Assembly (NCBI RefSeq): GCF_002943425.1 | Contig: NZ_PTRA01000006.1 | Coordinates: forward strand, 248,001 to 312,000 | Reading direction: 5' to 3' | DNA from: Siphonobacter curvatus | Lineage (GTDB): Bacteria; Bacteroidota; Bacteroidia; Cytophagales; Spirosomataceae | DNA length: 64,000 nucleotides | In this document: positions 1 to 64,000 of the stretch, piece by piece | Position numbering within the stretch: position 1 is the first letter of the stretch | How the letters are laid out: each line of letters begins with the position of its first letter | The notes under the pieces: generated by a model | Database searches by the model: none | Told to the model about the DNA's origin: nothing | The model's input: only the letters and a program-made list of their open reading frames with translations | Position numbers and translations under genes: made by a program

Positions 1-36
1 TTATCCGGGCGTTTAGTACTGTAATTGATTTTCATG

Positions 37-74
37 AAAAAGCCTCGATTCCCACCGGAGTCGGGGCTTTTTTT
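37..74. terminator. Rho-independent terminator at left edge
   Basis: A 12-bp stem (37-48 with 61-72, one T-G wobble) encloses a 12-nt loop and is flanked by an A run on the left and a T run on the right, so it could stop transcripts in either direction. The gene it serves on the plus strand lies left of the window. Positions 75-193 hold nothing recognisable. Confidence 0.8.
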
Positions 75-193
75 CAGGGATACGGCTAATTCTACTTTTA
101 CTAACTGTAGTTCCTGATCTTTTTTGAAACTAATCTTTCCGAATGAATACTTCTGAGCGACAATACTGATTCATTCCCCACTGGAGCTAAATG

Positions 194-233
194 TGAGCTT
201 TTTAGCAAAGTTACTTTGAGCTTTTTAACAAAG
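194..233 (+). repeat. Imperfect 17-bp direct repeat upstream of the SDR gene
   Basis: TGAGCTTTTTAGCAAAG at 194-210 recurs at 217-233 with one change (G to A). The 23-bp centre-to-centre spacing is about two helical turns, as for tandem regulator sites such as AraC half-sites. It lies 57 bp before the start codon at 290. Operator function is inferred only from position and spacing. Confidence 0.45.
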
Positions 234-289
234 CAGCCCCTAGGCCAGACCACGAATTTTGTAATCGAAACAATAAACAAACATTCGCT

Positions 290-1174
290 ATGAAAAAGGT
301 TTGGTTCATTACCGGAAGTTCCCGTGGTTTAGGCCGTCAGTTAACCGAAGCCGTACTGGCTCAGGGCGATCGAGTAGCCGCTACGGCTCGTCAACCCGAA
401 TCCTTGCAGGCTCTCAAAAATCAGTATCCCGATCAACTGGAACTCCTCACGCTGGACGTTACGAACCCGGAACAAATTCAGGCCGCCGTAACGCTTACCG
501 TAGAACGATTGGGTCGCATCGACGTACTAGTCAATAATGCAGGGTTTGGGATTATCGGTGCCGCCGAAGCGTTCACGGAAGAGCAGGTACGTAGCCAGCT
601 CGAAACGAATTTGTACGCTCCCATTGCTATTACGCGGGCCGTACTACCCGTGATGCGGAAGCAACGCAGTGGCCGCATTCTGCAAATTAGCTCCGTAGGA
701 GGTCGCGTGGGTGCCGCTGGGTTGACTATGTATCAGGCCGCTAAGTTTGGACTGGGTGGTTTTACCGAAGCCCTCGTCAATGAAGTGGTTCCGCTCGGGA
801 TACAAGTGACGTCCGTTGAACCCGGTGGTTTCCGTACCGATTGGGCCGGAGCTTCCATGACTTACGCCACCCCGGTTGAAGGATATGAAACCAGCGTGGG
901 CCAGCGTGCCGAGTATTTCGCCAGCGGTCAATACATTCCCATGGGCGATCCGGCCAAAGCGGCTCAGGTCCTGATTGATGTGGTCAACCATCCGGAACCT
1001 CCGATTCATTTAATTCTGGGAAGTGAAGCCGCTAGCATTTTACAGGAAGCTGACGCCCGCCGAAAGACTGAGTTTGAAGCTTGGCTACCCGTTTCCGTTT
1101 CCACGGATCACGACGATTCAGACAATTTTCTGGATAGCGAACTGGGCCAGACTTATCTCAAAGGGAAGGCGTGA
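290..1174 (+). CDS. SDR family NAD(P)-dependent oxidoreductase
   Basis: A classical short-chain dehydrogenase/reductase, a cytoplasmic NAD(P)H-dependent enzyme. The nucleotide-binding TGSSRGLG motif is at residues 8-15, NNAG at 82-85, and the catalytic Ser135, Tyr148 and Lys152 (YxxxK) are all present. At 294 aa it is about 40 residues longer than minimal SDRs, and the extra C-terminal segment fits the subgroup often annotated as oxidoreductases related to 17-beta-hydroxysteroid or retinol dehydrogenases. The substrate cannot be read from sequence. The AraC gene 91 bp downstream on the same strand may be its regulator, since SDR-AraC pairs are common in Bacteroidota. The ATG at 290 places the Rossmann motif at the usual distance from the N-terminus. 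Confidence 0.93.
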   Translation: MKKVWFITGSSRGLGRQLTEAVLAQGDRVAATARQPESLQALKNQYPDQLELLTLDVTNPEQIQAAVTLTVERLGRIDVLVNNAGFGIIGAAEAFTEEQVRSQLETNLYAPIAITRAVLPVMRKQRSGRILQISSVGGRVGAAGLTMYQAAKFGLGGFTEALVNEVVPLGIQVTSVEPGGFRTDWAGASMTYATPVEGYETSVGQRAEYFASGQYIPMGDPAKAAQVLIDVVNHPEPPIHLILGSEAASILQEADARRKTEFEAWLPVSVSTDHDDSDNFLDSELGQTYLKGKA

Positions 1175-1265
1175 GCTTGTACCTTTGGTTGATCCACCAC
1201 CATCGAACCTTCTTATCCGTAACTTGTTGCGTACACACGTACGCAGCAAGTTTTTTGATTCAGCC

Positions 1266-2066
1266 ATGTCCGAAGTGCCACCCAATTCCCGCATTATCTA
1301 TTCCTGCTACTACAACATCAGTAGGGACGGGGAGCAGTTTATCCCCGAACACGTATTCAGCTATCAGATTTCCGGTTCGCTGACGGTCAATGATGGCTTG
1401 CAGGTGTACGAGTTTAAGCCCGGCGATTTCCGTTTCAGTCGCCGTAATCAGTTGGCGAAATTCGTGAAGCATCCGCCCGTAGGAGGGGAGTTCACTTCCA
1501 TTTCTGTTTTCCTCGACCAAAAAACGTTAGTAAACCTAAGTCAGGAATACGGGTATACCGCTCAGAAACGGCACCTGCCAGCTCCAGCGGTCATTCCTCT
1601 ATCGCCGCACCCGCTGTACCAGGGATACATGGATTCCCTGATGCCCTATGTACCCTTGTCCGGAACTACGGACGATCCACTGTTTGCTTTAAAAGTAAAA
1701 GAAGCGGTGCTGCTGCTATTGCGTACTGAACCTGAGTTAAAGGACATTCTGTTCGATTTCGCCGAACCGGGTAAGCTCGATCTGGAAGAGTTTATGATGC
1801 AGCATTACCAGTTTAATGTCAGTCTGAATCGATTTGCGTATTTGAGTGGCCGTAGTCTGGCTACATTCAAACGCGATTTTGAGAAAATTTTTCATCTGTC
1901 GCCGCATCGCTGGCTCTTAAATAAACGCTTGCAGGATGCTTATTTCCTGATTAAAGAAAAAGGACGAAAACCATCGGAGGTTTACCTGGAAGTGGGCTTT
2001 GAAGATCTGTCGCATTTTTCCTTCGCTTTTAAAAAAGCCTTTGGTCAGGCCCCTTCGTTAGTATAA
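1266..2066 (+). CDS. AraC family transcriptional regulator
   Basis: A 266-aa regulator with an N-terminal sensory region of cupin/AraC_N type and a C-terminal double helix-turn-helix (about residues 185-262), including the recognisable GFEDLSHFSFAFKKAFG second helix region. The frame is open upstream to an ATG at 1023, but that would overlap the SDR gene by 150 bp. The ATG at 1266 avoids the overlap and gives a normal N-terminus, so it is preferred. It probably controls the upstream SDR gene or itself; the effector is unknown. Confidence 0.88.
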   Translation: MSEVPPNSRIIYSCYYNISRDGEQFIPEHVFSYQISGSLTVNDGLQVYEFKPGDFRFSRRNQLAKFVKHPPVGGEFTSISVFLDQKTLVNLSQEYGYTAQKRHLPAPAVIPLSPHPLYQGYMDSLMPYVPLSGTTDDPLFALKVKEAVLLLLRTEPELKDILFDFAEPGKLDLEEFMMQHYQFNVSLNRFAYLSGRSLATFKRDFEKIFHLSPHRWLLNKRLQDAYFLIKEKGRKPSEVYLEVGFEDLSHFSFAFKKAFGQAPSLV

Positions 2067-2189
2067 GCGGGCTATTGTTTGAATTTTATAAGTATGCCTT
2101 TGTTTTTCGTAAGTCTCAATACTCGATATACCGTACTTTTGCTACTGTATATCAACCCAAGGGATTTGAATTAAACACCCGCGAAGCGT

Positions 2190-3092
2190 ATGGCAACGAT
2201 TGAAACCTTAGAAGATTTTTATCAAACTAAATTCAATGAGCAGCCCCCCAATCTTCAACAGAATTTGGGGCATTTCAACGTATTTCGGCTGGAAGACTGC
2301 CATGGCCCGCACGGTGCCCCGGTGAAATACACCCGTCGGGATTTCTACAAAATCAGTCTGATTCGGGGAAAGAACGTCTTTCACTACGCCGATAAAAGTC
2401 TGGAAGTAGAAGGGCCGACCCTTATGTTTTTTAATCCCAAGGTACCTTACACTTGGGAGTCGCGTTCGGAAGATTATACGGGCTTTTTCTGCATTTTCAA
2501 GGATGCTTTTTTCACGGAAAAAATGCGGGACCCTTTATCCGAAATGCCCATGTTCGCCAGCGGCGGTAAACCGGCTTTCATTTTGCCGGAAGCTCAGGAA
2601 CAGCAGGTGAGTGCTTTATTCGAAAAAATGCTCGCTGAAATGCAGTCGGACTACCGGTTTAAATACGATCTGCTTCGCAATTACGTCATCGAGCTGATTC
2701 ACGTAGCTTTAAAAGTCCAGCCCTCGCAAACGCTCTACCAGCATCCGGATGCGAATGCCCGCATTACGGCGATTTTCTCTGAGTTATTGGAAAGACAGTT
2801 CCCCATTGAAACGCCTTCACAACGATTCAAGCTGCGGTCGGCCAAGGATTTTGCTGAGCACTTATCCGTACACGTTAACCACCTCAATCGAGCCATTCGG
2901 CAAACGACGGGTAAAACGACGACCGATCACATTACCGAACGACTGACCAGCGAAGCCAAAGCCCTGCTTAAACATACCAACTGGAATATTGCCGAAATCA
3001 GTTATTGCCTGGGTTTTGAGGAACCTTCACACTTTAATAACTTCTTCAAAAAACACGTATCCTTAACGCCTTCAGCGTACCGTTATCTCTAA
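2190..3092 (+). CDS. AraC family transcriptional regulator
   Basis: A 300-aa DNA-binding activator. The N-terminal half resembles the AraC effector-binding cupin (the segment around FFNPKVPYTWES is typical of Bacteroidota AraC proteins). Two helix-turn-helix motifs fill residues 205-300, ending with GFEEPSHFNNFFKKHV, a strong AraC signature. A TACTTTTG element (2134-2141) matches the phylum -7 consensus, although no good -33 element sits at the right distance. It is separated from the previous AraC gene by 123 bp and followed at once by a strong hairpin, so it is probably monocistronic. Confidence 0.92.
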   Translation: MATIETLEDFYQTKFNEQPPNLQQNLGHFNVFRLEDCHGPHGAPVKYTRRDFYKISLIRGKNVFHYADKSLEVEGPTLMFFNPKVPYTWESRSEDYTGFFCIFKDAFFTEKMRDPLSEMPMFASGGKPAFILPEAQEQQVSALFEKMLAEMQSDYRFKYDLLRNYVIELIHVALKVQPSQTLYQHPDANARITAIFSELLERQFPIETPSQRFKLRSAKDFAEHLSVHVNHLNRAIRQTTGKTTTDHITERLTSEAKALLKHTNWNIAEISYCLGFEEPSHFNNFFKKHVSLTPSAYRYL

Positions 3093-3100
3093 GGGGTATG

Positions 3101-3149
3101 GGCCATCAACTTTCCGAACTTGTAGCTTTAGTTCGGAAAGTTGATGGCC
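3101..3149. terminator. Perfect 19-bp inverted repeat after the AraC gene
   Basis: Positions 3101-3119 (GGCCATCAACTTTCCGAAC) are exactly complementary to 3131-3149 around an 11-nt loop. It begins 8 bp after the AraC stop codon and has no T tract on either side. It may end the AraC transcript or stabilise the mRNA end; a classical intrinsic terminator is not proven. Confidence 0.6.
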
Positions 3150-3291
3150 TAACCCTTTCACTATACGTTAAATATTCTTCGAGATTACTAAAATTTAAAC
3201 CTCCGAGTTCAAATTTGGGTTTTACCTTCGCACGTCGCAGCCACTGATTTATTCTTACAGCCCTGAATGGCCTGTATCCATTAAGCTTTTT

Positions 3292-3879
3292 ATGATCTGG
3301 TACGAAGAAGAAGTAAAACAATTAAAACAACGAATTAACCCGGCTCAACTAAACCGTACTGTCTTTTACGGTAGTTCCTCCATTCGTTTATGGTCAACAC
3401 TGGCTCAGGATTTTCCTGATACGCCCGTACTCAATCTCGGCTTCGGTGGCTCGACCCTGGCCGCCTGCTCGTGGTACTTTGAAGAGATCGTGGTGCCGAG
3501 TAAGCCTCGGGCGATCGTTTTTTACGCGGGCGACAATGACCTTGGTGATCAAAGACATCCCGAAGAGGTGTACCTGTTCTTTTGTACGCTGGTCGAACGT
3601 ATGAAAAAGAATTTACCCGATGTTCCGCTCGTGTATGTATCCATCAAGCCAAGTCTGGCCCGCTGGGATTTGATTGAAAAAATCAAACATACGAACGCAC
3701 TCATTGCCGAAAAAATCAAGCTGACGCCCGGATTTACGTATTTGGATATAACGCATGCCATGCTGGGAGCGAACCACCGACCCCGACCCGAACTATTCGA
3801 AGCGGACGGTTTACACCTTAGCCCGGCGGGTTATCAGGTCTGGACGAAGCTACTGCGGCCTCACGTAGAGAAATTTTAA
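3292..3879 (+). CDS. SGNH/GDSL hydrolase family protein
   Basis: A 195-aa esterase-fold protein. The block I serine motif FYGSSSIRLW is at residues 25-34, the block II glycine lies in GFGGS, block III is GDND, and block V DGLHLS near the C-terminus carries the Asp and His. Together these give the full SGNH catalytic set, so an ester-hydrolysing activity (acetylated glycan, lipid or acyl substrate) is expected. No signal peptide is visible, which suggests a cytoplasmic enzyme. The gene lies 77 bp before an esterase gene on the same strand, so the two may be co-transcribed. Confidence 0.9.
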   Translation: MIWYEEEVKQLKQRINPAQLNRTVFYGSSSIRLWSTLAQDFPDTPVLNLGFGGSTLAACSWYFEEIVVPSKPRAIVFYAGDNDLGDQRHPEEVYLFFCTLVERMKKNLPDVPLVYVSIKPSLARWDLIEKIKHTNALIAEKIKLTPGFTYLDITHAMLGANHRPRPELFEADGLHLSPAGYQVWTKLLRPHVEKF

Positions 3880-3956
3880 TGATTTATTCATACCAACGAT
3901 ACGACCAGATTTAGAAATCATTGAGAACTTAGGGGTCTTTCTTGTCATCCTTACCT

Positions 3957-4685
3957 ATGCTTCGTAACCCACACGGCTGGTACAGTCCAGTGCTTGAGCG
4001 ACACATGGATTTACTCGTCTACGGCCACGCAGGGGCTCGCGTTTTGATCTTTCCAACCCGTCGGGGTCGGTTTTACGAATACGAGAAACTGGGTCTGGTC
4101 GAGGCTCTTCGGGATAAAATCGAACAAGGGTGGCTACAACTCATCTGCGTCGATTCGATTGACGCCGAAAGCCTGTACAGCGAGAGTATTCCACCCGCCG
4201 AGCGTATTCAGCGGCACATTGCCTACGAAGCGTACATCTTACAGGAAGTACTGCCTTTTTCGGAGAAACTGAATCCGGGTTCTTTTCTGATTTCCCACGG
4301 TTGTAGTTTCGGAGCTTTTCACGCCGTGAATATTGCCCTGCGGCATCCCGAGCAATTTGGTAAAGTGGTGGCCTTCAGTGGCCGCTACAACCTAGCGGTT
4401 CCTACCTCCGAGTTCCGTGGACTATTCGACGATTACTACGACGAAAACATCTATTACCACACGCCTAATCACTTTCTACCTAACCTGCACGACGAGCAGT
4501 TGCTAGCCAAAATTCGCCAGCTGGAATTTGTCATCGTCATTGGTAGCGACGATCCCTTCCTGGAAAGTAATTTCCAGCTCGAACGCGATCTGACACACAA
4601 AGGCATTGCTCACGAATTCTACGTTTGGGAGGGCCGGGCTCACCAGGCCGATGCCTGGCAAAAGATGGTAGATATCTATCTGTAA
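3957..4685 (+). CDS. Putative esterase, alpha/beta hydrolase fold
   Basis: A 242-aa protein resembling the esterase D/PF00756-like group found across Bacteroidota. The opening HGWYSPVLERHMDLLVYGHAG followed by an LIFPTRRGRFYEYE segment is typical. The nucleophile elbow is GCSFGA, the acidic residue probably lies in the GSDDP segment, and the histidine in GRAHQADAW. No signal peptide is seen. A TTG five codons upstream (3942) is also in frame; the ATG at 3957 is preferred because relatives begin shortly before the conserved Trp. The substrate is unknown, and the neighbouring SGNH hydrolase hints at ester chemistry. Confidence 0.85.
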   Translation: MLRNPHGWYSPVLERHMDLLVYGHAGARVLIFPTRRGRFYEYEKLGLVEALRDKIEQGWLQLICVDSIDAESLYSESIPPAERIQRHIAYEAYILQEVLPFSEKLNPGSFLISHGCSFGAFHAVNIALRHPEQFGKVVAFSGRYNLAVPTSEFRGLFDDYYDENIYYHTPNHFLPNLHDEQLLAKIRQLEFVIVIGSDDPFLESNFQLERDLTHKGIAHEFYVWEGRAHQADAWQKMVDIYL

Positions 4686-4956
4686 CGGGCTACTGGCTCT
4701 AAAAACTTCACTTCTGCAGATTATTCCTCAACTTTCTGTATTTGGATACCCATGCTGTATATACGGACGGGGCTTCTCTAGTCTCTTCACAGTAGAACGG
4801 ATTTGACCGTTCCATAAGTTCTGAATGTTTCATGAGAGATTGTGAGGAATACGAACTCTTCTCGCTTGATACCTTGCCCGCAAGTATGGTTTCTAGATGG
4901 TCAGTTAATTCGAAAAGGTTTTAGGATCAGTATACTAGCTGTAATTATAATTTTTA
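4686..4956. other. Intergenic region, nothing recognised
   Basis: This stretch between the esterase and the DUF4198 gene carries no long open frame, RNA gene or repeat that I can identify. It becomes AT-rich towards the promoter at 4957. Confidence 0.5.
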
Positions 4957-4989
4957 TTTGGACTCATTATAAATAGATATGTAATTTAG
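4957..4989 (+). promoter_or_regulatory. Putative Bacteroidota-type promoter for the DUF4198 gene
   Basis: TTTG (4957-4960) is followed after 21 nt by TAATTTAG (4982-4989), a 7 of 8 match to TAnnTTTG. A transcript would start near 4995 and carry a leader of about 80 nt before the ATG at 5076. Confidence 0.4.
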
Positions 4990-5075
4990 CCGTTAGAAAG
5001 AAGAAAAAAGGCCGTTAATTGTCCTTTTTGCCTGTAAGTAAACAAGCCTTCTCACTTTTCTTTAACGACTATTTT

Positions 5076-5783
5076 ATGAAAGTAAAAGCTACTTTGTTAT
5101 CGCTGGCTCTGTTTTTGAGCATCAGTAGTGCCTTCGCCCACGCCCTTTGGTTGCAAACGCCCGCTATCGGCAAAAAAGGACAGGCTCAAACCGTCAAAAT
5201 TAGCTACGCCGAACCGGGTGAAACGCCGGAAAAAGTTGCCGACTGGTATTCTGACGTAAAGGAATTTAGCCTTTGGCTGATTGCTCCCGATCAGACCAAG
5301 ACCAAACTTTCGGTAAGTCCGGCTAATGACCATTTTACGGCTACGTTCACGCCAACGCAGGATGGCGTGTACACGCTGGCTGTTGGACACGAAGCTAAAG
5401 ACTTGGGTGGTACGACCAAGTATCAGTTCAATGCAACGGCTACCGTTACGGTGGGTAAAGCAAGCGGCAAATCCGCCACTCCCAATGAACTCAATGTCGC
5501 GTTGGCTCAAGACAAGTCTTTCAAAGTAGGAAAGCCGGTTTCACTCGAAAGTGTATTTAAAAATACGCCTTCTGAAAAAATCTATATCTCCGTTCACTCA
5601 CCCAGTGGTTGGAGCCGTCAGGTCGTTACGAACGCTCAGGGTGTAGCCGAGTTCACGCCGCTATGGCCGGGTACGTACTACGTGGAAGGCTCTAAAACGG
5701 AAAAAGAACAGGGTCAGCTTCAGGGAAAAGAGTACAAATCGGTTTGGCGTTGTGCTACGTTAACCTTCGATGTTGCTCCCTAG
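5076..5783 (+). CDS. DUF4198 domain-containing exported protein
   Basis: A 235-aa secreted protein with a clear signal peptide (MKVKATLLSLALFLSISSAFA) and the mature N-terminus HALWLQTP, typical of DUF4198 proteins, which are related to the periplasmic NikM-like component of nickel and cobalt uptake systems. Two beta-sandwich-like halves are suggested by the repeated VYTLAVGHEAKD and TYYVEGSKTEKE segments. The frame is open from a TTG at 5019, but the ATG at 5076 precedes the signal peptide directly and is the likely start. A metal-related periplasmic role is inferred from the family; the next gene encodes a Fur-type protein, which fits that idea loosely. Confidence 0.85.
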   Translation: MKVKATLLSLALFLSISSAFAHALWLQTPAIGKKGQAQTVKISYAEPGETPEKVADWYSDVKEFSLWLIAPDQTKTKLSVSPANDHFTATFTPTQDGVYTLAVGHEAKDLGGTTKYQFNATATVTVGKASGKSATPNELNVALAQDKSFKVGKPVSLESVFKNTPSEKIYISVHSPSGWSRQVVTNAQGVAEFTPLWPGTYYVEGSKTEKEQGQLQGKEYKSVWRCATLTFDVAP

Positions 5784-5795
5784 GTCTTAACGTTC

Positions 5796-5834
5796 AGCGG
5801 CAGGGGATCGAAAAGAGGACCTGCCGCTTTTTTC
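5796..5834 (+). terminator. Intrinsic terminator after the DUF4198 gene
   Basis: AGCGGCAGG (5796-5804) pairs exactly with CCTGCCGCT (5820-5828), followed by a T run to 5833. It ends the DUF4198 transcript only a few bases before the Fur-like start codon, so that gene must rely on read-through or an internal promoter. Confidence 0.85.
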
Positions 5835-5841
5835 ATAAGTG

Positions 5842-6126
5842 ATGATGTACAACATTAATAATCGGATTGACACGTACTGCATAGAACGGGGCATTCGGAA
5901 GTCCATTAAACGAAATCAGGTAGCCACAGTACTCGAGCGTATCCACGAAAGCATGGATGCCGAACAGGTTTGGTTACTACTTAAGAAGAATCACTTTCAG
6001 ATCAGCATTGGTGCCGTTTATCAGGCCCTGAATTGGCTGGTCGAGCATGGCTTTGTCGAAAAACATATCCAGGCTGATCGTAAGTTTATTTATTATCTCA
6101 CCACTAAAGAATCAGAGCTTTCTTGA
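5842..6126 (+). CDS. Short Fur-family winged-helix protein (DNA-binding half only)
   Basis: About 94 aa. Residues 20-75 resemble the winged-helix N-terminal domain of Fur/PerR repressors: a helix pattern like NQVATVLERI, then AEQVWLLLKK, then ISIGAVYQALNWLVEHGFVEK, where Fur has ISLATVYRTL. The C-terminal dimerisation and metal-binding half, with its His and Cys ligands, is absent, so the protein is about two thirds of normal Fur length. GTG at 5839 and ATG at 5842 and 5845 are alternative starts. It may be a natural small regulator or a truncated gene. It follows a DUF4198 gene and is itself followed by a strong terminator. Confidence 0.7.
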   Translation: MMYNINNRIDTYCIERGIRKSIKRNQVATVLERIHESMDAEQVWLLLKKNHFQISIGAVYQALNWLVEHGFVEKHIQADRKFIYYLTTKESELS

Positions 6127-6182
6127 ATTTCAAAGTGTACTACTTAACAACTATTTGTATGCTGCTAAACATGCGTTTACAG

Positions 6183-6219
6183 AAAAAAGAGAAGTCTGTT
6201 GATCGGACTTCTCTTTTTA
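6183..6219 (+). terminator. Intrinsic terminator after the Fur-like gene
   Basis: AGAGAAGTC (6188-6196) pairs with GACTTCTCT (6206-6214). An A run before and a T run after make it a textbook terminator and possibly bidirectional. Confidence 0.88.
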
Positions 6220-6778
6220 TATAAGGGATATTCCAACAAGCTATTCCTCTCAGGAGTACCTCTTTAGACTTTTGATATACTTGATTTATTACAATCAGAT
6301 CAAAAAACTGTCTTCAAGACTTTTGCTACAGGTTTTACTTAACCTTATTTCGTACAGGGAGCTTCTTAGTGCTGGTACTACCCCAGTACACCTGCCCATC
6401 ATTAAAAGCTATTACCTACCTATCCATCAATATGTTATAAAAGGCTAGTTCTGTACATTTCCAGAAATTTTCGCTAAAAAGCGACCCGTTCCTTTTTCTT
6501 CGTTCGCTGACGTATCTAATCTCAATACGTAAAGACTTAAAAACCTTTTAAGTACCAAAATATTCTACTTACACGGCAAACCTTTCCATTAGTCGAATAT
6601 ACCCCTGCCTAAGCTAAGAAGGCGGCAACTTTGTATCACTGAATTGGTCAGAGGAGTGGCGGCTTTGCTGACCGTGTATGAACAAACTCCAAGACTTACC
6701 TGCGACGACAGACAGGCCTTAACTATGCCCCTCTGCAACAGTAGAAGGACTTTTATTTGAAGATTATATTTTATACTA
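6220..6778. other. Gene-poor AT-rich stretch
   Basis: About 560 bp with no convincing open frame, tRNA or repeat. It has short stop-rich frames in all directions and could be decayed sequence, but I recognise no gene family in it. Confidence 0.5.
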
Positions 6779-7099
6779 ATGCTTAGTTACCATTTGAACT
6801 ACAGACCCATGAATAAGACAACACCCGCGATAGTAAGCCCAATGTCCGTTCAGGATTATCTGGATGCACTCATTACCATTTACGTGGACGAATATCTTAA
6901 GGGAGTAGAACAAGCTCCTACTGACTTGCCCTACCAATCCCCCTATGAGCCTCTGGTGAAGCGTGCCATGAAAGCCTACGAAGGAATCATTAAGCACCCT
7001 GGCCTTTTTGAAGATATTTACGATGACTTTAAACTTGAATTTCAGGAATACGGACTTGAGATATCTAAAGTCATAGCCGTACGGCAACACGTCTGGTAA
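6779..7099 (+). CDS. Hypothetical protein, acidic, 106 aa or 96 aa
   Basis: I do not recognise this protein. It is acidic and apparently helical, with no signal peptide, transmembrane segment or cysteine. The body VQDYLDALITIYVDEYLKG...YEPLVKRAMKAYEGII looks like a genuine globular alpha-helical protein, and codon use resembles neighbouring genes. The opposite strand is also open here, but its product is cationic and of poor composition. A second ATG at 6809 would give a 96-aa product. The gene sits alone in a gene-poor zone next to a pseudogene. Confidence 0.5.
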   Translation: MLSYHLNYRPMNKTTPAIVSPMSVQDYLDALITIYVDEYLKGVEQAPTDLPYQSPYEPLVKRAMKAYEGIIKHPGLFEDIYDDFKLEFQEYGLEISKVIAVRQHVW

Positions 7100-7182
7100 T
7101 TGTCTTTTTTTAAGATTGCAAATACGTTCTTCTTCAGAAGAATACCCTGGTAACGTCTATTATCTTGATTACCTGAAAAGGT

Positions 7183-7440
7183 CTAGACGATTTTCAAAGC
7201 ATTAGCGTAGGGCATCGGGGCTTGATGGCCGGGTAGCTGCATCACCGGACCCTGACTCGTCTGCTCAAACGACAACGACTCCGCCCCCCAGGAGTCGGAT
7301 ATAAACCCTTCTCGCTAGCCAGCGACTTGATCACCACCTTTCCCCCTCGGGCCAGCCCATCACCGTGGCATATAAGGCCTCTCCCTTGCTGGCAAACCGA
7401 ATAGCTGCCCCATTAAAAGCTTTGCCTTCGTTGAAACCCT
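7183..7440 (-). pseudogene. Decayed C-terminal tail of an alpha-L-fucosidase (GH29)
   Basis: On the minus strand three frames in turn give pieces of the fucosidase C-terminal beta domain: GFNEGKAFNGAAIRFASKG and ALYATVMGWPEG, then GKVVIKSLASEKGLYP, then ESLSFEQTSQGPVMQLP and YANALKIV followed by a stop codon at 7183-7185. The order and motifs (IRF..KG..LYA..LGWP, IKSL, LSFEQT, YALKI) match GH29 enzymes. At least two frameshifts separate them, and the catalytic domain is missing. It is a remnant of a once-larger carbohydrate-use gene. Confidence 0.7.
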
Positions 7441-7783
7441 GAGTCGACAGCGGAGCTGCTCCTTATTGGGCTAGTCCCTACCCGAATGTTCATAAATGTC
7501 TTCACTGTTCACTTAAAACCAAGCCCAAATCTGGCTGACAATCGCCTGCTCATCAAGCACTTTGCCAAACACCATCGCGTGCTGGTCCATACTCTTATTT
7601 GAGCCTTTCTGAGCCGTTTGTCCAAGAACGACTCTGGAAAGGCTCAATGCAGGTAGCGTACTCTTACGAGTAATCTGCGGTTCATAAATAGTATTGGGGT
7701 GAGAGCTTGAAGACCTCAAGTGCTCTAATTCATATAAAAGTATAGTATAATTAATTATTTAAATTGTATAAAAATGGTTTAAA
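7441..7783. other. Remnant-like region upstream of the fucosidase tail
   Basis: A minus-strand open frame at 7513-7719 (68 codons) begins near the AT-rich promoter region of the next gene and has no recognisable family or signal. Given the adjacent decayed fucosidase it is more likely debris than a gene. Nothing else is visible. Confidence 0.35.
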
Positions 7784-7814
7784 TTGTCACAAATCGGGTT
7801 TTCAATTATCTTTG
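7784..7814 (+). promoter_or_regulatory. Bacteroidota-type promoter of the AraC gene
   Basis: TTG (7784-7786), a 20-nt spacer and TATCTTTG (7807-7814) match the phylum consensus fully. Transcription should begin near 7820, which rules out the in-frame ATG at 7764 as the start of the following gene. Confidence 0.65.
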
Positions 7815-7868
7815 GTAGCAGGAGAGAATAGGAAATGCATGGCATTTATAGCTATAAATCTGTCATTT

Positions 7869-8741
7869 ATGCATAATACTGGATTTAAGGCGAGCTTTTC
7901 GCTATTACACACGGATTACGTACAGTTGAACAAATCGTGGAATTATCGGGAGGTAATGAGTCCGTTCTATCGAATCTATCTCATCGATGGTGGCCAAGGC
8001 TCCCTCGGCGATACCGATCAGGCTTTGGTCTTAGAGCAAGGCTATTTGTATCTCATTCCCAGTTTCACGCGGTGCGATCATTCCTGCCAAGATTGGCTAA
8101 GTCAGTATTATGTGCACATCTTAGAAGAGAACCCGACTGGATTATCACTATTTGCCTATAGTAGGCGGGTGATCAAAATAGAATCCAAACCGGAAGATGT
8201 TATTCTTTTCAAACGGCTCCTGCACTTAAATCCAGGACGTGATTTAAGAAGAAGTGATGACCCCCGAGAATATCAAAAGCAGCCCTTACTTAAAGATTTC
8301 AAGCAGCGAAACAATGATATCCCCTTTGCTGATTATCTGGAGACGAATGGCCTGATTTTACAATTACTGTCACGCTTCTTAATCAATGAGGAATGGTTGT
8401 TAGCTCAGCAAACGCGAATACCTGCCAAAATTCAGTTGGCCATCAATTACATTCAAATGCATTTGAGCAGCCCAATAACGGTGACAGCGTTAGCAGAACA
8501 CGTGAATCAAAGTGCTCACTACTTTTCTAAACTGTTTTTACAGGCTACGGGTCAGCGACCCTTGGAATATCTGGTACAAAAGAGAATCGAGAAGGCTCAA
8601 TTCTTAATGTTGACAACCTCGTTGAGCTTATCAGAGATTGCCATAGAAACGGGGTTTGACAGTTTATCTTATTTTTCTCGCAGCTTCAAAAAAGTTACCG
8701 GACAAAGTGCCAGCCAGTACAGCAGAGCAAATATTTTCTAA
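7869..8741 (+). CDS. AraC family transcriptional regulator
   Basis: A 290-aa regulator with an N-terminal effector domain and a C-terminal double helix-turn-helix over about residues 190-285; the segments VTALAEHVNQSAHYFSKLF and LSLSEIAIETGFDSLSYF are classic AraC helices. The frame is open back to 7764, but the promoter at 7784-7814 lies inside that extension, so the start must be the ATG at 7839 or 7869. The latter gives a usual AraC N-terminus. It is followed by a Crp-type regulator gene, but the 63-bp gap does not prove an operon. Confidence 0.9.
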   Translation: MHNTGFKASFSLLHTDYVQLNKSWNYREVMSPFYRIYLIDGGQGSLGDTDQALVLEQGYLYLIPSFTRCDHSCQDWLSQYYVHILEENPTGLSLFAYSRRVIKIESKPEDVILFKRLLHLNPGRDLRRSDDPREYQKQPLLKDFKQRNNDIPFADYLETNGLILQLLSRFLINEEWLLAQQTRIPAKIQLAINYIQMHLSSPITVTALAEHVNQSAHYFSKLFLQATGQRPLEYLVQKRIEKAQFLMLTTSLSLSEIAIETGFDSLSYFSRSFKKVTGQSASQYSRANIF

Positions 8742-8804
8742 TCATCGATTTATTGAAATGTTTGCTACATTACCTAAAACTTAACGCCTGCTTTCAAAAT
8801 CAGC

Positions 8805-9368
8805 ATGGAAGAATTTATCAAATTCATCAGAGAAATGATCTGGATCGATGAGGTGGATTTACAGCTCGTCCATTCCAGATGCAGAGAACGAATGCTTCTC
8901 AAAAACAAACTGATTTTACAGAAAGGACAAATTGCCCAGCAGTATTTTTTCATCGTATCCGGGGGCGTCCGTTTTTTTTACGAGAGTGAAGGGCAGGAAA
9001 ATACAAGCTGGGTAATGTTTAAAAATGAATTCTTCACTGAAATATCCAGCTTACATCCCCAAAAGCCATCCCGATTCAATATTGAAGCGATCGAAGAAAC
9101 GAAGTTGATTGTGATTGACAAAAAGGATATGGATTTTCTGTATGGCCAGGTGGCAGCCTGGGAAGAATTTGGCAGAAAAATCTGGGAAGCGACCACGATA
9201 CGTATGATTGACCAGCTTTTGAATTTCCAAACCCTATCTGCCGAGGAACGTTACCTCTCTTTTCTCAAGAATTCCCAACTTATTCAAAAAGCCCCCGTAA
9301 AGCAGGTCGCCGCTGTACTAGGGATTACCCCCAATGCCTTGAGCCGAATCAGAAAAAAAATTCGGTAA
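8805..9368 (+). CDS. Crp/Fnr family transcriptional regulator
   Basis: 187 aa. Residues 20-110 form a cyclic-nucleotide-binding-type beta roll (KLILQKGQIAQQYFFIVSGGVRFFYE). A C-terminal helix-turn-helix (VKQVAAVLGITPNALSRIRKKI) binds DNA. The arrangement is that of the short Bacteroidota Crp/Fnr proteins, which usually lack the cAMP-contacting residues, so the ligand is uncertain. It directly precedes the hydrolase and NmrA-like genes and, as is frequent for this group, may activate them. Confidence 0.9.
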   Translation: MEEFIKFIREMIWIDEVDLQLVHSRCRERMLLKNKLILQKGQIAQQYFFIVSGGVRFFYESEGQENTSWVMFKNEFFTEISSLHPQKPSRFNIEAIEETKLIVIDKKDMDFLYGQVAAWEEFGRKIWEATTIRMIDQLLNFQTLSAEERYLSFLKNSQLIQKAPVKQVAAVLGITPNALSRIRKKIR

Positions 9369-9392
9369 ACCTCATTCTCTACCTTTTGGTAG

Positions 9393-9422
9393 TTTTGCCC
9401 CTTTGCCATCCGGGTACTTTTG
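9393..9422 (+). promoter_or_regulatory. Putative promoter of the hydrolase-reductase pair
   Basis: TTTTG (9393-9397) precedes TACTTTTG (9415-9422) by 17 nt. The -7 element is a full match but the spacing is a little short. It overlaps the in-frame TTG at 9420, which therefore should not be the start codon of the next gene. Confidence 0.45.
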
Positions 9423-9440
9423 AGTCATAAAAAAACAACA

Positions 9441-10376
9441 ATGACTCAACCCAAAGAAAACCCAGCGATGACTCAGAATCCGTATTCTGACGAAGCATTA
9501 ATTAAAAACTTTCCGGACTTTACGAATCAGTATGCGACCGTAAACGGCGTTCGCCTGCACTACGTCGAAGGGGGCAGTGGCTTGCCCTTACTTTGTTTGC
9601 CCGGCTGGCCGCAAACTTGGTATTCCTACCAACCCGTTGCTTTGCAACTCGCCCAGAAATACCGGGTAATCATTGTCGATATCCGAGGTATGGGTAGTTC
9701 CGAGAAGCCTCCATTCGGTTACGATAAAAAAACCATGGCGGCTGATATTCTGGCCTTAGTACAGCATCTTGGTTTACTACGCGTTTCGATCATGGGTCAC
9801 GATATTGGCGGGATGGTCGCCATGAGTTTTGCGTTTAATTATCCCGGCTTCGTCGAAAAGCTGATTATTCTGGATGGCTCACATCCAACCGAGGGAATAC
9901 TACAGATGAGTTTGATACCTCCGGCGGGTACTTTTAGCGAGAAGATGGATGCCAATCGACCCTACGCCTGGTGGATGGGATTTAATCAGGTGAAAGGATT
10001 ACCCGAACAGCTACTGGCCGGCCGCTTCCAGTACTTGCTGGACTGGCTTTTTCACTACGTCATGATTGACGATCGGAAAATGACTTCCCTGGAAAGAGAC
10101 GTTTATGCCGCTTCCTACAACGATGCCGAAAGCATCCGGGCCGCTAACGCCTGGTACCAAATGTTTGTTCAGGACATCGAAGATGCCAAAAACTATCCGC
10201 CCTTGGAAATGCCCGTGTTAGCAATCGGCAGCTACATAAGTTACCAATACATGAAGATGGGACTACCTCACGTCGCCAAAGACTTACACCTGGTTGGGAT
10301 TCTGGATAGTGGGCATTATCTATTCGAGGAGCAACCAACGCAGGTACTTGAGGCGGTATTCAACTTTCTGATCTAA
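9441..10376 (+). CDS. Alpha/beta hydrolase, epoxide-hydrolase-like
   Basis: A 311-aa cytoplasmic alpha/beta hydrolase. The nucleophile elbow is GHDIGG, with aspartate rather than serine, as in epoxide hydrolases and haloalkane dehalogenases. The oxyanion segment is LPGWPQTW, and the catalytic histidine lies in DSGHYLFEE near the C-terminus. This supports hydrolysis of an epoxide or C-halogen bond through an aspartyl-ester intermediate; the substrate is unknown. The start at 9441 follows the putative promoter, with a second in-frame ATG at 9468. It is followed after 37 bp by an NmrA-like reductase, probably in one transcript. Confidence 0.88.
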   Translation: MTQPKENPAMTQNPYSDEALIKNFPDFTNQYATVNGVRLHYVEGGSGLPLLCLPGWPQTWYSYQPVALQLAQKYRVIIVDIRGMGSSEKPPFGYDKKTMAADILALVQHLGLLRVSIMGHDIGGMVAMSFAFNYPGFVEKLIILDGSHPTEGILQMSLIPPAGTFSEKMDANRPYAWWMGFNQVKGLPEQLLAGRFQYLLDWLFHYVMIDDRKMTSLERDVYAASYNDAESIRAANAWYQMFVQDIEDAKNYPPLEMPVLAIGSYISYQYMKMGLPHVAKDLHLVGILDSGHYLFEEQPTQVLEAVFNFLI

Positions 10377-10413
10377 TTCAATTCACCAATCATTTTGAAG
10401 AATAAAAACAGCC

Positions 10414-11310
10414 ATGCAAAAGAAGATTGTAGTATTCGGTGCTACGGGCAATTTAGGCCGTAGAATTACGCGTGAACTTTTACAAAGAGGGGCGGCAGTA
10501 CAGGCAATCGTTCGACCATCTGCCGATCCCGAAAAAACGAAAGCGTTGGAGCAACTGGGAGCGACCGTACAAGAGGTAGATACGGATCGCGTAGAGGCCC
10601 TGGCCCTGGCGAGTGCCGGAGCCCATTGCGTGGTATCCGCTGTCGCCGGTTTGGGTGACGTAATTATTGATCTACAGAAGAGAATCCTGGATGCGGCAGT
10701 ACAGGCCGGTGTCCCCCGATTTATTCCTTCTGACTTCTGTACGGATTATACCGATTTAGTACCGGGTGAAAACAGAAATTTTGATTTACGGAGAGAATTC
10801 AGAAGTTACCTTGACCGTACCCCCGTTCAGGCTTCTTCGGTTTTCAACGGTGCTTTTGCGGACATCCTCCAGTACAACACGCCAATTCTAAACCTGAAAG
10901 AGAAGAGTATCGGTTACTGGGGTGACAAGGCAGATTGGAAACTGGATTTCACGACGATGGACGATACGGCCGCCTTTACGGCGGAGGTAGCCTTGGATGC
11001 AGAAGCTCCCAGAAACCTACCGATTGCTAGTTTTCAGGTAAGTCCTAATGACCTATGGCAAGCAGTAAAACAGCTAACGCATCAGGAGTTTAGAATTCAT
11101 CAATTATCCAGTCTTGACGATTTTGCACAGTTTATAAAAAAGCAACGAGCCGATTACCCCGCCGGAGAACAGGAGTTGTATGCTAAATGGCAACAGGGTC
11201 AGTATATGTATTCCATGTTTACGACCCAACATACGCAGTTAGCCAATGACCGATACAAAAACCTGACCTGGACAACAAGCTTAGATTTTATCAAGTCATT
11301 TGTTCACTAA
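10414..11310 (+). CDS. NmrA-like NAD(P)-binding protein (isoflavone reductase-like)
   Basis: A 298-aa atypical short-chain dehydrogenase. The glycine-rich GATGNLGRR at residues 9-17 binds NAD(P), and the fold shows the NmrA/isoflavone reductase pattern (VVSAVAGLGD, then RFIPSDFCTDYTD). The NmrA group includes redox sensors and reductases acting on phenolic or quinone compounds. Pairing with an epoxide-hydrolase-like enzyme under a Crp regulator suggests a small detoxification or catabolic module; that is inference. Confidence 0.88.
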   Translation: MQKKIVVFGATGNLGRRITRELLQRGAAVQAIVRPSADPEKTKALEQLGATVQEVDTDRVEALALASAGAHCVVSAVAGLGDVIIDLQKRILDAAVQAGVPRFIPSDFCTDYTDLVPGENRNFDLRREFRSYLDRTPVQASSVFNGAFADILQYNTPILNLKEKSIGYWGDKADWKLDFTTMDDTAAFTAEVALDAEAPRNLPIASFQVSPNDLWQAVKQLTHQEFRIHQLSSLDDFAQFIKKQRADYPAGEQELYAKWQQGQYMYSMFTTQHTQLANDRYKNLTWTTSLDFIKSFVH

Positions 11311-11450
11311 ACGAACGAAATTGTAAGTACTGCGTCTCGAATAGCTTGCGTAGAATCGTATACCAATTAATGTAGGTACGACTGCTCGTTAATAGGAGGA
11401 AGCTTTTCGAATTATCTTATAACCAGCACCGACTTTCAAAACGACGCCAA

Positions 11451-12329
11451 TCAATTTCCGCGACTGCTTTCGAGACTATGCTCCGTCAGAAAAGCAGTCC
11501 GGAAATTGGATGGCGATTCGCCCGTTTTCGTCAGGAACAAGCGACTAAAATAAGCGGGATCCTGATAACCCAAATCGTAGGCAATTTCCTTGGCCGTAAG
11601 CGAAGTATGTACCAAAAGCCGTTTTGCCTCCAGAACAATGCGATCTTTGATTACTTCATTGGGCTGTGGTAAGCGTAAACGGTTGAACTTATGAGTAATG
11701 GTTTTGGGAGATATACACAGCAAATCGGCGTAATCGGCAACCGTATGTTTGGATTTGTAATGCTCCTCTACCAATCGGGTGAATTTGCGAAAAAATTCCA
11801 GATCACTTTGCGGTTCGTTTACTGCATTCTCCAAGTGTTGTCTTTTCCAGGAACGAGTCGCCCGGATCAACAATTGTTTCAAATAAGTCCGGACCATTTC
11901 TTCCAGAGAGCTGTCGTTAAGCTTGAATTCGTGTACCATTTCCGTAAACAAACCCTTGATAAACGCGATTTCTTCTTCCGCAGCCTCCACTTTCGGCATG
12001 TTGTGAATGTTGTTGAACAGCAATCCATCACAGGCCACCTCCTGATCGTGAATCTGTATGCAATAAAAATCACGATTGTAGAAAATGAAATAGCCATCAT
12101 CCGAACCCGCTTCTTCTAGCTTCAGGTATTGGTTAGGACTAACGAAGAAAAGGGCTGGCCGCTGGGTTTCATAAACTGAAAAATCGACTCTGACCTTGTA
12201 GCCGGGAGGCAGAAACAGGATCTTGATATACTGCTTATACTCCGGGCCGTTGATGAAATCGGTCTGATCCTGACTAACAGACAGTAAGCCAAACGTTTTC
12301 AATTTATGCTCAAACAGATTTTTTTGCAT
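11451..12329 (-). CDS. AraC family transcriptional regulator
   Basis: A 292-aa regulator with an N-terminal cupin-like sensor and two C-terminal helix-turn-helix motifs (VADYADLLCISPKTITHKFNR and LTAKEIAYDLGYQDPAYFSRLF). The second motif, GYQDPAYFSRLF, is characteristic of Bacteroidota AraC proteins. It is transcribed towards the NmrA-like gene, so the two genes converge. Its target is unknown, and it may be encoded with the HEATH protein gene upstream on the same strand (51-bp gap). Confidence 0.92.
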   Translation of the reverse strand: MQKNLFEHKLKTFGLLSVSQDQTDFINGPEYKQYIKILFLPPGYKVRVDFSVYETQRPALFFVSPNQYLKLEEAGSDDGYFIFYNRDFYCIQIHDQEVACDGLLFNNIHNMPKVEAAEEEIAFIKGLFTEMVHEFKLNDSSLEEMVRTYLKQLLIRATRSWKRQHLENAVNEPQSDLEFFRKFTRLVEEHYKSKHTVADYADLLCISPKTITHKFNRLRLPQPNEVIKDRIVLEAKRLLVHTSLTAKEIAYDLGYQDPAYFSRLFLTKTGESPSNFRTAFLTEHSLESSRGN

Positions 12330-12380
12330 GATTTTATACGCACGTTGATGGTTAGTATGGCTGATAGCAAGCGAATAACT

Positions 12381-13313
12381 TTAATTGACGTAAAAAGCGG
12401 AGAGTTGATTCAATCGTTGCTTCACCAGCTCGTTACGCATGGGCTCGAACCGAGCGAGCTCCTTTCCGTCTTTCATAACAATCACGTAAAAGGGTTGATT
12501 GAACTGGGTGGTCAGGTGATAAATTGTGGCCAGTTCAGCAATGTCTTCAAACCAGGCGGCCATACCGTATAACGAGGCAAATGGCGTCTTAGCGAGTTTT
12601 TGATACACTTCCGGTGCCTGGTTAATCGGCAGGGCTTGACCGCTTCGGAAACGGGTTTGTTCCAGCAAGGAATCCATATAGTTCGCGTCAGGCTTGTTCA
12701 TCATACGCCAGACCCCTTTGGTGAACGGTGTTGGCTCAACGACTGCGTCTCGTTTGGAGGGATGTGGCGTAATCTCCGTCACCGCATCGACGATATGCGT
12801 AGCCTCGTGCATTAACACGTAAATAAGAGCGTCCAGGTTGCCTGCTTCCACACGTAAAGTATACTTCGCACCCGTTACCGGCTCGAAACACGTATTTTCT
12901 TTCTTCGTCGCCCATTCAGAAATGGTCTCGTCCAACAAACCCGCCCGGAAAGTAATATTAAACAGCTTGGATACGCCGCTGGTATCAATGGGTGAAATCA
13001 ATGCCGTATTGGGCATGTCATCCATGAAGCTAATGCTATACAGATGCTTTCTCAGAATTCGCTGATGCATAGGGGGCAACAAGGCAAAAGCATTTTTCAC
13101 CTTTTTCTGTTGAGCCGCCGTCAGCGTGCGGTTGACGGGCTTCATTCCAGCCGCCTGGAACATCGTCCATACACTGGCAGGAGCCGATTTTACGCGTTGC
13201 GAGGGATCATCTTTGGGAGTGGAAGGGGACGTTTGTGCCGCAGTAGTGAGTACTGCGAACAACAGCATGGTCAAGGCTGAAACAGCCGATATAAAGCCTG
13301 ATTTTTTGATCAT
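12381..13313 (-). CDS. Exported protein with an HEXXH zinc-binding motif
   Basis: A 310-aa protein with a signal peptide ending near TAAQ (residues 1-27). HEATH at residues 169-173 matches the HEXXH zinc metallopeptidase motif, inside the hydrophobic context LIYVLMHEATHIVDAV usual for such sites. A third ligand cannot be assigned with confidence. It is probably a periplasmic or secreted zinc peptidase-like protein, but the specific family is not recognised. It is followed by an AraC gene on the same strand, which could be its regulator. Confidence 0.75.
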   Translation of the reverse strand: MIKKSGFISAVSALTMLLFAVLTTAAQTSPSTPKDDPSQRVKSAPASVWTMFQAAGMKPVNRTLTAAQQKKVKNAFALLPPMHQRILRKHLYSISFMDDMPNTALISPIDTSGVSKLFNITFRAGLLDETISEWATKKENTCFEPVTGAKYTLRVEAGNLDALIYVLMHEATHIVDAVTEITPHPSKRDAVVEPTPFTKGVWRMMNKPDANYMDSLLEQTRFRSGQALPINQAPEVYQKLAKTPFASLYGMAAWFEDIAELATIYHLTTQFNQPFYVIVMKDGKELARFEPMRNELVKQRLNQLSAFYVN

Positions 13314-13350
13314 AGATTTCCGTATGTTGAACTTGTAATCCTTTTTGCAG

Positions 13351-13389
13351 CATGCTCCGGTAAGGCAATCCGCATCTTACCGGAGCATG
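13351..13389. other. 14-bp perfect inverted repeat upstream of the HEXXH gene
   Basis: CATGCTCCGGTAAG (13351-13364) is exactly complementary to 13376-13389 around an 11-nt loop. It lies in the 5' region of the HEXXH gene and has no T tract. It could be an operator, a leader hairpin or the end of a lost upstream gene. Confidence 0.5.
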
Positions 13390-13414
13390 TTCTGCGAACG
13401 TATGTACTTCATTT

Positions 13415-13634
13415 TTAACCTGAAATCCGTAGTGAGTTGATCCAGTTATTCTTCAGGTTCCGATGATAGGGTAGCTTAGCCGGGATTCCGGGAAAGGTAC
13501 CGGTTACCCGTGCGATTTTGCCTGCCAGTTCGTTTTCAAAGGTAAAGTCCATGAACTTGCTGTTTTCTGTAGGGCAAATTTCAGTACTATACCGGCGGCC
13601 GACAAGTACGGATTTACGATTCAGATGGGGATAA
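13415..13634 (-). pseudogene. Unassigned open frame without a clear start, possibly a gene remnant
   Basis: The minus strand is open for about 70 codons, ending at 13415-13417, with sensible protein-like content (segments VLVGRRYSTEICPTENSKF, MDFTFENELAGKIARVTG and NWINSLRISG). The only ATG (13552) gives 45 residues. I do not recognise the family; it may be the C-terminus of a lost gene or a small protein. Its upstream end abuts the HxlR promoter. Confidence 0.35.
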
Positions 13635-13644
13635 ATTTTTCCTA

Positions 13645-13675
13645 TTGAACCGCAAACTTGGTATGTTTATCTTTG
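13645..13675 (+). promoter_or_regulatory. Promoter giving a nearly leaderless HxlR transcript
   Basis: TTG (13645-13647), a 20-nt spacer and TATCTTTG (13668-13675) form a full consensus promoter. The ATG at 13680 starts only 5 bp after the -7 element, so the predicted transcription start falls at or next to the start codon. Confidence 0.65.
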
Positions 13676-13679
13676 TACA

Positions 13680-14060
13680 ATGTACGAACGAAAGACCTTA
13701 CCCAACCTGAACTGTGGACTCGACCTGATCGGCGAAGTCCTGTACGGTAAATGGAAAATACGGCTTTTATGGTTTATCAACCAAGGGTTTCAACGACCCA
13801 GCGAGCTGCAAAGAAAAATTCCGGATGCCTCCCGACGGGTACTGAATGTACAGTTAAAGGAATTGGAAAACCACGAGTTGGTGGGCAAGGTGATTTATCC
13901 AGTCGTTCCGCCCAAAGTTGAATATTACCTCACCGATTTCGGCAAATCGCTAATCCCCGTCATTGGTGCCATCGGAGAATGGGGTGACCAGCATGAACAG
14001 CGTTTACGAACGCTCATTCTAAAGAACCTCAATACTACACCGAGCCCCGATCAAGACTAG
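13680..14060 (+). CDS. HxlR family winged-helix transcriptional regulator
   Basis: A 126-aa DNA-binding protein with the HxlR pattern throughout: a conserved early Cys (LNCGLDLIGEVLYGKWKIRLLW), the recognition region RRVLNVQLKELENHELV, and the wing YPVVPPKVEYYLTDFGKSLIP. HxlR proteins often sense electrophiles or oxidants through that cysteine and control neighbouring detoxification genes. The start is secure because homologues also begin MYERK. It converges with the acyltransferase gene, so its target is not obvious here. Confidence 0.93.
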   Translation: MYERKTLPNLNCGLDLIGEVLYGKWKIRLLWFINQGFQRPSELQRKIPDASRRVLNVQLKELENHELVGKVIYPVVPPKVEYYLTDFGKSLIPVIGAIGEWGDQHEQRLRTLILKNLNTTPSPDQD

Positions 14061-14082
14061 TACAGCTTCGATCTAGTGATCA

Positions 14083-14108
14083 TACGAAGCCGCCGAAACG
14101 GCTTCGTA
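14083..14108. terminator. Hairpin between convergent genes
   Basis: TACGAAGCCG (14083-14092) pairs perfectly with CGGCTTCGTA (14099-14108) around a 6-nt loop. It lies between the stop codons of the HxlR gene and the acyltransferase gene and probably terminates both. The T tract on the plus side is weak (GGGCTGCTTTT). Confidence 0.7.
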
Positions 14109-14118
14109 CGGGCTGCTT

Positions 14119-15393
14119 TTACACCAGGAAACACGAGGCTTCTTTCTCGCCATCGGCCTTTGAAAGGACACTTGCCGGTCCCTGACAAGCTTGTTGCAGA
14201 ATGTTTTCCATTTCCCCGAGCAGACCGGGTATGGGTGAATCACTCGTGTTAGTCAAGCACAGCGAACCATTCGTCGTTAATGCCCCAATCGTCTGCTCCA
14301 TTCCTTTTCCGGATCGTACCATCGGGCCATAGAGTGCATTCAATTTCAGCTTACCAAAGTCAGTATTGTACTTGACCTTAACCAGATTCGTTACCATAAT
14401 CTGATGGTTGAATGCGGTCTTCAACACCTCTATCATCTGTTGCAGGTCATTCGTACCGAAAACGATACTGCGGAAAAATGATACATAGTTGGCCACGTAC
14501 TCCACCGAGTGAGTTCCTTCAAGTCCGGCTTTGGCAAGTCTGGCCAAAGCCCAGAAGGAAAGCTTTTGCTCGTTTTCGAAAAACACGGATTGCGTAGTGA
14601 TATTCAGGCCAAAATTATCGTCCAGTTGAAGAGCACCTCTCGTACAAATAGGCGAAACCAATTCCATTTTGACCTCACGCCATTCCGCACGCATCTTGCG
14701 GGAAGCCAGTACTACGGCAGCACAAAGGGCTCCGTGAACAGTAGTCTGTTCCTGCTTAGCCCGTTCAACAATAGTCCGGGTCGTTTGCTCGGAAATGCGT
14801 AGCGAAGAAATGAGTGGTTTGACGATACGGGTGTTCACACCTAGTTCGAGTACTTTATCGACCGTCTGAATGGGCTGATCTTCCGGAAGCCCCAGCGTTT
14901 GATCGTTGGATACTTGCGGGTCCATAGCCTTAAGCTCGGTTCCGGTGACGGCTAGCAGTAGATCCCGTACCAGATAATTTAAGGAAGTACCATCGGCAAC
15001 CATATGGTTAGCTACCAGAATTAAAACGGTACGCTGCGGCTTCTGAACCAAGACCACCCGTAACAGGGGGCCTTGTGCGGTGTTGAACCGTACGGAAAGT
15101 TCCTTTTCAACCTCCGCTTCCCAGCGGTACTCTTCCTCAACCTCGATCATTCTCAGGGGAATGATCAGGCTTTCCACTGCCTGTAACGTGGGTCTCGACC
15201 GTTCGTCCATCCCAATCTTGACGGAAAGGTTGGGATGACGTTGTTGTACCAACTGTAAAGCCTTCTGCCAGTTCTCCAGGGGTTGCCTTCCCGAAATATC
15301 GGCGGCAAGGGCAAAATCTTTGGAGTCGATTTGGTCGAGCAGCCAAAAGGTCTTTTCGAAGGCACCCAAGGTGCGGTTCTGATACTTTTTCAT
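14119..15393 (-). CDS. Stand-alone condensation-type acyltransferase
   Basis: A 424-aa protein of the CoA-dependent acyltransferase superfamily. HMVADG at residues 130-135 is the HxxxDG catalytic motif shared by NRPS condensation domains, PapA5-type transferases and wax synthases. Length and single-domain layout resemble PapA5-like enzymes, which transfer acyl groups to alcohols or amines. A second-half segment LDDNFGLNITTQSVFF resembles the DFGWG-type structural motif. There is no carrier protein or adenylation domain nearby, so it is probably free-standing. The product is unknown. A 9-bp inverted repeat (CGCTAACGG near 15413 and CCGTTAGCG near 15493) lies in its upstream region. Confidence 0.75.
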   Translation of the reverse strand: MKKYQNRTLGAFEKTFWLLDQIDSKDFALAADISGRQPLENWQKALQLVQQRHPNLSVKIGMDERSRPTLQAVESLIIPLRMIEVEEEYRWEAEVEKELSVRFNTAQGPLLRVVLVQKPQRTVLILVANHMVADGTSLNYLVRDLLLAVTGTELKAMDPQVSNDQTLGLPEDQPIQTVDKVLELGVNTRIVKPLISSLRISEQTTRTIVERAKQEQTTVHGALCAAVVLASRKMRAEWREVKMELVSPICTRGALQLDDNFGLNITTQSVFFENEQKLSFWALARLAKAGLEGTHSVEYVANYVSFFRSIVFGTNDLQQMIEVLKTAFNHQIMVTNLVKVKYNTDFGKLKLNALYGPMVRSGKGMEQTIGALTTNGSLCLTNTSDSPIPGLLGEMENILQQACQGPASVLSKADGEKEASCFLV

Positions 15394-15775
15394 GATAAAT
15401 ATATGGAGTTACGCTAACGGGGGTGAATAGTGAAGTGCCGATGAGTTCTGGCCTTAGTAATTGTTGCGTACAGTGGTTTACTGCGTCAACTCCGTTAGCG
15501 AATGCAAAGTTGGAGGACCGCAAAACGGCAGAGAATGGACAAAAGTCGAACCTTCATGCACATTTCGCCATCGGTCTACTTTCTGTTCTCCGAGAATAGG
15601 ATGGGTTTACTAAAGTTAAAAAGGAGCTGAATGAGGTCAGGGAAAAATGTACAAGGTGCTTAGCTTTTTATCCATTTTTCAAGGGGAATCTTCCTGCCAC
15701 CTTTGTAAAGTCAAAACGAAGCACAAACAGCTAACTACTAGCTACTTATCATTTAAACACAAACCTTCTATTCAC

Positions 15776-16681
15776 ATGAGAACTTTTGCACTTGCCCTCG
15801 GATTAGTACTGACTTTTATCCATAGCCAATTCGTAAATGCCCAGACGCGTAAGCCAGCATCGGCAGGACGGGCCGAGTATATTGAAGTAGAAAAGAACGT
15901 TAAACTTCACGTCGTTGACTTGGGCGAAGGCCAGCCCATCGTACTCATCCACGGATGGCCTTTGAATAATGCGATGTATGAATATCAGTACCAATACCTG
16001 GTGGAGAAAGGATTCAGAGTCATTGGCATTTCGCTTCGCGGTTTCGGCAAGTCCGACCGACCCTACGGAACTTACGATTTCGACACCTTCTCCGACGATA
16101 TCAAAGTGGTCCTAGAAAAACTCAAGATTGAAAATGCCGTACTCGGCGGCTTTTCGATGGGAACCGCAGTAACGATGCACTACGTCACTAAATACAACGG
16201 AGCCCATATCCGCAAACTGGCTTTATTCGGTTCGTCGGGGCCATCCTGGAAGAAGCGGGCCGATTATCCCTACGGCATATCGGATGAGGACGCGGCTTCG
16301 CTCATCCAGCAGACGAAAACGAATCGGGAGCAACTTGTAGCTGGTTTCGGTAAAGGATTCGCCGGTCAGGAGGAAGGACTTTCTCCAGAAACTACGAAAT
16401 GGTTGGAAAGCATCAACCTGGATGCCTCACCCTACGCCACTACGCAGGCAATTACCGCCTTACGTGACCTCGACCTGCGTCCCCAGCTGGAAAAAATCAA
16501 AATTCCCGTAGCCATCTTTCACGGAGTAAAAGACAAATTGTGTGATTTTGCTCAGGCCGAACAATTGCACCAGCGAATCAAAGGCTCTTACCTCGTACGA
16601 TTTGAAAAAAGCGGACACGGTTTGTTTTTAGAGGAAATGGATAAATTCAATACTGAACTTGAAAAGTTTGCCAGAAGCTAA
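15776..16681 (+). CDS. Exported alpha/beta hydrolase (chloroperoxidase-like)
   Basis: A 301-aa protein with an N-terminal signal peptide (residues 1-22, ending VNA). The fold is that of the alpha/beta hydrolases close to non-heme haloperoxidases and esterases: oxyanion segment LIHGWPLN, nucleophile elbow GFSMG at residues 125-129 (Ser127), acid residue in FHGVKDKLCD, and histidine in KSGHGLFLEE. The frame is open from 15647, but only the ATG at 15776 sits directly before the signal peptide. Likely periplasmic; substrate unknown. Confidence 0.88.
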   Translation: MRTFALALGLVLTFIHSQFVNAQTRKPASAGRAEYIEVEKNVKLHVVDLGEGQPIVLIHGWPLNNAMYEYQYQYLVEKGFRVIGISLRGFGKSDRPYGTYDFDTFSDDIKVVLEKLKIENAVLGGFSMGTAVTMHYVTKYNGAHIRKLALFGSSGPSWKKRADYPYGISDEDAASLIQQTKTNREQLVAGFGKGFAGQEEGLSPETTKWLESINLDASPYATTQAITALRDLDLRPQLEKIKIPVAIFHGVKDKLCDFAQAEQLHQRIKGSYLVRFEKSGHGLFLEEMDKFNTELEKFARS

Positions 16682-16693
16682 AGAGCCTGCTAC

Positions 16694-16735
16694 TACCCGT
16701 GATGCCGCTAACGGTGTCACGGGTAATTGTTTTTG
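16694..16735 (+). terminator. Intrinsic terminator after the alpha/beta hydrolase gene
   Basis: TACCCGTGA (16694-16702) pairs with TCACGGGTA (16717-16725), with an inner CCG/CGG pairing, and a T run follows at 16730-16734. Confidence 0.82.
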
Positions 16736-16747
16736 TAAGTTGCGTCG

Positions 16748-16759
16748 AATACCTAGCCA
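16748..16759. repeat. Left copy of a 12-bp direct repeat flanking the TlpA-like gene
   Basis: AATACCTAGCCA here recurs exactly at 18408-18419, on the other side of the gene at 16869-18311. GTTGC precedes both copies. It could mark an insertion or be two regulatory sites. Confidence 0.35.
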
Positions 16760-16868
16760 TTATGAGTGCTGAAAAGAACGGGGGTCATTCCATTACAAAC
16801 TGAATCAGTTGGAAGCTCTTTATCGCGATGCACGCCAGCTTTTTACCGATTGATTACACCTCCAGCAC

Positions 16869-18311
16869 CTACCATTTCCCTGCGTTTTTCAACAGCTGTT
16901 TAATTTTTGAAGCGGCATCCTGACTGGGCCGGCTGGTGTAGTTTTCTGCGATACGGCCCTCGCTATCAATGAGTACGTAATGCGGATATACCTGAATTCC
17001 GTAGCTCTTCTCCAGTCTTTTCTCCCAAGACGCGTTGGCGTACAGATTTAGCGTGTTCAGTTTATGTTTGGCAATACTGTTTCGCCACTGTTGCGGACTG
17101 GACTGGGTACAAATGCTAATAATTTCAACGGGTTTACCTGCAAAGGTATCCACCAGTTGCTTTTCATGGGGGAATTCATGAATACAGCCCCCACATCCCG
17201 TAAACCAAAAGCACAAGTACACTACCTTCCCCTTGAATTGGCTTAAGGAAACAAGTGAATCACGGGTATCGGTCAAGAAGAACGGTGGAGCTTTGGCATC
17301 CTTGGAAAGCGTTGCCAACTGAGTTGTAGCCCGTCGGTCTAAGTAGGTTCGAAGGTACTGGTATTCAGGCAGAAAGGGATGCTGAGCTAATTCCTGCTGG
17401 ACCTGTTTGGGTTCACCGAGCAAATCCAGGCCGGTGGACCAAAGTCTAAAATAGTCGGCTTGTTTTCTTCCTAAAATCTGGTTTACGTAGCGATTAAAAG
17501 CGGCTTGGTACCCTTTGGAACGATACGAAAGACCCGTCTTTTGGCGAATGTAATACGGTACATACTGGCTTAAGAACTGCTGATAATTAGAATGATACTG
17601 AGCGGAGTCATTTCGAATCGGAAGTCGCTCGAGAAAACGATAATAATGAGCCGGTAGCGTCTGCTGCTTTCTTTGGTAATCAAGTTGATAAAACGTCATA
17701 TACAGTCGCAGCTCCGCATCCTGATACCGGATACCATTTTTCTCATATGCAATAAACCAGTCGGGTAAAGAATGACTTTGTAGGTACTCCTGCAGGAAAT
17801 TAGTAACCTGCTGAGTAATGGAATCCAGCTGAACACTGAATTGAGCCAGGTTAGGAGCCTGGGCTCCGGTATTTAGGGCCTGCTGAGAAGGCGTCACAGG
17901 AAACGTTATCCCCTTAGCCAAATAATATTCCTGAAGCGGTTGGGAAGGCCCCCGAAAGAGAAAACGTTTACTTAATGGTTGGGAAAAAGAAGTGACCTGA
18001 ATATGAACGGTATCATTCGGCGTAAGCCAGAGCTGCAGGCGATCCTCCCCAATAAAAATGCGGGCGTCCTGAGCCAAGCGAATGGGTATCTGAAGCCAGA
18101 TATCTTTTCGCTCCGCGGTTAACGAATCCTGCACTTCCGTGTATTCATACGAGGGAAAGCTATGAAAGATCTGGGCAGTAACAGACCGAGTCGTATCTAC
18201 CGAGGGTACCGAAAGGTGCACGGTAGTAAAGATATCCCACCGGATCACTTGGGTCCAGGCGGTGGTCGACAGGCCTAGGAAAACACTACTTAAGACTAGC
18301 CAAAATTTCAT
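16869..18311 (-). CDS. TlpA-like thioredoxin-fold protein
   Basis: 480 aa with an N-terminal signal peptide (residues 1-20). The long middle region, rich in Gln and Tyr, is of the type found before the thioredoxin domain in Bacteroidota TlpA/DUF4369-like proteins. Residues 335-475 form a TlpA/AhpC-like thioredoxin domain with the redox pair Cys373-Gly-Gly-Cys376 (WFTGCGGCIHEFP). It probably reduces disulfides in the periplasm, for example in cytochrome maturation or stress repair. No neighbouring gene suggests a specific partner. A short direct repeat flanks the gene on both sides. Confidence 0.88.
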   Translation of the reverse strand: MKFWLVLSSVFLGLSTTAWTQVIRWDIFTTVHLSVPSVDTTRSVTAQIFHSFPSYEYTEVQDSLTAERKDIWLQIPIRLAQDARIFIGEDRLQLWLTPNDTVHIQVTSFSQPLSKRFLFRGPSQPLQEYYLAKGITFPVTPSQQALNTGAQAPNLAQFSVQLDSITQQVTNFLQEYLQSHSLPDWFIAYEKNGIRYQDAELRLYMTFYQLDYQRKQQTLPAHYYRFLERLPIRNDSAQYHSNYQQFLSQYVPYYIRQKTGLSYRSKGYQAAFNRYVNQILGRKQADYFRLWSTGLDLLGEPKQVQQELAQHPFLPEYQYLRTYLDRRATTQLATLSKDAKAPPFFLTDTRDSLVSLSQFKGKVVYLCFWFTGCGGCIHEFPHEKQLVDTFAGKPVEIISICTQSSPQQWRNSIAKHKLNTLNLYANASWEKRLEKSYGIQVYPHYVLIDSEGRIAENYTSRPSQDAASKIKQLLKNAGKW

Positions 18312-18407
18312 GATCGCTAAGGATATGACTACAGATTGCTTTAAGGTAGGTTAATTTACGATTATTCTGATTTACCTAAAGTGATTTTCTCTTTCGTGAA
18401 CGTTGCC

Positions 18408-18419
18408 AATACCTAGCCA
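18408..18419. repeat. Right copy of the 12-bp direct repeat
   Basis: AATACCTAGCCA, identical to 16748-16759. The surrounding 18312-18571 interval contains no gene that I recognise. Confidence 0.35.
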
Positions 18420-18571
18420 GTAATTGTCCGAAGTAGCTACCTAGCCTGCCTGGAAGGTTGGTGAGTACTGCCGCGACGAAGTACATTTTTTTGACCCAAT
18501 GCATTCTAGTTGTAATTTAACGGTGTCCTTCCCACAAGGGGTTCTTACACAGGAGGCCATAGAACAAAATC

Positions 18572-19045
18572 TCATCCGCAGGAGTAATTCGTCTGTTCTT
18601 GCTTACTCTCATGAATCGCTTTTAACACTAAAAGCAGGCAATTGAAGATCGACTCCGGTATCGTCTCTGCAAGCTGTTTTCGTATCTGCTCGATCTGCTC
18701 AAAGCCGTCTTTGACAGCCTTACGACCTCTAGTAGTCATCGTGATCTGCAAAACTCTGGCGTCCTGATGATCTGGCTTCAAATGGATGTACGCTGCCTGA
18801 GCCAAACCTTCACAGATTTGGCTCATGGCTTGCTTGGAAACGCCCCGTAGTTGGGCTAATTCTTTTAAACTTTTTCCCTCCTGAATCAGAGCCAGGGTCA
18901 ACCATTGCCGAAGGGTTAAGGAAGGCTGCCCTTTTTGAGCCAAGCTACGTTCGAGGCGATTAACGAGGATTTGTTTAGTCTCTACCAAAGCCAATAGAAA
19001 AGCCAGGGTTTCTGGTTCGTTCGTTCGTGAAGGATGGTCTAACAT
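18572..19045 (-). CDS. MarR family transcriptional regulator (downstream end of efflux operon)
   Basis: A 157-aa winged-helix regulator. The central SLKELAQLRGVSKQAMSQICEGLAQAAYI is the MarR recognition helix region and is followed by a DARVLQITMTTRGRK wing. The frame is open from 19096, which would overlap the MFS gene; the ATG at 19045 leaves an 11-bp gap to the MFS stop and is preferred. It is the last gene of the drug-efflux operon, which unusually has a different MarR gene at its other end. Confidence 0.85.
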   Translation of the reverse strand: MLDHPSRTNEPETLAFLLALVETKQILVNRLERSLAQKGQPSLTLRQWLTLALIQEGKSLKELAQLRGVSKQAMSQICEGLAQAAYIHLKPDHQDARVLQITMTTRGRKAVKDGFEQIEQIRKQLAETIPESIFNCLLLVLKAIHESKQEQTNYSCG

Positions 19046-19056
19046 AGAGGTCTTTT

Positions 19057-20664
19057 TTAGGGAATCGGGTAGGGAATGGGCTCCAGACGACGCCATCTTC
19101 TTCTCAGATTTACCAGCTTTCGTTTATTCACGGGCTGGAAGCTTCGCAGACTTACAAAGGCCATACTGGCAAAACCCGCCAGCACGATATACCCCATCCA
19201 TTCCTTCACCGTCAAAAGCACCGCCTGCATTTGTACGCTACCGAGCAAAGCTCGGGCTCCCATCATTTGGGCGGCTTCTGGCCCCAAGCTGGTCCCCGAT
19301 TGACGAGCGGCCAGGTAGCGACTCGTTACCAGGGGGTCCAGGGCATCCATTTTCCCGGCCAGATTTACCAAATGTTGCTGCTGCCCCTGATAAAGCCCAA
19401 AGGCGTACACCGCGGAAAAGAGGGCAGGACCTACGAAGGAACGAAAGAGGATCATTAAGGCCCCGCTGTTAATCATGCCTACCATGGTCATTTTATTAGC
19501 TAGGTAAAGCCCTAAACCGACGTACAACAGCAACAAGCCCAAACCCTTAAACACCAGGGGTATGTAAAAATCATGCAGACCCATGTCCGGACTTACGGTA
19601 AAGTAGAGTAGGAGGTGATACAAGGTGAAGGCCGCAAATCCGAGAAGAATGATTCCTTTGAAACCGCCTTGGTACTTAAACCAGACCAGGCAAACGATGC
19701 CTCCCAGCAGTACGCCCGGTAACATCCAAAGATTAAGTTTGGCGGAAGTCAATGCATCGTAGCGAAGAATACCAGTGGTGATCGCACTTTGTAAACTACT
19801 ACTGGCAAAAAAGATACCCATAACCAGAATCAGGAACAGAGCCAGCCGTACGTTTTTGCTCTTCATCACCGAAAGGTCCAAAAAGGGATGAGTCAGGTAA
19901 TTCTGACGACCAATGAAGCCTATTAGTGTGAGGAGAAAGCCGAAGCTTGCCCCCTGGAGGGTGAGTGACTCGCCCCAGTTTTCGTACTTAGCAAAGCAAA
20001 GCACGTAATTCAGTAGCATCAAACTACTGAAGAGTAACACCACACTTAGCCCGTCGATGCTCTGGATGGGTGCTCGCTTCTCTAAGGGATCATTGTGATA
20101 AAGGAGCAGCGTTAAAATCAGGCAAACTAACGTAGCAAGGACCATCACGTAGTACACATACGACCAGCCATACGTATACGATATAGCGGCCGTTACGTAA
20201 GCTGACCCCTGACCAATACCAATCGAGAGGGGATAGAAAAACGCATAAAAACGGGCCCGATCACCAACGGAACTAATCATAAACATGATGGGAATGATCA
20301 GCTCAATCATGGCAAACATCTTGAAAAAGCCAATCAGGAAGCTGGCCCCAACCATTACTTCGGGATACGTAGTTTCAGCACAGAGTACACTTAGCACTAG
20401 AGTAGCTCCATACGAAAGCAGTAAGACAGTCCTCGAATTCCAGTACCCTTTTACTTTCAACAGCAGGGGATACGAACAGAGCATGCCGATGGTGGACGCA
20501 TAATTGGCCATCATCACGTATTCACTCAGAGTACCCAAACCTCCTACCAGGTCAGCCGAGTTGGCGGGGTACACCCCACTTAAGGCTAGGGTAGGAACCA
20601 GCAGGATGAGTACACCAAGCGGAATGAGGGCTTTAGGTAGCCAGGCATTAAACGGACTTTTCAT
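19057..20664 (-). CDS. MFS drug transporter, EmrB/DHA2 type
   Basis: A 535-aa inner-membrane protein with about 14 hydrophobic segments, the layout of DHA2 proton-drug antiporters such as EmrB. Its start codon overlaps the HlyD stop codon (ATGA at 20661-20664), so the two are translationally coupled. With the HlyD and TolC genes it should form a tripartite pump spanning both membranes that exports drugs, bile-type or aromatic compounds. The usual MFS signature loops are weak, as in Bacteroidota members of this group, so the substrate is uncertain. Confidence 0.9.
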   Translation of the reverse strand: MKSPFNAWLPKALIPLGVLILLVPTLALSGVYPANSADLVGGLGTLSEYVMMANYASTIGMLCSYPLLLKVKGYWNSRTVLLLSYGATLVLSVLCAETTYPEVMVGASFLIGFFKMFAMIELIIPIMFMISSVGDRARFYAFFYPLSIGIGQGSAYVTAAISYTYGWSYVYYVMVLATLVCLILTLLLYHNDPLEKRAPIQSIDGLSVVLLFSSLMLLNYVLCFAKYENWGESLTLQGASFGFLLTLIGFIGRQNYLTHPFLDLSVMKSKNVRLALFLILVMGIFFASSSLQSAITTGILRYDALTSAKLNLWMLPGVLLGGIVCLVWFKYQGGFKGIILLGFAAFTLYHLLLYFTVSPDMGLHDFYIPLVFKGLGLLLLYVGLGLYLANKMTMVGMINSGALMILFRSFVGPALFSAVYAFGLYQGQQQHLVNLAGKMDALDPLVTSRYLAARQSGTSLGPEAAQMMGARALLGSVQMQAVLLTVKEWMGYIVLAGFASMAFVSLRSFQPVNKRKLVNLRRRWRRLEPIPYPIP

Positions 20665-21740
20665 AATTTTTGGGCTTCGACTTCTACGTTCATCCCTGCT
20701 CGGAGCAATTTCAGATCTTCCGCCGTATTGTTTTCCAGATCAATGCGTACGGGAATTCGCTGTTGGATTTTCACGAAGTTTCCCGTCGAGTTATCCGTCG
20801 GTACCATTGAGTATTTAGAACCCGTCGCCTGCGAGATGGCCGTTACCGTGCCTTTAAACGTTTTGCCCTCCAAGGCATCGACTTTAATTGTAACGGGTTG
20901 ACCTATACGAATGTGACTCATTTGGGTTTCCTTGTAGTTGGCGGTAATCCATTTTTGATCATCACGAACAATGGAAACCAAGGCCTGACCGGGCTGAATC
21001 AGCTGACCTTCCTGGAGCGTACGCCGACCCACATACCCATCGTAAGGAGCGGTAATGACTGTATAGCTCAAATTCAAGCGGGCCATGTCCAGAGCAGCCT
21101 GAGCCCGTTTGATACTCGCCGCGTTTACCGTCAAGCGTTTGCTGACTTCCGAAGTGGCCAGCTCGGTACTCTGCCGCTGGGTGATCATAGCCTGATATTT
21201 AGCCTTCATAGCCTCGTATTCAGTACTTACCATCTCAAATTGCTGACGACTCACGGATTCGTCCTTCAATAGATTCACGTACCGATTATAGTTCTGTTCG
21301 GCATTGGCCAGACGAACTTTCATTTCAGCCAGATTGGCATCGGCTACAGAGGTATTATTCCGAACGGTATTGATACTGGAACTCGTAACGCCTTGTCCGG
21401 CCTGAGCTTCCAAATAGGCCGCTTCCGCCTGAGCCACTTGGATTTTTAATTCCCGGTCGTCAATTACTAACAGCGTATCGCCCTTTTTGACGGCTTGGTG
21501 CTCGGTAAAACGAATGGACTTAATATAGCCACCGATGCGAGAATTGATAGGATTGATGAATTCCTCAATCTGGGCATCATTGGTAACTTCCTGATCTTCA
21601 AAACGGGCGAAATGTACATAGGCCCACCAGGCTCCACCTCCTATACAGGCCACGAGCAAGACATTAGTGACGATTTTTGCCAGGTTTACTTTCTTCGTTT
21701 TCTTATGGGTATGACCTTCGGTCGTTGCTTTGGTACTCAT
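20661..21740 (-). CDS. HlyD/EmrA family periplasmic adaptor
   Basis: A 359-aa membrane fusion protein. One transmembrane helix lies at about residues 23-43 after a Lys/Thr-rich cytoplasmic tail. A biotinyl-lipoyl-like domain (GGYIKSIRFTEHQAVKKGDTLLVIDDRE) is followed by an alpha-helical hairpin rich in Ala and Gln (about residues 90-200) and the returning lipoyl half (VITAPYDGYVGRRTLQEGQLIQPGQ). It links the MFS pump to the TolC channel. It lies 14 bp after the tolC-like gene and overlaps the MFS gene by 4 bp. Confidence 0.94.
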   Translation of the reverse strand: MSTKATTEGHTHKKTKKVNLAKIVTNVLLVACIGGGAWWAYVHFARFEDQEVTNDAQIEEFINPINSRIGGYIKSIRFTEHQAVKKGDTLLVIDDRELKIQVAQAEAAYLEAQAGQGVTSSSINTVRNNTSVADANLAEMKVRLANAEQNYNRYVNLLKDESVSRQQFEMVSTEYEAMKAKYQAMITQRQSTELATSEVSKRLTVNAASIKRAQAALDMARLNLSYTVITAPYDGYVGRRTLQEGQLIQPGQALVSIVRDDQKWITANYKETQMSHIRIGQPVTIKVDALEGKTFKGTVTAISQATGSKYSMVPTDNSTGNFVKIQQRIPVRIDLENNTAEDLKLLRAGMNVEVEAQKL

Positions 21741-21754
21741 GGTTGAAAAGGAGT

Positions 21755-23071
21755 TTAATGAATGGGATTTCCTAAAGCTTTTTGGAGTTTATAGTAATTA
21801 AGCTGAGCGTCGATTTTGCTACTGAGCAGGTTCAGTTGCGATTGCAGCAGCAGGGATTGAGCTTCGAGTAAATCACTGGAAAGCAGCAGTCCGTTTCTGA
21901 ATTTAGAATCGGTAAGCTGATAGCTGCGGGCGGCCTGGGCCAAGGCTTTTTCCGAAACGTGTACTTTCTCGGAGGCCGTTTCATTGGCGGTATACAGACC
22001 AAAAACTTCCGTACGGATGTGCTCCTGCTGAAGTTGATTACCGTGCTGAGCCTGAGCAATGCCTAGTTTCGCTTCCTGAATCCGGCCCTTGCTTGCGTAC
22101 AGGGAAGAAATGCTGTACTTCACCGATACACCCAGATTGACGGCCTGTAGAAACGTATGCGTAGCCGGAATGACGTTTTTGTTCGGATTCAAATACACGA
22201 ACATCGCTGAGGCGTCTACGTGCGGATACCGTATACTTTTCGTCTGAGTCAAACCATTTTCGGCGGCTTTGATGCGTAGGGCATTGGCTTTCAATTCGGG
22301 ACGATTGATTTCGGCTTGTTCAAAGAGTTCCAGAGCTTTGCCCTGCACGTGGGTACCTACCGTAAGATTCGTATCAATGGCCATTTCTTCCCCTATACCA
22401 ATCAGCGTTGCCAGGTTAAAGAGAGCCGTTTTCTGAGCATTGGCAAGGTCTACTTTCGAAAGTTCCAGGTTACTTTTCTGCAATTGAATTTTCAGAAGTT
22501 CATTCGAAGTTAGTACCCCTTCCCGAAGCATATTTTCTACTTCATGCTCTTTGCGGTCCAGGAGCTTCATGTTCTCTTCGAGAATCTGAGCCGATTTTAT
22601 GATTTTGTAGAGGTTGTAGTAGGAGGCAACGACGCCGTATTCGAGTTCCTTGCGGTCTTTCTCTACATCCAGGCGGCTAGCTTCCGCCAAGAGTTCGGCT
22701 GACTTATGAGCGGATTTTTCGGCAAAACCCGAGAAGATTTCTTTACTGGCCGAAACCATGCCAATGGTTGCCCAAAAGGATGAAGGGTGCAAAGCAAATG
22801 CGGGCTCAGGACCACCCATTGAGAGTTCAAACGGGGAAATCACGGACAGCCGACTCACCTGCAAGGAAGATCCGACCTGAGGTAAGGCTTTTTCTTTTAC
22901 TTGTTGAAATCGGGCATCGGCCACTGCGATGCGATCCATAGAAAGCTTTAGGGCTGCATTGTTTTGAAAAGCCAATTGAACGGCTTCTTCTAATGGAATA
23001 ACTCGCTGGGCCTGCGAAGTCAGCGAGGCTAGGACAAGTAAAATTCCACTCAGGTACTGATAAGGTTTCAT
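21755..23071 (-). CDS. TolC family outer-membrane efflux protein
   Basis: 438 aa with a signal peptide (residues 1-21, ending SQA). Two repeats of long coiled-coil helices are visible (Ala-, Leu-, Gln- and Lys-rich stretches around residues 30-230 and 240-430), as expected for the TolC beta-barrel and periplasmic tunnel. It forms the outer-membrane exit duct of the EmrAB-type pump. A MarR-type operator lies 45-65 bp upstream of its start codon. Confidence 0.93.
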   Translation of the reverse strand: MKPYQYLSGILLVLASLTSQAQRVIPLEEAVQLAFQNNAALKLSMDRIAVADARFQQVKEKALPQVGSSLQVSRLSVISPFELSMGGPEPAFALHPSSFWATIGMVSASKEIFSGFAEKSAHKSAELLAEASRLDVEKDRKELEYGVVASYYNLYKIIKSAQILEENMKLLDRKEHEVENMLREGVLTSNELLKIQLQKSNLELSKVDLANAQKTALFNLATLIGIGEEMAIDTNLTVGTHVQGKALELFEQAEINRPELKANALRIKAAENGLTQTKSIRYPHVDASAMFVYLNPNKNVIPATHTFLQAVNLGVSVKYSISSLYASKGRIQEAKLGIAQAQHGNQLQQEHIRTEVFGLYTANETASEKVHVSEKALAQAARSYQLTDSKFRNGLLLSSDLLEAQSLLLQSQLNLLSSKIDAQLNYYKLQKALGNPIH

Positions 23072-23115
23072 CGTTTCAAGGGAAAAAGTAAAAGGACAAA
23101 CATTAAATAGCTTTA

Positions 23116-23136
23116 CTGTAAAGTATTTAACTATTT
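23116..23136 (-). promoter_or_regulatory. Putative MarR operator in front of tolC
   Basis: Read on the minus strand, AAATAGTTAAATACTTTACAG is almost the same as the site upstream of marR (23663-23683): the first 13 bases are identical. It overlaps a near-palindrome at 23103-23130 (TTAAATAGCTTTAC and GTAAAGTATTTAA). Its place in the 76-bp marR-tolC gap suggests the efflux genes have their own repressed promoter. Confidence 0.6.
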
Positions 23137-23147
23137 TTTTAAAAATT

Positions 23148-23627
23148 TTATTCTTTCAGATTTTGTGTAATTTTTGACAATACGTTGATTACCAATTGAA
23201 TCTCATAGGGTGATACATCCTGCATTGCTACCGCATACATTTCATCCGCCCAGGGCATGATGGTTGAGTTAAGGAGCTGGCTACCTTTTTCTGTTAAAAA
23301 AATACGTTTATTTCGGCGATCTTGCTCATCTTCCCGTCGGTGTACCAGCCCTCGTTTGGTCAGGTTATCGATCAAATACGTAAGGCTTGCTTTGTCTTTG
23401 ACGGTTGCATTCGCAATTTCCTGCTGATTAGAACCCTCATTTTCGCTCAGAAAAGACATCACCTGTACCATTTCGAAGGTCAGATCTACTTTATAGCTCT
23501 TAAATTTCTGTTGAATAAATTGACGAAAAGCCATTGTTGCTTGAGAAGACATCTTGAAGTATCGTTTTGCTAATTCAGAGGCTTCTTCCGTAAGGGGTGC
23601 TATCGTTTGGTCTTTCATGGCATGCAA
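23148..23627 (-). CDS. MarR family transcriptional regulator (upstream end of efflux operon)
   Basis: A 159-aa winged-helix repressor: SNQQEIANATVKDKASLTYLIDNLTKRGLVHRREDEQDRR is the MarR helix-turn-helix with the DxRxxR-type wing. It is the first gene of the efflux unit. Its promoter contains a palindrome that recurs before tolC, so it probably represses both itself and the pump, with release by a pump substrate. A second ATG three codons downstream (23618) is also possible. Confidence 0.92.
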   Translation of the reverse strand: MHAMKDQTIAPLTEEASELAKRYFKMSSQATMAFRQFIQQKFKSYKVDLTFEMVQVMSFLSENEGSNQQEIANATVKDKASLTYLIDNLTKRGLVHRREDEQDRRNKRIFLTEKGSQLLNSTIMPWADEMYAVAMQDVSPYEIQLVINVLSKITQNLKE

Positions 23628-23650
23628 TGTTCTTACTTAGGAGAACAACA

Positions 23651-23684
23651 CAAAGGTAAAGCAAATAGTTAAATAATTAACTAA
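23651..23684 (-). promoter_or_regulatory. marR promoter with overlapping palindromic operator
   Basis: On the minus strand TACCTTTG (plus 23651-23658) is a full -7 match. The perfect palindrome TAGTTAA-ATAA-TTAACTA (23666-23683) fills the spacer and -33 region, so bound repressor would block RNA polymerase. This is the expected layout for MarR autoregulation. Confidence 0.65.
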
Positions 23685-23815
23685 TATTTTTATTCTTTCT
23701 TTAAGTTAGGTAAAAAGTAATACCATAGAAATTGTTTTATAACTTGGATTATGTTAAGTAATACATAAATTAGGATGTAGTTCGTTGCCTATTCTACCCT
23801 AGTAGTTAAGCTTAG

Positions 23816-24112
23816 TTACTTTTGATTCTCTTCTGCTAGCCAACGAGCCATATTTTGCTCACTCTCGGTAAGCATCATGGCAAAGGTGGCTTTAAAGTAC
23901 GTACGCTCGTCATCAACGTCAAATTCAGCCACTGGAGACCCATTTTGCTTTAAAGCTTTCATGATTAGGGCTATACTCGTGGCATGACCTTCCGTCAATC
24001 GTAAGGGTTCAGGAAATCGCCTAATCTGCGATTCCGATATCGTTTAGGTCTGGGATGCTCAAGGCGTAAATCTTCTAGCTTCACGGACCGATCAGGCCCT
24101 CCCAAATTAAAA
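23816..24112 (-). pseudogene. Frameshifted C-terminus of an AlbA_2-type ATP-binding regulator
   Basis: The minus strand encodes in one frame LGGPDRSVKLEDLRLEHPRP and KRYRNRRLGDFLNP, then after a frameshift LTEGHATSIALIMKALKQNG ending at 23816. This is the conserved C-terminal region (PG..RN..L, then LTEGRGTGIPKI..AM..NGSP) of the AlbA_2/HATPase_c_4 group of putative DNA-binding ATPases related to RecG-like proteins. The first part and the N-terminal domain are missing, so it is a remnant. Confidence 0.7.
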
Positions 24113-24389
24113 AGTATGTCTTCTCTGGATAGATAAATACCTTAGAGCAACTAGTACCCTTGGTCACTTTAGAGGGGTTAATTGCTAATGGTACATACAC
24201 GAATGGATAATTAATCGGAAAGAGGCATGACGTTCCATTCTCAAGAATTTATTGGTAAGTCGGGTCTTTCATAAGAAGGGCCCTTGCTCTCTTTCCAGCT
24301 TAGGATGTCTGAAACTTTATTTTAACTTATCTAAATGCTCGTTTGTAAAACGCTATAGAGCTACACTCAAGTAAAAGGAACGTATTTTG

Positions 24390-24719
24390 TTAGAAGTCAT
24401 ATACTCTCTGGCGACCTTGAGTGATTTGAAAAGTAAAATGAGCATTAAGATAGGAGAAGACAATTACGTAATTGCCTGGGTTTAGATCTTCCACTATTAC
24501 TTCATATTTGTTTGGTTTCTGTGATAAGAGTTTTGAATACTTACCACTAATAAGAGGACGCCTATCAAATCCAGCTTCTGTGTATATCGAATACGGTAAT
24601 GAAATCTGCTCCAAACTTGAAGTGAATGTAATTTTAGCACTCCCAACAGGAGAAACTTCATTTTTTTGGCAAGAAAATAGAGATAAAAGACAAAAGGTAA
24701 GGAAAATCTTAAGTTTCAT
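24390..24719 (-). CDS. Small hypothetical lipoprotein
   Basis: 109 aa. A type II signal peptide with lipobox LFSC places Cys17 as the lipidated residue, followed by about 90 residues of beta-rich sequence (AKITFTSSLEQI, then NYVIVFSYLNAHFTFQIT). I do not recognise the family. The C-terminal part resembles the beta-sandwich of small Bacteroidota lipoproteins. It is probably anchored in the outer membrane and lies alone between the decayed AlbA_2 gene and the T9SS unit. Positions 24113-24389 upstream contain nothing recognisable. Confidence 0.72.
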   Translation of the reverse strand: MKLKIFLTFCLLSLFSCQKNEVSPVGSAKITFTSSLEQISLPYSIYTEAGFDRRPLISGKYSKLLSQKPNKYEVIVEDLNPGNYVIVFSYLNAHFTFQITQGRQRVYDF

Positions 24720-24938
24720 AGAAAGGTTGATTTAATTTGCTTGAATGCAAGATACTATACTTAGTAAATTATCGTGTTTCAAATGATAAGGAAGATCATA
24801 CAATTACTTATTATAAAATCCTATATAAGTATAGTTTATGTTGAATGAGCCGCAGTCCTTAATAGAAATCGCTGTGTTACTGGCTTTTCTTCCCTACCCT
24901 ATTACGTATTAGGCGTAACGGCTTAAAGCTTAAATTAT

Positions 24939-24976
24939 AAAAGCCCCAGCATTCGGTGTCGAACGCTGGGGCTTTT
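24939..24976. terminator. Terminator of the T9SS operon
   Basis: A 17-bp stem with one mismatch (24939-24955 with 24960-24976) closes a GTGT loop and is flanked by AAAA/TTTT. It lies 20 bp past the stop codon of the minus-strand T9SS gene. Confidence 0.85.
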
Positions 24977-24996
24977 GTAATCAATGCAGCTGTGTA

Positions 24997-26490
24997 TTAG
25001 TGCTGAATAATGAGTTTGTGCACGCTTTGCGAACCCTCACCAGCGGTGATTTGTAAGAAATACAGCCCAGGCGTTACCTGTGACACGTTTAATTCGTAAT
25101 GTGTATCTTTCAGTACCGCAGGTACCTTTGTATTCTGCCAGGAAGCGTTAAACAACTGAACGGTAACGTCCTTGCTGATCTGCGGGATTTTTACCAGTAC
25201 CCTATTGTTAGCCGGATTCGGATAAATGTTAATCTGCCCAATCTGCTCCTGCACATACGGATTTTTCACCGAACGAATGGGTGACGTATGGCGGGTTTTA
25301 TCGAAATCGACCTGACGCAATTGGTAGTAGGAAATCCCACCCAAAGGTTTTTCGTCAATAAATTGATAAGACTGCTTGGTTTGCGTGGTTCCTTGTCCTT
25401 TCACGCGACCCAGCGGTAACCAGTCCTGTAAATTTGTACTCCGCATAACTTCGAAGTAATCGTTGTTGATTTCGGTGTACGTATCCCAGCTTAGCAAGAC
25501 AGACGTCCCTTCAAACTTCGCGTCAAATCGGCCCAACGTTACGGGAAGAGCTTGACTCACACTGCCAATACCCAGAGCCGTGATGGTGGTACCCGCGGGA
25601 ATGGTCCCACTCAAGGTACTGCCTTCCGTTGTGCCACTAGCGGTTTGGCCGAGGCTCACCCACTGCGTACCATTCCAGCCCACCAATCTCAAGTTTTGAG
25701 CAGTAGCAAAACCGGATACGTCCGGAATTGAAACGGATACCGCTCCGGCTACGGCAGCTGATACGGGCCAGCTCCCAACCGTACTTACGGCCATAAGGTC
25801 CGTTCCCAAGCTATTCACCCCCTGCGGTGGCGTTCCCTGAATATATGCAACGGAGACAAAATCAGCGGCAGCGGTGGGTCGGTACGTTACCGGGCGATAA
25901 TCCCCGCCGTTACCTACGGGAAAGTCGTACGTCGTATTCGCACTCATTACCCGGGATACGTACCCGTCGACGTGACGCGTGTCGCTAAAGTCCCCCGTAA
26001 TGGCCCCAGCGTTCGTCGTATTGATTCGAACACTGTTCGCCAAAGGACTATTGCGTTGCGTAGTGGTAATACCATTGGTCAGGGTCAAGGTCCGGTTCAC
26101 CGTAATTCCAGCGGAATTGGCAATGTTCATCGCTCCATTTTGAAAAACCAGATTATTAAAAATGGGAGCTGAACTACCGTTAATTTCCATAGCCTGCCTG
26201 GCCGTACCATTGCCGAAGTAATCCGTAGCCGCCGTGCCCGTAGTATACGTACCATTCGTAATAAACGTACCGGCCGTGTTGGTATTGAGCCAGTAAATGC
26301 TACCAATGTTGGTGTAGGTAGCGAGGGCATTTACCCGAAAATAGTCCGAAAAATCAGCTACGCTTGAATTCGTATTTCGGTTGGTCGCCTCTATGGTGGG
26401 GGTATTATAGACTTCATGACCAACCTGAGCTAGAGCCGGTATCGACGCTATCTGCAGAGCTAGCAGTACACCCCCTAATCGCTTGTTCAT
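24997..26490 (-). CDS. T9SS type A sorting domain-containing surface protein
   Basis: A 497-aa exported protein. A signal peptide (residues 1-21, ending ALA) is followed by a large beta-rich body with Asn/Thr/Gly-rich stretches, as in adhesin-like surface proteins. The last 80 residues form a type IX secretion C-terminal domain (INIYPNPANNRVLVKIP, then LNVSQVTPGLYFLQITAG), which directs export across the outer membrane and surface attachment. It follows a 385-aa exported protein by 23 bp and is probably co-transcribed. The role is unknown, perhaps surface adhesion. Confidence 0.9.
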   Translation of the reverse strand: MNKRLGGVLLALQIASIPALAQVGHEVYNTPTIEATNRNTNSSVADFSDYFRVNALATYTNIGSIYWLNTNTAGTFITNGTYTTGTAATDYFGNGTARQAMEINGSSAPIFNNLVFQNGAMNIANSAGITVNRTLTLTNGITTTQRNSPLANSVRINTTNAGAITGDFSDTRHVDGYVSRVMSANTTYDFPVGNGGDYRPVTYRPTAAADFVSVAYIQGTPPQGVNSLGTDLMAVSTVGSWPVSAAVAGAVSVSIPDVSGFATAQNLRLVGWNGTQWVSLGQTASGTTEGSTLSGTIPAGTTITALGIGSVSQALPVTLGRFDAKFEGTSVLLSWDTYTEINNDYFEVMRSTNLQDWLPLGRVKGQGTTQTKQSYQFIDEKPLGGISYYQLRQVDFDKTRHTSPIRSVKNPYVQEQIGQINIYPNPANNRVLVKIPQISKDVTVQLFNASWQNTKVPAVLKDTHYELNVSQVTPGLYFLQITAGEGSQSVHKLIIQH

Positions 26491-26513
26491 ATTCGATAAG
26501 TGAAGGGTGAAAC

Positions 26514-27671
26514 TTAATTCGTGGCCGTAATCTGCCAGTTGGCTCCGTCGGAAATGAGGGTAATGACCCGAACATTCGCTCCGGGATCCAGCGTATAGGT
26601 TAAATTGCCAACGTTCGCTACAACGAAGCGTCCACCCGCTGAACTCAGCGTCGCGGCTACCGACGTGTTGTTTTTAATGATCAACATCAAACCTGCATTG
26701 GCACTAGCTGCGGGCACCTGATAGACATCCGCTCCGGCAGCCGGTGAAAGGGCAATGTAGGAGGAAGCCGTATTGCTCAAAACCGTCGGACTTCCAGCGG
26801 CTCCACCCGCTACGTTATTGGTAACACCCAGCTTCGTTACCTTCGAAGAAATACCTCCGTTTACCGTCAAGTTTCCGTCGCGTACGGTCACATCTCCGCC
26901 GCTCGTGATGACGAGTTTATCGGCCGTAGCTTCGCCAGGACTGTAAGGGTCCGCTGCAATGCCTAAACTCAAGGTACCATTGCTTCGGTACGATATGCCC
27001 GCGTTAACCTGACCAGCCGTCACCTGATCGTAACCGCCGCTTACAAAACCGTACATGCCTTTAAAAGAATTACCCGCCGCATTACCTACGACAATATTAG
27101 ACGCCGGTGCCGAGTTAAATCCCGTCGAGTTTTCCACGTACAGGCCTGGAATGGCCGTTCCCGGAGCAGGACGGGCAATATAAAGGCGTGGCACGGCCAT
27201 ATTCGCTCCCCCGAATAAGGTTTGTCCGGTTTCTGCACTAATGGAAATTCGGTTGGAGCCATTAGCCCGAATGTTTAAATTCTGATCGTTATTGGTACCT
27301 AATACCTGGTTGGCATTAATATTATTTCCGCCCAGTGACCAGTCAGTAATGGGATTCCAACCCGTTCCGGCATACCAGATGTAAGCCCCTACCCCGTTGG
27401 CTCGGGCACCGGCAATGTCAGCGTTCGTATTGTAGATCGTCATACCGGGAGCTGCCGAGCCAGCCATGGGAGCCCAGGTACCGGTATTCGTTAATGCAAC
27501 TCGGGGAAGCTGTAAACCCCGCTGGTTATTACCGTTGGCTGTTTCGTTCTCCAACTCGAGTAACGAACCGCCCTGAATAGTGGTAGGATTAGCTCCGATT
27601 TTTACCTGAGCTTGTACAGCGAAGAAACTACCCGCCGACAACATGATTCCTAAGAGTATTCTTTTTTTCAT
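26514..27671 (-). CDS. Exported Gly/Asn-rich repeat-like surface protein
   Basis: 385 aa with a signal peptide (residues 1-21, ending VQA). The body is low in charge and rich in Gly, Asn, Ala and Thr, with a start typical of Bacteroidota tail-fibre-like or structural surface proteins (KIGANPTTIQGGSLLELE, then RGLQLPRVALTNTG). The C-terminal half may form a beta-helix. No sorting domain is visible. Being in an operon with a T9SS cargo, it may be its surface partner. The family is not assigned. Confidence 0.75.
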   Translation of the reverse strand: MKKRILLGIMLSAGSFFAVQAQVKIGANPTTIQGGSLLELENETANGNNQRGLQLPRVALTNTGTWAPMAGSAAPGMTIYNTNADIAGARANGVGAYIWYAGTGWNPITDWSLGGNNINANQVLGTNNDQNLNIRANGSNRISISAETGQTLFGGANMAVPRLYIARPAPGTAIPGLYVENSTGFNSAPASNIVVGNAAGNSFKGMYGFVSGGYDQVTAGQVNAGISYRSNGTLSLGIAADPYSPGEATADKLVITSGGDVTVRDGNLTVNGGISSKVTKLGVTNNVAGGAAGSPTVLSNTASSYIALSPAAGADVYQVPAASANAGLMLIIKNNTSVAATLSSAGGRFVVANVGNLTYTLDPGANVRVITLISDGANWQITATN

Positions 27672-28065
27672 AAAAATGGATGGTTTATGGTTGATTAGTC
27701 AGCAGGAGAAGTAACCTAGAACCGTATGGGCATAGCGAACCCGTCCCGTTCGGTGCTGTACCGCTGGTCTGTTTGGTGCTGGATTAAATGAAAGTTGGGA
27801 GATGCCTGATCAACAAGTAGCCAGAATAAGTGAGGGCTTTGGGGCTACGGAATACAGGTACTTTTGAAAAACGAAAGCGACAAATAGACGAATATCCGGC
27901 GAAAGTGAGGTCATGAGATTTGGTTGTAGCGGTTTGAAGACGCGAAACTAAATCTCTTTAATGGATATAGTTTGTAGTAATCATTGTAAACCTTTGTAGT
28001 AATAGTTGAATTTTTGCAAAAACTATAGGCATTTATACGCATAATAATCAAATATGCTGATCTTA
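27672..28065. other. AT-rich intergenic region upstream of the surface-protein operon
   Basis: About 390 bp, partly AT-rich, with a near-repeat TTTGTAGTAATCATTG / TTTGTAGTAATAGTTG (about 27969-28008). No gene is visible. The promoter of the minus-strand operon should lie here, but no full-consensus CAAAnnTA was found close to the start. Confidence 0.4.
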
Positions 28066-28111
28066 TAAAAACAGCAGCCGATTCGCTGGAAATCCAGAAA
28101 ACCGGCTGCTG
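28066..28111 (-). terminator. Terminator of the SusCD pair 1 operon
   Basis: CAGCAGCCG (28072-28080) pairs with CGGCTGCTG (28103-28111); an inner CTGGA/TCCAG stem fills the loop. On the minus strand a T run (28071-28067) follows, matching termination after the SusD gene. Confidence 0.85.
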
Positions 28112-28130
28112 CTTCGTTAGGTTAGACTGG

Positions 28131-29594
28131 CTATTTTTCCCACCAAACCTTTGTCATTACATCATCCCCACCCATCCGTTCGGCGGCAACTTTATAATTT
28201 TGAGGATTGAATCGCCGTACATCATTGTGGTACATGAATCGCGTGGGCATTACGCCATCGTGAAGCATATATTGCGTTTTGGGCAATTTAGGAAAACCCG
28301 TCCGGCGGTACTCAAACCACTGCTGGTAATCGTTGAAAAACAGGGCCAGATACTTTTGGGTCAGTACCTGTTCGAGCGTACCGTTAAATGCCGCCTTGGG
28401 ATTATTGAAATACGTGGCCGGAAATACACCGCCTTTCCATTGGGTAATCGCTGCTGCTACCCCTTTCTCGTAGGCCGTTTTAGCCGCCGCCTGATCGCCC
28501 GTTTGCAGAGCTACTTCGGCTTTGATGAACTCTACTTCGGCGTACGACATGATCACTTCAATGATTTCCGTACCTAGCGTGGTGTGTACCATTAAATCGG
28601 CATTGGGTGTACTGGGTTCGTAATCGACCTTCAGCTCATTGCGGGTCGGGTTGTGCCCACTGACAATGCCCTTGTATCCGATGTTGATTTCTTTTCCGTT
28701 TTCCACGCGTCGGGCGTTCGTCATAAACAGCGGTCGGCGGGGGTCTTCCAGTTCATTCAACAGATCAATGAAAAAAGCACTCATGGCCTCGGCGTTCGTA
28801 TAATCCTGCCGACGACCCCAGGCGTAATCGTACGGAGCCAAGCCTGTAATTTTAACTAAAGCGGCGTCGGCATTACTGGTGAAAATGGGATATTCGCTCG
28901 GATTCGCTAAAATAGCTTTCAGGCGTTCAAAGCTATTGAAACCGGTTTTTTTGCTCGTCCGAAGCAGCATTCGCAGTAAAAGTGAATTATTGAATTTCTG
29001 CCATTTGCTCTTGTCATTCCCGTACAGCAGATCGTTGCCCACCATCGTACCACTTTCCTTGTAGGTTTTATTAGCTTCTTCCAGTTTGGTAATCAGTGTA
29101 GCATATACCTGCTTCTGCTCATCAAAAACGGGCTGACTAAGGCCTTCCTCCGCGTTGAGTGCTTCCGTGTACGGGATGTCGCCAAAAGAATCCGTCAGAA
29201 TACCGACGATGTACGCCTCAAGCGTCGTAGCGACCGCCTGATAGATAGGTTGCTGATAAATTTCGGCGGCTTCTTTCATTTCCCGCACGTTACGCAGCCA
29301 GGTGTAGCAAGTATTCCAAGTACCATTCCCCGCCGTTTCACTTACGTTGTAATGGTGTACACCATAGCCCTCACTATTCTGAGCGTACGGTAAGCTGACT
29401 TGCATCAACTGGTTGGTAAAATCGCTATTGCGTACGGTAAAGTACGTACTCATGCCATACACAATCGGCGTGACCAAACTACCTGGTGTGACGCGATCAA
29501 TGCGGTTCGGATCGGTATTGAGTTCTTCGAAACCCGTGGTACAGGCAGTGGTCAGCAATCCCAGGGTCAGTAAAGAGAGAATGTATTTTTTCAT
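28131..29594 (-). CDS. SusD/RagB family nutrient-binding lipoprotein (pair 1)
   Basis: About 487 aa from the ATG at 29594; an in-frame ATG at 29609 would add five residues ahead of the signal peptide. Lipobox LLTTAC gives an outer-membrane lipoprotein. Helical TPR-like repeats and the terminal FRYNPQNYKVAAER-type end resemble SusD-like_2 (PF12771). It covers the SusC barrel and binds the incoming ligand. It follows the SusC gene by 22 bp. The ligand is not known; no glycosidase is in the same operon. Confidence 0.92.
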   Translation of the reverse strand: MKKYILSLLTLGLLTTACTTGFEELNTDPNRIDRVTPGSLVTPIVYGMSTYFTVRNSDFTNQLMQVSLPYAQNSEGYGVHHYNVSETAGNGTWNTCYTWLRNVREMKEAAEIYQQPIYQAVATTLEAYIVGILTDSFGDIPYTEALNAEEGLSQPVFDEQKQVYATLITKLEEANKTYKESGTMVGNDLLYGNDKSKWQKFNNSLLLRMLLRTSKKTGFNSFERLKAILANPSEYPIFTSNADAALVKITGLAPYDYAWGRRQDYTNAEAMSAFFIDLLNELEDPRRPLFMTNARRVENGKEINIGYKGIVSGHNPTRNELKVDYEPSTPNADLMVHTTLGTEIIEVIMSYAEVEFIKAEVALQTGDQAAAKTAYEKGVAAAITQWKGGVFPATYFNNPKAAFNGTLEQVLTQKYLALFFNDYQQWFEYRRTGFPKLPKTQYMLHDGVMPTRFMYHNDVRRFNPQNYKVAAERMGGDDVMTKVWWEK

Positions 29595-29616
29595 CGCTGT
29601 TTCGTCCAAATAAAAA

Positions 29617-32600
29617 TTACAGCTTAAGATTTAAGTTAACACCCCAGGTACGCGGCGTGGGCAACTGGCCCATTTCTACGCCGGGTACAATGGTAGCACC
29701 GTTGAGTGAAGCCGTCTCGGGATCGAAAATGGGAAACTTGGAAATCATAGCCAGATCGCGACCGAAGAAGCCGATGCTTGCCGCCGAGAGTTTCCAGCGG
29801 TTGACCAGGCTACGGGGCAGATTGTACTCCAATCGTACTTCACGAAGTTTGAGGTACGAAGCATCAAAGCTATTGGTCTCCACGTTGGCCCGGCGGTAGT
29901 AATCACCGTACCAGGTCGAAATGGCTACCGGCGTGGTGTTGGGAGCGTAAGAACCATCTGCATTCCGAATTACACCCTGCCCAACGATAGTGCCCGTTTC
30001 CCGACCCGCCAGGGTATGTTTGAGCTTTCCTTGTTCGGACATCTTGTGGTGGGTCTGCGAGTACACGATGCCGCCAAACTGACCATCGAGCAGAACATTC
30101 AAACGGAGGTTCTTATACGAAAACTCGTTTTGCAGACCGCCCCGCCAGTCGGCATAGGCATTGCCAATTTTAGTAATATCCGCCGGACGAAGGGCCAAGC
30201 CCGTTTTCGCATCAAAAACCACCTGTCCTTCTGGATTCCGTACCAGACCAAACCCCCAGATGTCGCCCGTACTACCGCCCTTGGTAGCAATGATGGAAGC
30301 GTTACCGCTGGAGGCAATGATCTGCTGCTCGCTTTCAATGTCGTTACTCAGAGCCAGAATGCGATTTTGGTTTTTCGACCACGTTCCCGTCAGGGTCCAG
30401 TTAAAGTTTTTTGACTGAACGGGCTGTACACTTAGCATCACTTCAACCCCTCGGTTTTGTACTTTGCCACTATTAATAAAAGCCGAACTATAACCCGTCG
30501 TAATGTCCATCGGTACAGTTAACACTTGGTTGACCGTTGTATTGGAGTAGAAGTTCACATCCGCATTGACGCGTTTCTTGAACAGATATACGTTCAGTCC
30601 CGCTTCCCAGGAAGTAGAAATCTCGGGCTTTAGCGTCCCGTTGTACAAGATCGAGGGCGAATTGGCTGAGCCGGGGAAAGGCGACTTGTCGTAGTACTTG
30701 GCAATGCGGTAAGGCTCGGTATCGGTCCCCACCTGAGCCCAGGAAAGCCGGGCTTTGGCAAAGGAAATCACCGTGGGTAAGGGCATGAGTTCGCTCAGTA
30801 CGTAGCTCGTACTGACCGAGGGATAAAAGTACGAGTTGTTACCAGCAGGCAGCGTCGAGGACCAGTCGTTACGACCCGTAATATCCACGAAAATCTTATT
30901 CTGCCAGTCCAGATTGATCAATCCGTATAAGCTATTGATCTTTCGTTGAATCAGCGAGTTATCCGCAATGGGCTGCTCCAGGGCGTTCGAGAGTTTGTAA
31001 ACGCCGGGTAGCAGCAATCCGCGAGCGACGGCATTATTCTGCTTGACGTCACTGCTCATGCGGTTACCCCCTACGGAGGCGGTCAGGTCAATCGTTCGGG
31101 TCAGTTTGCTTTTGTAGGTAGCCAGGAAGTCGGTGTTTGATTCCAAAAATGCTACGTCCTGCTGTTTATAGTAACCCTGGGGGAAGTTGGAGGTATTCCA
31201 GGGACGGCGTTGTTCGCGACGATCCTGCCGACTGTTCAGACCCGAACGAATCATGAATTCCCACTTCGGAGACAGCGTATACGTCGCCTGAATATTCCCG
31301 ATGATGTTCGTACTGTTCAAACTGTTCGTCATCTCGTAGGCAATCAGGTACGGGTTTTCGATGAAAGAACTGAAGGGGTGAATCTGCTGAATTTGATCCT
31401 GCCCTTTTTTCCAGCGAGGTTCGTACCAGGCCAGATCAACGTTCGGATTCTGGAAAATCATGAAGTACGAAATCGACTGGTTATTGTAACCCGTGCCCGG
31501 CAAGTTATCGCTGGTTTTGCTGGTGTAGCTCAGTTTCGTATTCAACTTAATCCGTTTGGAAAGCGAAACGCTGGAGTTAAGCGAAGCGACCAGCCGATCA
31601 AAACCCGTATTGGGCATGATCCACTCGTTGTTGGTATAAGTTAGCGACGCCCGGGCTGAGTAGTTCTCCCCGCCCCCTTCGACGGCGACATTATTGGTGA
31701 AAGTATGTCCCGTACGCCAGAAACCTTTGATGTTGTCTTTATACGGACGCCAGGGCCGACGTTCGGGGGACTGACCTTCCACGACCGGATCGTACTGAAA
31801 ATATTCCTGGCCATCAAATTTCGGGCCGAAGGCACTTGACGTGGAGCCCGTATTCGATCCATCCGGCGACAGACCGTACGAGTAATACTTCGCACCGCTT
31901 CCCTGTCCGTACTCATATTGGTATTCCGGCCAGCGGAGTACATCATTAATACTGAAATTGGAATTGACGGTTACGCCTACCCCTTTGCCCTTCCGCTTGC
32001 CCGATTTCGTAGTGATAATCAACGCACCATTCCCGGCCCTGCTTCCGTACAGAGCCGTAGCAGCGGCTCCTTTCAGTACGGTAACACTCTCAATATCATC
32101 GGGATTGATGTCGCCCAAACCATTCCCGAAGTCAATGGGGATGTCTTTATCCGCTCCACTGGCACCTGCTCCGTACGCCTGATCGACGCCGGAACTTACT
32201 TTGCCGTTGATCATCGGTACGCCATCGATGACAACCAGAGCTTCGTTTTTATTGGGATCCAGCGAACGGTCGCCGCGAAGGTTAATCCGGGCTGAATTTA
32301 ACGGTCCGGAACCCGATTGTAGAATGTTCAGACCCGCCACTTTTCCTTTTAAGGCGTCCGACCAGTTATTGGGCATGGCCTGCGTCAGCTGGTCTTCTTT
32401 AATCGTGGAAACACTGTACCCCAGGGCTTTTTCTTCGCGTTTGATACCCAGTGCCGTTACGACTACTTCATTTAAATCTTTCTGCCCATTTTCTAAATAG
32501 ACGGTCAGGCTCGCATCATTTTTCTCCGCTTTGAACTGGTGGGGTTGATAGCCGATAAAAGTAAAACCGATGGTACTGCCCACCTCTACCTGCAACTCAA

Positions 32601-32850
32601 ATCGGCCCTGAGCATTCGTCAGGTCAACGGCTTTATTATTCACCGAAATGGCAACACCTGGCAGCGGCTCGTTGCTGGTACGATCAATGACGGAACCTTG
32701 CAGGGTAAGCGGAGTACTTTGGGCCTGGACCTGTGAGCCCCAGCCCAGCAACACGGCATACAGACCCGCTAAAATTCCAAAACGCTTCAACAGCACAGGG
32801 AACAATGAGGTAGCGGGGCTTACGGAGCCGTAAGCTTTCTTTTCATTCAT
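29617..32850 (-). CDS. SusC/RagA family TonB-linked outer-membrane transporter (pair 1)
   Basis: A 1077-aa TonB-dependent receptor. After a signal peptide (to about residue 43) comes a CarboxypepD-regulatory-like Ig domain (TLQGSVIDRTSNEPLPGVAISVNN), a TonB box region (VVVTALGIKREEKALGYS), a plug domain and a C-terminal barrel ending in aromatic-rich strands (GVNLNLKL). This is the typical SusC order. It forms the energy-driven outer-membrane channel with the SusD lid. A possible promoter element TAACCTTG lies at 32900-32907 on the minus strand. Confidence 0.95.
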   Translation of the reverse strand: MNEKKAYGSVSPATSLFPVLLKRFGILAGLYAVLLGWGSQVQAQSTPLTLQGSVIDRTSNEPLPGVAISVNNKAVDLTNAQGRFELQVEVGSTIGFTFIGYQPHQFKAEKNDASLTVYLENGQKDLNEVVVTALGIKREEKALGYSVSTIKEDQLTQAMPNNWSDALKGKVAGLNILQSGSGPLNSARINLRGDRSLDPNKNEALVVIDGVPMINGKVSSGVDQAYGAGASGADKDIPIDFGNGLGDINPDDIESVTVLKGAAATALYGSRAGNGALIITTKSGKRKGKGVGVTVNSNFSINDVLRWPEYQYEYGQGSGAKYYSYGLSPDGSNTGSTSSAFGPKFDGQEYFQYDPVVEGQSPERRPWRPYKDNIKGFWRTGHTFTNNVAVEGGGENYSARASLTYTNNEWIMPNTGFDRLVASLNSSVSLSKRIKLNTKLSYTSKTSDNLPGTGYNNQSISYFMIFQNPNVDLAWYEPRWKKGQDQIQQIHPFSSFIENPYLIAYEMTNSLNSTNIIGNIQATYTLSPKWEFMIRSGLNSRQDRREQRRPWNTSNFPQGYYKQQDVAFLESNTDFLATYKSKLTRTIDLTASVGGNRMSSDVKQNNAVARGLLLPGVYKLSNALEQPIADNSLIQRKINSLYGLINLDWQNKIFVDITGRNDWSSTLPAGNNSYFYPSVSTSYVLSELMPLPTVISFAKARLSWAQVGTDTEPYRIAKYYDKSPFPGSANSPSILYNGTLKPEISTSWEAGLNVYLFKKRVNADVNFYSNTTVNQVLTVPMDITTGYSSAFINSGKVQNRGVEVMLSVQPVQSKNFNWTLTGTWSKNQNRILALSNDIESEQQIIASSGNASIIATKGGSTGDIWGFGLVRNPEGQVVFDAKTGLALRPADITKIGNAYADWRGGLQNEFSYKNLRLNVLLDGQFGGIVYSQTHHKMSEQGKLKHTLAGRETGTIVGQGVIRNADGSYAPNTTPVAISTWYGDYYRRANVETNSFDASYLKLREVRLEYNLPRSLVNRWKLSAASIGFFGRDLAMISKFPIFDPETASLNGATIVPGVEMGQLPTPRTWGVNLNLKL

Positions 32851-33000
32851 CTTTCTTCAGAGTAGTGATTTTGGAAAAACAGCCGCAAGTTTAGACCTTC
32901 AAGGTTATCTGGTCATTACGTCAATGTTACCAAATCAAGAAATGACCTTAGTCTGACTATCAGCACTCTGAGAAGAAAATGTTAAGTAAATAGATGAAAA

Positions 33001-33050
33001 TGACCGCTATAGAATCATCTCCGCTAAAGGGAATGACTCTATAACGGTCA
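33001..33050. terminator. Large imperfect hairpin, probable terminator
   Basis: An 18-bp stem with two mismatches (33001-33018 with 33033-33050) flanked by an A run on the left and CTTTTAT on the right. It lies about 140 bp past the stop codon of the minus-strand lipoprotein gene and upstream of SusC, so it could insulate the two. The rest of 32851-33193 contains no gene. Confidence 0.65.
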
Positions 33051-33193
33051 GCACTTTTATCTAAGAAACAGGGTATTACATTACCCTAAATTTGACCCCT
33101 TATCCCTCAGCATTTAAAAGAATGTGCGGTGACGTTCATCCCTATAGGTAACTCAGGGACAATCCCTTGACTCATTCCTATCCTGACGCTAGG

Positions 33194-33649
33194 TTACGGA
33201 AGTTGAATCAAATAGTTTACCTCTTCGCCCTGGCTTAAAATTTGCTCATTAAAACGGGCTTCGCTCAAGTTCATCCAGCTATTACATTTAGTAGTGTTTT
33301 TTTTACTGGTGAGCTGAAGCCGACCCAATGATTCTATACCAAGGGTGACCGTGTACAGACGGGTTTGCGGTTTTGGATTTTCAATTAAAGCATAGGAAGA
33401 TTCAAAAACGACGCCATATGGTTTCGACGCAATGACTTTAAAGTCTTCGGGGGCAACCGTCTGTTCCATCCCCCAAGCATCTTTATACGTCAAGCGTACT
33501 TGCATCGCCCGGGTGCTATCCAAGGCAGCTGATCCTTGTTTATTTACAAACGCAAATTGATACGTGGGAGGCGGCGACATACAGGCCCTCTGTTCACAAG
33601 AATAGAAAGCCGTCAAAGAAGCGAGCCCTAACAGGGGAAGAACTTTCAT
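33194..33649 (-). CDS. Hypothetical lipoprotein
   Basis: 151 aa from the ATG at 33649; an upstream in-frame ATG at 33691 would precede the signal peptide by 14 residues. The signal sequence MKVLPLLGLASLTAFYSC ends in a lipobox with Cys18. The mature part is beta-rich and has two Cys-containing segments (SCEQRACMSPPP and KKNTTKCNSWM). No family is recognised. It is probably attached to the outer membrane and lies just after a clan-A glycosidase gene on the same strand (72-bp gap). Confidence 0.72.
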   Translation of the reverse strand: MKVLPLLGLASLTAFYSCEQRACMSPPPTYQFAFVNKQGSAALDSTRAMQVRLTYKDAWGMEQTVAPEDFKVIASKPYGVVFESSYALIENPKPQTRLYTVTLGIESLGRLQLTSKKNTTKCNSWMNLSEARFNEQILSQGEEVNYLIQLP

Positions 33650-33721
33650 GAGGATACGAAGATAGGTTATAAGGCTTTGTTGGGTTAGCATTAAACAACC
33701 TACGCAAGAAAGATCTTTTGC

Positions 33722-34948
33722 TTATAAAATCCTCGGCTGTTCTGCTTTTTTCCGGGCAAAGACTACATCCAGCAATCGCTGACTTGCAGTAATGGCCTGA
33801 GCGTAGGGTTCGTACAGAACGCGGCGGGGCGATTGTCCCGGTATGAGTTCAGCATCCCACAATCCCGACCGATGCCAGTGATCCAGATGATCCCAGTCCG
33901 GTCGATCAATGATGGGGTACAAACACAGTCCCCACAGCGGAATACCCTGCTCGATAGCCGCGGCACATTCCTCGGCCACAAAACGAATCCAGTGCGGTCG
34001 ATGCTCACCCGGATGGCTCGTCTCACTTAGCACGATCGGTTTTCCATACCGTTCAAAAGCTTCGTGGAACAAACTGCGTAAAGGTCGCCAGCGAGGATCG
34101 TTCCCCTCATTAACCCAGGGAAGAAACGTATTACCACTGCCCTCATTCACGACCCATTGGTTATTGTAATAATAGTTGAGTCCCTGAATGTCCAGATAGT
34201 CTGGCGAGCCGCCCAGCTCCGGGCAAGTTCGTCCCGTCAACATATCCATGGCCTGAAACTGAGCGTGATGAGCCAGGGCTGCCTTCCGCTGCTGTTCGTA
34301 GGTAGCGTTCATTGGCGGCACCATATTCACCAGCGGTTCCGTGGACATAATTTTGACGTGAGCGTCCATTTCACGAATGGCAGCCACTCCTTCAATATAG
34401 GCCCGCATCAGGTGATACTTCACGTCCCAGCCCTGTTTGACGCAGTAAGGAGAAGTACCGCGAGCATCCCCGCCCAGCCAGGAAATGAAACTTACCTCGT
34501 TGATCGGCGTGATGATCAGGGTGCCGTCTGGATCAACGGTTCGGTAAAAGTCAACGAAGGCCCGGCATAACGCCGCAAACCGTCGGGCAAAGAGTGGATG
34601 CAGGGGCGTTAGATCGTCCGGATAACCAAAATGGCACAGATCCCACACCTGCTGAATACCCTGCTGGCGGCCTTTCTCAATCATCTGACGAACTACCGTC
34701 CAGTTATAATGATAGGGTTGTTTTTCAACGGAACTCCAGCAAATCCCTTCGCGTACCGTACGAATTTGAAAGGGCTGTAGCTGTTTATAATCATCATCCA
34801 ACTGATCTAAATGTCCGGAAATCGTCAACAGATCAACCCGATTTCCGAAGCAATTGAGTTGATCTGAACATTCATAACCAGCCATCCAGAACGATTGAAA
34901 AGGATTTTCGAACCCAAGTGGCGTTGCGTGTAGGAGATTCATAGTCAT
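33722..34948 (-). CDS. Clan GH-A glycoside hydrolase (beta-glucosidase-like)
   Basis: A 408-aa cytoplasmic TIM-barrel enzyme. Glu151 in TPINEVS is the acid/base position and Glu309 in LSETSH the nucleophile, the pair separated as in clan-A retaining glycosidases (GH1/GH5/GH39-like). LNYYYNNQW matches the barrel strand 6 region of GH1-like proteins. There is no signal peptide, so it should act on imported disaccharides or glycosides. The exact GH family is not certain. A second Met at residue 3 is an alternative start. Confidence 0.82.
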   Translation of the reverse strand: MTMNLLHATPLGFENPFQSFWMAGYECSDQLNCFGNRVDLLTISGHLDQLDDDYKQLQPFQIRTVREGICWSSVEKQPYHYNWTVVRQMIEKGRQQGIQQVWDLCHFGYPDDLTPLHPLFARRFAALCRAFVDFYRTVDPDGTLIITPINEVSFISWLGGDARGTSPYCVKQGWDVKYHLMRAYIEGVAAIREMDAHVKIMSTEPLVNMVPPMNATYEQQRKAALAHHAQFQAMDMLTGRTCPELGGSPDYLDIQGLNYYYNNQWVVNEGSGNTFLPWVNEGNDPRWRPLRSLFHEAFERYGKPIVLSETSHPGEHRPHWIRFVAEECAAAIEQGIPLWGLCLYPIIDRPDWDHLDHWHRSGLWDAELIPGQSPRRVLYEPYAQAITASQRLLDVVFARKKAEQPRIL

Positions 34949-35030
34949 TGAAAGGTGAACGAATGCTACATCCCTCCAAAAAATAGTGCCTGTTTACAAA
35001 AGCCTGGGTTAGGTACTTCCCGAAAGATCA

Positions 35031-35062
35031 TTGTACAGGCCTGAAAATTATCGCTACTTTAT
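35031..35062 (+). promoter_or_regulatory. Putative promoter of the NTF2-like gene
   Basis: TTG (35031-35033), 21 nt, then TACTTTAT (35055-35062), a partial match. It overlaps the in-frame TTG at 35062, so the true start of the next gene should be the ATG at 35071 or 35080. Confidence 0.35.
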
Positions 35063-35070
35063 TGCCTCAA

Positions 35071-35448
35071 ATGCCCCCTATGGAAGAAATCATTCAGGCC
35101 TATCTTACGGCGTATAATGCCAAAGACGTACCGGCGATGCTGGCTTTGCTCGATGAAGCCGTCTTTTTTGAGAACGTTTCGAATGCCTCAGGGATTACGA
35201 CCACGCAGTCCAAGTCCGAATTTGAAACGCTGGCTCTTCAATCGCTTAACTTTTTCAGCGAACGCCGACAATCGGTACGCTTCCAGGTGCTGAGTGATAC
35301 AGCAGCAGCCGTAGAAATTGACTACCACGCGACGCTGGCCCAGGATCTGCCCAATGGCTTGAAAGCGGGTGAAACCTTACGCCTGCGGGGCGTCAGCATT
35401 TTTGAAGTTAGCCACGGTAAGATTATCCGAATCAGCGACTATAGTTAG
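35071..35448 (+). CDS. NTF2-like (SnoaL/DUF4440-type) protein
   Basis: A small protein (about 125 aa) of the cone-shaped NTF2 fold: N-terminal helix EEIIQAYLTAYNAKDVPAMLALLDEAVFF followed by a curved beta sheet ending GKIIRISDYS. Such proteins act as small-molecule isomerases, cyclases or binding proteins. It has no signal peptide. TTG at 35062 and ATG at 35080 are alternative starts; the promoter position disfavours the TTG. The function is unknown, and it lies next to the ThuA gene. Confidence 0.85.
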   Translation: MPPMEEIIQAYLTAYNAKDVPAMLALLDEAVFFENVSNASGITTTQSKSEFETLALQSLNFFSERRQSVRFQVLSDTAAAVEIDYHATLAQDLPNGLKAGETLRLRGVSIFEVSHGKIIRISDYS

Positions 35449-35487
35449 ACGATTCCAATACTAATTTATGGGTTTACGCACGCACAA

Positions 35488-35534
35488 TTAACTAATAGTT
35501 AACGTACACTATAGCCCATTATTCCGTAGCTTTG
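35488..35534 (+). promoter_or_regulatory. Promoter of the ThuA gene with a perfect palindrome
   Basis: TAGCTTTG (35527-35534) matches the -7 consensus; no clear -33 is present. A perfect 15-bp palindrome TTAACTA-A-TAGTTAA (35488-35502) lies near -33. It uses the same half-sites as the MarR operator at 23666-23683 but in the opposite arrangement. It is probably a repressor or activator site for this gene. Confidence 0.5.
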
Positions 35535-35564
35535 ATTCCATTACAGATTGAAACCTCTTGATCT

Positions 35565-37025
35565 ATGTATTGGTATTATTCGCTTTGTATGACCTGGGCT
35601 TTGCTTTTGGGAAGTTTTTCTGCATCCCAGAGCCAGCCCTTTTCTCCCGTTGGTAACTCCCGTAAAATTGTACTTATTGCAGGAGAGAAAAGTCACCCGC
35701 CGGGTACGCACGAATACGTAAAAACCGTACGTCTGCTCAAAACCATGCTGGATCATTGCCAGGTACCGGGCCTTCGCACGGAGGTACACCTGCACGGCTG
35801 GCCCGAACAGGAACAGACGCTCGACGACGCCGACCTGATTTTTTTCGTATCGGACGGACGGGATGGCAATTTATTTTCGGATGTCCCTTTCATGACGCCC
35901 GAACGTATTCAGGTTATGGAGAAGCAGATGAAGCGGGGTTGTAGTCTGGCTTTGTTACATTTCTCCAACTTTGCTTCGTATCCCTACGGTCAGAAACTGC
36001 TGGAGTGGACGGGCGGTTACTATGACTGGGAGGACGCGACGGGAAAGTACCGAACCTATTCCGCCCTCAAAATCCTGGAAGCGGACGTCCGCCTGCCTTC
36101 ACCCGAGCATCCCATCAGCCGGGGTGTGAAGCCCTTTCGTATCAACGATGAATTTTACTACAACCTGCGTTTCCGGGAAAATGACGCACGTCTGACGCCC
36201 ATTATGGACGTTCCAGCCCTACAGGGACGGCCTGAGCAGGGGAATTTGGTTGCCTGGGCGTTGCAACGGGTTGACGGGGGCCGTGGTTTCTGTGCCACCT
36301 TTAATCACTTTTATACGAACTGGGAAAATCCGGATTACCGTAAACTGCTCCTGAACGGACTGGTTTGGGCCGCCGGAGCAGAAGTACCCGCCACTGGCGT
36401 GGATGCGAGCTTTTATACCGATGCCCAGGTTACGGAGCTTACGTACCACCAATCAAAAAAAGCACTTCTCTTTCACGATAAAAAAACAAAATCCTCCTTA
36501 CAGCAGACGCTTGAAAAAGATCCAGAACTTCTGGTGGATGTTTGTACGGACCTCAACGATCTCTCGACCTACAACTTGAGTGACTACAGCTTTCTGGCTT
36601 TTGATCGCCCCGATACCAATGGCATCCACCGTACTTCCAAGGCAGCTCTGGAACAGTACGTTCAAAAGGGTGGCGGCTTGCTGGCCTTAGCCTTTCGGGC
36701 CAAAACCGATACCACGGTTCGCTCGGGCTGGGCAACGTATTCGCAATTGTTTCGTCGGGAAAAGACAACGGATTTTCGGATGGATGAACGCGTAAAGCAG
36801 GAGTCACATCCCCTTACCAAAGGACTTCCCTCCTTTCGGAGCAAGGCAGCTTTTCAGTTAAAAGGGACGGAACCGATTGAGGTGATCGTACGAAGCAAGT
36901 CCACGCCCCTGGCCTGGGTCTATACATTCGGACAAGGGCGAGTTTTTCAAACGGTACTCGATCCAGAAACCAGCCCCAAGGAGTTGTGGCAAAGGGCCGC
37001 GAACTGGGTTTCGAAAAAGCAGTAA
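35565..37025 (+). CDS. Exported ThuA-domain protein (two ThuA-like halves)
   Basis: 486 aa with a signal peptide (residues 1-22). Residues 30-265 form a ThuA domain (VLIAGEKSHPPGTHEYVKT, ALLHFSNFASYPYGQ, WTGGYYDWEDATG, FNHFYTNWENPDYRKLLLNGLVWAAG). A second ThuA/glutamine-amidotransferase-like half follows at about residues 275-486 (GGGLLALAFR, FGQGRVFQTVLDP). ThuA proteins occur with sugar-oxidation and glycan-degradation genes; the enzyme activity is not well established. With GH127 and the clan-A glycosidase nearby, a sugar role is likely. Confidence 0.88.
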   Translation: MYWYYSLCMTWALLLGSFSASQSQPFSPVGNSRKIVLIAGEKSHPPGTHEYVKTVRLLKTMLDHCQVPGLRTEVHLHGWPEQEQTLDDADLIFFVSDGRDGNLFSDVPFMTPERIQVMEKQMKRGCSLALLHFSNFASYPYGQKLLEWTGGYYDWEDATGKYRTYSALKILEADVRLPSPEHPISRGVKPFRINDEFYYNLRFRENDARLTPIMDVPALQGRPEQGNLVAWALQRVDGGRGFCATFNHFYTNWENPDYRKLLLNGLVWAAGAEVPATGVDASFYTDAQVTELTYHQSKKALLFHDKKTKSSLQQTLEKDPELLVDVCTDLNDLSTYNLSDYSFLAFDRPDTNGIHRTSKAALEQYVQKGGGLLALAFRAKTDTTVRSGWATYSQLFRREKTTDFRMDERVKQESHPLTKGLPSFRSKAAFQLKGTEPIEVIVRSKSTPLAWVYTFGQGRVFQTVLDPETSPKELWQRAANWVSKKQ

Positions 37026-37221
37026 TCTAGGCTGGGTTGGTTCAGGAGGCTTGGTTAGGACGTAGAATTTTGTGCTTTACCCTTTCCAAGATTGCCGAAA
37101 AATGATGACCTTTCCGGCCCATGTCTCTTTGGATTAAGACGGATTCTAATCTGTTTTGACACTAAACAATTGCTGCTTTTTCGAGTCTTTATCAACAGTT
37201 CACCTTTTTAAATTACTCCTT

Positions 37222-37695
37222 ATGAAAACTAGCATTGGCATCTCAGAAGAAAACCGGGCCGTAGTAGCCCATGAATTAGCTAAAATTCTGGCAGACGAAT
37301 TCTTAGTCTATACCAAAACCCTTAATGCTCACTGGAACCTGGAAGGGATGGACTTCCACTCAGTTCACCTGTATTTCGAAGAATTGTACAAAGATTCCGC
37401 GGAGATCGTCGATTCACTGGCGGAGCGTATTCGTCAACTGGGTCACTATGCTCCCGGTACGATGAAGGAATTCCTGCAACTGACGCACCTGACCGAAGCT
37501 GACGGTGGCGGAAACGACAGCCGCAGCTGGATTCACAAGCTGTTGGGCGATCACGAAAGCATCATCGAATTTCTGCGGGGTAATGTCGACGATTTTGCCG
37601 ATGCCCATAAAGACGCCGGTACGAGCGATTTCATCACTGGGCTGATGGAAAAACACGAAAAAATTGCCTGGATGCTTCGGGCTCACCTGAAGTAA
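37222..37695 (+). CDS. dps: Dps family ferritin-like protein
   Basis: A 157-aa four-helix protein that forms a dodecameric iron store. The inter-subunit ferroxidase residues are all present: His37 and His49 (AHWN...H) on one subunit, and Asp64 and Glu68 (DSLAE) on the other, with the spacing of Escherichia coli Dps (His51, His63, Asp78, Glu82). It detoxifies peroxide by oxidising ferrous iron and may protect DNA in stationary phase. The frame opens at 37156, but the ATG at 37222 matches family N-termini. It is followed by a perfect terminator. Confidence 0.96.
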   Translation: MKTSIGISEENRAVVAHELAKILADEFLVYTKTLNAHWNLEGMDFHSVHLYFEELYKDSAEIVDSLAERIRQLGHYAPGTMKEFLQLTHLTEADGGGNDSRSWIHKLLGDHESIIEFLRGNVDDFADAHKDAGTSDFITGLMEKHEKIAWMLRAHLK

Positions 37696-37708
37696 GTTTC
37701 ACTCCTAA

Positions 37709-37744
37709 AAAAGAGCCGTGGGAATCGATTCCCACGGCTCTTTT
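37709..37744. terminator. Perfect 36-nt palindromic bidirectional terminator
   Basis: The whole 36-nt stretch is its own reverse complement, with GC-rich centre arms (GAGCCGTGGGAATC) bounded by AAAA and TTTT. It ends Dps on the plus strand and the convergent GH127 gene on the minus strand. Confidence 0.92.
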
Positions 37745-37746
37745 CG

Positions 37747-39738
37747 TTAACGGCCCCCGGTTACCGGAAACTGGGCGATTCGCAGACGGGTACAACCGTA
37801 GGGAATTAAAATGATTTCCTCCTCGGGTCCGTACTCCAGATTGTACGTTACGCTGTACGGAATGGGTCCGGTCATGTCATTGTACAAGCCCCAGGAAGGA
37901 ATACGACGGCCTTTGGTCCGAATTCGGATCGGAGCACTTTCGGTAGTCCAGGGGGAGTTCGACACCTTTCCAGTTTTCTCCACGATATATCGCTCGGCTA
38001 GTTTGGCGTCCGAACTGACGATGAGACTGTAATTCCAGGGTGTAGTCGGCCGAACTTCTTCGTACGCATCACCGTAGTCAATGGGGTCTTTCGTATTGGT
38101 AACTTTTTTTACCTCTTCACCGAGGGGCAGGGCGTACGTCAGCGGGCCTCGTTCGATGGAATGGGAGTTTTCGTACCAACTACTTTGTCTGAGCGGCATG
38201 GGGAGTTGTACTTCGACAACATCCCCGGATTTCCAGGTACGATTGATCACTGTCACGGCATTGCCTACTACTTCTTTGTAGGGTTTACCGTTAATGGTCA
38301 GACTGGCTTTCGGACACCATTCGGGGATTCGCAGGTGCAGGGGAAACGTAACACTACGAGCCTCGGTCGTCAGTGTGAAACGAATCGTTTCTTCAAACGG
38401 ATAGCCCGTTTCTTCCTTGAAGGTCACGGGCACATTTTTTCCAACCACCGTTTTAACTTCGCTCGGAGCATATACTAAAGCCGCCAAACCCTGATCGGAC
38501 GTTTTGTACCACAGGTTTTGGGTAAACTTGGGCCAGCCCTGGTGCATATTCGAAGTACAGCAGGGATAGCCCGTCAGCAATCCGAAACACACATCCGTAC
38601 CGCCGTGGTTTACGTCAAAGTTGCGGGTATGCCGCGTCAACATTACCTGATTGGCCTGTTGGAAGTACTGCCGACTCATAAAATCATCCGAAATCTGGGT
38701 AGGCAAGGCATTGAAGGCAATCTTTTCGAGCTGATCGGCCCAGGCTACCTTGCCCGTAATTTCAAGCATGCTTTCCAGCGAAAACATCATCTCCACGGCC
38801 GAACACAGCTCGGAGCCCTGCGTCGGGTTATTACCGTGCAGGGCCTCGTCACCGCCGTACAGGCCATGAGCCATGCCATTGTATTTTCGAATATCTGCCA
38901 GTCCACGATCCACCGCCTGTATATATTCCGCTTTCGGATGGTGCTGATATTGAATCACCGGTGTTTTCAAACCCTGAGCCAGGTTTACGCAGTGAATACT
39001 ACCGGGCTGACTCAGCATGTCAGTTTGCAGGAACGCGTTGGTATAGTCAAAGGTTTGTTTGTGAATCAGGTCGCCGAGTTGCAGTAAAAAAGCATCGCCC
39101 GTAATTCGGTGCAGCCAATACACCAGCAACAGGTTATCACCGCCCCGATAACGGGCCCAGAAGGTCCAGTGGTCCAGCGGCGTTTTGGGTAATTCTTTGA
39201 GTTGGTACTTAAAATAATTGGTCATCAGACGAATCACCCGTTGATCCCCCGTGGCGGAATAATATTGCTTTAAAATCTTCAACGCAACCATTTTAGGCCA
39301 CCAGTCCCGACTATTATCCCGTTGTAGTCCGGCTTCTGGACCGTAATCGTGGGAAGGGCCAAAGTAGCCGTCCGGTTGCTGGCTGTTCAACGCCCATTCG
39401 ACCCAGGGTTTGGTTTTGGCAATCAGTTCGGCATCGTTTAGCAGGTACGCCAGTGGTAGTAGTCCGTCTACCCAGTACGGTCCCCGCTCCCACTGATCAC
39501 CATCGCCGCCCAGCCAGCCATTTCGCGGGCCCATTACGGAAGGATACAGCACATCGAGTTTACCCGTGGCACCCTCTTTCTGGCGTATGAGCCTTTCGCG
39601 TAACCAGCCCTCGGGCCGAATCGCTCCCAAGGGCAATTCCTGGTACGGGTTCGGGCGAAGCGAGGCAGCCGGTTGGTTCGATTGCCCGCTAGCGAACAAG
39701 GTCCATCCACAAAGGATTACAGCAAGCGTTTTTTTCAT
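37747..39738 (-). CDS. GH127-type beta-L-arabinofuranosidase (DUF1680)
   Basis: 663 aa with a signal peptide (residues 1-18 from the ATG at 39738). The DUF1680 layout is clear: PLGAIRPEGWLRERL at the start, an (alpha/alpha)6 barrel, SELCSAVEMM holding the conserved Glu-x-Cys of the zinc site, and CCTSNMHQGWPKF holding the paired cysteines of the zinc/nucleophile site. In the known enzyme one Cys acts as nucleophile next to zinc. It probably removes L-arabinofuranose or a related sugar from plant glycans in the periplasm. An in-frame ATG at 39792 would precede the signal peptide. Confidence 0.9.
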   Translation of the reverse strand: MKKTLAVILCGWTLFASGQSNQPAASLRPNPYQELPLGAIRPEGWLRERLIRQKEGATGKLDVLYPSVMGPRNGWLGGDGDQWERGPYWVDGLLPLAYLLNDAELIAKTKPWVEWALNSQQPDGYFGPSHDYGPEAGLQRDNSRDWWPKMVALKILKQYYSATGDQRVIRLMTNYFKYQLKELPKTPLDHWTFWARYRGGDNLLLVYWLHRITGDAFLLQLGDLIHKQTFDYTNAFLQTDMLSQPGSIHCVNLAQGLKTPVIQYQHHPKAEYIQAVDRGLADIRKYNGMAHGLYGGDEALHGNNPTQGSELCSAVEMMFSLESMLEITGKVAWADQLEKIAFNALPTQISDDFMSRQYFQQANQVMLTRHTRNFDVNHGGTDVCFGLLTGYPCCTSNMHQGWPKFTQNLWYKTSDQGLAALVYAPSEVKTVVGKNVPVTFKEETGYPFEETIRFTLTTEARSVTFPLHLRIPEWCPKASLTINGKPYKEVVGNAVTVINRTWKSGDVVEVQLPMPLRQSSWYENSHSIERGPLTYALPLGEEVKKVTNTKDPIDYGDAYEEVRPTTPWNYSLIVSSDAKLAERYIVEKTGKVSNSPWTTESAPIRIRTKGRRIPSWGLYNDMTGPIPYSVTYNLEYGPEEEIILIPYGCTRLRIAQFPVTGGR

Positions 39739-39858
39739 ACGTGAACTTAATTTCAATAGGTTTAGTAAATGCCGCGGAAAGATAGGTCCCAATTACTCAA
39801 ACCCGGAAGTACCCACCTGTTTTTAGGCCTTTTCTACTTACGAAATCCTTTACCAACG

Positions 39859-39884
39859 CAAAAAGCCCGGATGAACCGGGCCTT
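39859..39884 (-). terminator. Terminator of the lipoprotein cluster
   Basis: GCCCGG (39865-39870) pairs with CCGGGC (39876-39881) across a 5-nt loop. On the minus strand a T run follows, as expected after the lipoprotein gene ending at 39910. Confidence 0.75.
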
Positions 39885-39909
39885 TGCCATCACCTACATT
39901 CGTCTGCTT

Positions 39910-40722
39910 TCACTGATACTGATAGCTCACTGTCACGGCGGGCAGCGGATGGGTTGTGCTGAGTTGCTGCGTTTTTTGCAACGGATACCCCTGAGCGTCG
40001 TAGGTATACGCATAGGTTTCGACGCTTAACAGCGATTCATCCCGAGCATCCCGAACCGTCATTTTTCCGGGATTATTCACCTGAGTAGCCGTTGCTACTA
40101 CGAAGGGATACGAAACCTGGGACAGATGGGGATTTTTCTTCGTATCGTAGTGCTCGTAGTACACATTTTGCCAGGGTGTAAACGTAGGATCATTTACATT
40201 TTTTCGGAATGAAAGTACACGTTGCACATTCCGCTGCCCCTCGTATTCGTAGCGGTGCTTAATAAAACTTTGTACGGCTGCCGTTTCGGTATCGTGAATC
40301 TGATCGAGTAATTCGACCAGTTGCCCTTCCCCATTGAACAGATAGAAATGCGTAACCACCAGCCGACCTTTGTGGTCGTATTCTTCGGTTTTATCGAGCA
40401 GCTTGCCTTCGTATAAAAACTTTACGTAAGGCTTCCCATCGTATAAAATCTGGGACATTCGTTTTTCTGTATCGTAAGTAAAGGCCGTCGTAGAGCTAAC
40501 CGTCGATGAATCGTTGTACCTCCAGTGTAGATTCGAGCTTTGCAGCAAGCCCTGGTCATTATACTGATAACTCTGCTGATTCTGCTCGCCCGACGTAATT
40601 TTTACCAACCGATGGCTTTCAGAGCCTGCGGGTGGATCTACCGGGCGAGTCGGCTCTGGTTTAGAACAGGCCGTCACTGCTACAATAACACTCAACCAAC
40701 TAAAGAACAGGTATTTTTTCAT
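39910..40722 (-). CDS. YD-repeat-like lipoprotein (A)
   Basis: A 270-aa lipoprotein: signal peptide MKKYLFFSWLSVIVAVTAC with lipidated Cys19. The body contains repeats of the type seen in RHS/YD proteins (QYNDQGLLQSSNL, FTYDTEKRMSQILYDG, YDHKGRLVVTHFYL, YTYDAQGYPLQKT), that is, beta-strand units ending in Gly-Leu/Arg-Leu. It is a paralogue of the lipoprotein at 42608-43480. Function unknown. It is the last of five lipoprotein genes in one orientation. Confidence 0.82.
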   Translation of the reverse strand: MKKYLFFSWLSVIVAVTACSKPEPTRPVDPPAGSESHRLVKITSGEQNQQSYQYNDQGLLQSSNLHWRYNDSSTVSSTTAFTYDTEKRMSQILYDGKPYVKFLYEGKLLDKTEEYDHKGRLVVTHFYLFNGEGQLVELLDQIHDTETAAVQSFIKHRYEYEGQRNVQRVLSFRKNVNDPTFTPWQNVYYEHYDTKKNPHLSQVSYPFVVATATQVNNPGKMTVRDARDESLLSVETYAYTYDAQGYPLQKTQQLSTTHPLPAVTVSYQYQ

Positions 40723-40771
40723 GACTTGTATCCGTCAAAACAGAGGGTTAAAGCTCACGCCTGCTGCTTCG

Positions 40772-41170
40772 TTAAATGATGAAAACCAGGCTTTTTTTTC
40801 GTCCACCAAATCGGATGGTCTGTCGTTGCCCCGCTATTTCAGTAGTCCAGTCCACGAGCAAACTTCGGGTGCTGGGTTCTCCCGAAAAGTGAAACAAGTT
40901 TTGTTCATTATCCGAAAGAAAAATAGTGGTTCCGGAATGGGCCAGGCGTTGAATAATGAAGGATTTGAACTCGGGGCTGCTTACCTCCACGGTTGTTGCC
41001 GTCAGGGGTTTCAGCGTAATTTCGATTTCTGCGTACGAGGTAAGGCCCCCCTGGGATGCCTGTACTGAACCGGGTCCGACAAATGTTCCCTCCAGTACCC
41101 GCGTGGGCAGGGTGGGCTGACAGGCCATCATCGTGAGTACCAGCAGGTACCCCAAGAGCATTCGTTTCAT
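40772..41170 (-). CDS. Hypothetical lipoprotein (B)
   Basis: 132 aa. Signal peptide MKRMLLGYLLVLTMMAC with lipobox Cys17, then a beta-rich domain (YAEIEITLKPLTATTVEVSS, LFHFSGEPSTRSLLVDW). No family is recognised. It resembles small immunoglobulin-like or lipocalin-like lipoproteins of Bacteroidota. It is 49 bp from lipoprotein A and probably transcribed with it. Confidence 0.72.
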   Translation of the reverse strand: MKRMLLGYLLVLTMMACQPTLPTRVLEGTFVGPGSVQASQGGLTSYAEIEITLKPLTATTVEVSSPEFKSFIIQRLAHSGTTIFLSDNEQNLFHFSGEPSTRSLLVDWTTEIAGQRQTIRFGGRKKSLVFII

Positions 41171-41226
41171 TGGTTTTGAGCAGAACGTTTCGTAGCCGTA
41201 TGCACCAGGAGCTTCTGCCAGCTACG

Positions 41227-42501
41227 CTAGTAAGGGCTGACGGCCCTGAATCGCATGGTGATGCTGGCTTCATCACAGTTCCGGGTTAAGGCATTGAGGT
41301 GATGTACCGTACCCGATACCGTTCCCGCGACGAGTTTTTTAGCCTTATCGTATTCCGTAATATGCACGGTAATGGGTCCGTACATTTTTCTTCCGTTAGC
41401 GGAGCATTCCTCATCGTACTGGACCCCATCCCGATCATTCGCCGCTACCTTTACGGGTGATCCTTCCCCCTTCATTTCGTACGTACCCGTACCCGTAAAA
41501 GGCAAAATGGATACGTTGACAAGAGCCTGTTTTTCCTGGGGTGATTTGCCCTCCGACAGGCTAACAATCAGCAGCGTATTATCCACCACGGTAATCGCCG
41601 CCAGATCTGCGTTTTCTACTTTAGCACCCAGAAATTGAAAGGCATTCGCCGTCGTCAGCAGTACCCGGGATACCAGCATTAATTTTGCCTTGCTCTCTTT
41701 CAGTACTACTTCTACACTTACATCAAGACTGTCCGTTTCGGTAATCTTCGTGGGAGGCAAATAATGGGCTACTGCGTCCACTTTCCCCAGGCTCATCATC
41801 CCCAAAACCGGATGGGCTACGTCGATTATATCCTGACCATCCACCCGCCAGTTTTTCACTTCTTCCTGCTTGAGGGCTACGGGCTTTACCAAGGGATACG
41901 GCTCGGCAGGATCATCTCTCCGGCCCTTTTGAAAGAAAACCGTGAACGTTTCGCCCTGCCCCGCTACCAGTGTCGTTCGCTCGGGCACCATGAAAAACTG
42001 TTCGTAGAAAGCGTACGTTTGCAGACGTTTAAACGGCGTTGAGGCTTTCCGTTTGGTTTTATCCAGGGTCATGTTCTGACGACCTTTCCAGCTATGGTCG
42101 GCTTCCTGCTGGGCGATACCCAAAGCTTCGGGAGCCGATCCCGTTAATTCCGATTCTTTGTAGGTCAGAGTCAGTATTGCTTCTTTAGCTAGTTCCAGAT
42201 TTTCCGGACTTATGCGGTAAGCTAGCCCCGTACCGCCAAAGGCTTTGTTTTCGACGGGCTGTACCGAAATAAGCGTTTCCTTACTCAAAGCCCCGGCGGG
42301 AATCGTAACTGTAATTCGCTGATCCAACGTCGTCAGTGTCCCTCCGGCAGAACCGATGGTTTGTTGAATCGGCATTCCCACGGGTTTCCCCACTTCGGTA
42401 GGCGTGCCCTGTGTAATGGGCTCGGGCTCCACCGTCGAAGGATTGGATGTACAGGAGGTCAATACGCCGCCTATTAACAATAGATACGAAATAGATTTCA
42501 T
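41227..42501 (-). CDS. ZU5-like domain lipoprotein (C)
   Basis: A 424-aa lipoprotein: signal peptide MKSISYLLLIGGVLTSC with Cys17. Residues 45-130 resemble a ZU5-like domain (GSAGGTLTTLDQRITVTIPAGALS, followed by ISPENLELAKEAILTLTY), used in exported Bacteroidota proteins of unknown function. The rest is beta-rich, with HITEYDKAKKLVAGTVSGTV near the end. The frame opens at 42582; the ATG at 42501 begins the signal peptide. Function unknown. Confidence 0.78.
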   Translation of the reverse strand: MKSISYLLLIGGVLTSCTSNPSTVEPEPITQGTPTEVGKPVGMPIQQTIGSAGGTLTTLDQRITVTIPAGALSKETLISVQPVENKAFGGTGLAYRISPENLELAKEAILTLTYKESELTGSAPEALGIAQQEADHSWKGRQNMTLDKTKRKASTPFKRLQTYAFYEQFFMVPERTTLVAGQGETFTVFFQKGRRDDPAEPYPLVKPVALKQEEVKNWRVDGQDIIDVAHPVLGMMSLGKVDAVAHYLPPTKITETDSLDVSVEVVLKESKAKLMLVSRVLLTTANAFQFLGAKVENADLAAITVVDNTLLIVSLSEGKSPQEKQALVNVSILPFTGTGTYEMKGEGSPVKVAANDRDGVQYDEECSANGRKMYGPITVHITEYDKAKKLVAGTVSGTVHHLNALTRNCDEASITMRFRAVSPY

Positions 42502-42607
42502 GAAAATGTGGAAGGAAATGTTACAACTACCCGGCTCACCCAACTGTACGGACCATTCCCTAACCGCAGGAGCTGGTAACACTATTTCAAAAAAGGATGA
42601 AGGTAAA

Positions 42608-43480
42608 CTAGTAGGTAATGGAGGCCCGGGAGGTACCGCCTGGACCGTGTTTTACTTTTTCCGTTGGCAAACCCTGTTCGTTGTAGGTATACGAGAAGGT
42701 TTCCCGACTAAGCTCCTTCCCGTTACGATCCGACACTACTTTAAGTCGATAATTATTAACCTGCAGTGGTACATTCGGCAGGAAGGGTTCTCCCGTCAGT
42801 AAATGTTCCACGTATTTCTGATCGTCGTAGTCACCGTAGGTAATTGAAAACTGCCGGACGTAGGTATCCATTTGCGGGTCTTTCACCCCTTCTATCACTT
42901 CAGTTACATTTCCCTTGCGATCATAGGTGTAAGTCAACCGAATTATGGATTTACTCAGCGGCCGATCCGTTTCCGTTTGTTTCAGGCGATTATCACTGGT
43001 GTACAGGAAGCGGTGAATCGCCGTAAGATTTCCTGCCGGAGCATACACTTCCACCCGGTGGATTTGATCACCTTCGTAGAAATACTTGCTGGTACTAACC
43101 TTTCCTAAATACGTAGTTTCAACTCGTATAAGCCGTTGATTTTCATCGTACACAAAGCGATTTTCGTGCCGCTTCACATCTCCAGTACCCATATTATAGA
43201 GATACTGACTTATGTGATGTAAAGGTAAGCCCTGAGCGTCCAGCTCCAGCTCCTGAAAATCCGTCGCAGCCCAGGTAATCCTTAGCCTCCGACCACTCAC
43301 CACAGAATCGGGTCGATTCAGCGAATCTTTAGGTATTTGGCTCGTCGGAGTTGGTTTACCAAGTTTCGGTTCTATCGCATCCGGTTGGCAGGCCGTGAAC
43401 CACAGGCATAGACCCATACTAAGCCTTACTAGGCACAGACGAAAGCCTACACGACTTGTCTTAATCATTATTGTTTGCAT
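42608..43480 (-). CDS. YD-repeat-like lipoprotein (D), paralogue of A
   Basis: 290 aa. The signal peptide leads to a lipobox Cys near residue 31 (FTAC). Repeated units such as FVYDENQRLIRVETTY, YTYDRKGNVTEVIEG and YTYNEQGLPTEKVKHG follow the same YD pattern as lipoprotein A, so the two are probably a tandem duplication separated by lipoproteins B and C. Function unknown. A second ATG five codons in is also possible. Confidence 0.8.
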   Translation of the reverse strand: MQTIMIKTSRVGFRLCLVRLSMGLCLWFTACQPDAIEPKLGKPTPTSQIPKDSLNRPDSVVSGRRLRITWAATDFQELELDAQGLPLHHISQYLYNMGTGDVKRHENRFVYDENQRLIRVETTYLGKVSTSKYFYEGDQIHRVEVYAPAGNLTAIHRFLYTSDNRLKQTETDRPLSKSIIRLTYTYDRKGNVTEVIEGVKDPQMDTYVRQFSITYGDYDDQKYVEHLLTGEPFLPNVPLQVNNYRLKVVSDRNGKELSRETFSYTYNEQGLPTEKVKHGPGGTSRASITY

Positions 43481-43572
43481 GGAAATAAAAGAAGGTTGAA
43501 CGTACGCTACATTTTCTCGCCGAGATTCTCTGAAAATTACCTACCGCTAAAAAGTATACGCTAAATCTTTAC

Positions 43573-44112
43573 TCATTTGACCAGATAAAATTCGCCGCTG
43601 AAAGAGACACTCTCCGTGGAGCAGTCATCCGTATCCGGAACCAGAAGATTTCCCGTAAAGGTGCCTTTGGCCAATTTGCCCGCTTCAAAGGCTTCTACCA
43701 CTACTTTGCCCTGCGTCGAATAATAACCCGAAGAGGTGGGACAGACTAAAGCTTTATAGTTGTCATAGGAACCTTTCGTCTGCTGGTATTGTACGATGCT
43801 GATGTTGTGGTAATCGCTCATGCTTTGCCGGTAAGGAAAGGTTCCCAGGGCACGGGAGAAGATGCCAATCGACAGGTAATCTCCGTGATTACTTCCGGCC
43901 GTCATCGACCAGCCTTCAACGGTGCCGGTACCCCCGCCTCCCATCAGGGACATCGTCACATCCTTATAGGTTTTCGTGTGACCGTTAAAATTTACTTTGA
44001 TGTAACTCTTCCCATTCGTCGAACCGGAGTCATCCGGTGATACGCCCGAATTTTTCTGGCAGGCAAAGGACAGCAGTGTCAATAAAAAGGTAATCAGATT
44101 CATGCGTTTCAT
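43573..44112 (-). CDS. Hypothetical lipoprotein (E)
   Basis: 179 aa from the ATG at 44112 (alternative 44103). The signal peptide MKRMNLITFLLTLLSFAC ends at Cys18; the frame further upstream does not look like protein. The mature part is beta-rich with SYIKVNFNGHTKTYKDVTM and two Cys near the C-terminus (CPTSSGYY, DDCSTESV). No family is recognised. It is the first of the five lipoprotein genes. Confidence 0.75.
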   Translation of the reverse strand: MKRMNLITFLLTLLSFACQKNSGVSPDDSGSTNGKSYIKVNFNGHTKTYKDVTMSLMGGGGTGTVEGWSMTAGSNHGDYLSIGIFSRALGTFPYRQSMSDYHNISIVQYQQTKGSYDNYKALVCPTSSGYYSTQGKVVVEAFEAGKLAKGTFTGNLLVPDTDDCSTESVSFSGEFYLVK

Positions 44113-44519
44113 GGCTAAACAAGGGGATAATAACGGTTGATGGGTACGATAAAATTGACACCGGCGAATTCCGAAACGTATAGACGGTGTGCTCGAATTG
44201 CTAAATACAGGGGATGAACGCACCGAAAAAGCGGCTGAATTGGTACTTGTCTGGGTTGAACTACCTTGGCCTCGTTCCTACTGCAATTGGACCTTGCAAA
44301 ATTGGCGGAAAAACGGACCGGCGTCAATCGCATAAAAATGTGAAATACCAAAATAGATCTTTTTGAAGTAGCTGACTACCACCGACTTTCACGCATTTTC
44401 TACGCTCGACACAACGATTACCGCCTCACATTCGGCCTGGATTGCGAGTACGGCCAGGGTTTGCTCCGATGCCTTACCTCGTTGCCAATACAATTCACAT
44501 TTTTATGCGATCCGGCAAA
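44113..44519. other. Divergent intergenic region, lipoproteins versus kinase
   Basis: About 400 bp separates the minus-strand lipoprotein cluster from the plus-strand kinase. It holds no open frame of note. The promoters of both units must lie here, which may link their regulation. Confidence 0.45.
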
Positions 44520-44551
44520 TTTGTCTTTGGCTGGATTTCGGTGAATCTTTG
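44520..44551 (+). promoter_or_regulatory. Promoter of the propeller histidine kinase
   Basis: TTTG (44520-44523), a 20-nt spacer and AATCTTTG (44544-44551), one base off TAnnTTTG. The -7 overlaps the in-frame TTG at 44549, so translation should begin at the ATG at 44573. Confidence 0.5.
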
Positions 44552-44572
44552 TCCCCATACGTTTTCACTCAC

Positions 44573-47500
44573 ATGCGAAAAAGGCTGGAGCTTCTGCTTT
44601 TCTTTTTCTGGATCATTTCCGGTTTCCGCGTGCTGGCTCAAACCAGCCCGATTGCTTTTACCCGCTTTACGACGCAACACGGCTTATCGAGCAATGTCAT
44701 AACCTCCCTGGCCAAAGATCGGCGGGGCTTTTTATGGATTGGTACCATCAATGGCCTCAACCGATTCGATGGCCTGAGTTTTAAAGTTTTCAAAAGTACC
44801 GGAGCGACTAACGGCCTTCCCAGTAATTACATCAACCTGAATGGGCTAACTACTGATTCGCAGGGCTATCTCTGGATTTCGACAACCCGAGGATTACTAC
44901 GTTTTGATCCATGGAGCGAAACGGGCATACGCATCCCCTTACCCCAGAACCAGGATCAGCAGGGTGATAATGATTTCACATCGCCCGTTTTTTTCGACCG
45001 CGAAGGCTGGGGCTGGTTCACGACCTACGATAAACTGTACCGCATTCATCCGCGTACGCTGGCAAAGCAAGCGTTTGACTTACCCTTCGCCATTCCAAGT
45101 TACTATCCCGAACCTTTTCTGGATTCCAAAGGCCGCCTGTGGTTAAGCCTGTTTCGGGTGCTGTACCGGTTTGATCGGAAAAAAAGGCAGTTTCAGTACG
45201 TGCAGGGCCACGACCGGTTTCATCCGAATGAAGTCCCGTTCCATTCCCAGCGAATGCTGGAAACAAAATCGGGAGACCTGTACACCTTTTCGCACCCACT
45301 GTCCTTCCGACTAGGCCTTTGCCGCTATGATGCAGTCAAAAAAAAATTCATTCTGCATCCTACACCGGCTGTGAATGTATCGACCATGACCGAGGAGTTC
45401 GAAAAAAACGGCTCCTCTATCCTTTGGCTGGGAAGTTTCGACCGGATCTTCAGTTATCAACCCCAAACGCAAGAGCTAACCCCTTTCAAGAACGTTCCCG
45501 AAGACCCGGCCAGTTACCCCGGCGGTCGAACCAATATTTTCCTAAAAGATACGGCTACCCATATTATCTGGCTGGGAACAACCCAGGGCCTGGCGGCGAA
45601 AGATCCCAACGCCCAGAAATTATACCGACGAATCATTGAAAGTCGGGACGATAGTCGCTTGCCCATGATCCAGACCGTCCGGCAGGATATTGTTCACGAT
45701 GAGGTCTACTGGGCTCTGACGCAGCAATCCGGACTAATCCGCTGGGATCGTCGGCAGAATACGCTGGAAAGGCTCACCGCCCCTCAGCCTACGGTTGGGG
45801 CGTATGGCTTCATTCAGGACCGTTCGGGTAAGCTTTGGGTAGGTTCCAAGGATGGGGTGAGCACCTACGAGCCCCGTAGCCGACAGTGGGAAACGATTAA
45901 AATAACCCCGTTCCAGGGTTCTAATTATCCCAAGGTCAACACCCACATGCCCGTATTGTGTCAGGACGCCAGCGGAAAAATCTGGATTGGCTCACTGATT
46001 AATGGCTTGTTCTGGTACGATCCGGCCAGCCATCAACTGAAACGTTGGCCCCATCCCTTGAACGGCCAGCCTAACTTTACGATCAACCGTATTCAGGAAG
46101 ATGCTCAACGACGACTTTGGCTACTAACGAATCGGGGTATTCTGCGGCTGGATGCGGAACGAAAAAACTTCGAATGGCTCACCTTTCGGGGACTGCCGTC
46201 GGGTATTTCGCCCACGGATGAATTACACAGTACCTTTTATCTGGATCGAAACGGAAACTGGTGGCACTCGGGCATTGGTTTTCTGGTCAAGGCCGATTAC
46301 GACGGGAAAGTCCTGCAAACTTACACCTTGAAAAATGGACTTACGTCCGACCATATTTTTGGTATTTGTGAAGACCAGCGGGGCCATCTGTGGCTGCATA
46401 CGGACGAACGCCTGCACGAACTTGACCCGACTAAAAAACCCGGACAGGCGGGCTTGTTTCAGTATTACAGTCAGTCGAGTGACGGCTTAATGGGCAGTGA
46501 TGGCATTCTGTCCGGCAATTTATTTGATCCCATTACCCGCAATCGTTCGGGTGAACTGTTCATCAGTGCTTCCGAAGGATTCAATTATTTCAAACCCGGA
46601 GATCTGCGTAAGAATACGCTGATTCCGCCCGTATGGCTTACGGAAATTCGAATTAACAATCAGGTTCAGCCGCTGGATACTACCCAGCAGATTACGCTCC
46701 ATCCCGGCGACAATACGCTGACGGTTTCCTTCACCACTCTAAACTTCAGTCAGTCCCGAAAAAATCAGTACGCGTATCGGTTACTGGGCTTTGATAAGGA
46801 ATGGTTGGTGACGTCCGCCCGGACTGCTACGTATACCAATCTGGCTCCCGGCGATTACGAACTCTGGGTCCGGGCGTCTAATAACGATGGCGTCTGGAAC
46901 AAGCGGGGCACCCGCCTGTGGATTCACGTCATTCCGGCGTATTACCAGACCTACTGGTTCAAGGCCCTGATTGGCTTGCTAGTCCTCGGCATTTTGTACG
47001 GCATTTTCCGCTACCGCATGGCCCAGCAGCAGCATCTCGCTCTCATTCGCGACCGCATTGCCACGGATTTACACGATGACATTGGCTCAACGCTGAGTAG
47101 CATTCGCATTTTCAGTGAAGTGGTACAGGGGCAAATTGCCGACGTTCGGCCCGACTCCGTTCCCCTGCTCAAACGCATCAGCGATAACGCCAGTACGCTG
47201 GCCGAATCCATGCAGGATATTATCTGGACTATCAAATCCAATCAGGAAGGCCTCGACGACCTGGTGAGCCGGATGCGGGAGTTTGCCCTTCGCCTGACCG
47301 AAGCCCGGGGAATTGTCCTCAATATGACCGTCGGTGAACCCTTTCCCATCCTTCGGCTCAGCGTCGAACAACGTCGCAATCTGTATTTGATTTTCAAGGA
47401 AAGTATTAACAATGCCGTCAAGTACTCCGCCTGTAGCCGCATCGACGTGCGACTCAGTGTGGAGGGTCGCGTGTTACATCTTAAGATTCAGGACAATGGT

Positions 47501-47644
47501 ACTGGCTTTGATCAGGACCATACCCGCTCGGGCAATGGGCTGCCCAACCTGCACGCCCGAGCCCGCGACATTCGGGGTACGATTGTGCTGCATACCGCAC
47601 CGGGTCAGGGTACTTCTATTACGTTAACCGCAACGATACGTTGA
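44573..47644 (+). CDS. Sensor histidine kinase with periplasmic two-component-regulator propeller
   Basis: A 1023-aa membrane kinase. A signal peptide (residues 1-23) is followed by about 680 residues of Reg_prop beta-propeller repeats (GLSSNVITSLAKDRRGFLWIGT, then IQEDAQRRLWLLTNRGI, and others). A Y_Y_Y domain (about 713-788) and a transmembrane helix (about 793-815) precede the kinase: HisKA_3 with His834 in DLHDDIGS, then HATPase_c with FKESINNAVKYS and DNGTGFD. It resembles the sensor half of hybrid systems but lacks a fused receiver. The response regulator gene begins 7 bp downstream. Confidence 0.93.
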   Translation: MRKRLELLLFFFWIISGFRVLAQTSPIAFTRFTTQHGLSSNVITSLAKDRRGFLWIGTINGLNRFDGLSFKVFKSTGATNGLPSNYINLNGLTTDSQGYLWISTTRGLLRFDPWSETGIRIPLPQNQDQQGDNDFTSPVFFDREGWGWFTTYDKLYRIHPRTLAKQAFDLPFAIPSYYPEPFLDSKGRLWLSLFRVLYRFDRKKRQFQYVQGHDRFHPNEVPFHSQRMLETKSGDLYTFSHPLSFRLGLCRYDAVKKKFILHPTPAVNVSTMTEEFEKNGSSILWLGSFDRIFSYQPQTQELTPFKNVPEDPASYPGGRTNIFLKDTATHIIWLGTTQGLAAKDPNAQKLYRRIIESRDDSRLPMIQTVRQDIVHDEVYWALTQQSGLIRWDRRQNTLERLTAPQPTVGAYGFIQDRSGKLWVGSKDGVSTYEPRSRQWETIKITPFQGSNYPKVNTHMPVLCQDASGKIWIGSLINGLFWYDPASHQLKRWPHPLNGQPNFTINRIQEDAQRRLWLLTNRGILRLDAERKNFEWLTFRGLPSGISPTDELHSTFYLDRNGNWWHSGIGFLVKADYDGKVLQTYTLKNGLTSDHIFGICEDQRGHLWLHTDERLHELDPTKKPGQAGLFQYYSQSSDGLMGSDGILSGNLFDPITRNRSGELFISASEGFNYFKPGDLRKNTLIPPVWLTEIRINNQVQPLDTTQQITLHPGDNTLTVSFTTLNFSQSRKNQYAYRLLGFDKEWLVTSARTATYTNLAPGDYELWVRASNNDGVWNKRGTRLWIHVIPAYYQTYWFKALIGLLVLGILYGIFRYRMAQQQHLALIRDRIATDLHDDIGSTLSSIRIFSEVVQGQIADVRPDSVPLLKRISDNASTLAESMQDIIWTIKSNQEGLDDLVSRMREFALRLTEARGIVLNMTVGEPFPILRLSVEQRRNLYLIFKESINNAVKYSACSRIDVRLSVEGRVLHLKIQDNGTGFDQDHTRSGNGLPNLHARARDIRGTIVLHTAPGQGTSITLTATIR

Positions 47645-47650
47645 GATCAT

Positions 47651-48289
47651 ATGAGCGAAATTGGAATTGTTTATTACGAAGATAACCGCGAACTCCGCGA
47701 AGGTTTGTCCTTTTTAATCCAGGCTACGCCGGGCTTACAACTGCTGGGAGCTTTTTCCAACTGCCAGAGCCTTACCCAGGAAATCCAAAGCCTGCAACCC
47801 CACGTGGTACTCATGGATATTGACCTGCCGGGTATGAGCGGTATCGATGCTGTACCACTGGTGAAAGCCGTTTCCCCGCAGAGTCAGGTGTTGATGTTGA
47901 CGGTTTTTGACGATGAGGACAAAATTTTTCGGGCGATCCGTAATGGAGCCAGCGGTTACCTACTCAAACATACCTCCCCTTCGGAGCTGATCTTGGCTAT
48001 TTTTGATTTGCACCGGGGCGGATCACCCATGACGGCCAGCGTCGCCCGCAAAGTGCTAGTCCACTTTCAGCAACCGCAGAGTGCCCCTTCGGAAGGAACG
48101 CTGCTATCGCCCCGCGAACTCGACATTATCAAAGGCTTAGTCGCCGGATACAGCTACAAGCTGCTCGCCGATCACCTGTACATCAGCATTGATACCGTTC
48201 GCTCGCACATTCGCAGCATTTATGACAAACTTCAGGTGAATTCCAAGACGGAAGCGGTACTCAAGGCCATGCGGGAAGGACTCGTATAG
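47651..48289 (+). CDS. LuxR/NarL family response regulator
   Basis: A 212-aa response regulator. The receiver has the acidic pair Glu10-Asp11, phosphoacceptor Asp56 (VVLMDIDLPGMSG) and conserved Lys in LLKHTSPSEL. A LuxR-type helix-turn-helix follows (LSPRELDIIKGLVAGYSYKLLADHLYISIDTVRSHIRSIYDKLQV). It is almost certainly the partner of the propeller kinase, 7 bp upstream. Targets are unknown, though the divergent lipoprotein cluster is a candidate. Confidence 0.95.
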   Translation: MSEIGIVYYEDNRELREGLSFLIQATPGLQLLGAFSNCQSLTQEIQSLQPHVVLMDIDLPGMSGIDAVPLVKAVSPQSQVLMLTVFDDEDKIFRAIRNGASGYLLKHTSPSELILAIFDLHRGGSPMTASVARKVLVHFQQPQSAPSEGTLLSPRELDIIKGLVAGYSYKLLADHLYISIDTVRSHIRSIYDKLQVNSKTEAVLKAMREGLV

Positions 48290-48482
48290 TGCCTGTACCA
48301 GGCTGGGGGTGGGCACGGGCTACCTCAAAAAGAGGCACATACGGAACGGAATAAGGCCTGACTATTAATTACTTAATACTAGGCTTTGAATGGATAGTAC
48401 TAGGTAAGATGGGTGGAACGGTTGTTTTTGCAGGGTTTGACGTATAACCAATTTCACGTTAAACTTTTAACTTTCTACCAGT

Positions 48483-48722
48483 ATGGCAAATGAATTCAAT
48501 CCCGAACACAAAGAAGGGAAAGTAGCTACCGCTATCGAAGAACAAACGGCAAAATTGCCCTCTGACGTATTTTTATGGGCTGCCCTGGCCTCTATGGGCG
48601 TTTCAGCAACGCTTAAAATCCTGGGTGAGCGTCACACTTCATTATTTGTAGGCCAATGGGCCGCACCCTTCCTGCTCCTGGGAATTTATAATAAATTGGT
48701 AAAACTGGAAGGTCACGATTAA
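48483..48722 (+). CDS. Small two-helix membrane protein
   Basis: 79 aa. An acidic N-terminal region (NEFNPEHKEGKVATAIEEQT) leads to a short hydrophobic hairpin (VFLWAALASMGVSATLKI and WAAPFLLLGIYNKLV). Its type is common in Bacteroidota as small conserved hypothetical proteins expressed under stress; the exact function is unknown. The preceding 190-bp gap contains no evident consensus promoter, and a terminator follows. Confidence 0.7.
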   Translation: MANEFNPEHKEGKVATAIEEQTAKLPSDVFLWAALASMGVSATLKILGERHTSLFVGQWAAPFLLLGIYNKLVKLEGHD

Positions 48723-48741
48723 TGCCTTGTCAGTAAACCAC

Positions 48742-48776
48742 AAAAGCCGTTTTTAGCCATGCTAAGAACGGCTTTT
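48742..48776. terminator. Strong hairpin terminator between convergent genes
   Basis: A 16-bp stem with one mismatch (48742-48757 with 48761-48776) and a CAT loop, with AAAA and TTTT at the ends. It terminates the small membrane protein on the plus strand and the DUF2306 gene on the minus strand. Confidence 0.9.
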
Positions 48777-48794
48777 CGTTTTTAGCATGGCCGT

Positions 48795-49265
48795 TTATTT
48801 GGGTAAATACCGAGTCTTGTAACGCCGCACCAGGTAGGCTCCAACCGTAACCGTCGCTAGCGAAGCCCCCAGCACTAATGGCCAGAATTGCCTTCCCTGA
48901 TTCATCCGCGTAAGGGTTTCGGCCCAAAAGGCCGCGTACAGGCCAATGACCGACCAGTTCATGAAGAAGTAGTGAAAATATAACCAGCCCGCAATACGAG
49001 CCCGTTGATACATGGGAATCATACCGCCCGCGATACAAATCGTGCTGAAAATAGCCGCGATGTGAAAGGGTCCGAAGCGGCCAAACAGATTGTAAATGCT
49101 GAAAGCCGTCAGATTTAGCACAAGCATCGCTACGACATATACATACCCAATTTTCCGGTGAGTAGCGGTACCTTTCGTTAAAAGGAGTACACCCGCTCCT
49201 GTCAACATGGCGAGCACCGCAGCCACGGTGTGCGTCAGGCCCAGAGGATTCGTAAAAAAGTTCAT
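48795..49265 (-). CDS. DUF2306 membrane protein
   Basis: 156 aa from the ATG at 49265 (an in-frame ATG at 49304 is less likely). It has four hydrophobic helices and the pattern typical of DUF2306: HTVAAVLAMLTGAGVLLLTKGTATHRKIGYVYV with two His/Thr/Gly-rich motifs. These proteins are integral membrane proteins of unknown function. It diverges from the nitronate monooxygenase gene. Confidence 0.82.
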   Translation of the reverse strand: MNFFTNPLGLTHTVAAVLAMLTGAGVLLLTKGTATHRKIGYVYVVAMLVLNLTAFSIYNLFGRFGPFHIAAIFSTICIAGGMIPMYQRARIAGWLYFHYFFMNWSVIGLYAAFWAETLTRMNQGRQFWPLVLGASLATVTVGAYLVRRYKTRYLPK

Positions 49266-49425
49266 AGAGGTTAAAAAATGGAGGACCCCAGTAAGATACG
49301 ACAATAGGATGGATGAGTTTCTTCATTCCGCCCTAAAAATTAGTTTTCACTTCAGAAAAGGCTTTCCGATCGGGAAAATACCGGTTCTCATTGTCTATCC
49401 AGGATTCTTTTCCGTAGTTGCCGCC

Positions 49426-50499
49426 ATGCAATGGACGAACCCGATTACTCAGCTCTACGGTATTGATTACCCCATTATTCAGGCTCCCATGCTGGGCGTA
49501 ACAACGCCAGCGATGGTGGCAGGCGTTTCGAATGCGGGCGGATTGGGTTCACTTCCGGTAGGAGGCCTATCCGCTGATCTAACGCAAACCCTGATTCGGC
49601 AGACGAAGGCTCTGACAAATCGGCCCTTTGCCGTCAACTTGTTCACCCACGCGATTCCGGAGCCGGAACCCACGCAGGTAGAGGCGATGCAAGCTTACCT
49701 TAGTCGCCTCGCTCAACGCCACGCACTTCCCTATGAATCCCCGGATTTTTCGAAATTAAAGGGCCATTCGTACACGGAACAGCTGGAAGTTTTGGTGCAG
49801 GAAAAAATACCTATCGTTAGTTTCACCTTTGGCCGACTCAGTCCGGAAGCGATCAGGCTGCTGAAAAATGCGGGTTGCCTGCTCAATGGTACCGCCACTT
49901 CCGTTGCTGAAGCCGAAGTACTGGCCAAAGATGGCATGGACGTCATAACCGTACAGGGCATTGAAGCAGGCGGACACCGCGGGACGTTTCTAACCGAAGA
50001 ACCGCTCCCACAGGTAGGACTCATGGCTTTGCTCCCGCAAGTAGCCGAGCGGGTTTCCATACCGCTACTGGCCGCCGGAGGAATCTATAACGGTCGGGGT
50101 ATTCGAGCCGCTTTCACGCTGGGAGCCTCGGGCGTTCAGATGGGTACGGCCTTCACCGCGAGTGCGGAAAGTGCGGCCATTCCGGCGTATAAGGACAAAT
50201 TGTTTGAATCTTCCGAAACTGATACGGCTCTTACCCGGTCTTTTTCGGGTCGTTGGGCACGGGGGATTCGAAACGCGTTTTTGCAGGAAGTAGAACAATC
50301 GGGGCTTGTCATTCCGGCTTACCCCATTCAAAACAGCCTGACGACGCCCCTCCGAAAAGTCGCTCAACAGCAAAACAACGCTGCCTGTACTACCCTGTGG
50401 GCCGGGCAGGCCGCATCCAAAGCCGAAGCAAAATCGGTGGCGGATATTATCAAACGATTGGTGGCAGAAACGGAAGCCGTATCCGCTTTACACTTTTAA
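49426..50499 (+). CDS. Nitronate monooxygenase family protein
   Basis: A 357-aa FMN-dependent TIM barrel. Motifs: YPIIQAPMLGVTTPAMVAGVSNAGGLGSLP at the N-terminus, VQGIEAGGHRG with the conserved catalytic His, and AAGGIYNGRG for phosphate binding of FMN. NMOs oxidise alkyl nitronates such as propionate-3-nitronate; bacterial members can also act on related nitro compounds. The frame runs upstream to 49207, but the ATG at 49426 matches family starts. Its stop codon overlaps that of the convergent membrane protein gene. Confidence 0.92.
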   Translation: MQWTNPITQLYGIDYPIIQAPMLGVTTPAMVAGVSNAGGLGSLPVGGLSADLTQTLIRQTKALTNRPFAVNLFTHAIPEPEPTQVEAMQAYLSRLAQRHALPYESPDFSKLKGHSYTEQLEVLVQEKIPIVSFTFGRLSPEAIRLLKNAGCLLNGTATSVAEAEVLAKDGMDVITVQGIEAGGHRGTFLTEEPLPQVGLMALLPQVAERVSIPLLAAGGIYNGRGIRAAFTLGASGVQMGTAFTASAESAAIPAYKDKLFESSETDTALTRSFSGRWARGIRNAFLQEVEQSGLVIPAYPIQNSLTTPLRKVAQQQNNAACTTLWAGQAASKAEAKSVADIIKRLVAETEAVSALHF

Positions 50500-50774
50500 T
50501 GTGCCTTCGTTCGCAACAAGAATAGTACAGCCAGTAAGATTAGCTGTACACCGTTGACCAGCAAGAGAATACGAATGAAAGGAATGTGTTCGGTATTCGT
50601 ATAATAATACAAACCAATGGTTACCAGAAAGCAGGCAAAGACGGTTACCAGGGCCATGGTACTGGGTTTATCTCGGGAAGTAAAGGCATTAATCGACCGT
50701 ACAAACAGCAATGATTGGACGAGAATAAAGGTAAACAGACTAATGACCGAGCCTAACTGATGTAAGAAATTCAT
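50496..50774 (-). CDS. Small three-helix membrane protein
   Basis: 92 aa with three hydrophobic helices (VISLFTFILVQSLLFV, MALVTVFACFLVTIGLYYY, IRILLLVNGVQLILLAVLF). No family is recognised. Its TAA overlaps the nitronate monooxygenase TAA by two bases, a compact convergent arrangement. It may be transcribed as the last gene of the eut unit, 56 bp after eutC. Confidence 0.68.
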   Translation of the reverse strand: MNFLHQLGSVISLFTFILVQSLLFVRSINAFTSRDKPSTMALVTVFACFLVTIGLYYYTNTEHIPFIRILLLVNGVQLILLAVLFLLRTKAH

Positions 50775-50830
50775 ACTTGGTTACTGGCTACTTGAAACGA
50801 AGCGTACTGGTTTATAAGTCCCAAAGTACC

Positions 50831-51595
50831 TCAATTGATTCCCTTCCGCTCATTTTCTTTTAAAAGAACACCCGTCAGTTGTAGCCGAAATGCCTCCTGC
50901 AACAGGTATAGTAACTTATCTACGGCTAATTCGATGGATAGGCCCTGGGGGCGGATGTTTGAGATACAGTTTCTTCGCTCATCCGTTAGGCCAGGCTTAG
51001 GGTCGAAGGTCAGATAGAGTCCCATGCTATTGAAGGAACTTAAGCCGGGTCGTTCGCCAATGAGTACGACCACCAGCCGGGCTCGTAGCAACTTTCCAAT
51101 TTCATCCCCAATCGCTACCCGCCCCTGTTCCACCAGACAGAGCGGAGCCAGTGAATAACCCCGTTCCCCCGCTTTCGTCCAGAAACGATCCAAAAAAGGC
51201 TCCGCGTTTTCCGTAAGGGCCGTTGCGGAAAGGCCATCTGCTATGACTACAGCAACATCGACCGGATTCGCATGCAGGGCTTCCAGCAACTGTACCGACT
51301 CTTCATGCAGCTTACGACCCAGATCGGGCCGTTGCAGGTACTGATCCCGGTGAAGTGCCTGCGTTTTCAGGGTGTACACGGGCATCCCGTACTTCTGCCA
51401 GCGAGTCGCCAAAGCCTGCGTATCAAGGCTAGAGTATACGGCATCTTTGGCATGAGCGTGAGCCAGCTTGAACGCTAGTGACTCCCGTAGGGGAATGGAA
51501 ACGCCGGTTTTGCCCAGGGCAATGCGAGCATCCGTAAACGTTTTCAGCGACGCCCATTCGTCGGGAGGTGTAGGGTATTTTTGAATTTCATTCAT
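50831..51595 (-). CDS. eutC: Ethanolamine ammonia-lyase small subunit EutC
   Basis: 254 aa, close to the usual length. The VADGLSATALTENA and IGERPGLSSFNSMGLYLTF segments, and the C-terminal KLLYLLQEAFRLQLTGV, match EutC. With EutB it forms the adenosylcobalamin-dependent enzyme that turns ethanolamine into acetaldehyde and ammonia. Bacteroidota usually have eutC directly after eutB; here a 624-bp repeat-rich gap separates them, though the order and strand are retained. No EutA reactivase gene is nearby. Confidence 0.93.
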   Translation of the reverse strand: MNEIQKYPTPPDEWASLKTFTDARIALGKTGVSIPLRESLAFKLAHAHAKDAVYSSLDTQALATRWQKYGMPVYTLKTQALHRDQYLQRPDLGRKLHEESVQLLEALHANPVDVAVVIADGLSATALTENAEPFLDRFWTKAGERGYSLAPLCLVEQGRVAIGDEIGKLLRARLVVVLIGERPGLSSFNSMGLYLTFDPKPGLTDERRNCISNIRPQGLSIELAVDKLLYLLQEAFRLQLTGVLLKENERKGIN

Positions 51596-51633
51596 TAGAT
51601 AAAAGGTTTAGTGTATATCGTAACAGTTCTGTT

Positions 51634-52131
51634 CTACTCTCGTCGACACGGCTGGTCTTTTAGGTCGTATGTATTCCAAGCGGGGCATTCCATACTGAAA
51701 TCTGTTAATAATCCACTAGTAATATAAAATCAGTATCTCGTCCTACTGAGACGGCTGATCATTTAGTCCGTATGCATTCCATGCCGGGCATCGCATGCGG
51801 GGCATCCCATGCCGGCACGCCCACCGCTCTTTTCATCCTGCTCCGTGCCACCGCGTTGCGGATGAAGCCGCCATGGAATGGAAGGCGGCTTTTCGCGATA
51901 GGACGGGGGCTGGTTTTATGCTGTCCACTATACTAACTCGCCAATAACTCACAACCATCAACTATTACTGGAAGATGAAAACCTCTCCCGCCCCTGAGCC
52001 ATTCCATGGGGCCACCATGGAATGGCAACGGAACGACCTACGACAGCCGCAATAAGGTGGCCTAAAGCGGGCCGGTCGCCGCCATGGAATGATCAGGCGT
52101 GGAGAGGTCCTGCCTGGAAGGCTCAGGGGCT
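51634..52131. repeat. Repeat and palindrome-rich non-coding block between eutB and eutC
   Basis: The 51596-52219 gap has no gene but many related elements. A ~46-bp imperfect direct repeat occurs at about 51645-51690 and 51749-51794, each ending near a GCATTCCA motif. AAGCCGCC/GGCGGCTT (51865-51872 with 51884-51891) is a terminator-like hairpin. GCCATTCCATGG (51999-52010) mirrors 52016-52027. GCCCCTGAGCC (51990-52000) pairs exactly with 52120-52130, and CCTCTCC (51983-51989) with GGAGAGG (52101-52107). CCATGGAATG recurs at 51871, 52016 and 52083. The block is probably a transcribed, structured RNA or a small mobile repeat. Confidence 0.7.
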
Positions 52132-52219
52132 ACCGAACAGCCGTGCTTAAAGGACCAAACGCAGTCTAGGTGAATAACGAGGTATCTATACTCTGAAACA
52201 TAATTTACACTTACTCTCT

Positions 52220-53599
52220 TTAAGAAGACTTCATCAAAAGCTCATACATCCGTTCAGAAATGCCTTTTTTCAGCTGTCCTGTATCCAGAATTCCCTGCCG
52301 CAGCAGCCACGCTTCGAATTCGGGAGCGGGCCGGAGTCCCAGCGTCCGGCGGAGGTACAGGGCATCGTGAAAGGACGTAGACTGGTAATTCAGCATAATA
52401 TCATCGGCACCAGGTACCCCCATGATGAAATTCACGCCCGCCACACCGAGCAGCGTCAACAGCGTATCCATATCATCCTGATCCGCCTGAGCGTGGTTGG
52501 TGTAGCAGATGTCCATGCCCATGGGTAAACCCAGCAGTTTCCCGCAAAAATGGTCTTCGAGTCCGGCTCGTATAATCTGTTTTCCGTCGAAGAGGTACTC
52601 CGGACCGATGAATCCGACCACTGAGTTCACCATAAAAGGTTTAAAATGACGGGCCACTGCATAGGCACGGGCTTCGCAGGTTTGCTGATCCACGCCGTGG
52701 TGACTTTGGGAAGACAATGCACTGCCCTGACCCGTTTCGAAATACATAACATTCGTACCGACCGTACCCCGATTCAGCGACAGTCCCGCCTCGTAAGCTT
52801 CCTGCAAAAGACCCAGCGAAATCCCAAAACTGGCATTCGCCTGCTCGGTGCCAGCAATGGATTGAAAAATCAGATCCACCGGAACGCCCTGCTGGATGAG
52901 TTCCAGCGTCGTGGTCACGTGACTCAGTACGCAGCTTTGGGTGGGCATTTCGAACCGCTCGCGTAGGCCATCGAGCATGTACAGCAAGCGGGAAACAGTA
53001 GTCGGACTATCCGTAGCCGGATTAATGCCGATGACCGCATCGCCACTGCCGTAGAGTAATCCATCGATGATGCTGGCGGCAATGCCCTTGGCGTCGTCGG
53101 TGGGGTGATTGGGCTGTAAGCGTACGGATAGATGGCCTTTTAAACCTAGCGTATTCCGAAATCGCGTAATGACTTCACACTTCTGAGCCACCAGAATCAA
53201 ATCCTGATTTCGCATCAGTTTGGATACGGCGGCCACCATTTCGGGCGTCAGAGCCGGGGCAATCTCTTGGAGTTGTAGCGTGTCAGCGTCGTCGCTTAGT
53301 AGCCAGTCGCGTAAATCACCCACGGTAAAATGATGAATACGAGCAAAAACCTCCGCCAGATGCGTATCCACTATCAGCCGCGTCACTTCATCCCGTTCAT
53401 ATGGAACTACCGCTTCGTTCAGAAAAGTCGGTAAAGGTACCTCGGCCAGGGCCATCTGAGCGGCAATGCGTTCTTCATAGCTTTCAGCCGCCAATCCCGC
53501 CAGCTGGTCACCCGACCGGAGCGGACTTGCCTTGGCCAGCAGTTCCCGCAGGGAAGGGAACCGGTACGTAAATCCCCGGATGGTAAAATGGTAGCTCAT
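52220..53599 (-). CDS. eutB: Ethanolamine ammonia-lyase large subunit EutB
   Basis: 459 aa, the catalytic TIM barrel. The SVRLQPNHPTDD, VIGINPATDSPT and YFETGQGSALSS segments correspond to the known substrate-binding residues of EutB (an Arg-x-Gln, an Asn and a Glu), so it should be active with adenosylcobalamin. It lies 23 bp after the permease gene, which would import ethanolamine. There is no microcompartment gene in the window, so acetaldehyde would be released in the cytosol. Confidence 0.95.
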   Translation of the reverse strand: MSYHFTIRGFTYRFPSLRELLAKASPLRSGDQLAGLAAESYEERIAAQMALAEVPLPTFLNEAVVPYERDEVTRLIVDTHLAEVFARIHHFTVGDLRDWLLSDDADTLQLQEIAPALTPEMVAAVSKLMRNQDLILVAQKCEVITRFRNTLGLKGHLSVRLQPNHPTDDAKGIAASIIDGLLYGSGDAVIGINPATDSPTTVSRLLYMLDGLRERFEMPTQSCVLSHVTTTLELIQQGVPVDLIFQSIAGTEQANASFGISLGLLQEAYEAGLSLNRGTVGTNVMYFETGQGSALSSQSHHGVDQQTCEARAYAVARHFKPFMVNSVVGFIGPEYLFDGKQIIRAGLEDHFCGKLLGLPMGMDICYTNHAQADQDDMDTLLTLLGVAGVNFIMGVPGADDIMLNYQSTSFHDALYLRRTLGLRPAPEFEAWLLRQGILDTGQLKKGISERMYELLMKSS

Positions 53600-53622
53600 A
53601 GGAAAATCGTGGTTTCATTCAG

Positions 53623-54918
53623 TTAAAGGGCTTTCCTCCGGCTTCGACGCAGGCGGAAGCCGTAGCCCAGTAATAAAACCAGCAGTCCGCCAAAAAACAG
53701 CAGGGCCAGTGGCCAGTAAAAATACGCCATCGCAATCAAAGCCAGGGTAGCCAGACCCAGGGCAATTGCCGGGAAATACGGATACAAGGGAGCCCGAAAC
53801 GGACGGTTCAGTCTGGGTTCGGTCCGGCGAAGCTGAAACAGAGCCAGCATACTGATGATATAGACCACCACGGCTCCAATGGTTGAAAGAATGACAAGCT
53901 TACTGGTATCCAGCACCAGTAGAGCAGTCATCCCCAACACAGCCCCCACGAGTAACGCAACGTATGGTACCCGACGTCGGGAACTGACCAAGGCCAGAGA
54001 AGCGGGCAGGTATTCCTCACGGGCCAGGGCGAAGAGTTGTCGCGAATAACTAATGATGATGCCGTGAAAGGAAGCAATCAGCCCAAACAGGCCGACGCTG
54101 GCAAAAAGCTTCGTCAAGGGATTTTCCCGTCCTAGAATCAAGGCAATGGACTCGGGTAGCGGATAATCGATGGTGCTCAGGTTTTCCCAATGCGTCACGC
54201 CGCCTATACTGATCATAACGCCTAAAGCCAGCAACGCAAGTGTCAACAAAGCGGAAATGTATCCTCGAGCTAAGGCCCGATTGGTATCTTTCACTTCTTC
54301 GGCCACCATGGCAATACCTTCCAGACAAACAAACAGCCAGATCGCGAATGGTAAAGCCGCAAATACGCCCGCCCAGCCATACGGAAACGGACGATACAGG
54401 AACGTTTGCAGGTCGAAATGCGGCAGTACGACCCCCAGAAACACGAGCAGTTCGGCAATGGCGAGGAGCGTCATAATCAGCGAAAACCAAGCCGCTTCCT
54501 CAACCCCCAGCAAATTGATCGCTGTGAACAAAGCGTACGAAGCCAGCGAGGCCGGAATGACGGCAATACCAGGATAAAGAAAGTGAACGTAACTACCCAG
54601 AGCCAGAGCAATGGCGGGCGTCGCGAACAGGAATTCGATAAGGGTAGCGTATCCGGCAATGATGGCTCCCCAGGGGCCAAAGGCCTTAAGAGCGTAGGCA
54701 AAAGGCCCACCGGCCTGCGGAATGGCCGTGGTGAGTTCGGTAAAGCTAAAAATGAAGGTCACGTACAGCAACGTGATAAGAAGCGTAGCCAGCAGCAGGC
54801 CCAGCGTTCCGGCCACGCCCCAGCCGTAATTCCAGCCAAAGTATTCGCCCGAGATGACCAGTCCCACGCCAATGGCCCAGACGTGTACAGCCGTCAGAGC
54901 TTTCTTTAATTCTGCCAT
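53623..54918 (-). CDS. eat: Ethanolamine permease (Eat family, APC superfamily)
   Basis: A 431-aa integral membrane protein with about 12 helices. The N-terminal HVWAIGVGLVISGEYFGWNYGW is the hallmark of ethanolamine permeases of the amino-acid/polyamine/organocation superfamily. The frame is open further upstream (to 54987) but the ATG at 54918 fits the family. It heads the eutBC transcript. The divergent phosphonate operon starts 269 bp away. Confidence 0.9.
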   Translation of the reverse strand: MAELKKALTAVHVWAIGVGLVISGEYFGWNYGWGVAGTLGLLLATLLITLLYVTFIFSFTELTTAIPQAGGPFAYALKAFGPWGAIIAGYATLIEFLFATPAIALALGSYVHFLYPGIAVIPASLASYALFTAINLLGVEEAAWFSLIMTLLAIAELLVFLGVVLPHFDLQTFLYRPFPYGWAGVFAALPFAIWLFVCLEGIAMVAEEVKDTNRALARGYISALLTLALLALGVMISIGGVTHWENLSTIDYPLPESIALILGRENPLTKLFASVGLFGLIASFHGIIISYSRQLFALAREEYLPASLALVSSRRRVPYVALLVGAVLGMTALLVLDTSKLVILSTIGAVVVYIISMLALFQLRRTEPRLNRPFRAPLYPYFPAIALGLATLALIAMAYFYWPLALLFFGGLLVLLLGYGFRLRRSRRKAL

Positions 54919-55128
54919 GTTCAATAGGATTAAGGGAAGAAAAGGGAAGATAGGTTTTTCTGGACAAAAGCGGAAGGGATTGGGCAAGGAATCCCTGAGT
55001 CTTTGCTCGATACGTAACCATTCAAAGCATTGGCGGCACGAACGCAGGGCATCAGGTGCGGAAGTACAAAGCTGAATCTGTAATCAGACGGGTACGAAAA
55101 CCAATCTTAATGATTCGGTAACAATTCC

Positions 55129-55162
55129 TTTGTTTACAAATAATAAACACTGTTTACTATTG
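55129..55162 (+). promoter_or_regulatory. Putative promoter and operator of the phosphonatase-like operon
   Basis: TTTG (55129-55132), 22 nt, then TACTATTG (55155-55162), a 7 of 8 match to TAnnTTTG. Between them TGTTTA (55131-55136) and TAAACA (55143-55148) form an inverted repeat, and TGTTTAC recurs at 55151-55157, 20 bp from the first copy. This is a plausible operator for the nearby XRE-cupin regulator. Confidence 0.45.
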
Positions 55163-55187
55163 TATTCGTAACCCAATCACTCTAAAC

Positions 55188-55859
55188 ATGGCAATCAAGT
55201 TAGTAGTATTTGATATGGCGGGAACGACCGTCTACGATGAAAACCACGTAAGTCAGGCCTTGCAAAAGGCCTTGCAGAAACACGGCTTTTCGTTTTCGCT
55301 GGAAAGCATTAATCCCCTAATGGGCTATAAAAAGCCCCTGGCGATCCGGATGTTATTGAACGAAGCAGGAGCCGAGATTACGGATACGCTGATCGATCAG
55401 ATTCACGAAGATTTTGTGCGGGACATGCTAACCTTTTACCAGACGTCGACCGACCTGCGAGCCCTGCCCGACGTCGAAGAAACCTTCCTCCGACTTCGGC
55501 AGGCTGGGATCAAAGTGGGTTTGGATACGGGTTTCTCCCGGGATATTGCCGAAGTGATTGTGCAGCGTCTCGACTGGCAGGATGCCATTGATCACCTCGT
55601 AGCCAGCGACGAAGTTGCCAATGGCCGTCCGTACCCGGACATGATTTACCAGACCATGCAAACCCTGGGCATCACGCACACCGAAGAAGTAGCCAAAGTC
55701 GGCGATACGGAAGTCGACATGAACGAGGGCCGAAATGCGGGTTGCCGGTACGTCGTTGGCGTGACAACGGGGACGTTTACGCGGGAGGAACTTCTCCAGT
55801 ACGAGCCCACCCATACGGTTGATTCGGTGGCTGAGGTGGTAGACATTGTTCTGGCCTGA
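55188..55859 (+). CDS. Phosphonatase-like HAD hydrolase (PhnX-like, TIGR03351 type)
   Basis: A 223-aa HAD hydrolase. DMAGTT at residues 9-14 is the phosphonatase variant of the HAD nucleophile motif (Asp9). Lys49 in MGYKKP lines up with the Schiff-base lysine of PhnX (MGLLK). ANGRPYPDM has Arg in place of the usual Lys before motif IV, as in PhnX, and KVGDTEVDMNEGRNAG is the final motif. It therefore probably cleaves the C-P bond of phosphonoacetaldehyde or a close analogue to phosphate and an aldehyde. The DUF5690 gene starts 10 bp downstream. Confidence 0.9.
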   Translation: MAIKLVVFDMAGTTVYDENHVSQALQKALQKHGFSFSLESINPLMGYKKPLAIRMLLNEAGAEITDTLIDQIHEDFVRDMLTFYQTSTDLRALPDVEETFLRLRQAGIKVGLDTGFSRDIAEVIVQRLDWQDAIDHLVASDEVANGRPYPDMIYQTMQTLGITHTEEVAKVGDTEVDMNEGRNAGCRYVVGVTTGTFTREELLQYEPTHTVDSVAEVVDIVLA

Positions 55860-55869
55860 TACTCCTGGT

Positions 55870-57165
55870 ATGACTACCCTATCGCGTAAGCGGGTAACCC
55901 CTTCCTGGCTGGTTTCACTGGTGGCCGGACTAGCCGCCTTTGGGACGTACAGCTGCATGTACGCTTTCCGGAAAGCTTTTACGGCGGGTACTTACAGCAC
56001 GTTACAGCTGGGTCCGCTGGATTATAAAGTCTGGTTGATTCTGGCTCAGATGCTGGGGTACACGTTGAGTAAATTTTACGGAATCCGGTTTCTGGCCCAG
56101 CGTCGGCCGCAACAACGCATCCCTACCCTGATTGCGTTGCTGAGTATGGCCGGGCTGGCGTTGCTGGGTTTTGCCCTGTGTCCCGTGCCGTATAACATCG
56201 TATTTCTGTTTTTGAACGGACTGCCCCTGGGCATGATCTGGGGTCTAGTTTTTTCTTTTCTGGAAGGCCGACGGCATACGGAACTCATGGGGGCCGTCAT
56301 GGCGATCAGTTTGATTTTTGCTTCGGGACTGGTGAAAACGGTGGGACTTCTACTCATTCGCTGGGGAGGAATATCGGAATTCTGGATGCCCTTTCTGACT
56401 GGACTGGTCTTCAGTGTACCGTTGGCGGGATGTCTTTACGTATTGTCGCAGATTCCGGCCCCGAGTGCCGAAGACAAACGTCTGCGGACCGAACGGCGAC
56501 CCATGAACCGAACCCAACGCCGTTTGTTCATTCGGCAATTCCTACCCGGTATTGTTTTGACGGTTCTGGTCTACACGCTGCTTACAGTGGCTCGGGACAT
56601 CCGCGACAATTTTGAAGTAGAAATCTGGCAACGATTAGGTTACGGCAATCAGCCCGGCATTTATACGCAGGTAGACGGCCCCGTGGCGTTGAGCGTACTG
56701 CTGTTACTGAGCTTACTGATTCTGGTTCGGAATAACCTGAAAGCCTTTTCCCTGATCCATCTGATGATCATCGGGGCTTGTCTCTTAATGGGTTTTGCTA
56801 CCCTGGCCTACAACGCCGGACAGCTAAGCGGTCTCCACTGGATGGCCCTGAGTGGGCTGGGTCTGTACCTGGCGTATGTGCCCTACAACGCTATTTTCTT
56901 CGAACGCATGCTGGCCACTTTTCGGGAAAAGGGCAATGTCGCCTTCGTGATGTCCCTGGCCGATTCGTTTGGGTATCTGGGCAGCGTGGGCGTGCTTTGC
57001 CTGAAAGAATTCAGTCAGGAGGGCCTTTCCTGGGGCCAGTTTTACAACCAGATTTTACTTTTCGTAGCCTTAAGTGGAGCCGTACTGGCTCTGGCTTCGC
57101 TCTACTATTTCCGTAAAAAACATTCGATACCTTCCGTTTCTTATCCAGCACTGGTTCATGACTAA
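55870..57165 (+). CDS. DUF5690 multi-pass membrane protein, MFS-like
   Basis: A 431-aa inner-membrane protein with about 12 hydrophobic segments and an MFS-like pattern (TYSCMYAFRKAFTAGTY, then LFLNGLPLGMIWGLVFSFLEGRR). The DUF5690 family frequently accompanies phosphonatase-like genes, so it is a likely transporter for the aminophosphonate or its product. That is an inference from context. It overlaps the FAD oxidoreductase gene by 8 bp. The in-frame ATG at 55846 would overlap the HAD gene and is not preferred. Confidence 0.8.
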   Translation: MTTLSRKRVTPSWLVSLVAGLAAFGTYSCMYAFRKAFTAGTYSTLQLGPLDYKVWLILAQMLGYTLSKFYGIRFLAQRRPQQRIPTLIALLSMAGLALLGFALCPVPYNIVFLFLNGLPLGMIWGLVFSFLEGRRHTELMGAVMAISLIFASGLVKTVGLLLIRWGGISEFWMPFLTGLVFSVPLAGCLYVLSQIPAPSAEDKRLRTERRPMNRTQRRLFIRQFLPGIVLTVLVYTLLTVARDIRDNFEVEIWQRLGYGNQPGIYTQVDGPVALSVLLLLSLLILVRNNLKAFSLIHLMIIGACLLMGFATLAYNAGQLSGLHWMALSGLGLYLAYVPYNAIFFERMLATFREKGNVAFVMSLADSFGYLGSVGVLCLKEFSQEGLSWGQFYNQILLFVALSGAVLALASLYYFRKKHSIPSVSYPALVHD

Positions 57166-58300
57166 ATCTGCAATTATAATTGGAGCCGGCATCGTTGGTC
57201 TGGCTACCGCCCGGGCTCTGGCTCTTCGGGGTTATCAGGTAAGCGTTTTTGATCGCAGCGAACGGGCCGTCGGGGCTTCCATCCGCAATTTTGGTATGAT
57301 CTGGCCCATTGGTCAACCCGAAGGAGCCTTGTACGAACGGGCACTCCGTTCGCGAAGCATCTGGACGGAGGTATTGCAGCGGTCCGGTTGCTGGTACAGT
57401 CAGCAGGGAAGCCTGCACATGGCCTATCACGCGGACGAATGGACAATATTGCAGGAATTTAAAGAAGCCAGTCAGCCGACCCGCCCGCTGGCCTTACTGT
57501 CGCCCGAACAAACCCGCGAACGTTCATCCGTCGTACGGCCTGCGGGACTATTGGGTTCCTTATACTCCGCCGATGAAATGATTGTCGATCCCCGGCAGGC
57601 CATCGGTAGCATTCCATCCTATCTGGCCGAACAGTATGGCGTAACTTTTCACTGGAATACGGCCATCAGTCAGATTACGTACCCCAGCGTCTGGTCCGGC
57701 AAACGGCAATGGTCTGCCGACGAAATTTACGTGTGCAGCGGCGTTGATTTCGAAACCCTGTACCCGGAAGCCTTTGCCGAAGCCCCCATTACCAAGTGTA
57801 AAGTACAAATGCTGCGGCTCGAAGCTCAAAACGGGGACATCGGTCCTTCCCTGTGCGGGGGCCTATCCCTGATTCACTACAAGGGCTTTCTCAGTGCTCC
57901 TTCGCTGCCCCGGTTACTGGAACGTTACCAGCGGGAAAAAAGCGAGTATATGCAATGGGGCATTCACGTGATGGCTTCACAAAATGGGTTAGGCGAGATT
58001 ACGGTAGGCGATTCGCATGAATACGGCCTGACGTTTGATCCTTTCGACCGGACGGCGGTCAATGCCCTGGTGCTCGACTATCTGCGTACCTTCACTACCT
58101 TCCTCTCCTATCAGATTCAGCAGACCTGGCACGGTATCTATCCCAAACATTCGCAAGGTAAAACTGAGTGGGTCACCTCTCCGGAGTCTGGAGTTACGGT
58201 GATCAACGGTCTGGGTGGTGCGGGCATGACGCTTTCGTTTGGATTATGTGAAGCGGTGGTGGCCGGAACCTATCAACCCCTCGAAGTGGTGCATTCCTAA
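57158..58300 (+). CDS. FAD-dependent oxidoreductase, TIGR03364 type
   Basis: A 380-aa DAO-type flavoenzyme. The FAD-binding GAGIVG is at residues 9-14 (Rossmann), and VINGLGGAGMTLSFGL near the C-terminus completes the FAD site. The family is syntenic with phosphonatase-like hydrolases and is thought to deaminate oxidatively an aminophosphonate close to 2-aminoethylphosphonate. Here the two would act in series: oxidation to the aldehyde, then C-P cleavage. The start at 57158 overlaps the end of the DUF5690 gene, which indicates tight coupling. Confidence 0.9.
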   Translation: MTKSAIIIGAGIVGLATARALALRGYQVSVFDRSERAVGASIRNFGMIWPIGQPEGALYERALRSRSIWTEVLQRSGCWYSQQGSLHMAYHADEWTILQEFKEASQPTRPLALLSPEQTRERSSVVRPAGLLGSLYSADEMIVDPRQAIGSIPSYLAEQYGVTFHWNTAISQITYPSVWSGKRQWSADEIYVCSGVDFETLYPEAFAEAPITKCKVQMLRLEAQNGDIGPSLCGGLSLIHYKGFLSAPSLPRLLERYQREKSEYMQWGIHVMASQNGLGEITVGDSHEYGLTFDPFDRTAVNALVLDYLRTFTTFLSYQIQQTWHGIYPKHSQGKTEWVTSPESGVTVINGLGGAGMTLSFGLCEAVVAGTYQPLEVVHS

Positions 58301-58301
58301 T

Positions 58302-58360
58302 ACATCAAACATAAAAAGACTCCCAGGCTATTGGCTTGGGAGTCTTTTTATGTTTGATGT
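58302..58360. terminator. Very long perfect-stem bidirectional terminator
   Basis: A perfect 24-bp stem (58302-58325 with 58337-58360) encloses an 11-nt loop; A/T runs inside the stem give terminator signals on both strands. It begins 2 bp after the FAD oxidoreductase stop codon and also faces the XRE-cupin gene from its downstream side. Confidence 0.92.
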
Positions 58361-58431
58361 ACCAATCCCTAGAAAAGCTACAATGGCTCGGCTAAGGGGT
58401 ACTAACCAGTGAATCTCTTTTCGTACCTGAG

Positions 58432-59010
58432 TTACCGCTGATCAAAGAAGTACACAATCAACATCTGGCAGGATTGCCGGCCGGTATTACGGGGCAGGTG
58501 GGGTAGGCGGCCATCGAAAAACAGAGCATCCCCCGCTTCCAGGAGATACGACTGCCCGTTGATGAGGTAATCAACCTGGCCTCTCAAAATGTATTTCAGC
58601 TCAAAAGCTTCGGTTCTCACTTCTTCGCGTTGCGAATGCGGAGCCAGTTCCAGCAGCACGACATCGACGGTCGAGGCGGCCATACTCCGGGTTAAAATGC
58701 GTTGGTACTGAAAGCCGTGGGCATCTTCCTTTTCAAAGGCCTCGAAGGAATCTTTCTTCTGAACCAGTACGACCGGTTCGCTAAGTTTTAAATCTTCAAA
58801 AAATTCTCCTACTTCAATATTCAGGGATTGAATGATCTGAAATAATACCGGCAGTGAAGGAATACTACGGCCATTTTCGATCTGTGAAATCAGCCCTTTA
58901 CTAACGCCTGCCCGATCGGCAAGCTCCTGTACCGTAAGGCGTTGATTGGTTCTTCGTTCTTTAATACGGCGGCTTACTTCTACTAAAAACGCTCCTTCCA
59001 TAATCATCAT
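58432..59010 (-). CDS. XRE family regulator with C-terminal cupin
   Basis: A 192-aa regulator. Residues 10-65 hold a helix-turn-helix_3 domain (LTVQELADRAGVSKGLISQIENGRSIPSL), and residues 110-190 a cupin_2 sensor (AFELKYILRGQVDYLINGQSYLLEAGDALFFDGRLPH). XRE-cupin proteins commonly sense small amines, alcohols or organophosphonates and control nearby catabolic genes. Its neighbours on both sides, the phosphonate operon and SusCD pair 2, are candidate targets. An ATG at 59001 is an alternative start. Confidence 0.9.
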   Translation of the reverse strand: MMIMEGAFLVEVSRRIKERRTNQRLTVQELADRAGVSKGLISQIENGRSIPSLPVLFQIIQSLNIEVGEFFEDLKLSEPVVLVQKKDSFEAFEKEDAHGFQYQRILTRSMAASTVDVVLLELAPHSQREEVRTEAFELKYILRGQVDYLINGQSYLLEAGDALFFDGRLPHLPRNTGRQSCQMLIVYFFDQR

Positions 59011-59122
59011 TCAACTGGTAGACAGGTTCGAAGATAGGGCTCATTTGCTAAGCTCTACGTCATTTGCTGGCTTTTCTGGAAAACCCCGGTCAGGCATTCC
59101 GTACTAACGTTTAAAAATAAAC

Positions 59123-59150
59123 GGGGCCTGCCCCGTGTGGAGCAGGCCCC
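59123..59150 (-). terminator. Terminator of the SusCD pair 2 operon
   Basis: GGGGCCTGC (59123-59131) pairs with GCAGGCCCC (59142-59150), with T-rich sequence beyond it on the minus strand. It lies 9 bp past the SusD stop codon. Confidence 0.8.
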
Positions 59151-59159
59151 AAGATGGGC

Positions 59160-60722
59160 TTATTTCAATACCCAGAGTTCATCTTTTACATTGTCCTGCG
59201 TGGCTGAACCAAACTGTCGTTGCAGAGCTTCGCGGTAATTGGTTTCGTTGTACAACCGATCCGAAACCGGATACTGCCAGCGACGGGGAATACCCCGTGT
59301 ACCAATGCCAGCTCCCTGAGTAGCGAAGTTGTCGGGATAGCCCGTTCGCCGCCAATTGAAGAAGGGTTCGATACCCGAGGTCATGAACATGGCCAGGTAT
59401 TTCTGATTCAGAATCTGCTTGCGGCCTTCGGTAGTGTTACCGGCATACTTCACCAGCGACTGGCCCAGGTACGCCGTCGGATCGAAGCTGATGGTAAAGG
59501 ACTGTGACGTGGCTACGCCCGCATTCCGGATTTCAAAAACTACGGTGTTCGTTCCATTTTTGATGCCAAAGAAATCCATGTTGGCCAGAATGCCTTTCTG
59601 GTAGTAATCGGCGGCATCACCCGTTGCCCAGCCCAGGTTAATGGCTTCGGCAATGTTGAACGATTGCTCGGAATAACCCAGAATAACCGTTGGTTCGGGC
59701 GTGTAACCTTTGTAATAGCGATTCCGGTTGATGAAGGAGTACTCCCCATTGTTGGCTCCCGTCGACATTACATCCAGACTCAACGCCGGACTCGGAGCTA
59801 TGAACGCCGCAAAATCCGTGGCTTTCACTCCTTTTTTGAGTTGAGCTTCGGCGGGTTCGGCGGTTACGAACAGACGCGGATCCTGGTAGCGTTTCAGTAG
59901 TTCCACGTGCGTCGCCGACATTTCCTGACGGGTCGCGTCGTTCCCGAAGTTATCCGGATTGATGGGATATTTGTTGTAAACGGCGTTGTACACAAACTGC
60001 AGGTTATCCGCATTACCCGTAAACAGGGGAAATTTTGTAGGATTAGCTACTACTTCAGAAAAGCGGGTTTTTACCTTCAAATCGGCATCGTCGGTACGCT
60101 TACTCAGGTTGATCAGTACGCGAAGTTTAAACGCATTAACCACTTTCTGCCAGGAATTCAGGCTGTTGTTGAGGTAAATATCACCTTTCAGGGGTAGCGT
60201 AGCCTGACCAGCGGCCTGTAAACTCCCCAAATCCGTGTTGGCTTCGTCCAGCCAGGTCAGCACCTGTAGGTAGATGTCCTTCTGCGTATCGTAGCGAGGT
60301 GTAATGTTCGCTTCTCCCTGCAGGGCGTCTTTCAGGGGTACATCGCCCACCCGCTGGGTCATCCAAAACCAGAAGTAGGCCCGGAAAAATTTACCTAGTG
60401 CAGCGTACGCATTTTTATCGGTCGAGAGGTTTTTCTTGGCCTCTTCTTCCATTTTCAGGACATTTTTCAGCGTCGTGTACCGCAAATCCGACGTCGTCCA
60501 GTCGTACTCGTTGTTGCCGTAATAGTTGTAATTGACGGTGTAATACTGATTGTACCGGGCATCCTTGTTCCAGGTCCCTTCATACATATCCATCAGGATG
60601 TCCTTCAGTACTAGATCAGCTGGTACCTGTACGGGCAGGTTGGGATTTTTTTCGAGTTCTTCGAATTTCTGGCAGCTTCCCAGGCTCAGCAGCAGTACCA
60701 GACTATAGAGTATCTTTTTCAT
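59160..60722 (-). CDS. SusD/RagB family nutrient-binding lipoprotein (pair 2)
   Basis: A 520-aa outer-membrane lipoprotein. Lipobox LGSC (signal MKKILYSLVLLLSLGSC) and TPR-type helices typical of SusD-like_2 are seen (AYFWFWMTQRVGDVPLKDAL, NQKYLAMFMTSGIEPFFNWRRTGYP). It forms the lid of the SusC channel, 22 bp away. With the ethanolamine and phosphonate genes nearby, a head-group-bearing ligand is a hypothesis; the sequence does not identify it. Confidence 0.93.
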   Translation of the reverse strand: MKKILYSLVLLLSLGSCQKFEELEKNPNLPVQVPADLVLKDILMDMYEGTWNKDARYNQYYTVNYNYYGNNEYDWTTSDLRYTTLKNVLKMEEEAKKNLSTDKNAYAALGKFFRAYFWFWMTQRVGDVPLKDALQGEANITPRYDTQKDIYLQVLTWLDEANTDLGSLQAAGQATLPLKGDIYLNNSLNSWQKVVNAFKLRVLINLSKRTDDADLKVKTRFSEVVANPTKFPLFTGNADNLQFVYNAVYNKYPINPDNFGNDATRQEMSATHVELLKRYQDPRLFVTAEPAEAQLKKGVKATDFAAFIAPSPALSLDVMSTGANNGEYSFINRNRYYKGYTPEPTVILGYSEQSFNIAEAINLGWATGDAADYYQKGILANMDFFGIKNGTNTVVFEIRNAGVATSQSFTISFDPTAYLGQSLVKYAGNTTEGRKQILNQKYLAMFMTSGIEPFFNWRRTGYPDNFATQGAGIGTRGIPRRWQYPVSDRLYNETNYREALQRQFGSATQDNVKDELWVLK

Positions 60723-60744
60723 TGCGTGATTGCTAGGAAATCCG

Positions 60745-63700
60745 TTAAAAAATCAGGTTGATGTTTACCCCGTACCGACGCGTAGTGGGCGTTTGCAGGC
60801 TCGATCCCCTATCTGAGTAGCTAACAAACTGCTCGACATCAAGGTCCTTCTTCTCAGCCCAGTACAGCAGGTTACGACCTACGAACGAAATGCTGGCCGA
60901 TTTCACAAAACCTAAACGACCCTGTAATACCTGACTCGGGATCTGGTACCCGAATGTCACTTCGCGAAGCTTCACAAAGCTCCGGCTAATCATGTTGGCT
61001 TCGTTGGTGTTGTAGTAACGGCTGATCCAATCCTGAAGGTAGGTTTTATTGGCGTCCGACATGGGTGAGAAACTCAGCGATTCAAAGTTGGTGATGTTTC
61101 CATCCACATCGTACTGGATGTTTCCGTTAGTCAGTACCACCCCAGGACCTACCCAGGAAGCTACCCCTTTGTAATCCTGGTAGCGGGCTTCACCCATCTT
61201 TCCCTGTACCGTTTCGATATGACGACCGCCCCGGAAGGTTTGTTTCTGGATGTAATCCTCGATTACGCCCCCTACGCGACCATCGACCTGTACGTTCAGG
61301 AAGAAATTGCGGTAGTTGAATTTGTTGATGAACCCGAAAGCAAAGTCGGCATTAGTATAACCGAGGAATTGATTCACGGGATTAACCACGGGTCGTCCGC
61401 TTGCGTCATTAATGATTTGTCCTTCGCGGGTACGGGCAAAGGCCGATCCGTAATAGGCATCCAGACGGTCGCCCACTTTATAAAACTGGTTGAGTCGCGT
61501 TTGTGAACCGTAAATTTCTTTCAGGTACTCCTGAAACGTACTCCAGTTCAGCGTTACATCCCAGTTCAGACCACGGGCACTTTTCAGGGCCGTACCCGTC
61601 AGGGCGATTTCTAGACCGCGTTTCTGCGATTTAATTCCGTTGGTGGTCAGGGAAGAATACCCCGTAGCTTCGGGCAGGGTCAGGCCAAAAATACGCGGAC
61701 CGTCGAGGTAGCTGAAGTACGCGACGTCCAGACCGATCCGGTTTTTGAGGAAGCGTACATCCAGACCCGCTTCAAAACTCGTCCGTGAAGAAGGTTTCAG
61801 GTTAGGATCCACCAGAGCGTTGGCATAACTGGCTGCGGCTTCGTTGTTGTACGGACGACTGATCGTATAAGCAACCGTCGTTCCGTACGAAGGTCCCTCG
61901 TAGGGTGAAGCAAAGGTCTGACCATAACCCAGGGGGTTGCTACCATCCAGGGGAGAGAACGCCGTATACACGTTCTGCTGCGTAAAGGCCTCTTTTACGT
62001 TGGCGTACGAAGCCCGCAATTTCACAAAAGAAATGGCCGCAGGAGTCCGAACATAATCCGATACTACCGTGCTCACCCCGGCTGACGGGTAGAAATATAC
62101 GTTCTTGTCCGAGGGCAAGGTAGAGTTTTTATCCCAACGACCCGTCGTCGAAAGCGTTGCATAACGACCCAGGTTCACGTCGACGCTGTACAGGGCACTC
62201 AGTACCTGCATCCGGGAGTTGAAGCTGTTCGCCCGCGTGGGGTTCAGGGAGTTGTCGAAGGTATAAACGCCCGGCACACTCAGGTAATCCGTTGAAGCGT
62301 AGTTGCTGTTATACCGGAAAAAACGTCCCGAAAAACCACCCACAGCCCGCAGGCTGATGCCATGAGCAAAGGTTTTGTTATAGTTCAGCAATACGTCGGT
62401 ATTGTTTTCCAATAAGGAACGGCGGTCTTCGCGGTAATCTCCCTTCGCTTGCTCCCGTCCGTACGTGGTGGCCGAATACGGCATTTTTTCATTCCGGAAC
62501 AATTCGTAACCTGTCACCTGCGTACGAGCCTGTAGTTCCAGGTTTTTCAGCAGATCGAATTTCATCAGGGCGTAGCCATTGTACGTATTGTTGTAGTGCC
62601 CCCGCAACCATTCTTTTGCCACAAACCAGGGGTTGTTGTAGCGTTGGTATTCGGCGTAAATCTGCTGGATACCTTCCTTGCCGGGCTGCCAGAGTTGCTT
62701 CATGTCATCGACATTCCAGTCAGCTCCCGCCCAAATCACGGTGTTATAAATCAGGGAGTTCGGACCGTAATTTACATCCGGGTAATTGGCCGAAGCCTGA
62801 CGACTGAAGTTAAAATTCGACTCAAAACGAACGCGGTCGGAAATGTTCTGACCCAGCGTTGCACTGAAGGTAGTACTATTCAGACTGGTATTCGGCACCA
62901 TACCTTTCTGGTACTGATTGGTGATCCCGAAACGTAAATCCGTTTTACCGGAAGTTGCCGAAATGGCTACACTGTTGGTAGACAGGACGCCCGGACGCAG
63001 AAAACGCTTCAGGTTGTCTTTACCGCGAGCCACCCAGGGCGTAGGGATTCGCTTGCCGGTTTGCGGATCGATGGGGCTGTCGTACTGGGCAATCAGCTGA
63101 CCTTCGAATTTAGGTCCCCAGACGTCGTAATCGCCGTCGTTGAGTCCACCACCGCGACCATCGACGAAGGAATAGGTTCCTTTGTTTCCCGGACCGTACT
63201 CATCCTGTACTTTAGGAATGGCCAGAAAACCGTTTTCCGTCATCGTACTCGAATTGACTTCTACGGAAAACCCACGTTTGTCTTTCGAGCCTTTTTTGGT
63301 AGTAATGATGATGACGCCGTTCGTCGCCCGTGATCCGTACAGGGCTGAACCCGAGGGGCCTTTAATCACGTCATAGGACTCAATATCATCGGGATTGATG
63401 TTGTAGGTATCGGATACAATGGGTACCCCGTCTACCACGAACAAAGGGCGGCCACCCCGCAACAGTACCTGCGGAGCCCGCAGTAATTCCGCACTAGCAC
63501 CGATGTTCAGACCGGCCACTTTCCCCACCAGAGCGTTTACGGGGTTCGGTTCGCGGGCCTTCACCAGATCCTGGGCTTTAATCGTTTGCGTAGCGTAGGA
63601 AAGGTCCCGTTTCGCCTTAGTAATACCTAGCGAGGTAACCACTACTTCTTCCAGCAATCGCTGATCAGTAGCCAGTAATACGTCGATTTGAGTCCGGCTA

Positions 63701-63993
63701 CTAATGGCTTCTTCCTGCGTCGTATAACCGACAAAGGTGAAAATCAAGGTTTCGCTGCTCGCTGGGACTGCCAGACGATAGGTACCGTCGGCGTTGGTGG
63801 TTGTCCCCTGATTTGAATTTTTAACCCGTACGGCCACACCAGCCAGGGGCTGCTGGTCATCCTGGCCGCGTACGGTTCCGCTAAGCGTTCGGTCCTGAGC
63901 CTGGGAAGTCAGGGAAAAAAGTACCATCCATAAAGCGGTCAGCAACGAAAGATAACCCAATGATCGCTGCGGCTTCGGTAAAAGCTGTTTCAT
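60745..63993 (-). CDS. SusC/RagA family TonB-linked outer-membrane transporter (pair 2)
   Basis: A 1082-aa TonB-dependent receptor. The signal peptide ends near TSQAQ; then a CarboxypepD_reg-like domain (LSGTVRGQDDQQPLAGVAVRVKN), a TonB box region (VVVTSLGITKAKRDLSYA), a plug domain and a barrel ending VNINLIF. It is full length, with its start codon 7 bp from the window edge, so its promoter is outside. With the SusD lipoprotein it makes the outer-membrane uptake complex of the right-hand locus. Confidence 0.95.
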   Translation of the reverse strand: MKQLLPKPQRSLGYLSLLTALWMVLFSLTSQAQDRTLSGTVRGQDDQQPLAGVAVRVKNSNQGTTTNADGTYRLAVPASSETLIFTFVGYTTQEEAISSRTQIDVLLATDQRLLEEVVVTSLGITKAKRDLSYATQTIKAQDLVKAREPNPVNALVGKVAGLNIGASAELLRAPQVLLRGGRPLFVVDGVPIVSDTYNINPDDIESYDVIKGPSGSALYGSRATNGVIIITTKKGSKDKRGFSVEVNSSTMTENGFLAIPKVQDEYGPGNKGTYSFVDGRGGGLNDGDYDVWGPKFEGQLIAQYDSPIDPQTGKRIPTPWVARGKDNLKRFLRPGVLSTNSVAISATSGKTDLRFGITNQYQKGMVPNTSLNSTTFSATLGQNISDRVRFESNFNFSRQASANYPDVNYGPNSLIYNTVIWAGADWNVDDMKQLWQPGKEGIQQIYAEYQRYNNPWFVAKEWLRGHYNNTYNGYALMKFDLLKNLELQARTQVTGYELFRNEKMPYSATTYGREQAKGDYREDRRSLLENNTDVLLNYNKTFAHGISLRAVGGFSGRFFRYNSNYASTDYLSVPGVYTFDNSLNPTRANSFNSRMQVLSALYSVDVNLGRYATLSTTGRWDKNSTLPSDKNVYFYPSAGVSTVVSDYVRTPAAISFVKLRASYANVKEAFTQQNVYTAFSPLDGSNPLGYGQTFASPYEGPSYGTTVAYTISRPYNNEAAASYANALVDPNLKPSSRTSFEAGLDVRFLKNRIGLDVAYFSYLDGPRIFGLTLPEATGYSSLTTNGIKSQKRGLEIALTGTALKSARGLNWDVTLNWSTFQEYLKEIYGSQTRLNQFYKVGDRLDAYYGSAFARTREGQIINDASGRPVVNPVNQFLGYTNADFAFGFINKFNYRNFFLNVQVDGRVGGVIEDYIQKQTFRGGRHIETVQGKMGEARYQDYKGVASWVGPGVVLTNGNIQYDVDGNITNFESLSFSPMSDANKTYLQDWISRYYNTNEANMISRSFVKLREVTFGYQIPSQVLQGRLGFVKSASISFVGRNLLYWAEKKDLDVEQFVSYSDRGSSLQTPTTRRYGVNINLIF

Positions 63994-64000
63994 GAGGAGT

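Follow-up and report, generated by a model that had tools for sequence, protein, structure and literature searches.

A candidate aminophosphonate uptake and degradation locus with its own SusCD pair beside a short ethanolamine operon in Siphonobacter curvatus

SusCD pairs with a role in phosphorus acquisition are described for Flavobacterium, where PusCD complexes lie beside phosphonate enzymes and phosphate utilisation systems (PUS) are PUL-like clusters of SusCD, phosphonate enzymes, phosphodiesterases and inner-membrane transporters, defined by their induction upon phosphate depletion (PMC8115612). A comparable set of gene types, namely SusCD, alkaline phosphatase, FAD oxidoreductase and phosphonatase-like hydrolase, appears in a laminarin study of Maribacter forsetii, whose account of these genes gives their expression without a phosphonate interpretation (PMC11345257). 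For catabolism, a hydrolytic route for 2-aminoethylphosphonate (AEP) and M1AEP is on record for Mariniblastus fucicola, in which the FAD oxidase PbfD2 oxidises both compounds to phosphonoacetaldehyde and PhnX completes the pathway from a cluster without phnW; the same report places the characterised PbfD1 in family TIGR03364, which holds an enzyme demonstrated on M1AEP and AEP (PMC10590968). Inner-membrane uptake of AEP is described for AepXVW, AepP and AepSTU, with catabolic genes adjacent, AepP being reported from the Bacteroidetes member Kriegella aquimaris (PMC8316502). XRE-cupin proteins, such as those of Pseudomonas and E. coli PuuR, are reported as local repressors that act at palindromes with metabolic genes adjacent (PMC7901475).

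The window analysed here, a stretch of 64,000 nucleotides from Siphonobacter curvatus (contig NZ_PTRA01000006.1, positions 248,001 to 312,000), contains a gene set that probably serves to take up phosphorus-carbon compounds through a SusCD outer-membrane pore and to break them down to phosphate. Profile matches and coordinates located every gene named by the original prediction on the strand it had given (Table 1); the starts of the permease, DUF5690 and FAD genes are chosen in-frame ATG codons, the mechanical ORFs beginning further upstream. The stretch probably comprises two modules: A (55.1-64.0 kb), an aminophosphonate locus, and B (50.8-54.9 kb), a short ethanolamine operon. In module A, as in the PUS, SusCD is co-located with phosphonate enzymes and a predicted inner-membrane transporter, and module A is best read as a variant of the reported systems. 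In contrast to the Flavobacterium PUS, a local XRE-cupin regulator with an operator is proposed for this locus, and a scan of ten ORFs (49.2-64.0 kb) gave neither a phosphodiesterase, a phosphomonoesterase nor a phospholipase C; such genes lie within the locus of many relatives.

Table 1. Features of the two modules (positions within the window)
Feature	Position	Strand	Evidence
EutC, ethanolamine ammonia-lyase small subunit	50831..51595	-	NF003971 304 bits (cut-off 230), PF05985
eutB-eutC spacer, 624 bp, with short direct and inverted repeats	51596..52219	.	longest ORF beginning inside, 54 aa
EutB, ethanolamine ammonia-lyase large subunit	52220..53599	-	NF011649 719 bits (cut-off 554), PF06751
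Ethanolamine permease	53623..54918	-	TIGR00908 483 bits (cut-off 381.75); ATG at 54918
Palindrome GTTTACAAATAATAAAC, candidate XRE-cupin operator of the catabolic operon	55132..55148	+	exact GTTTA-N7-TAAAC
PhnX-like HAD hydrolase, proposed phosphonoacetaldehyde hydrolase	55188..55859	+	TIGR03351; best PDB match PhnX 2iof
DUF5690, proposed inner-membrane aminophosphonate permease	55870..57165	+	PF18943 547 bits
FAD-dependent oxidoreductase, PbfD-like, proposed (N-methyl-)2-aminoethylphosphonate oxidase	57158..58300	+	TIGR03364 416 bits (cut-off 285.1)
XRE-cupin regulator, proposed local repressor	58432..59010	-	HTH_3 (PF01381) and Cupin_2 (PF07883)
SusD-like lipoprotein, phosphonate-linked clade	59160..60722	-	PF12771/PF12741, co-location, tree
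SusC TonB-linked outer-membrane transporter	60745..63993	-	TIGR04056 451 bits (cut-off 368)

Conservation of module A was assessed in 80 named DUF5690 loci and, across the window's order, in 241 genomes, related loci being non-independent samples. The HAD hydrolase, the TIGR03364 FAD oxidase, DUF5690, the XRE-cupin regulator and a single SusCD lineage form a grouping that was observed repeatedly, both within this order and in such genera as Pedobacter, Mucilaginibacter and Chitinophaga. A six-frame search of the 80 named loci (counts from called ORFs in brackets) recovered FAD in 63 (62), XRE-cupin in 57 (53), SusD of at least 40% identity in 45 (45), HAD in 42 (41), phosphonate HD oxygenase in 38 (38), a PC-PLC-like gene in 23 (23) and eut genes in 0 (0); 14 of the 80 had no phosphonate enzyme among called ORFs. 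Across the order, 54 genomes carry both HAD and FAD, and in 48 of them the two are no more than 5 kb apart; DUF5690 lay at most 15 kb from FAD or HAD in only 36 of 56. The SusD lineage (at least 43% identity) occupied 40 places in the 241 genomes, 26 of them no more than 15 kb from a gene for FAD, HAD or DUF5690; for nine of the 14 more distant copies, none of the neighbours was labelled as phosphonate, phosphoesterase or XRE-cupin. TIGR03364 was present in 35 of the 38 genomes with a lineage SusD, and these figures bear out the predicted tie between SusCD and the phosphonate genes. In the SusD tree, the phosphonate-linked clade held 66 sequences with a support of 0.997.

The HAD hydrolase scored 216.4 bits against the PhnX-like profile TIGR03351, just below a cut-off (218.9) that only 5 of the order's 56 genomes with a match to this profile reach, and 133.4 bits against PhnX proper (TIGR01422, cut-off 220). 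PhnX positions D12, K53, T126, R160, D186 and D190 were conserved in all 91 aligned HAD sequences, the nucleophile Asp12 and the Schiff-base Lys53 corresponding to D9 and K49 of the window protein. PhnX His56, which has a catalytic role, was missing (Ala takes its place in the window protein, and all 91 sequences have Ala, Val or Gly there), and Tyr128 was mostly replaced, with Phe in 83 of the 91. The substrate of the HAD could differ from that of PhnX, since it scores under the TIGR03351 cut-off and the group is without His56 and mostly without Tyr128. Ten of 19 FAD relatives with less than 35% identity were model-tested and all ten passed the TIGR03364 cut-off, and no PhnW was found among the window ORFs scanned. 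The pair resembles the PbfD2-PhnX pathway in joining an FAD oxidase to a PhnX-type hydrolase in a cluster without phnW (PMC10590968), but differs from it in the addition of SusCD, DUF5690 and XRE-cupin and in a HAD that is closest to the TIGR03351 PhnX-like group and without His56.

For DUF5690, an MFS transporter of 12 helices is predicted, its fold being closest to that of a sugar-phosphate carrier. Its AlphaFold2 model had a mean pLDDT of 92 and 12 long helices, and its top seven PDB fold matches in Foldseek were the glucose-6-phosphate transporter SLC37A4. The modelled fold would liken it to organophosphate:phosphate antiporters (SLC37A4, GlpT), but no significant sequence similarity to these was found: there was no significant match to solved structures or GlpT, hhalign against GlpT/SLC37 gave an E of 0.096 over a short unrelated stretch, and local alignment with GlpT scored 55 against 42 +/- 6 for shuffles, the largest being 66. 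In that local alignment, a conserved Arg-Lys pair in helix 1 of DUF5690 stands opposite an Arg-Lys of GlpT. DUF5690 would share with the described AEP transporters (PMC8316502) an inner-membrane position next to catabolic genes; the term DUF5690 was not found in the literature searched.

The XRE-cupin protein, whose best NCBIfam match was PuuR (61 bits, under the cut-off of 211), shares domain layout, candidate palindromic sites and adjacent metabolic genes with the described repressors (PMC7901475), but here the half-site is predicted to be GTTTA and the signal is presumed to be an aminophosphonate. The exact palindrome in front of the hydrolase is the sole exact copy in the window and stands at the same place in a congener (L135); with two mismatches allowed, matches in the window were no more numerous than in shuffles. 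As to the observed motif distribution, the 80 named loci, which overlap the set in which the palindrome was discovered, held 89 copies, of which 83 lay upstream of module genes (SusC or the catabolic genes HAD/DUF5690), with 32 copies assigned to SusC; none of 19 permuted half-site controls gave more than 2. For the order loci the corresponding figure was 10 of 17 (controls at most 2), and the palindrome co-occurred with XRE-cupin in counts of 40/13/6/21 (p 9e-6) and 8/14/1/37 (p 9e-4). The SusC gene of the window is preceded, at 110 bp from its start, by a one-mismatch palindrome that falls just beyond the window's edge and is identical in the congener.

All three genes of module B scored above curated cut-offs and match the short ethanolamine operon (permease-eutB-eutC). 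As predicted, EutA, the reactivase of long eut operons, was missing, with 0 matches genome-wide to PF06277, a profile that was matched in 5 of 14 control genomes. The predicted lack of an aldehyde dehydrogenase was confirmed at E 0.001 for 40 window ORFs searched against Pfam, all but six of those longer than 150 aa, and no microcompartment genes were seen among the window ORFs scanned. The window copy differs from the short operon in the repeat-bearing DNA that parts eutB and eutC, which the original prediction had not mentioned; some relatives add PC-PLC and SusCD.

It had been proposed that ethanolamine and aminophosphonates are scavenged together, i.e., that one SusCD imports both as lipid-derived head groups for joint degradation, with both ending in acetaldehyde. 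In favour of such a single locus, the eut and HAD operons are divergent and have a common intergenic region of 269 bp that contains the candidate operator, EutB and TIGR03364 occurred in the same genome in 26 of the 241 order genomes where 12.9 were expected (Fisher p 8e-6, phylogeny not corrected for), PC-PLC adjoins eut in some relatives and phosphonate genes in others, and phosphonate-linked and eut-linked SusD were sister groups in a small tree. The congener retains the layout too, but its DNA is very similar (92-94% identity over most of the locus) and the two were therefore counted as one event. Against this, EutB lay within 30 kb of TIGR03364 in the window's genome only among the 26 with both, the named DUF5690 loci were devoid of eut, and eut has its own SusCD in three relatives. 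The candidate operator is 39 bp away from the start of the hydrolase gene but 213 bp from that of the permease gene; 17 other eut loci held one exact copy in total, inside an unrelated ORF, and none at the permease in the 8 where this gene was visible. I found that the phosphonate part of the prediction, with its SusCD, stood, whereas the ethanolamine link was left without support, the three-way association of eut, phosphonate and SusCD genes failing outside the genus. Joint scavenging is accordingly improbable, and the eut operon beside module A is best read as a lineage-specific accident of position.

Two further readings concern module A itself. The HAD/FAD pair might act on another amine and a phosphate ester, the phosphonate label being an annotation artefact; the missing His56 and the sub-threshold TIGR03351 score would fit this, as would the breadth of the FAD superfamily, whose next relatives are ThiO and MnmC. 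It is nevertheless unlikely, given that the Schiff-base lysine is kept throughout, that TIGR03364 includes an enzyme active on M1AEP and AEP (PMC10590968), and that the phosphonate HD oxygenase TIGR03276 and PbfA (NF049939, 731 bits, locus L087) occur in the same neighbourhoods. SusCD pairs are many in Bacteroidota genomes, and the pair could be an incidental neighbour: in some loci the genes adjoin another SusCD type (26-36% identity), many others are without any, and 14 lineage SusDs are located elsewhere. However, the same well-supported clade recurs, well under one of the 26 proximities would be due to chance (estimated from genome size), and SusC has the same palindrome, which makes a merely incidental SusCD very unlikely.

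The preferred reading, held with considerable confidence, is that module A is a PbfD/PhnX-type pathway for aminophosphonates that does without phnW and has a dedicated SusCD importer and a local regulator, and that module B is its lineage-specific neighbour. SusCD would bring a molecule carrying an aminophosphonate across the outer membrane, be it a head group, an ester or a small fragment of a glycan or lipid, and a phospholipase C or phosphodiesterase, encoded elsewhere in this genome and in-locus in many relatives, would release the aminophosphonate, which may then cross the inner membrane through the MFS protein DUF5690. Phosphonoacetaldehyde would arise when the PbfD-like oxidase deaminates N-methyl-AEP or AEP, and would be split by the PhnX-like HAD into acetaldehyde and phosphate; as the two enzymes would yield phosphate from AEP or N-methyl-AEP, the transaminase PhnW would be unneeded. 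XRE-cupin is proposed to repress both the catabolic operon and SusCD at GTTTA-N7-TAAAC sites until a pathway compound is sensed. Module B would operate as a short ethanolamine operon without reactivase.

A tentative and rather doubtful extension is that Bacteroidota lipid head-group loci share one plan, in which a SusCD lineage is combined with a phospholipase C that is secreted (TIGR03396), a dedicated permease of the inner membrane and a short pathway ending in acetaldehyde, and that they fall into two sister branches. If true, DUF5690, PbfD and PhnX-like HAD with an XRE-cupin repressor would form the phosphonolipid/aminophosphonate branch, while head groups of phosphatidylethanolamine would be used by the other branch through the ethanolamine permease and EutBC; DUF5690 would then represent a novel family of aminophosphonate transporters, and the catabolic genes of the two branches would be neighbours in the window. 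The results speak against the neighbouring eut operon as part of the phosphonate system. Phosphonates are an important source of organic phosphorus, and their uptake by Bacteroidota is little described in the literature found; the locus offers a testable gene set of a SusCD importer, DUF5690 as candidate inner-membrane carrier and a phnW-less catabolic pair, and the predicted operator would join importer and catabolism in one regulon in cultured genera such as Pedobacter and Mucilaginibacter.

The genome holding the window measures 6.39 Mb, of which the window covers contig C6:248001-312000, and the locus occupies the window's last 13 kb. By family models, the minus strand encodes EutC, EutB and the permease for ethanolamine; a tight plus-strand operon encodes a HAD hydrolase, DUF5690 and an FAD oxidoreductase; and then come minus-strand genes transcribed in the order SusC, SusD, XRE-cupin regulator. 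This bears out the gene content and strands of the original prediction. The HAD protein scored 2.5 bits below the TIGR03351 cut-off and far below the cut-off of PhnX proper, and its closest solved structures were of B. cereus-type phosphonoacetaldehyde hydrolase. It was aligned with 90 homologues from the fetched loci, including only proteins of 200-300 aa with at least 30% identity. Of the positions that have roles in PhnX, Asp12, Lys53, Thr126, Arg160, Asp186 and Asp190 were kept in 91/91 sequences, His56 was kept in 0/91, and the position of Tyr128 was Phe in 83/91. The FAD protein falls in TIGR03364, to which PbfD1 also belongs. Enzymes of the PbfD type are described as oxidising N-methyl-2-aminoethylphosphonate and 2-aminoethylphosphonate (AEP) to phosphonoacetaldehyde, and a PhnW-free route is described that consists of PbfD2 and PhnX (PMC10590968); judged by gene content, the FAD and HAD pair of the window fits this route. 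G+C, considered with a view to horizontal acquisition of the phosphonate module, was level across 44-64 kb.

Across 241 genomes of the order, TIGR03364 was present in 60, DUF5690 in 56 and EutB in 52, and TIGR03351 matches were found in 56, 5 of which reached the cut-off. FAD and HAD genes lay at most 5 kb apart in 48 of the 54 genomes having both, FAD and DUF5690 at most 15 kb apart in 35/43, and in 36/56 DUF5690 had FAD or HAD at most 15 kb away. First labels of neighbourhood genes came from blastp, with the proteins of the window plus nine representatives as queries and mechanically called ORFs (at least 90 aa) as targets; these labels missed some genes (EutB in one eut neighbourhood, L150), and the counts were therefore redone by six-frame tblastn. 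In 59 FAD neighbourhoods of the order (58 of the 61 FAD places plus the congener G241, with locus L132 excluded), this search recovered HAD in 49, DUF5690 in 32, the phosphonate HD oxygenase type (HD) in 27 and XRE-cupin in 22; 21 had a SusD sharing at least 40% identity with that of the window, and no neighbourhood held eut genes. Named genomes were scanned with the DUF5690 alignment, which gave at least 591 matches; the best 80 were mostly from Pedobacter, Mucilaginibacter and Chitinophaga, with 3 Dyella records and 1 Lysobacter record. These best 80 loci contained FAD in 63, XRE-cupin in 57, SusD (at least 40% identity) in 45, HAD in 42, HD in 38, a gene like phosphocholine-specific phospholipase C (PC-PLC) in 23 and PbfA in 4 by six-frame search, with EutB, EutC or the permease in none; in 14 the called ORFs included no phosphonate enzyme at all. 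Family models were applied to some of these labels: a representative HD protein scored 213.9 bits for TIGR03276 (phosphonate HD oxygenase; cut-off 214.6), a representative class-III aminotransferase was PbfA (NF049939, 731 bits, cut-off 525), all 5 phospholipases tested were TIGR03396 PC-PLC (777 to 804 bits, cut-off 580), and 10/10 tested of the 19 FAD relatives that are just 25-29% identical to the window's FAD exceeded the TIGR03364 cut-off.

The original prediction had cast SusCD as importer of the source, and its link between SusCD and phosphonate genes held up: SusDs of the window's lineage (at least 43% identity) occupied 40 places in the 241 genomes, at 26 of which FAD, HAD or DUF5690 lay no more than 15 kb away, and none of the 8 places with SusD matches below 43% identity was near these genes. 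In a midpoint-rooted tree of 82 SusD sequences, with two background sequences only, 66 high-identity SusDs formed a single clade (support 0.997), whose sister comprised 3 eut-linked SusDs and 1 SusD beside a phospholipase C (joint support 1.0). Of the 14 distant lineage members, 3 sit on contigs below 8 kb; an HD, phosphoesterase-type or XRE-cupin label adjoins 5, one of them weak (27% identity), and no such label was found beside the other 9, 4 of which come from one genus. In one genus of the family (L239, L240, L241 and L244), this SusCD lineage lies apart from phosphonate genes and adjoins an apparent DNA polymerase I gene, identified by eye, and ORFs of ~575 and 666 aa. Five Chitinophaga loci (L193, L196, L202, L206 and L208) place DUF5690 immediately beside the same SusCD lineage (SusC 56-57% identity) without any phosphonate enzyme being seen, so that the importer and the DUF5690 permease may be the core unit, or the substrate may differ. 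The window holds a second SusCD pair, with a Por secretion tail protein on one side and a GH127 arabinofuranosidase further on, which looks like an ordinary polysaccharide locus.

The AlphaFold2 model of DUF5690, built from 53 sequences, had a mean pLDDT of 92 and twelve long helices. It gave 329 fold matches in the PDB at E ≤0.001, the best seven being human SLC37A4 (glucose-6-phosphate transporter) and GlpT ranking 45; TM-scores were ~0.6, similar to those with other MFS carriers among the matches. The DUF5690 profile found nothing among solved structures up to E 10, single-sequence and NCBIfam searches returned chance matches only, and comparison to E. coli GlpT by hhalign was uninformative. 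In a local alignment with GlpT an Arg-Lys pair lines up, the score being ~2 standard deviations above shuffles with the best shuffle higher. Membership of the OPA family was thus rejected as proven by sequence, and kinship to OPA carriers would be a statement at the level of the modelled fold.

The palindrome GTTTA-N7-TAAAC was found upstream of 9/66 XRE-cupin genes, where any such palindrome reached at most 3 in eight shuffles; a second palindrome, AAGAA-N1-TTCTT, was also above the null in this discovery set (7/66). The best 80 named loci (1.63 Mb) contained 89 exact copies, of which 83, spread over 46 loci, precede a module gene by at most 220 bp; most of these loci belong to Mucilaginibacter (20) or Pedobacter (16), making the counts non-independent; 19 permuted half-sites gave at most 2 copies upstream of module genes. 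The nearest gene was SusC for 32 copies, HAD for 25, DUF5690 for 19, XRE-cupin for 4, and FAD, HD and PbfA for 1 each, so that the majority lie away from the genes used in motif discovery. Among 60 loci from the order, 10/17 copies were likewise upstream of module genes (controls at most 2). Presence of the palindrome was associated with presence of the XRE-cupin gene both in the 80 named loci (40/13/6/21) and in these 60 (8/14/1/37). The congener locus L135 was excluded from the eut control for the palindrome. The window has a single exact copy, and the one-mismatch copy of its SusC is identical in the congener. Without context the palindrome says little, since exact copies occurred at 12 places in the genome versus 6 for the reversed control, and matches with two mismatches were no more frequent in the window than in shuffles; it was accordingly rejected as a genome-wide marker. 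Pseudomonas XRE-cupin proteins are described as local repressors at palindromes adjoining their own genes, and E. coli PuuR as releasing DNA on sensing putrescine (PMC7901475). The XRE-cupin protein of the window would bind the exact copy, its predicted operator. The same genome has a second cluster of an HD-related protein, XRE-cupin and DUF5690 (L132), with no HAD or FAD in view; it was rejected as a second phosphonate-like locus, its HD protein scoring 117.5 bits versus the TIGR03276 cut-off of 214.6 and no exact palindrome being found.

Coordinates and gene content of features discussed in the text
Feature	Position	Details
eutB-eutC spacer, 624 bp	window 51596-52219	repeated CCATGGAATG/GGCATTCCAT-type words
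Sole exact palindrome copy in window	window 55132-55148	39 bp before HAD start, 213 bp before permease start
One-mismatch palindrome copy	contig C6:312104-312120, just beyond window	110 bp before SusC start
Second SusCD pair	window 28131-32850	
Second cluster, L132	G000:C1:3416000-3432000, 6058-8867	
eut loci L134, L137, L138		SusCD + PC-PLC + permease + EutBC
eut loci L133, L141, L144		PC-PLC + eut

The original prediction of joint ethanolamine and aminophosphonate scavenging treated eut and phosphonate genes as one locus, and this did not survive as the main reading. EutB and FAD lie at most 30 kb apart in 1/26 genomes of the order having both, in one lineage only, and one close pair is unsurprising because ~0.24 would be expected in 26 genomes (by my own arithmetic, in which ~60 kb of a 6.5-Mb genome counts as close); the named loci, with eut in 0/80, point the same way. 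Within the genus, EutB is present in 5/6 genomes and the window's FAD type in 2/6, namely the window's own and the congener G243, whose locus is split across two contigs and whose DNA is mostly 92-94% identical; a third, G241, has a distant FAD type only. That the module works jointly with eut is improbable. The lack of EutA remarked on earlier extends to the whole genome, which gave no EutA match. Outside this genome, the permease was seen in 9 of 18 eut neighbourhoods, and a PC-PLC gene lies just upstream in 6 of these 9 (3 by model, 3 by clustering), 3 of the six also having SusCD, which suggests a phosphatidylethanolamine head-group locus in those relatives. EutC was found in 14/18; L140, L143, L149 and L150 have EutB without a recognisable EutC in the fetched stretch, and in L140 and L143 EutB adjoins an 871-aa ORF. 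The congener's eutB-eutC stretch aligns with the window's spacer over its length, whereas the two genes are adjacent in several other relatives. A phosphonolipid version of the module, in which PC-PLC would release the head group, is conceivable though rather doubtful, and the bolder reading because the window's own locus lacks PC-PLC; this genome carries its PC-PLC on a different contig.

In Flavobacterium, PusCD complexes, which were defined by phosphate starvation, are described as having phosphodiesterases, phosphonate enzymes and transporters of the inner membrane co-located with them (PMC8115612), and a SusCD pair of Maribacter forsetii as adjoining a phosphonatase-like hydrolase, an FAD oxidoreductase and an alkaline phosphatase (PMC11345257), so that the general combination of SusCD with phosphonate genes has precedents. 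Transporters for AEP have likewise been described, and AepP is among those reported also from a Bacteroidetes (PMC8316502). The literature searched, mostly without full text, yielded neither the window locus nor the palindrome operator nor the term DUF5690. This analysis adds the broader taxonomic pattern, the predicted fold of DUF5690, the predicted operator and the phospholipase C link. The HAD-DUF5690-FAD module probably serves aminophosphonate utilisation, with a SusCD and a regulator of its own.
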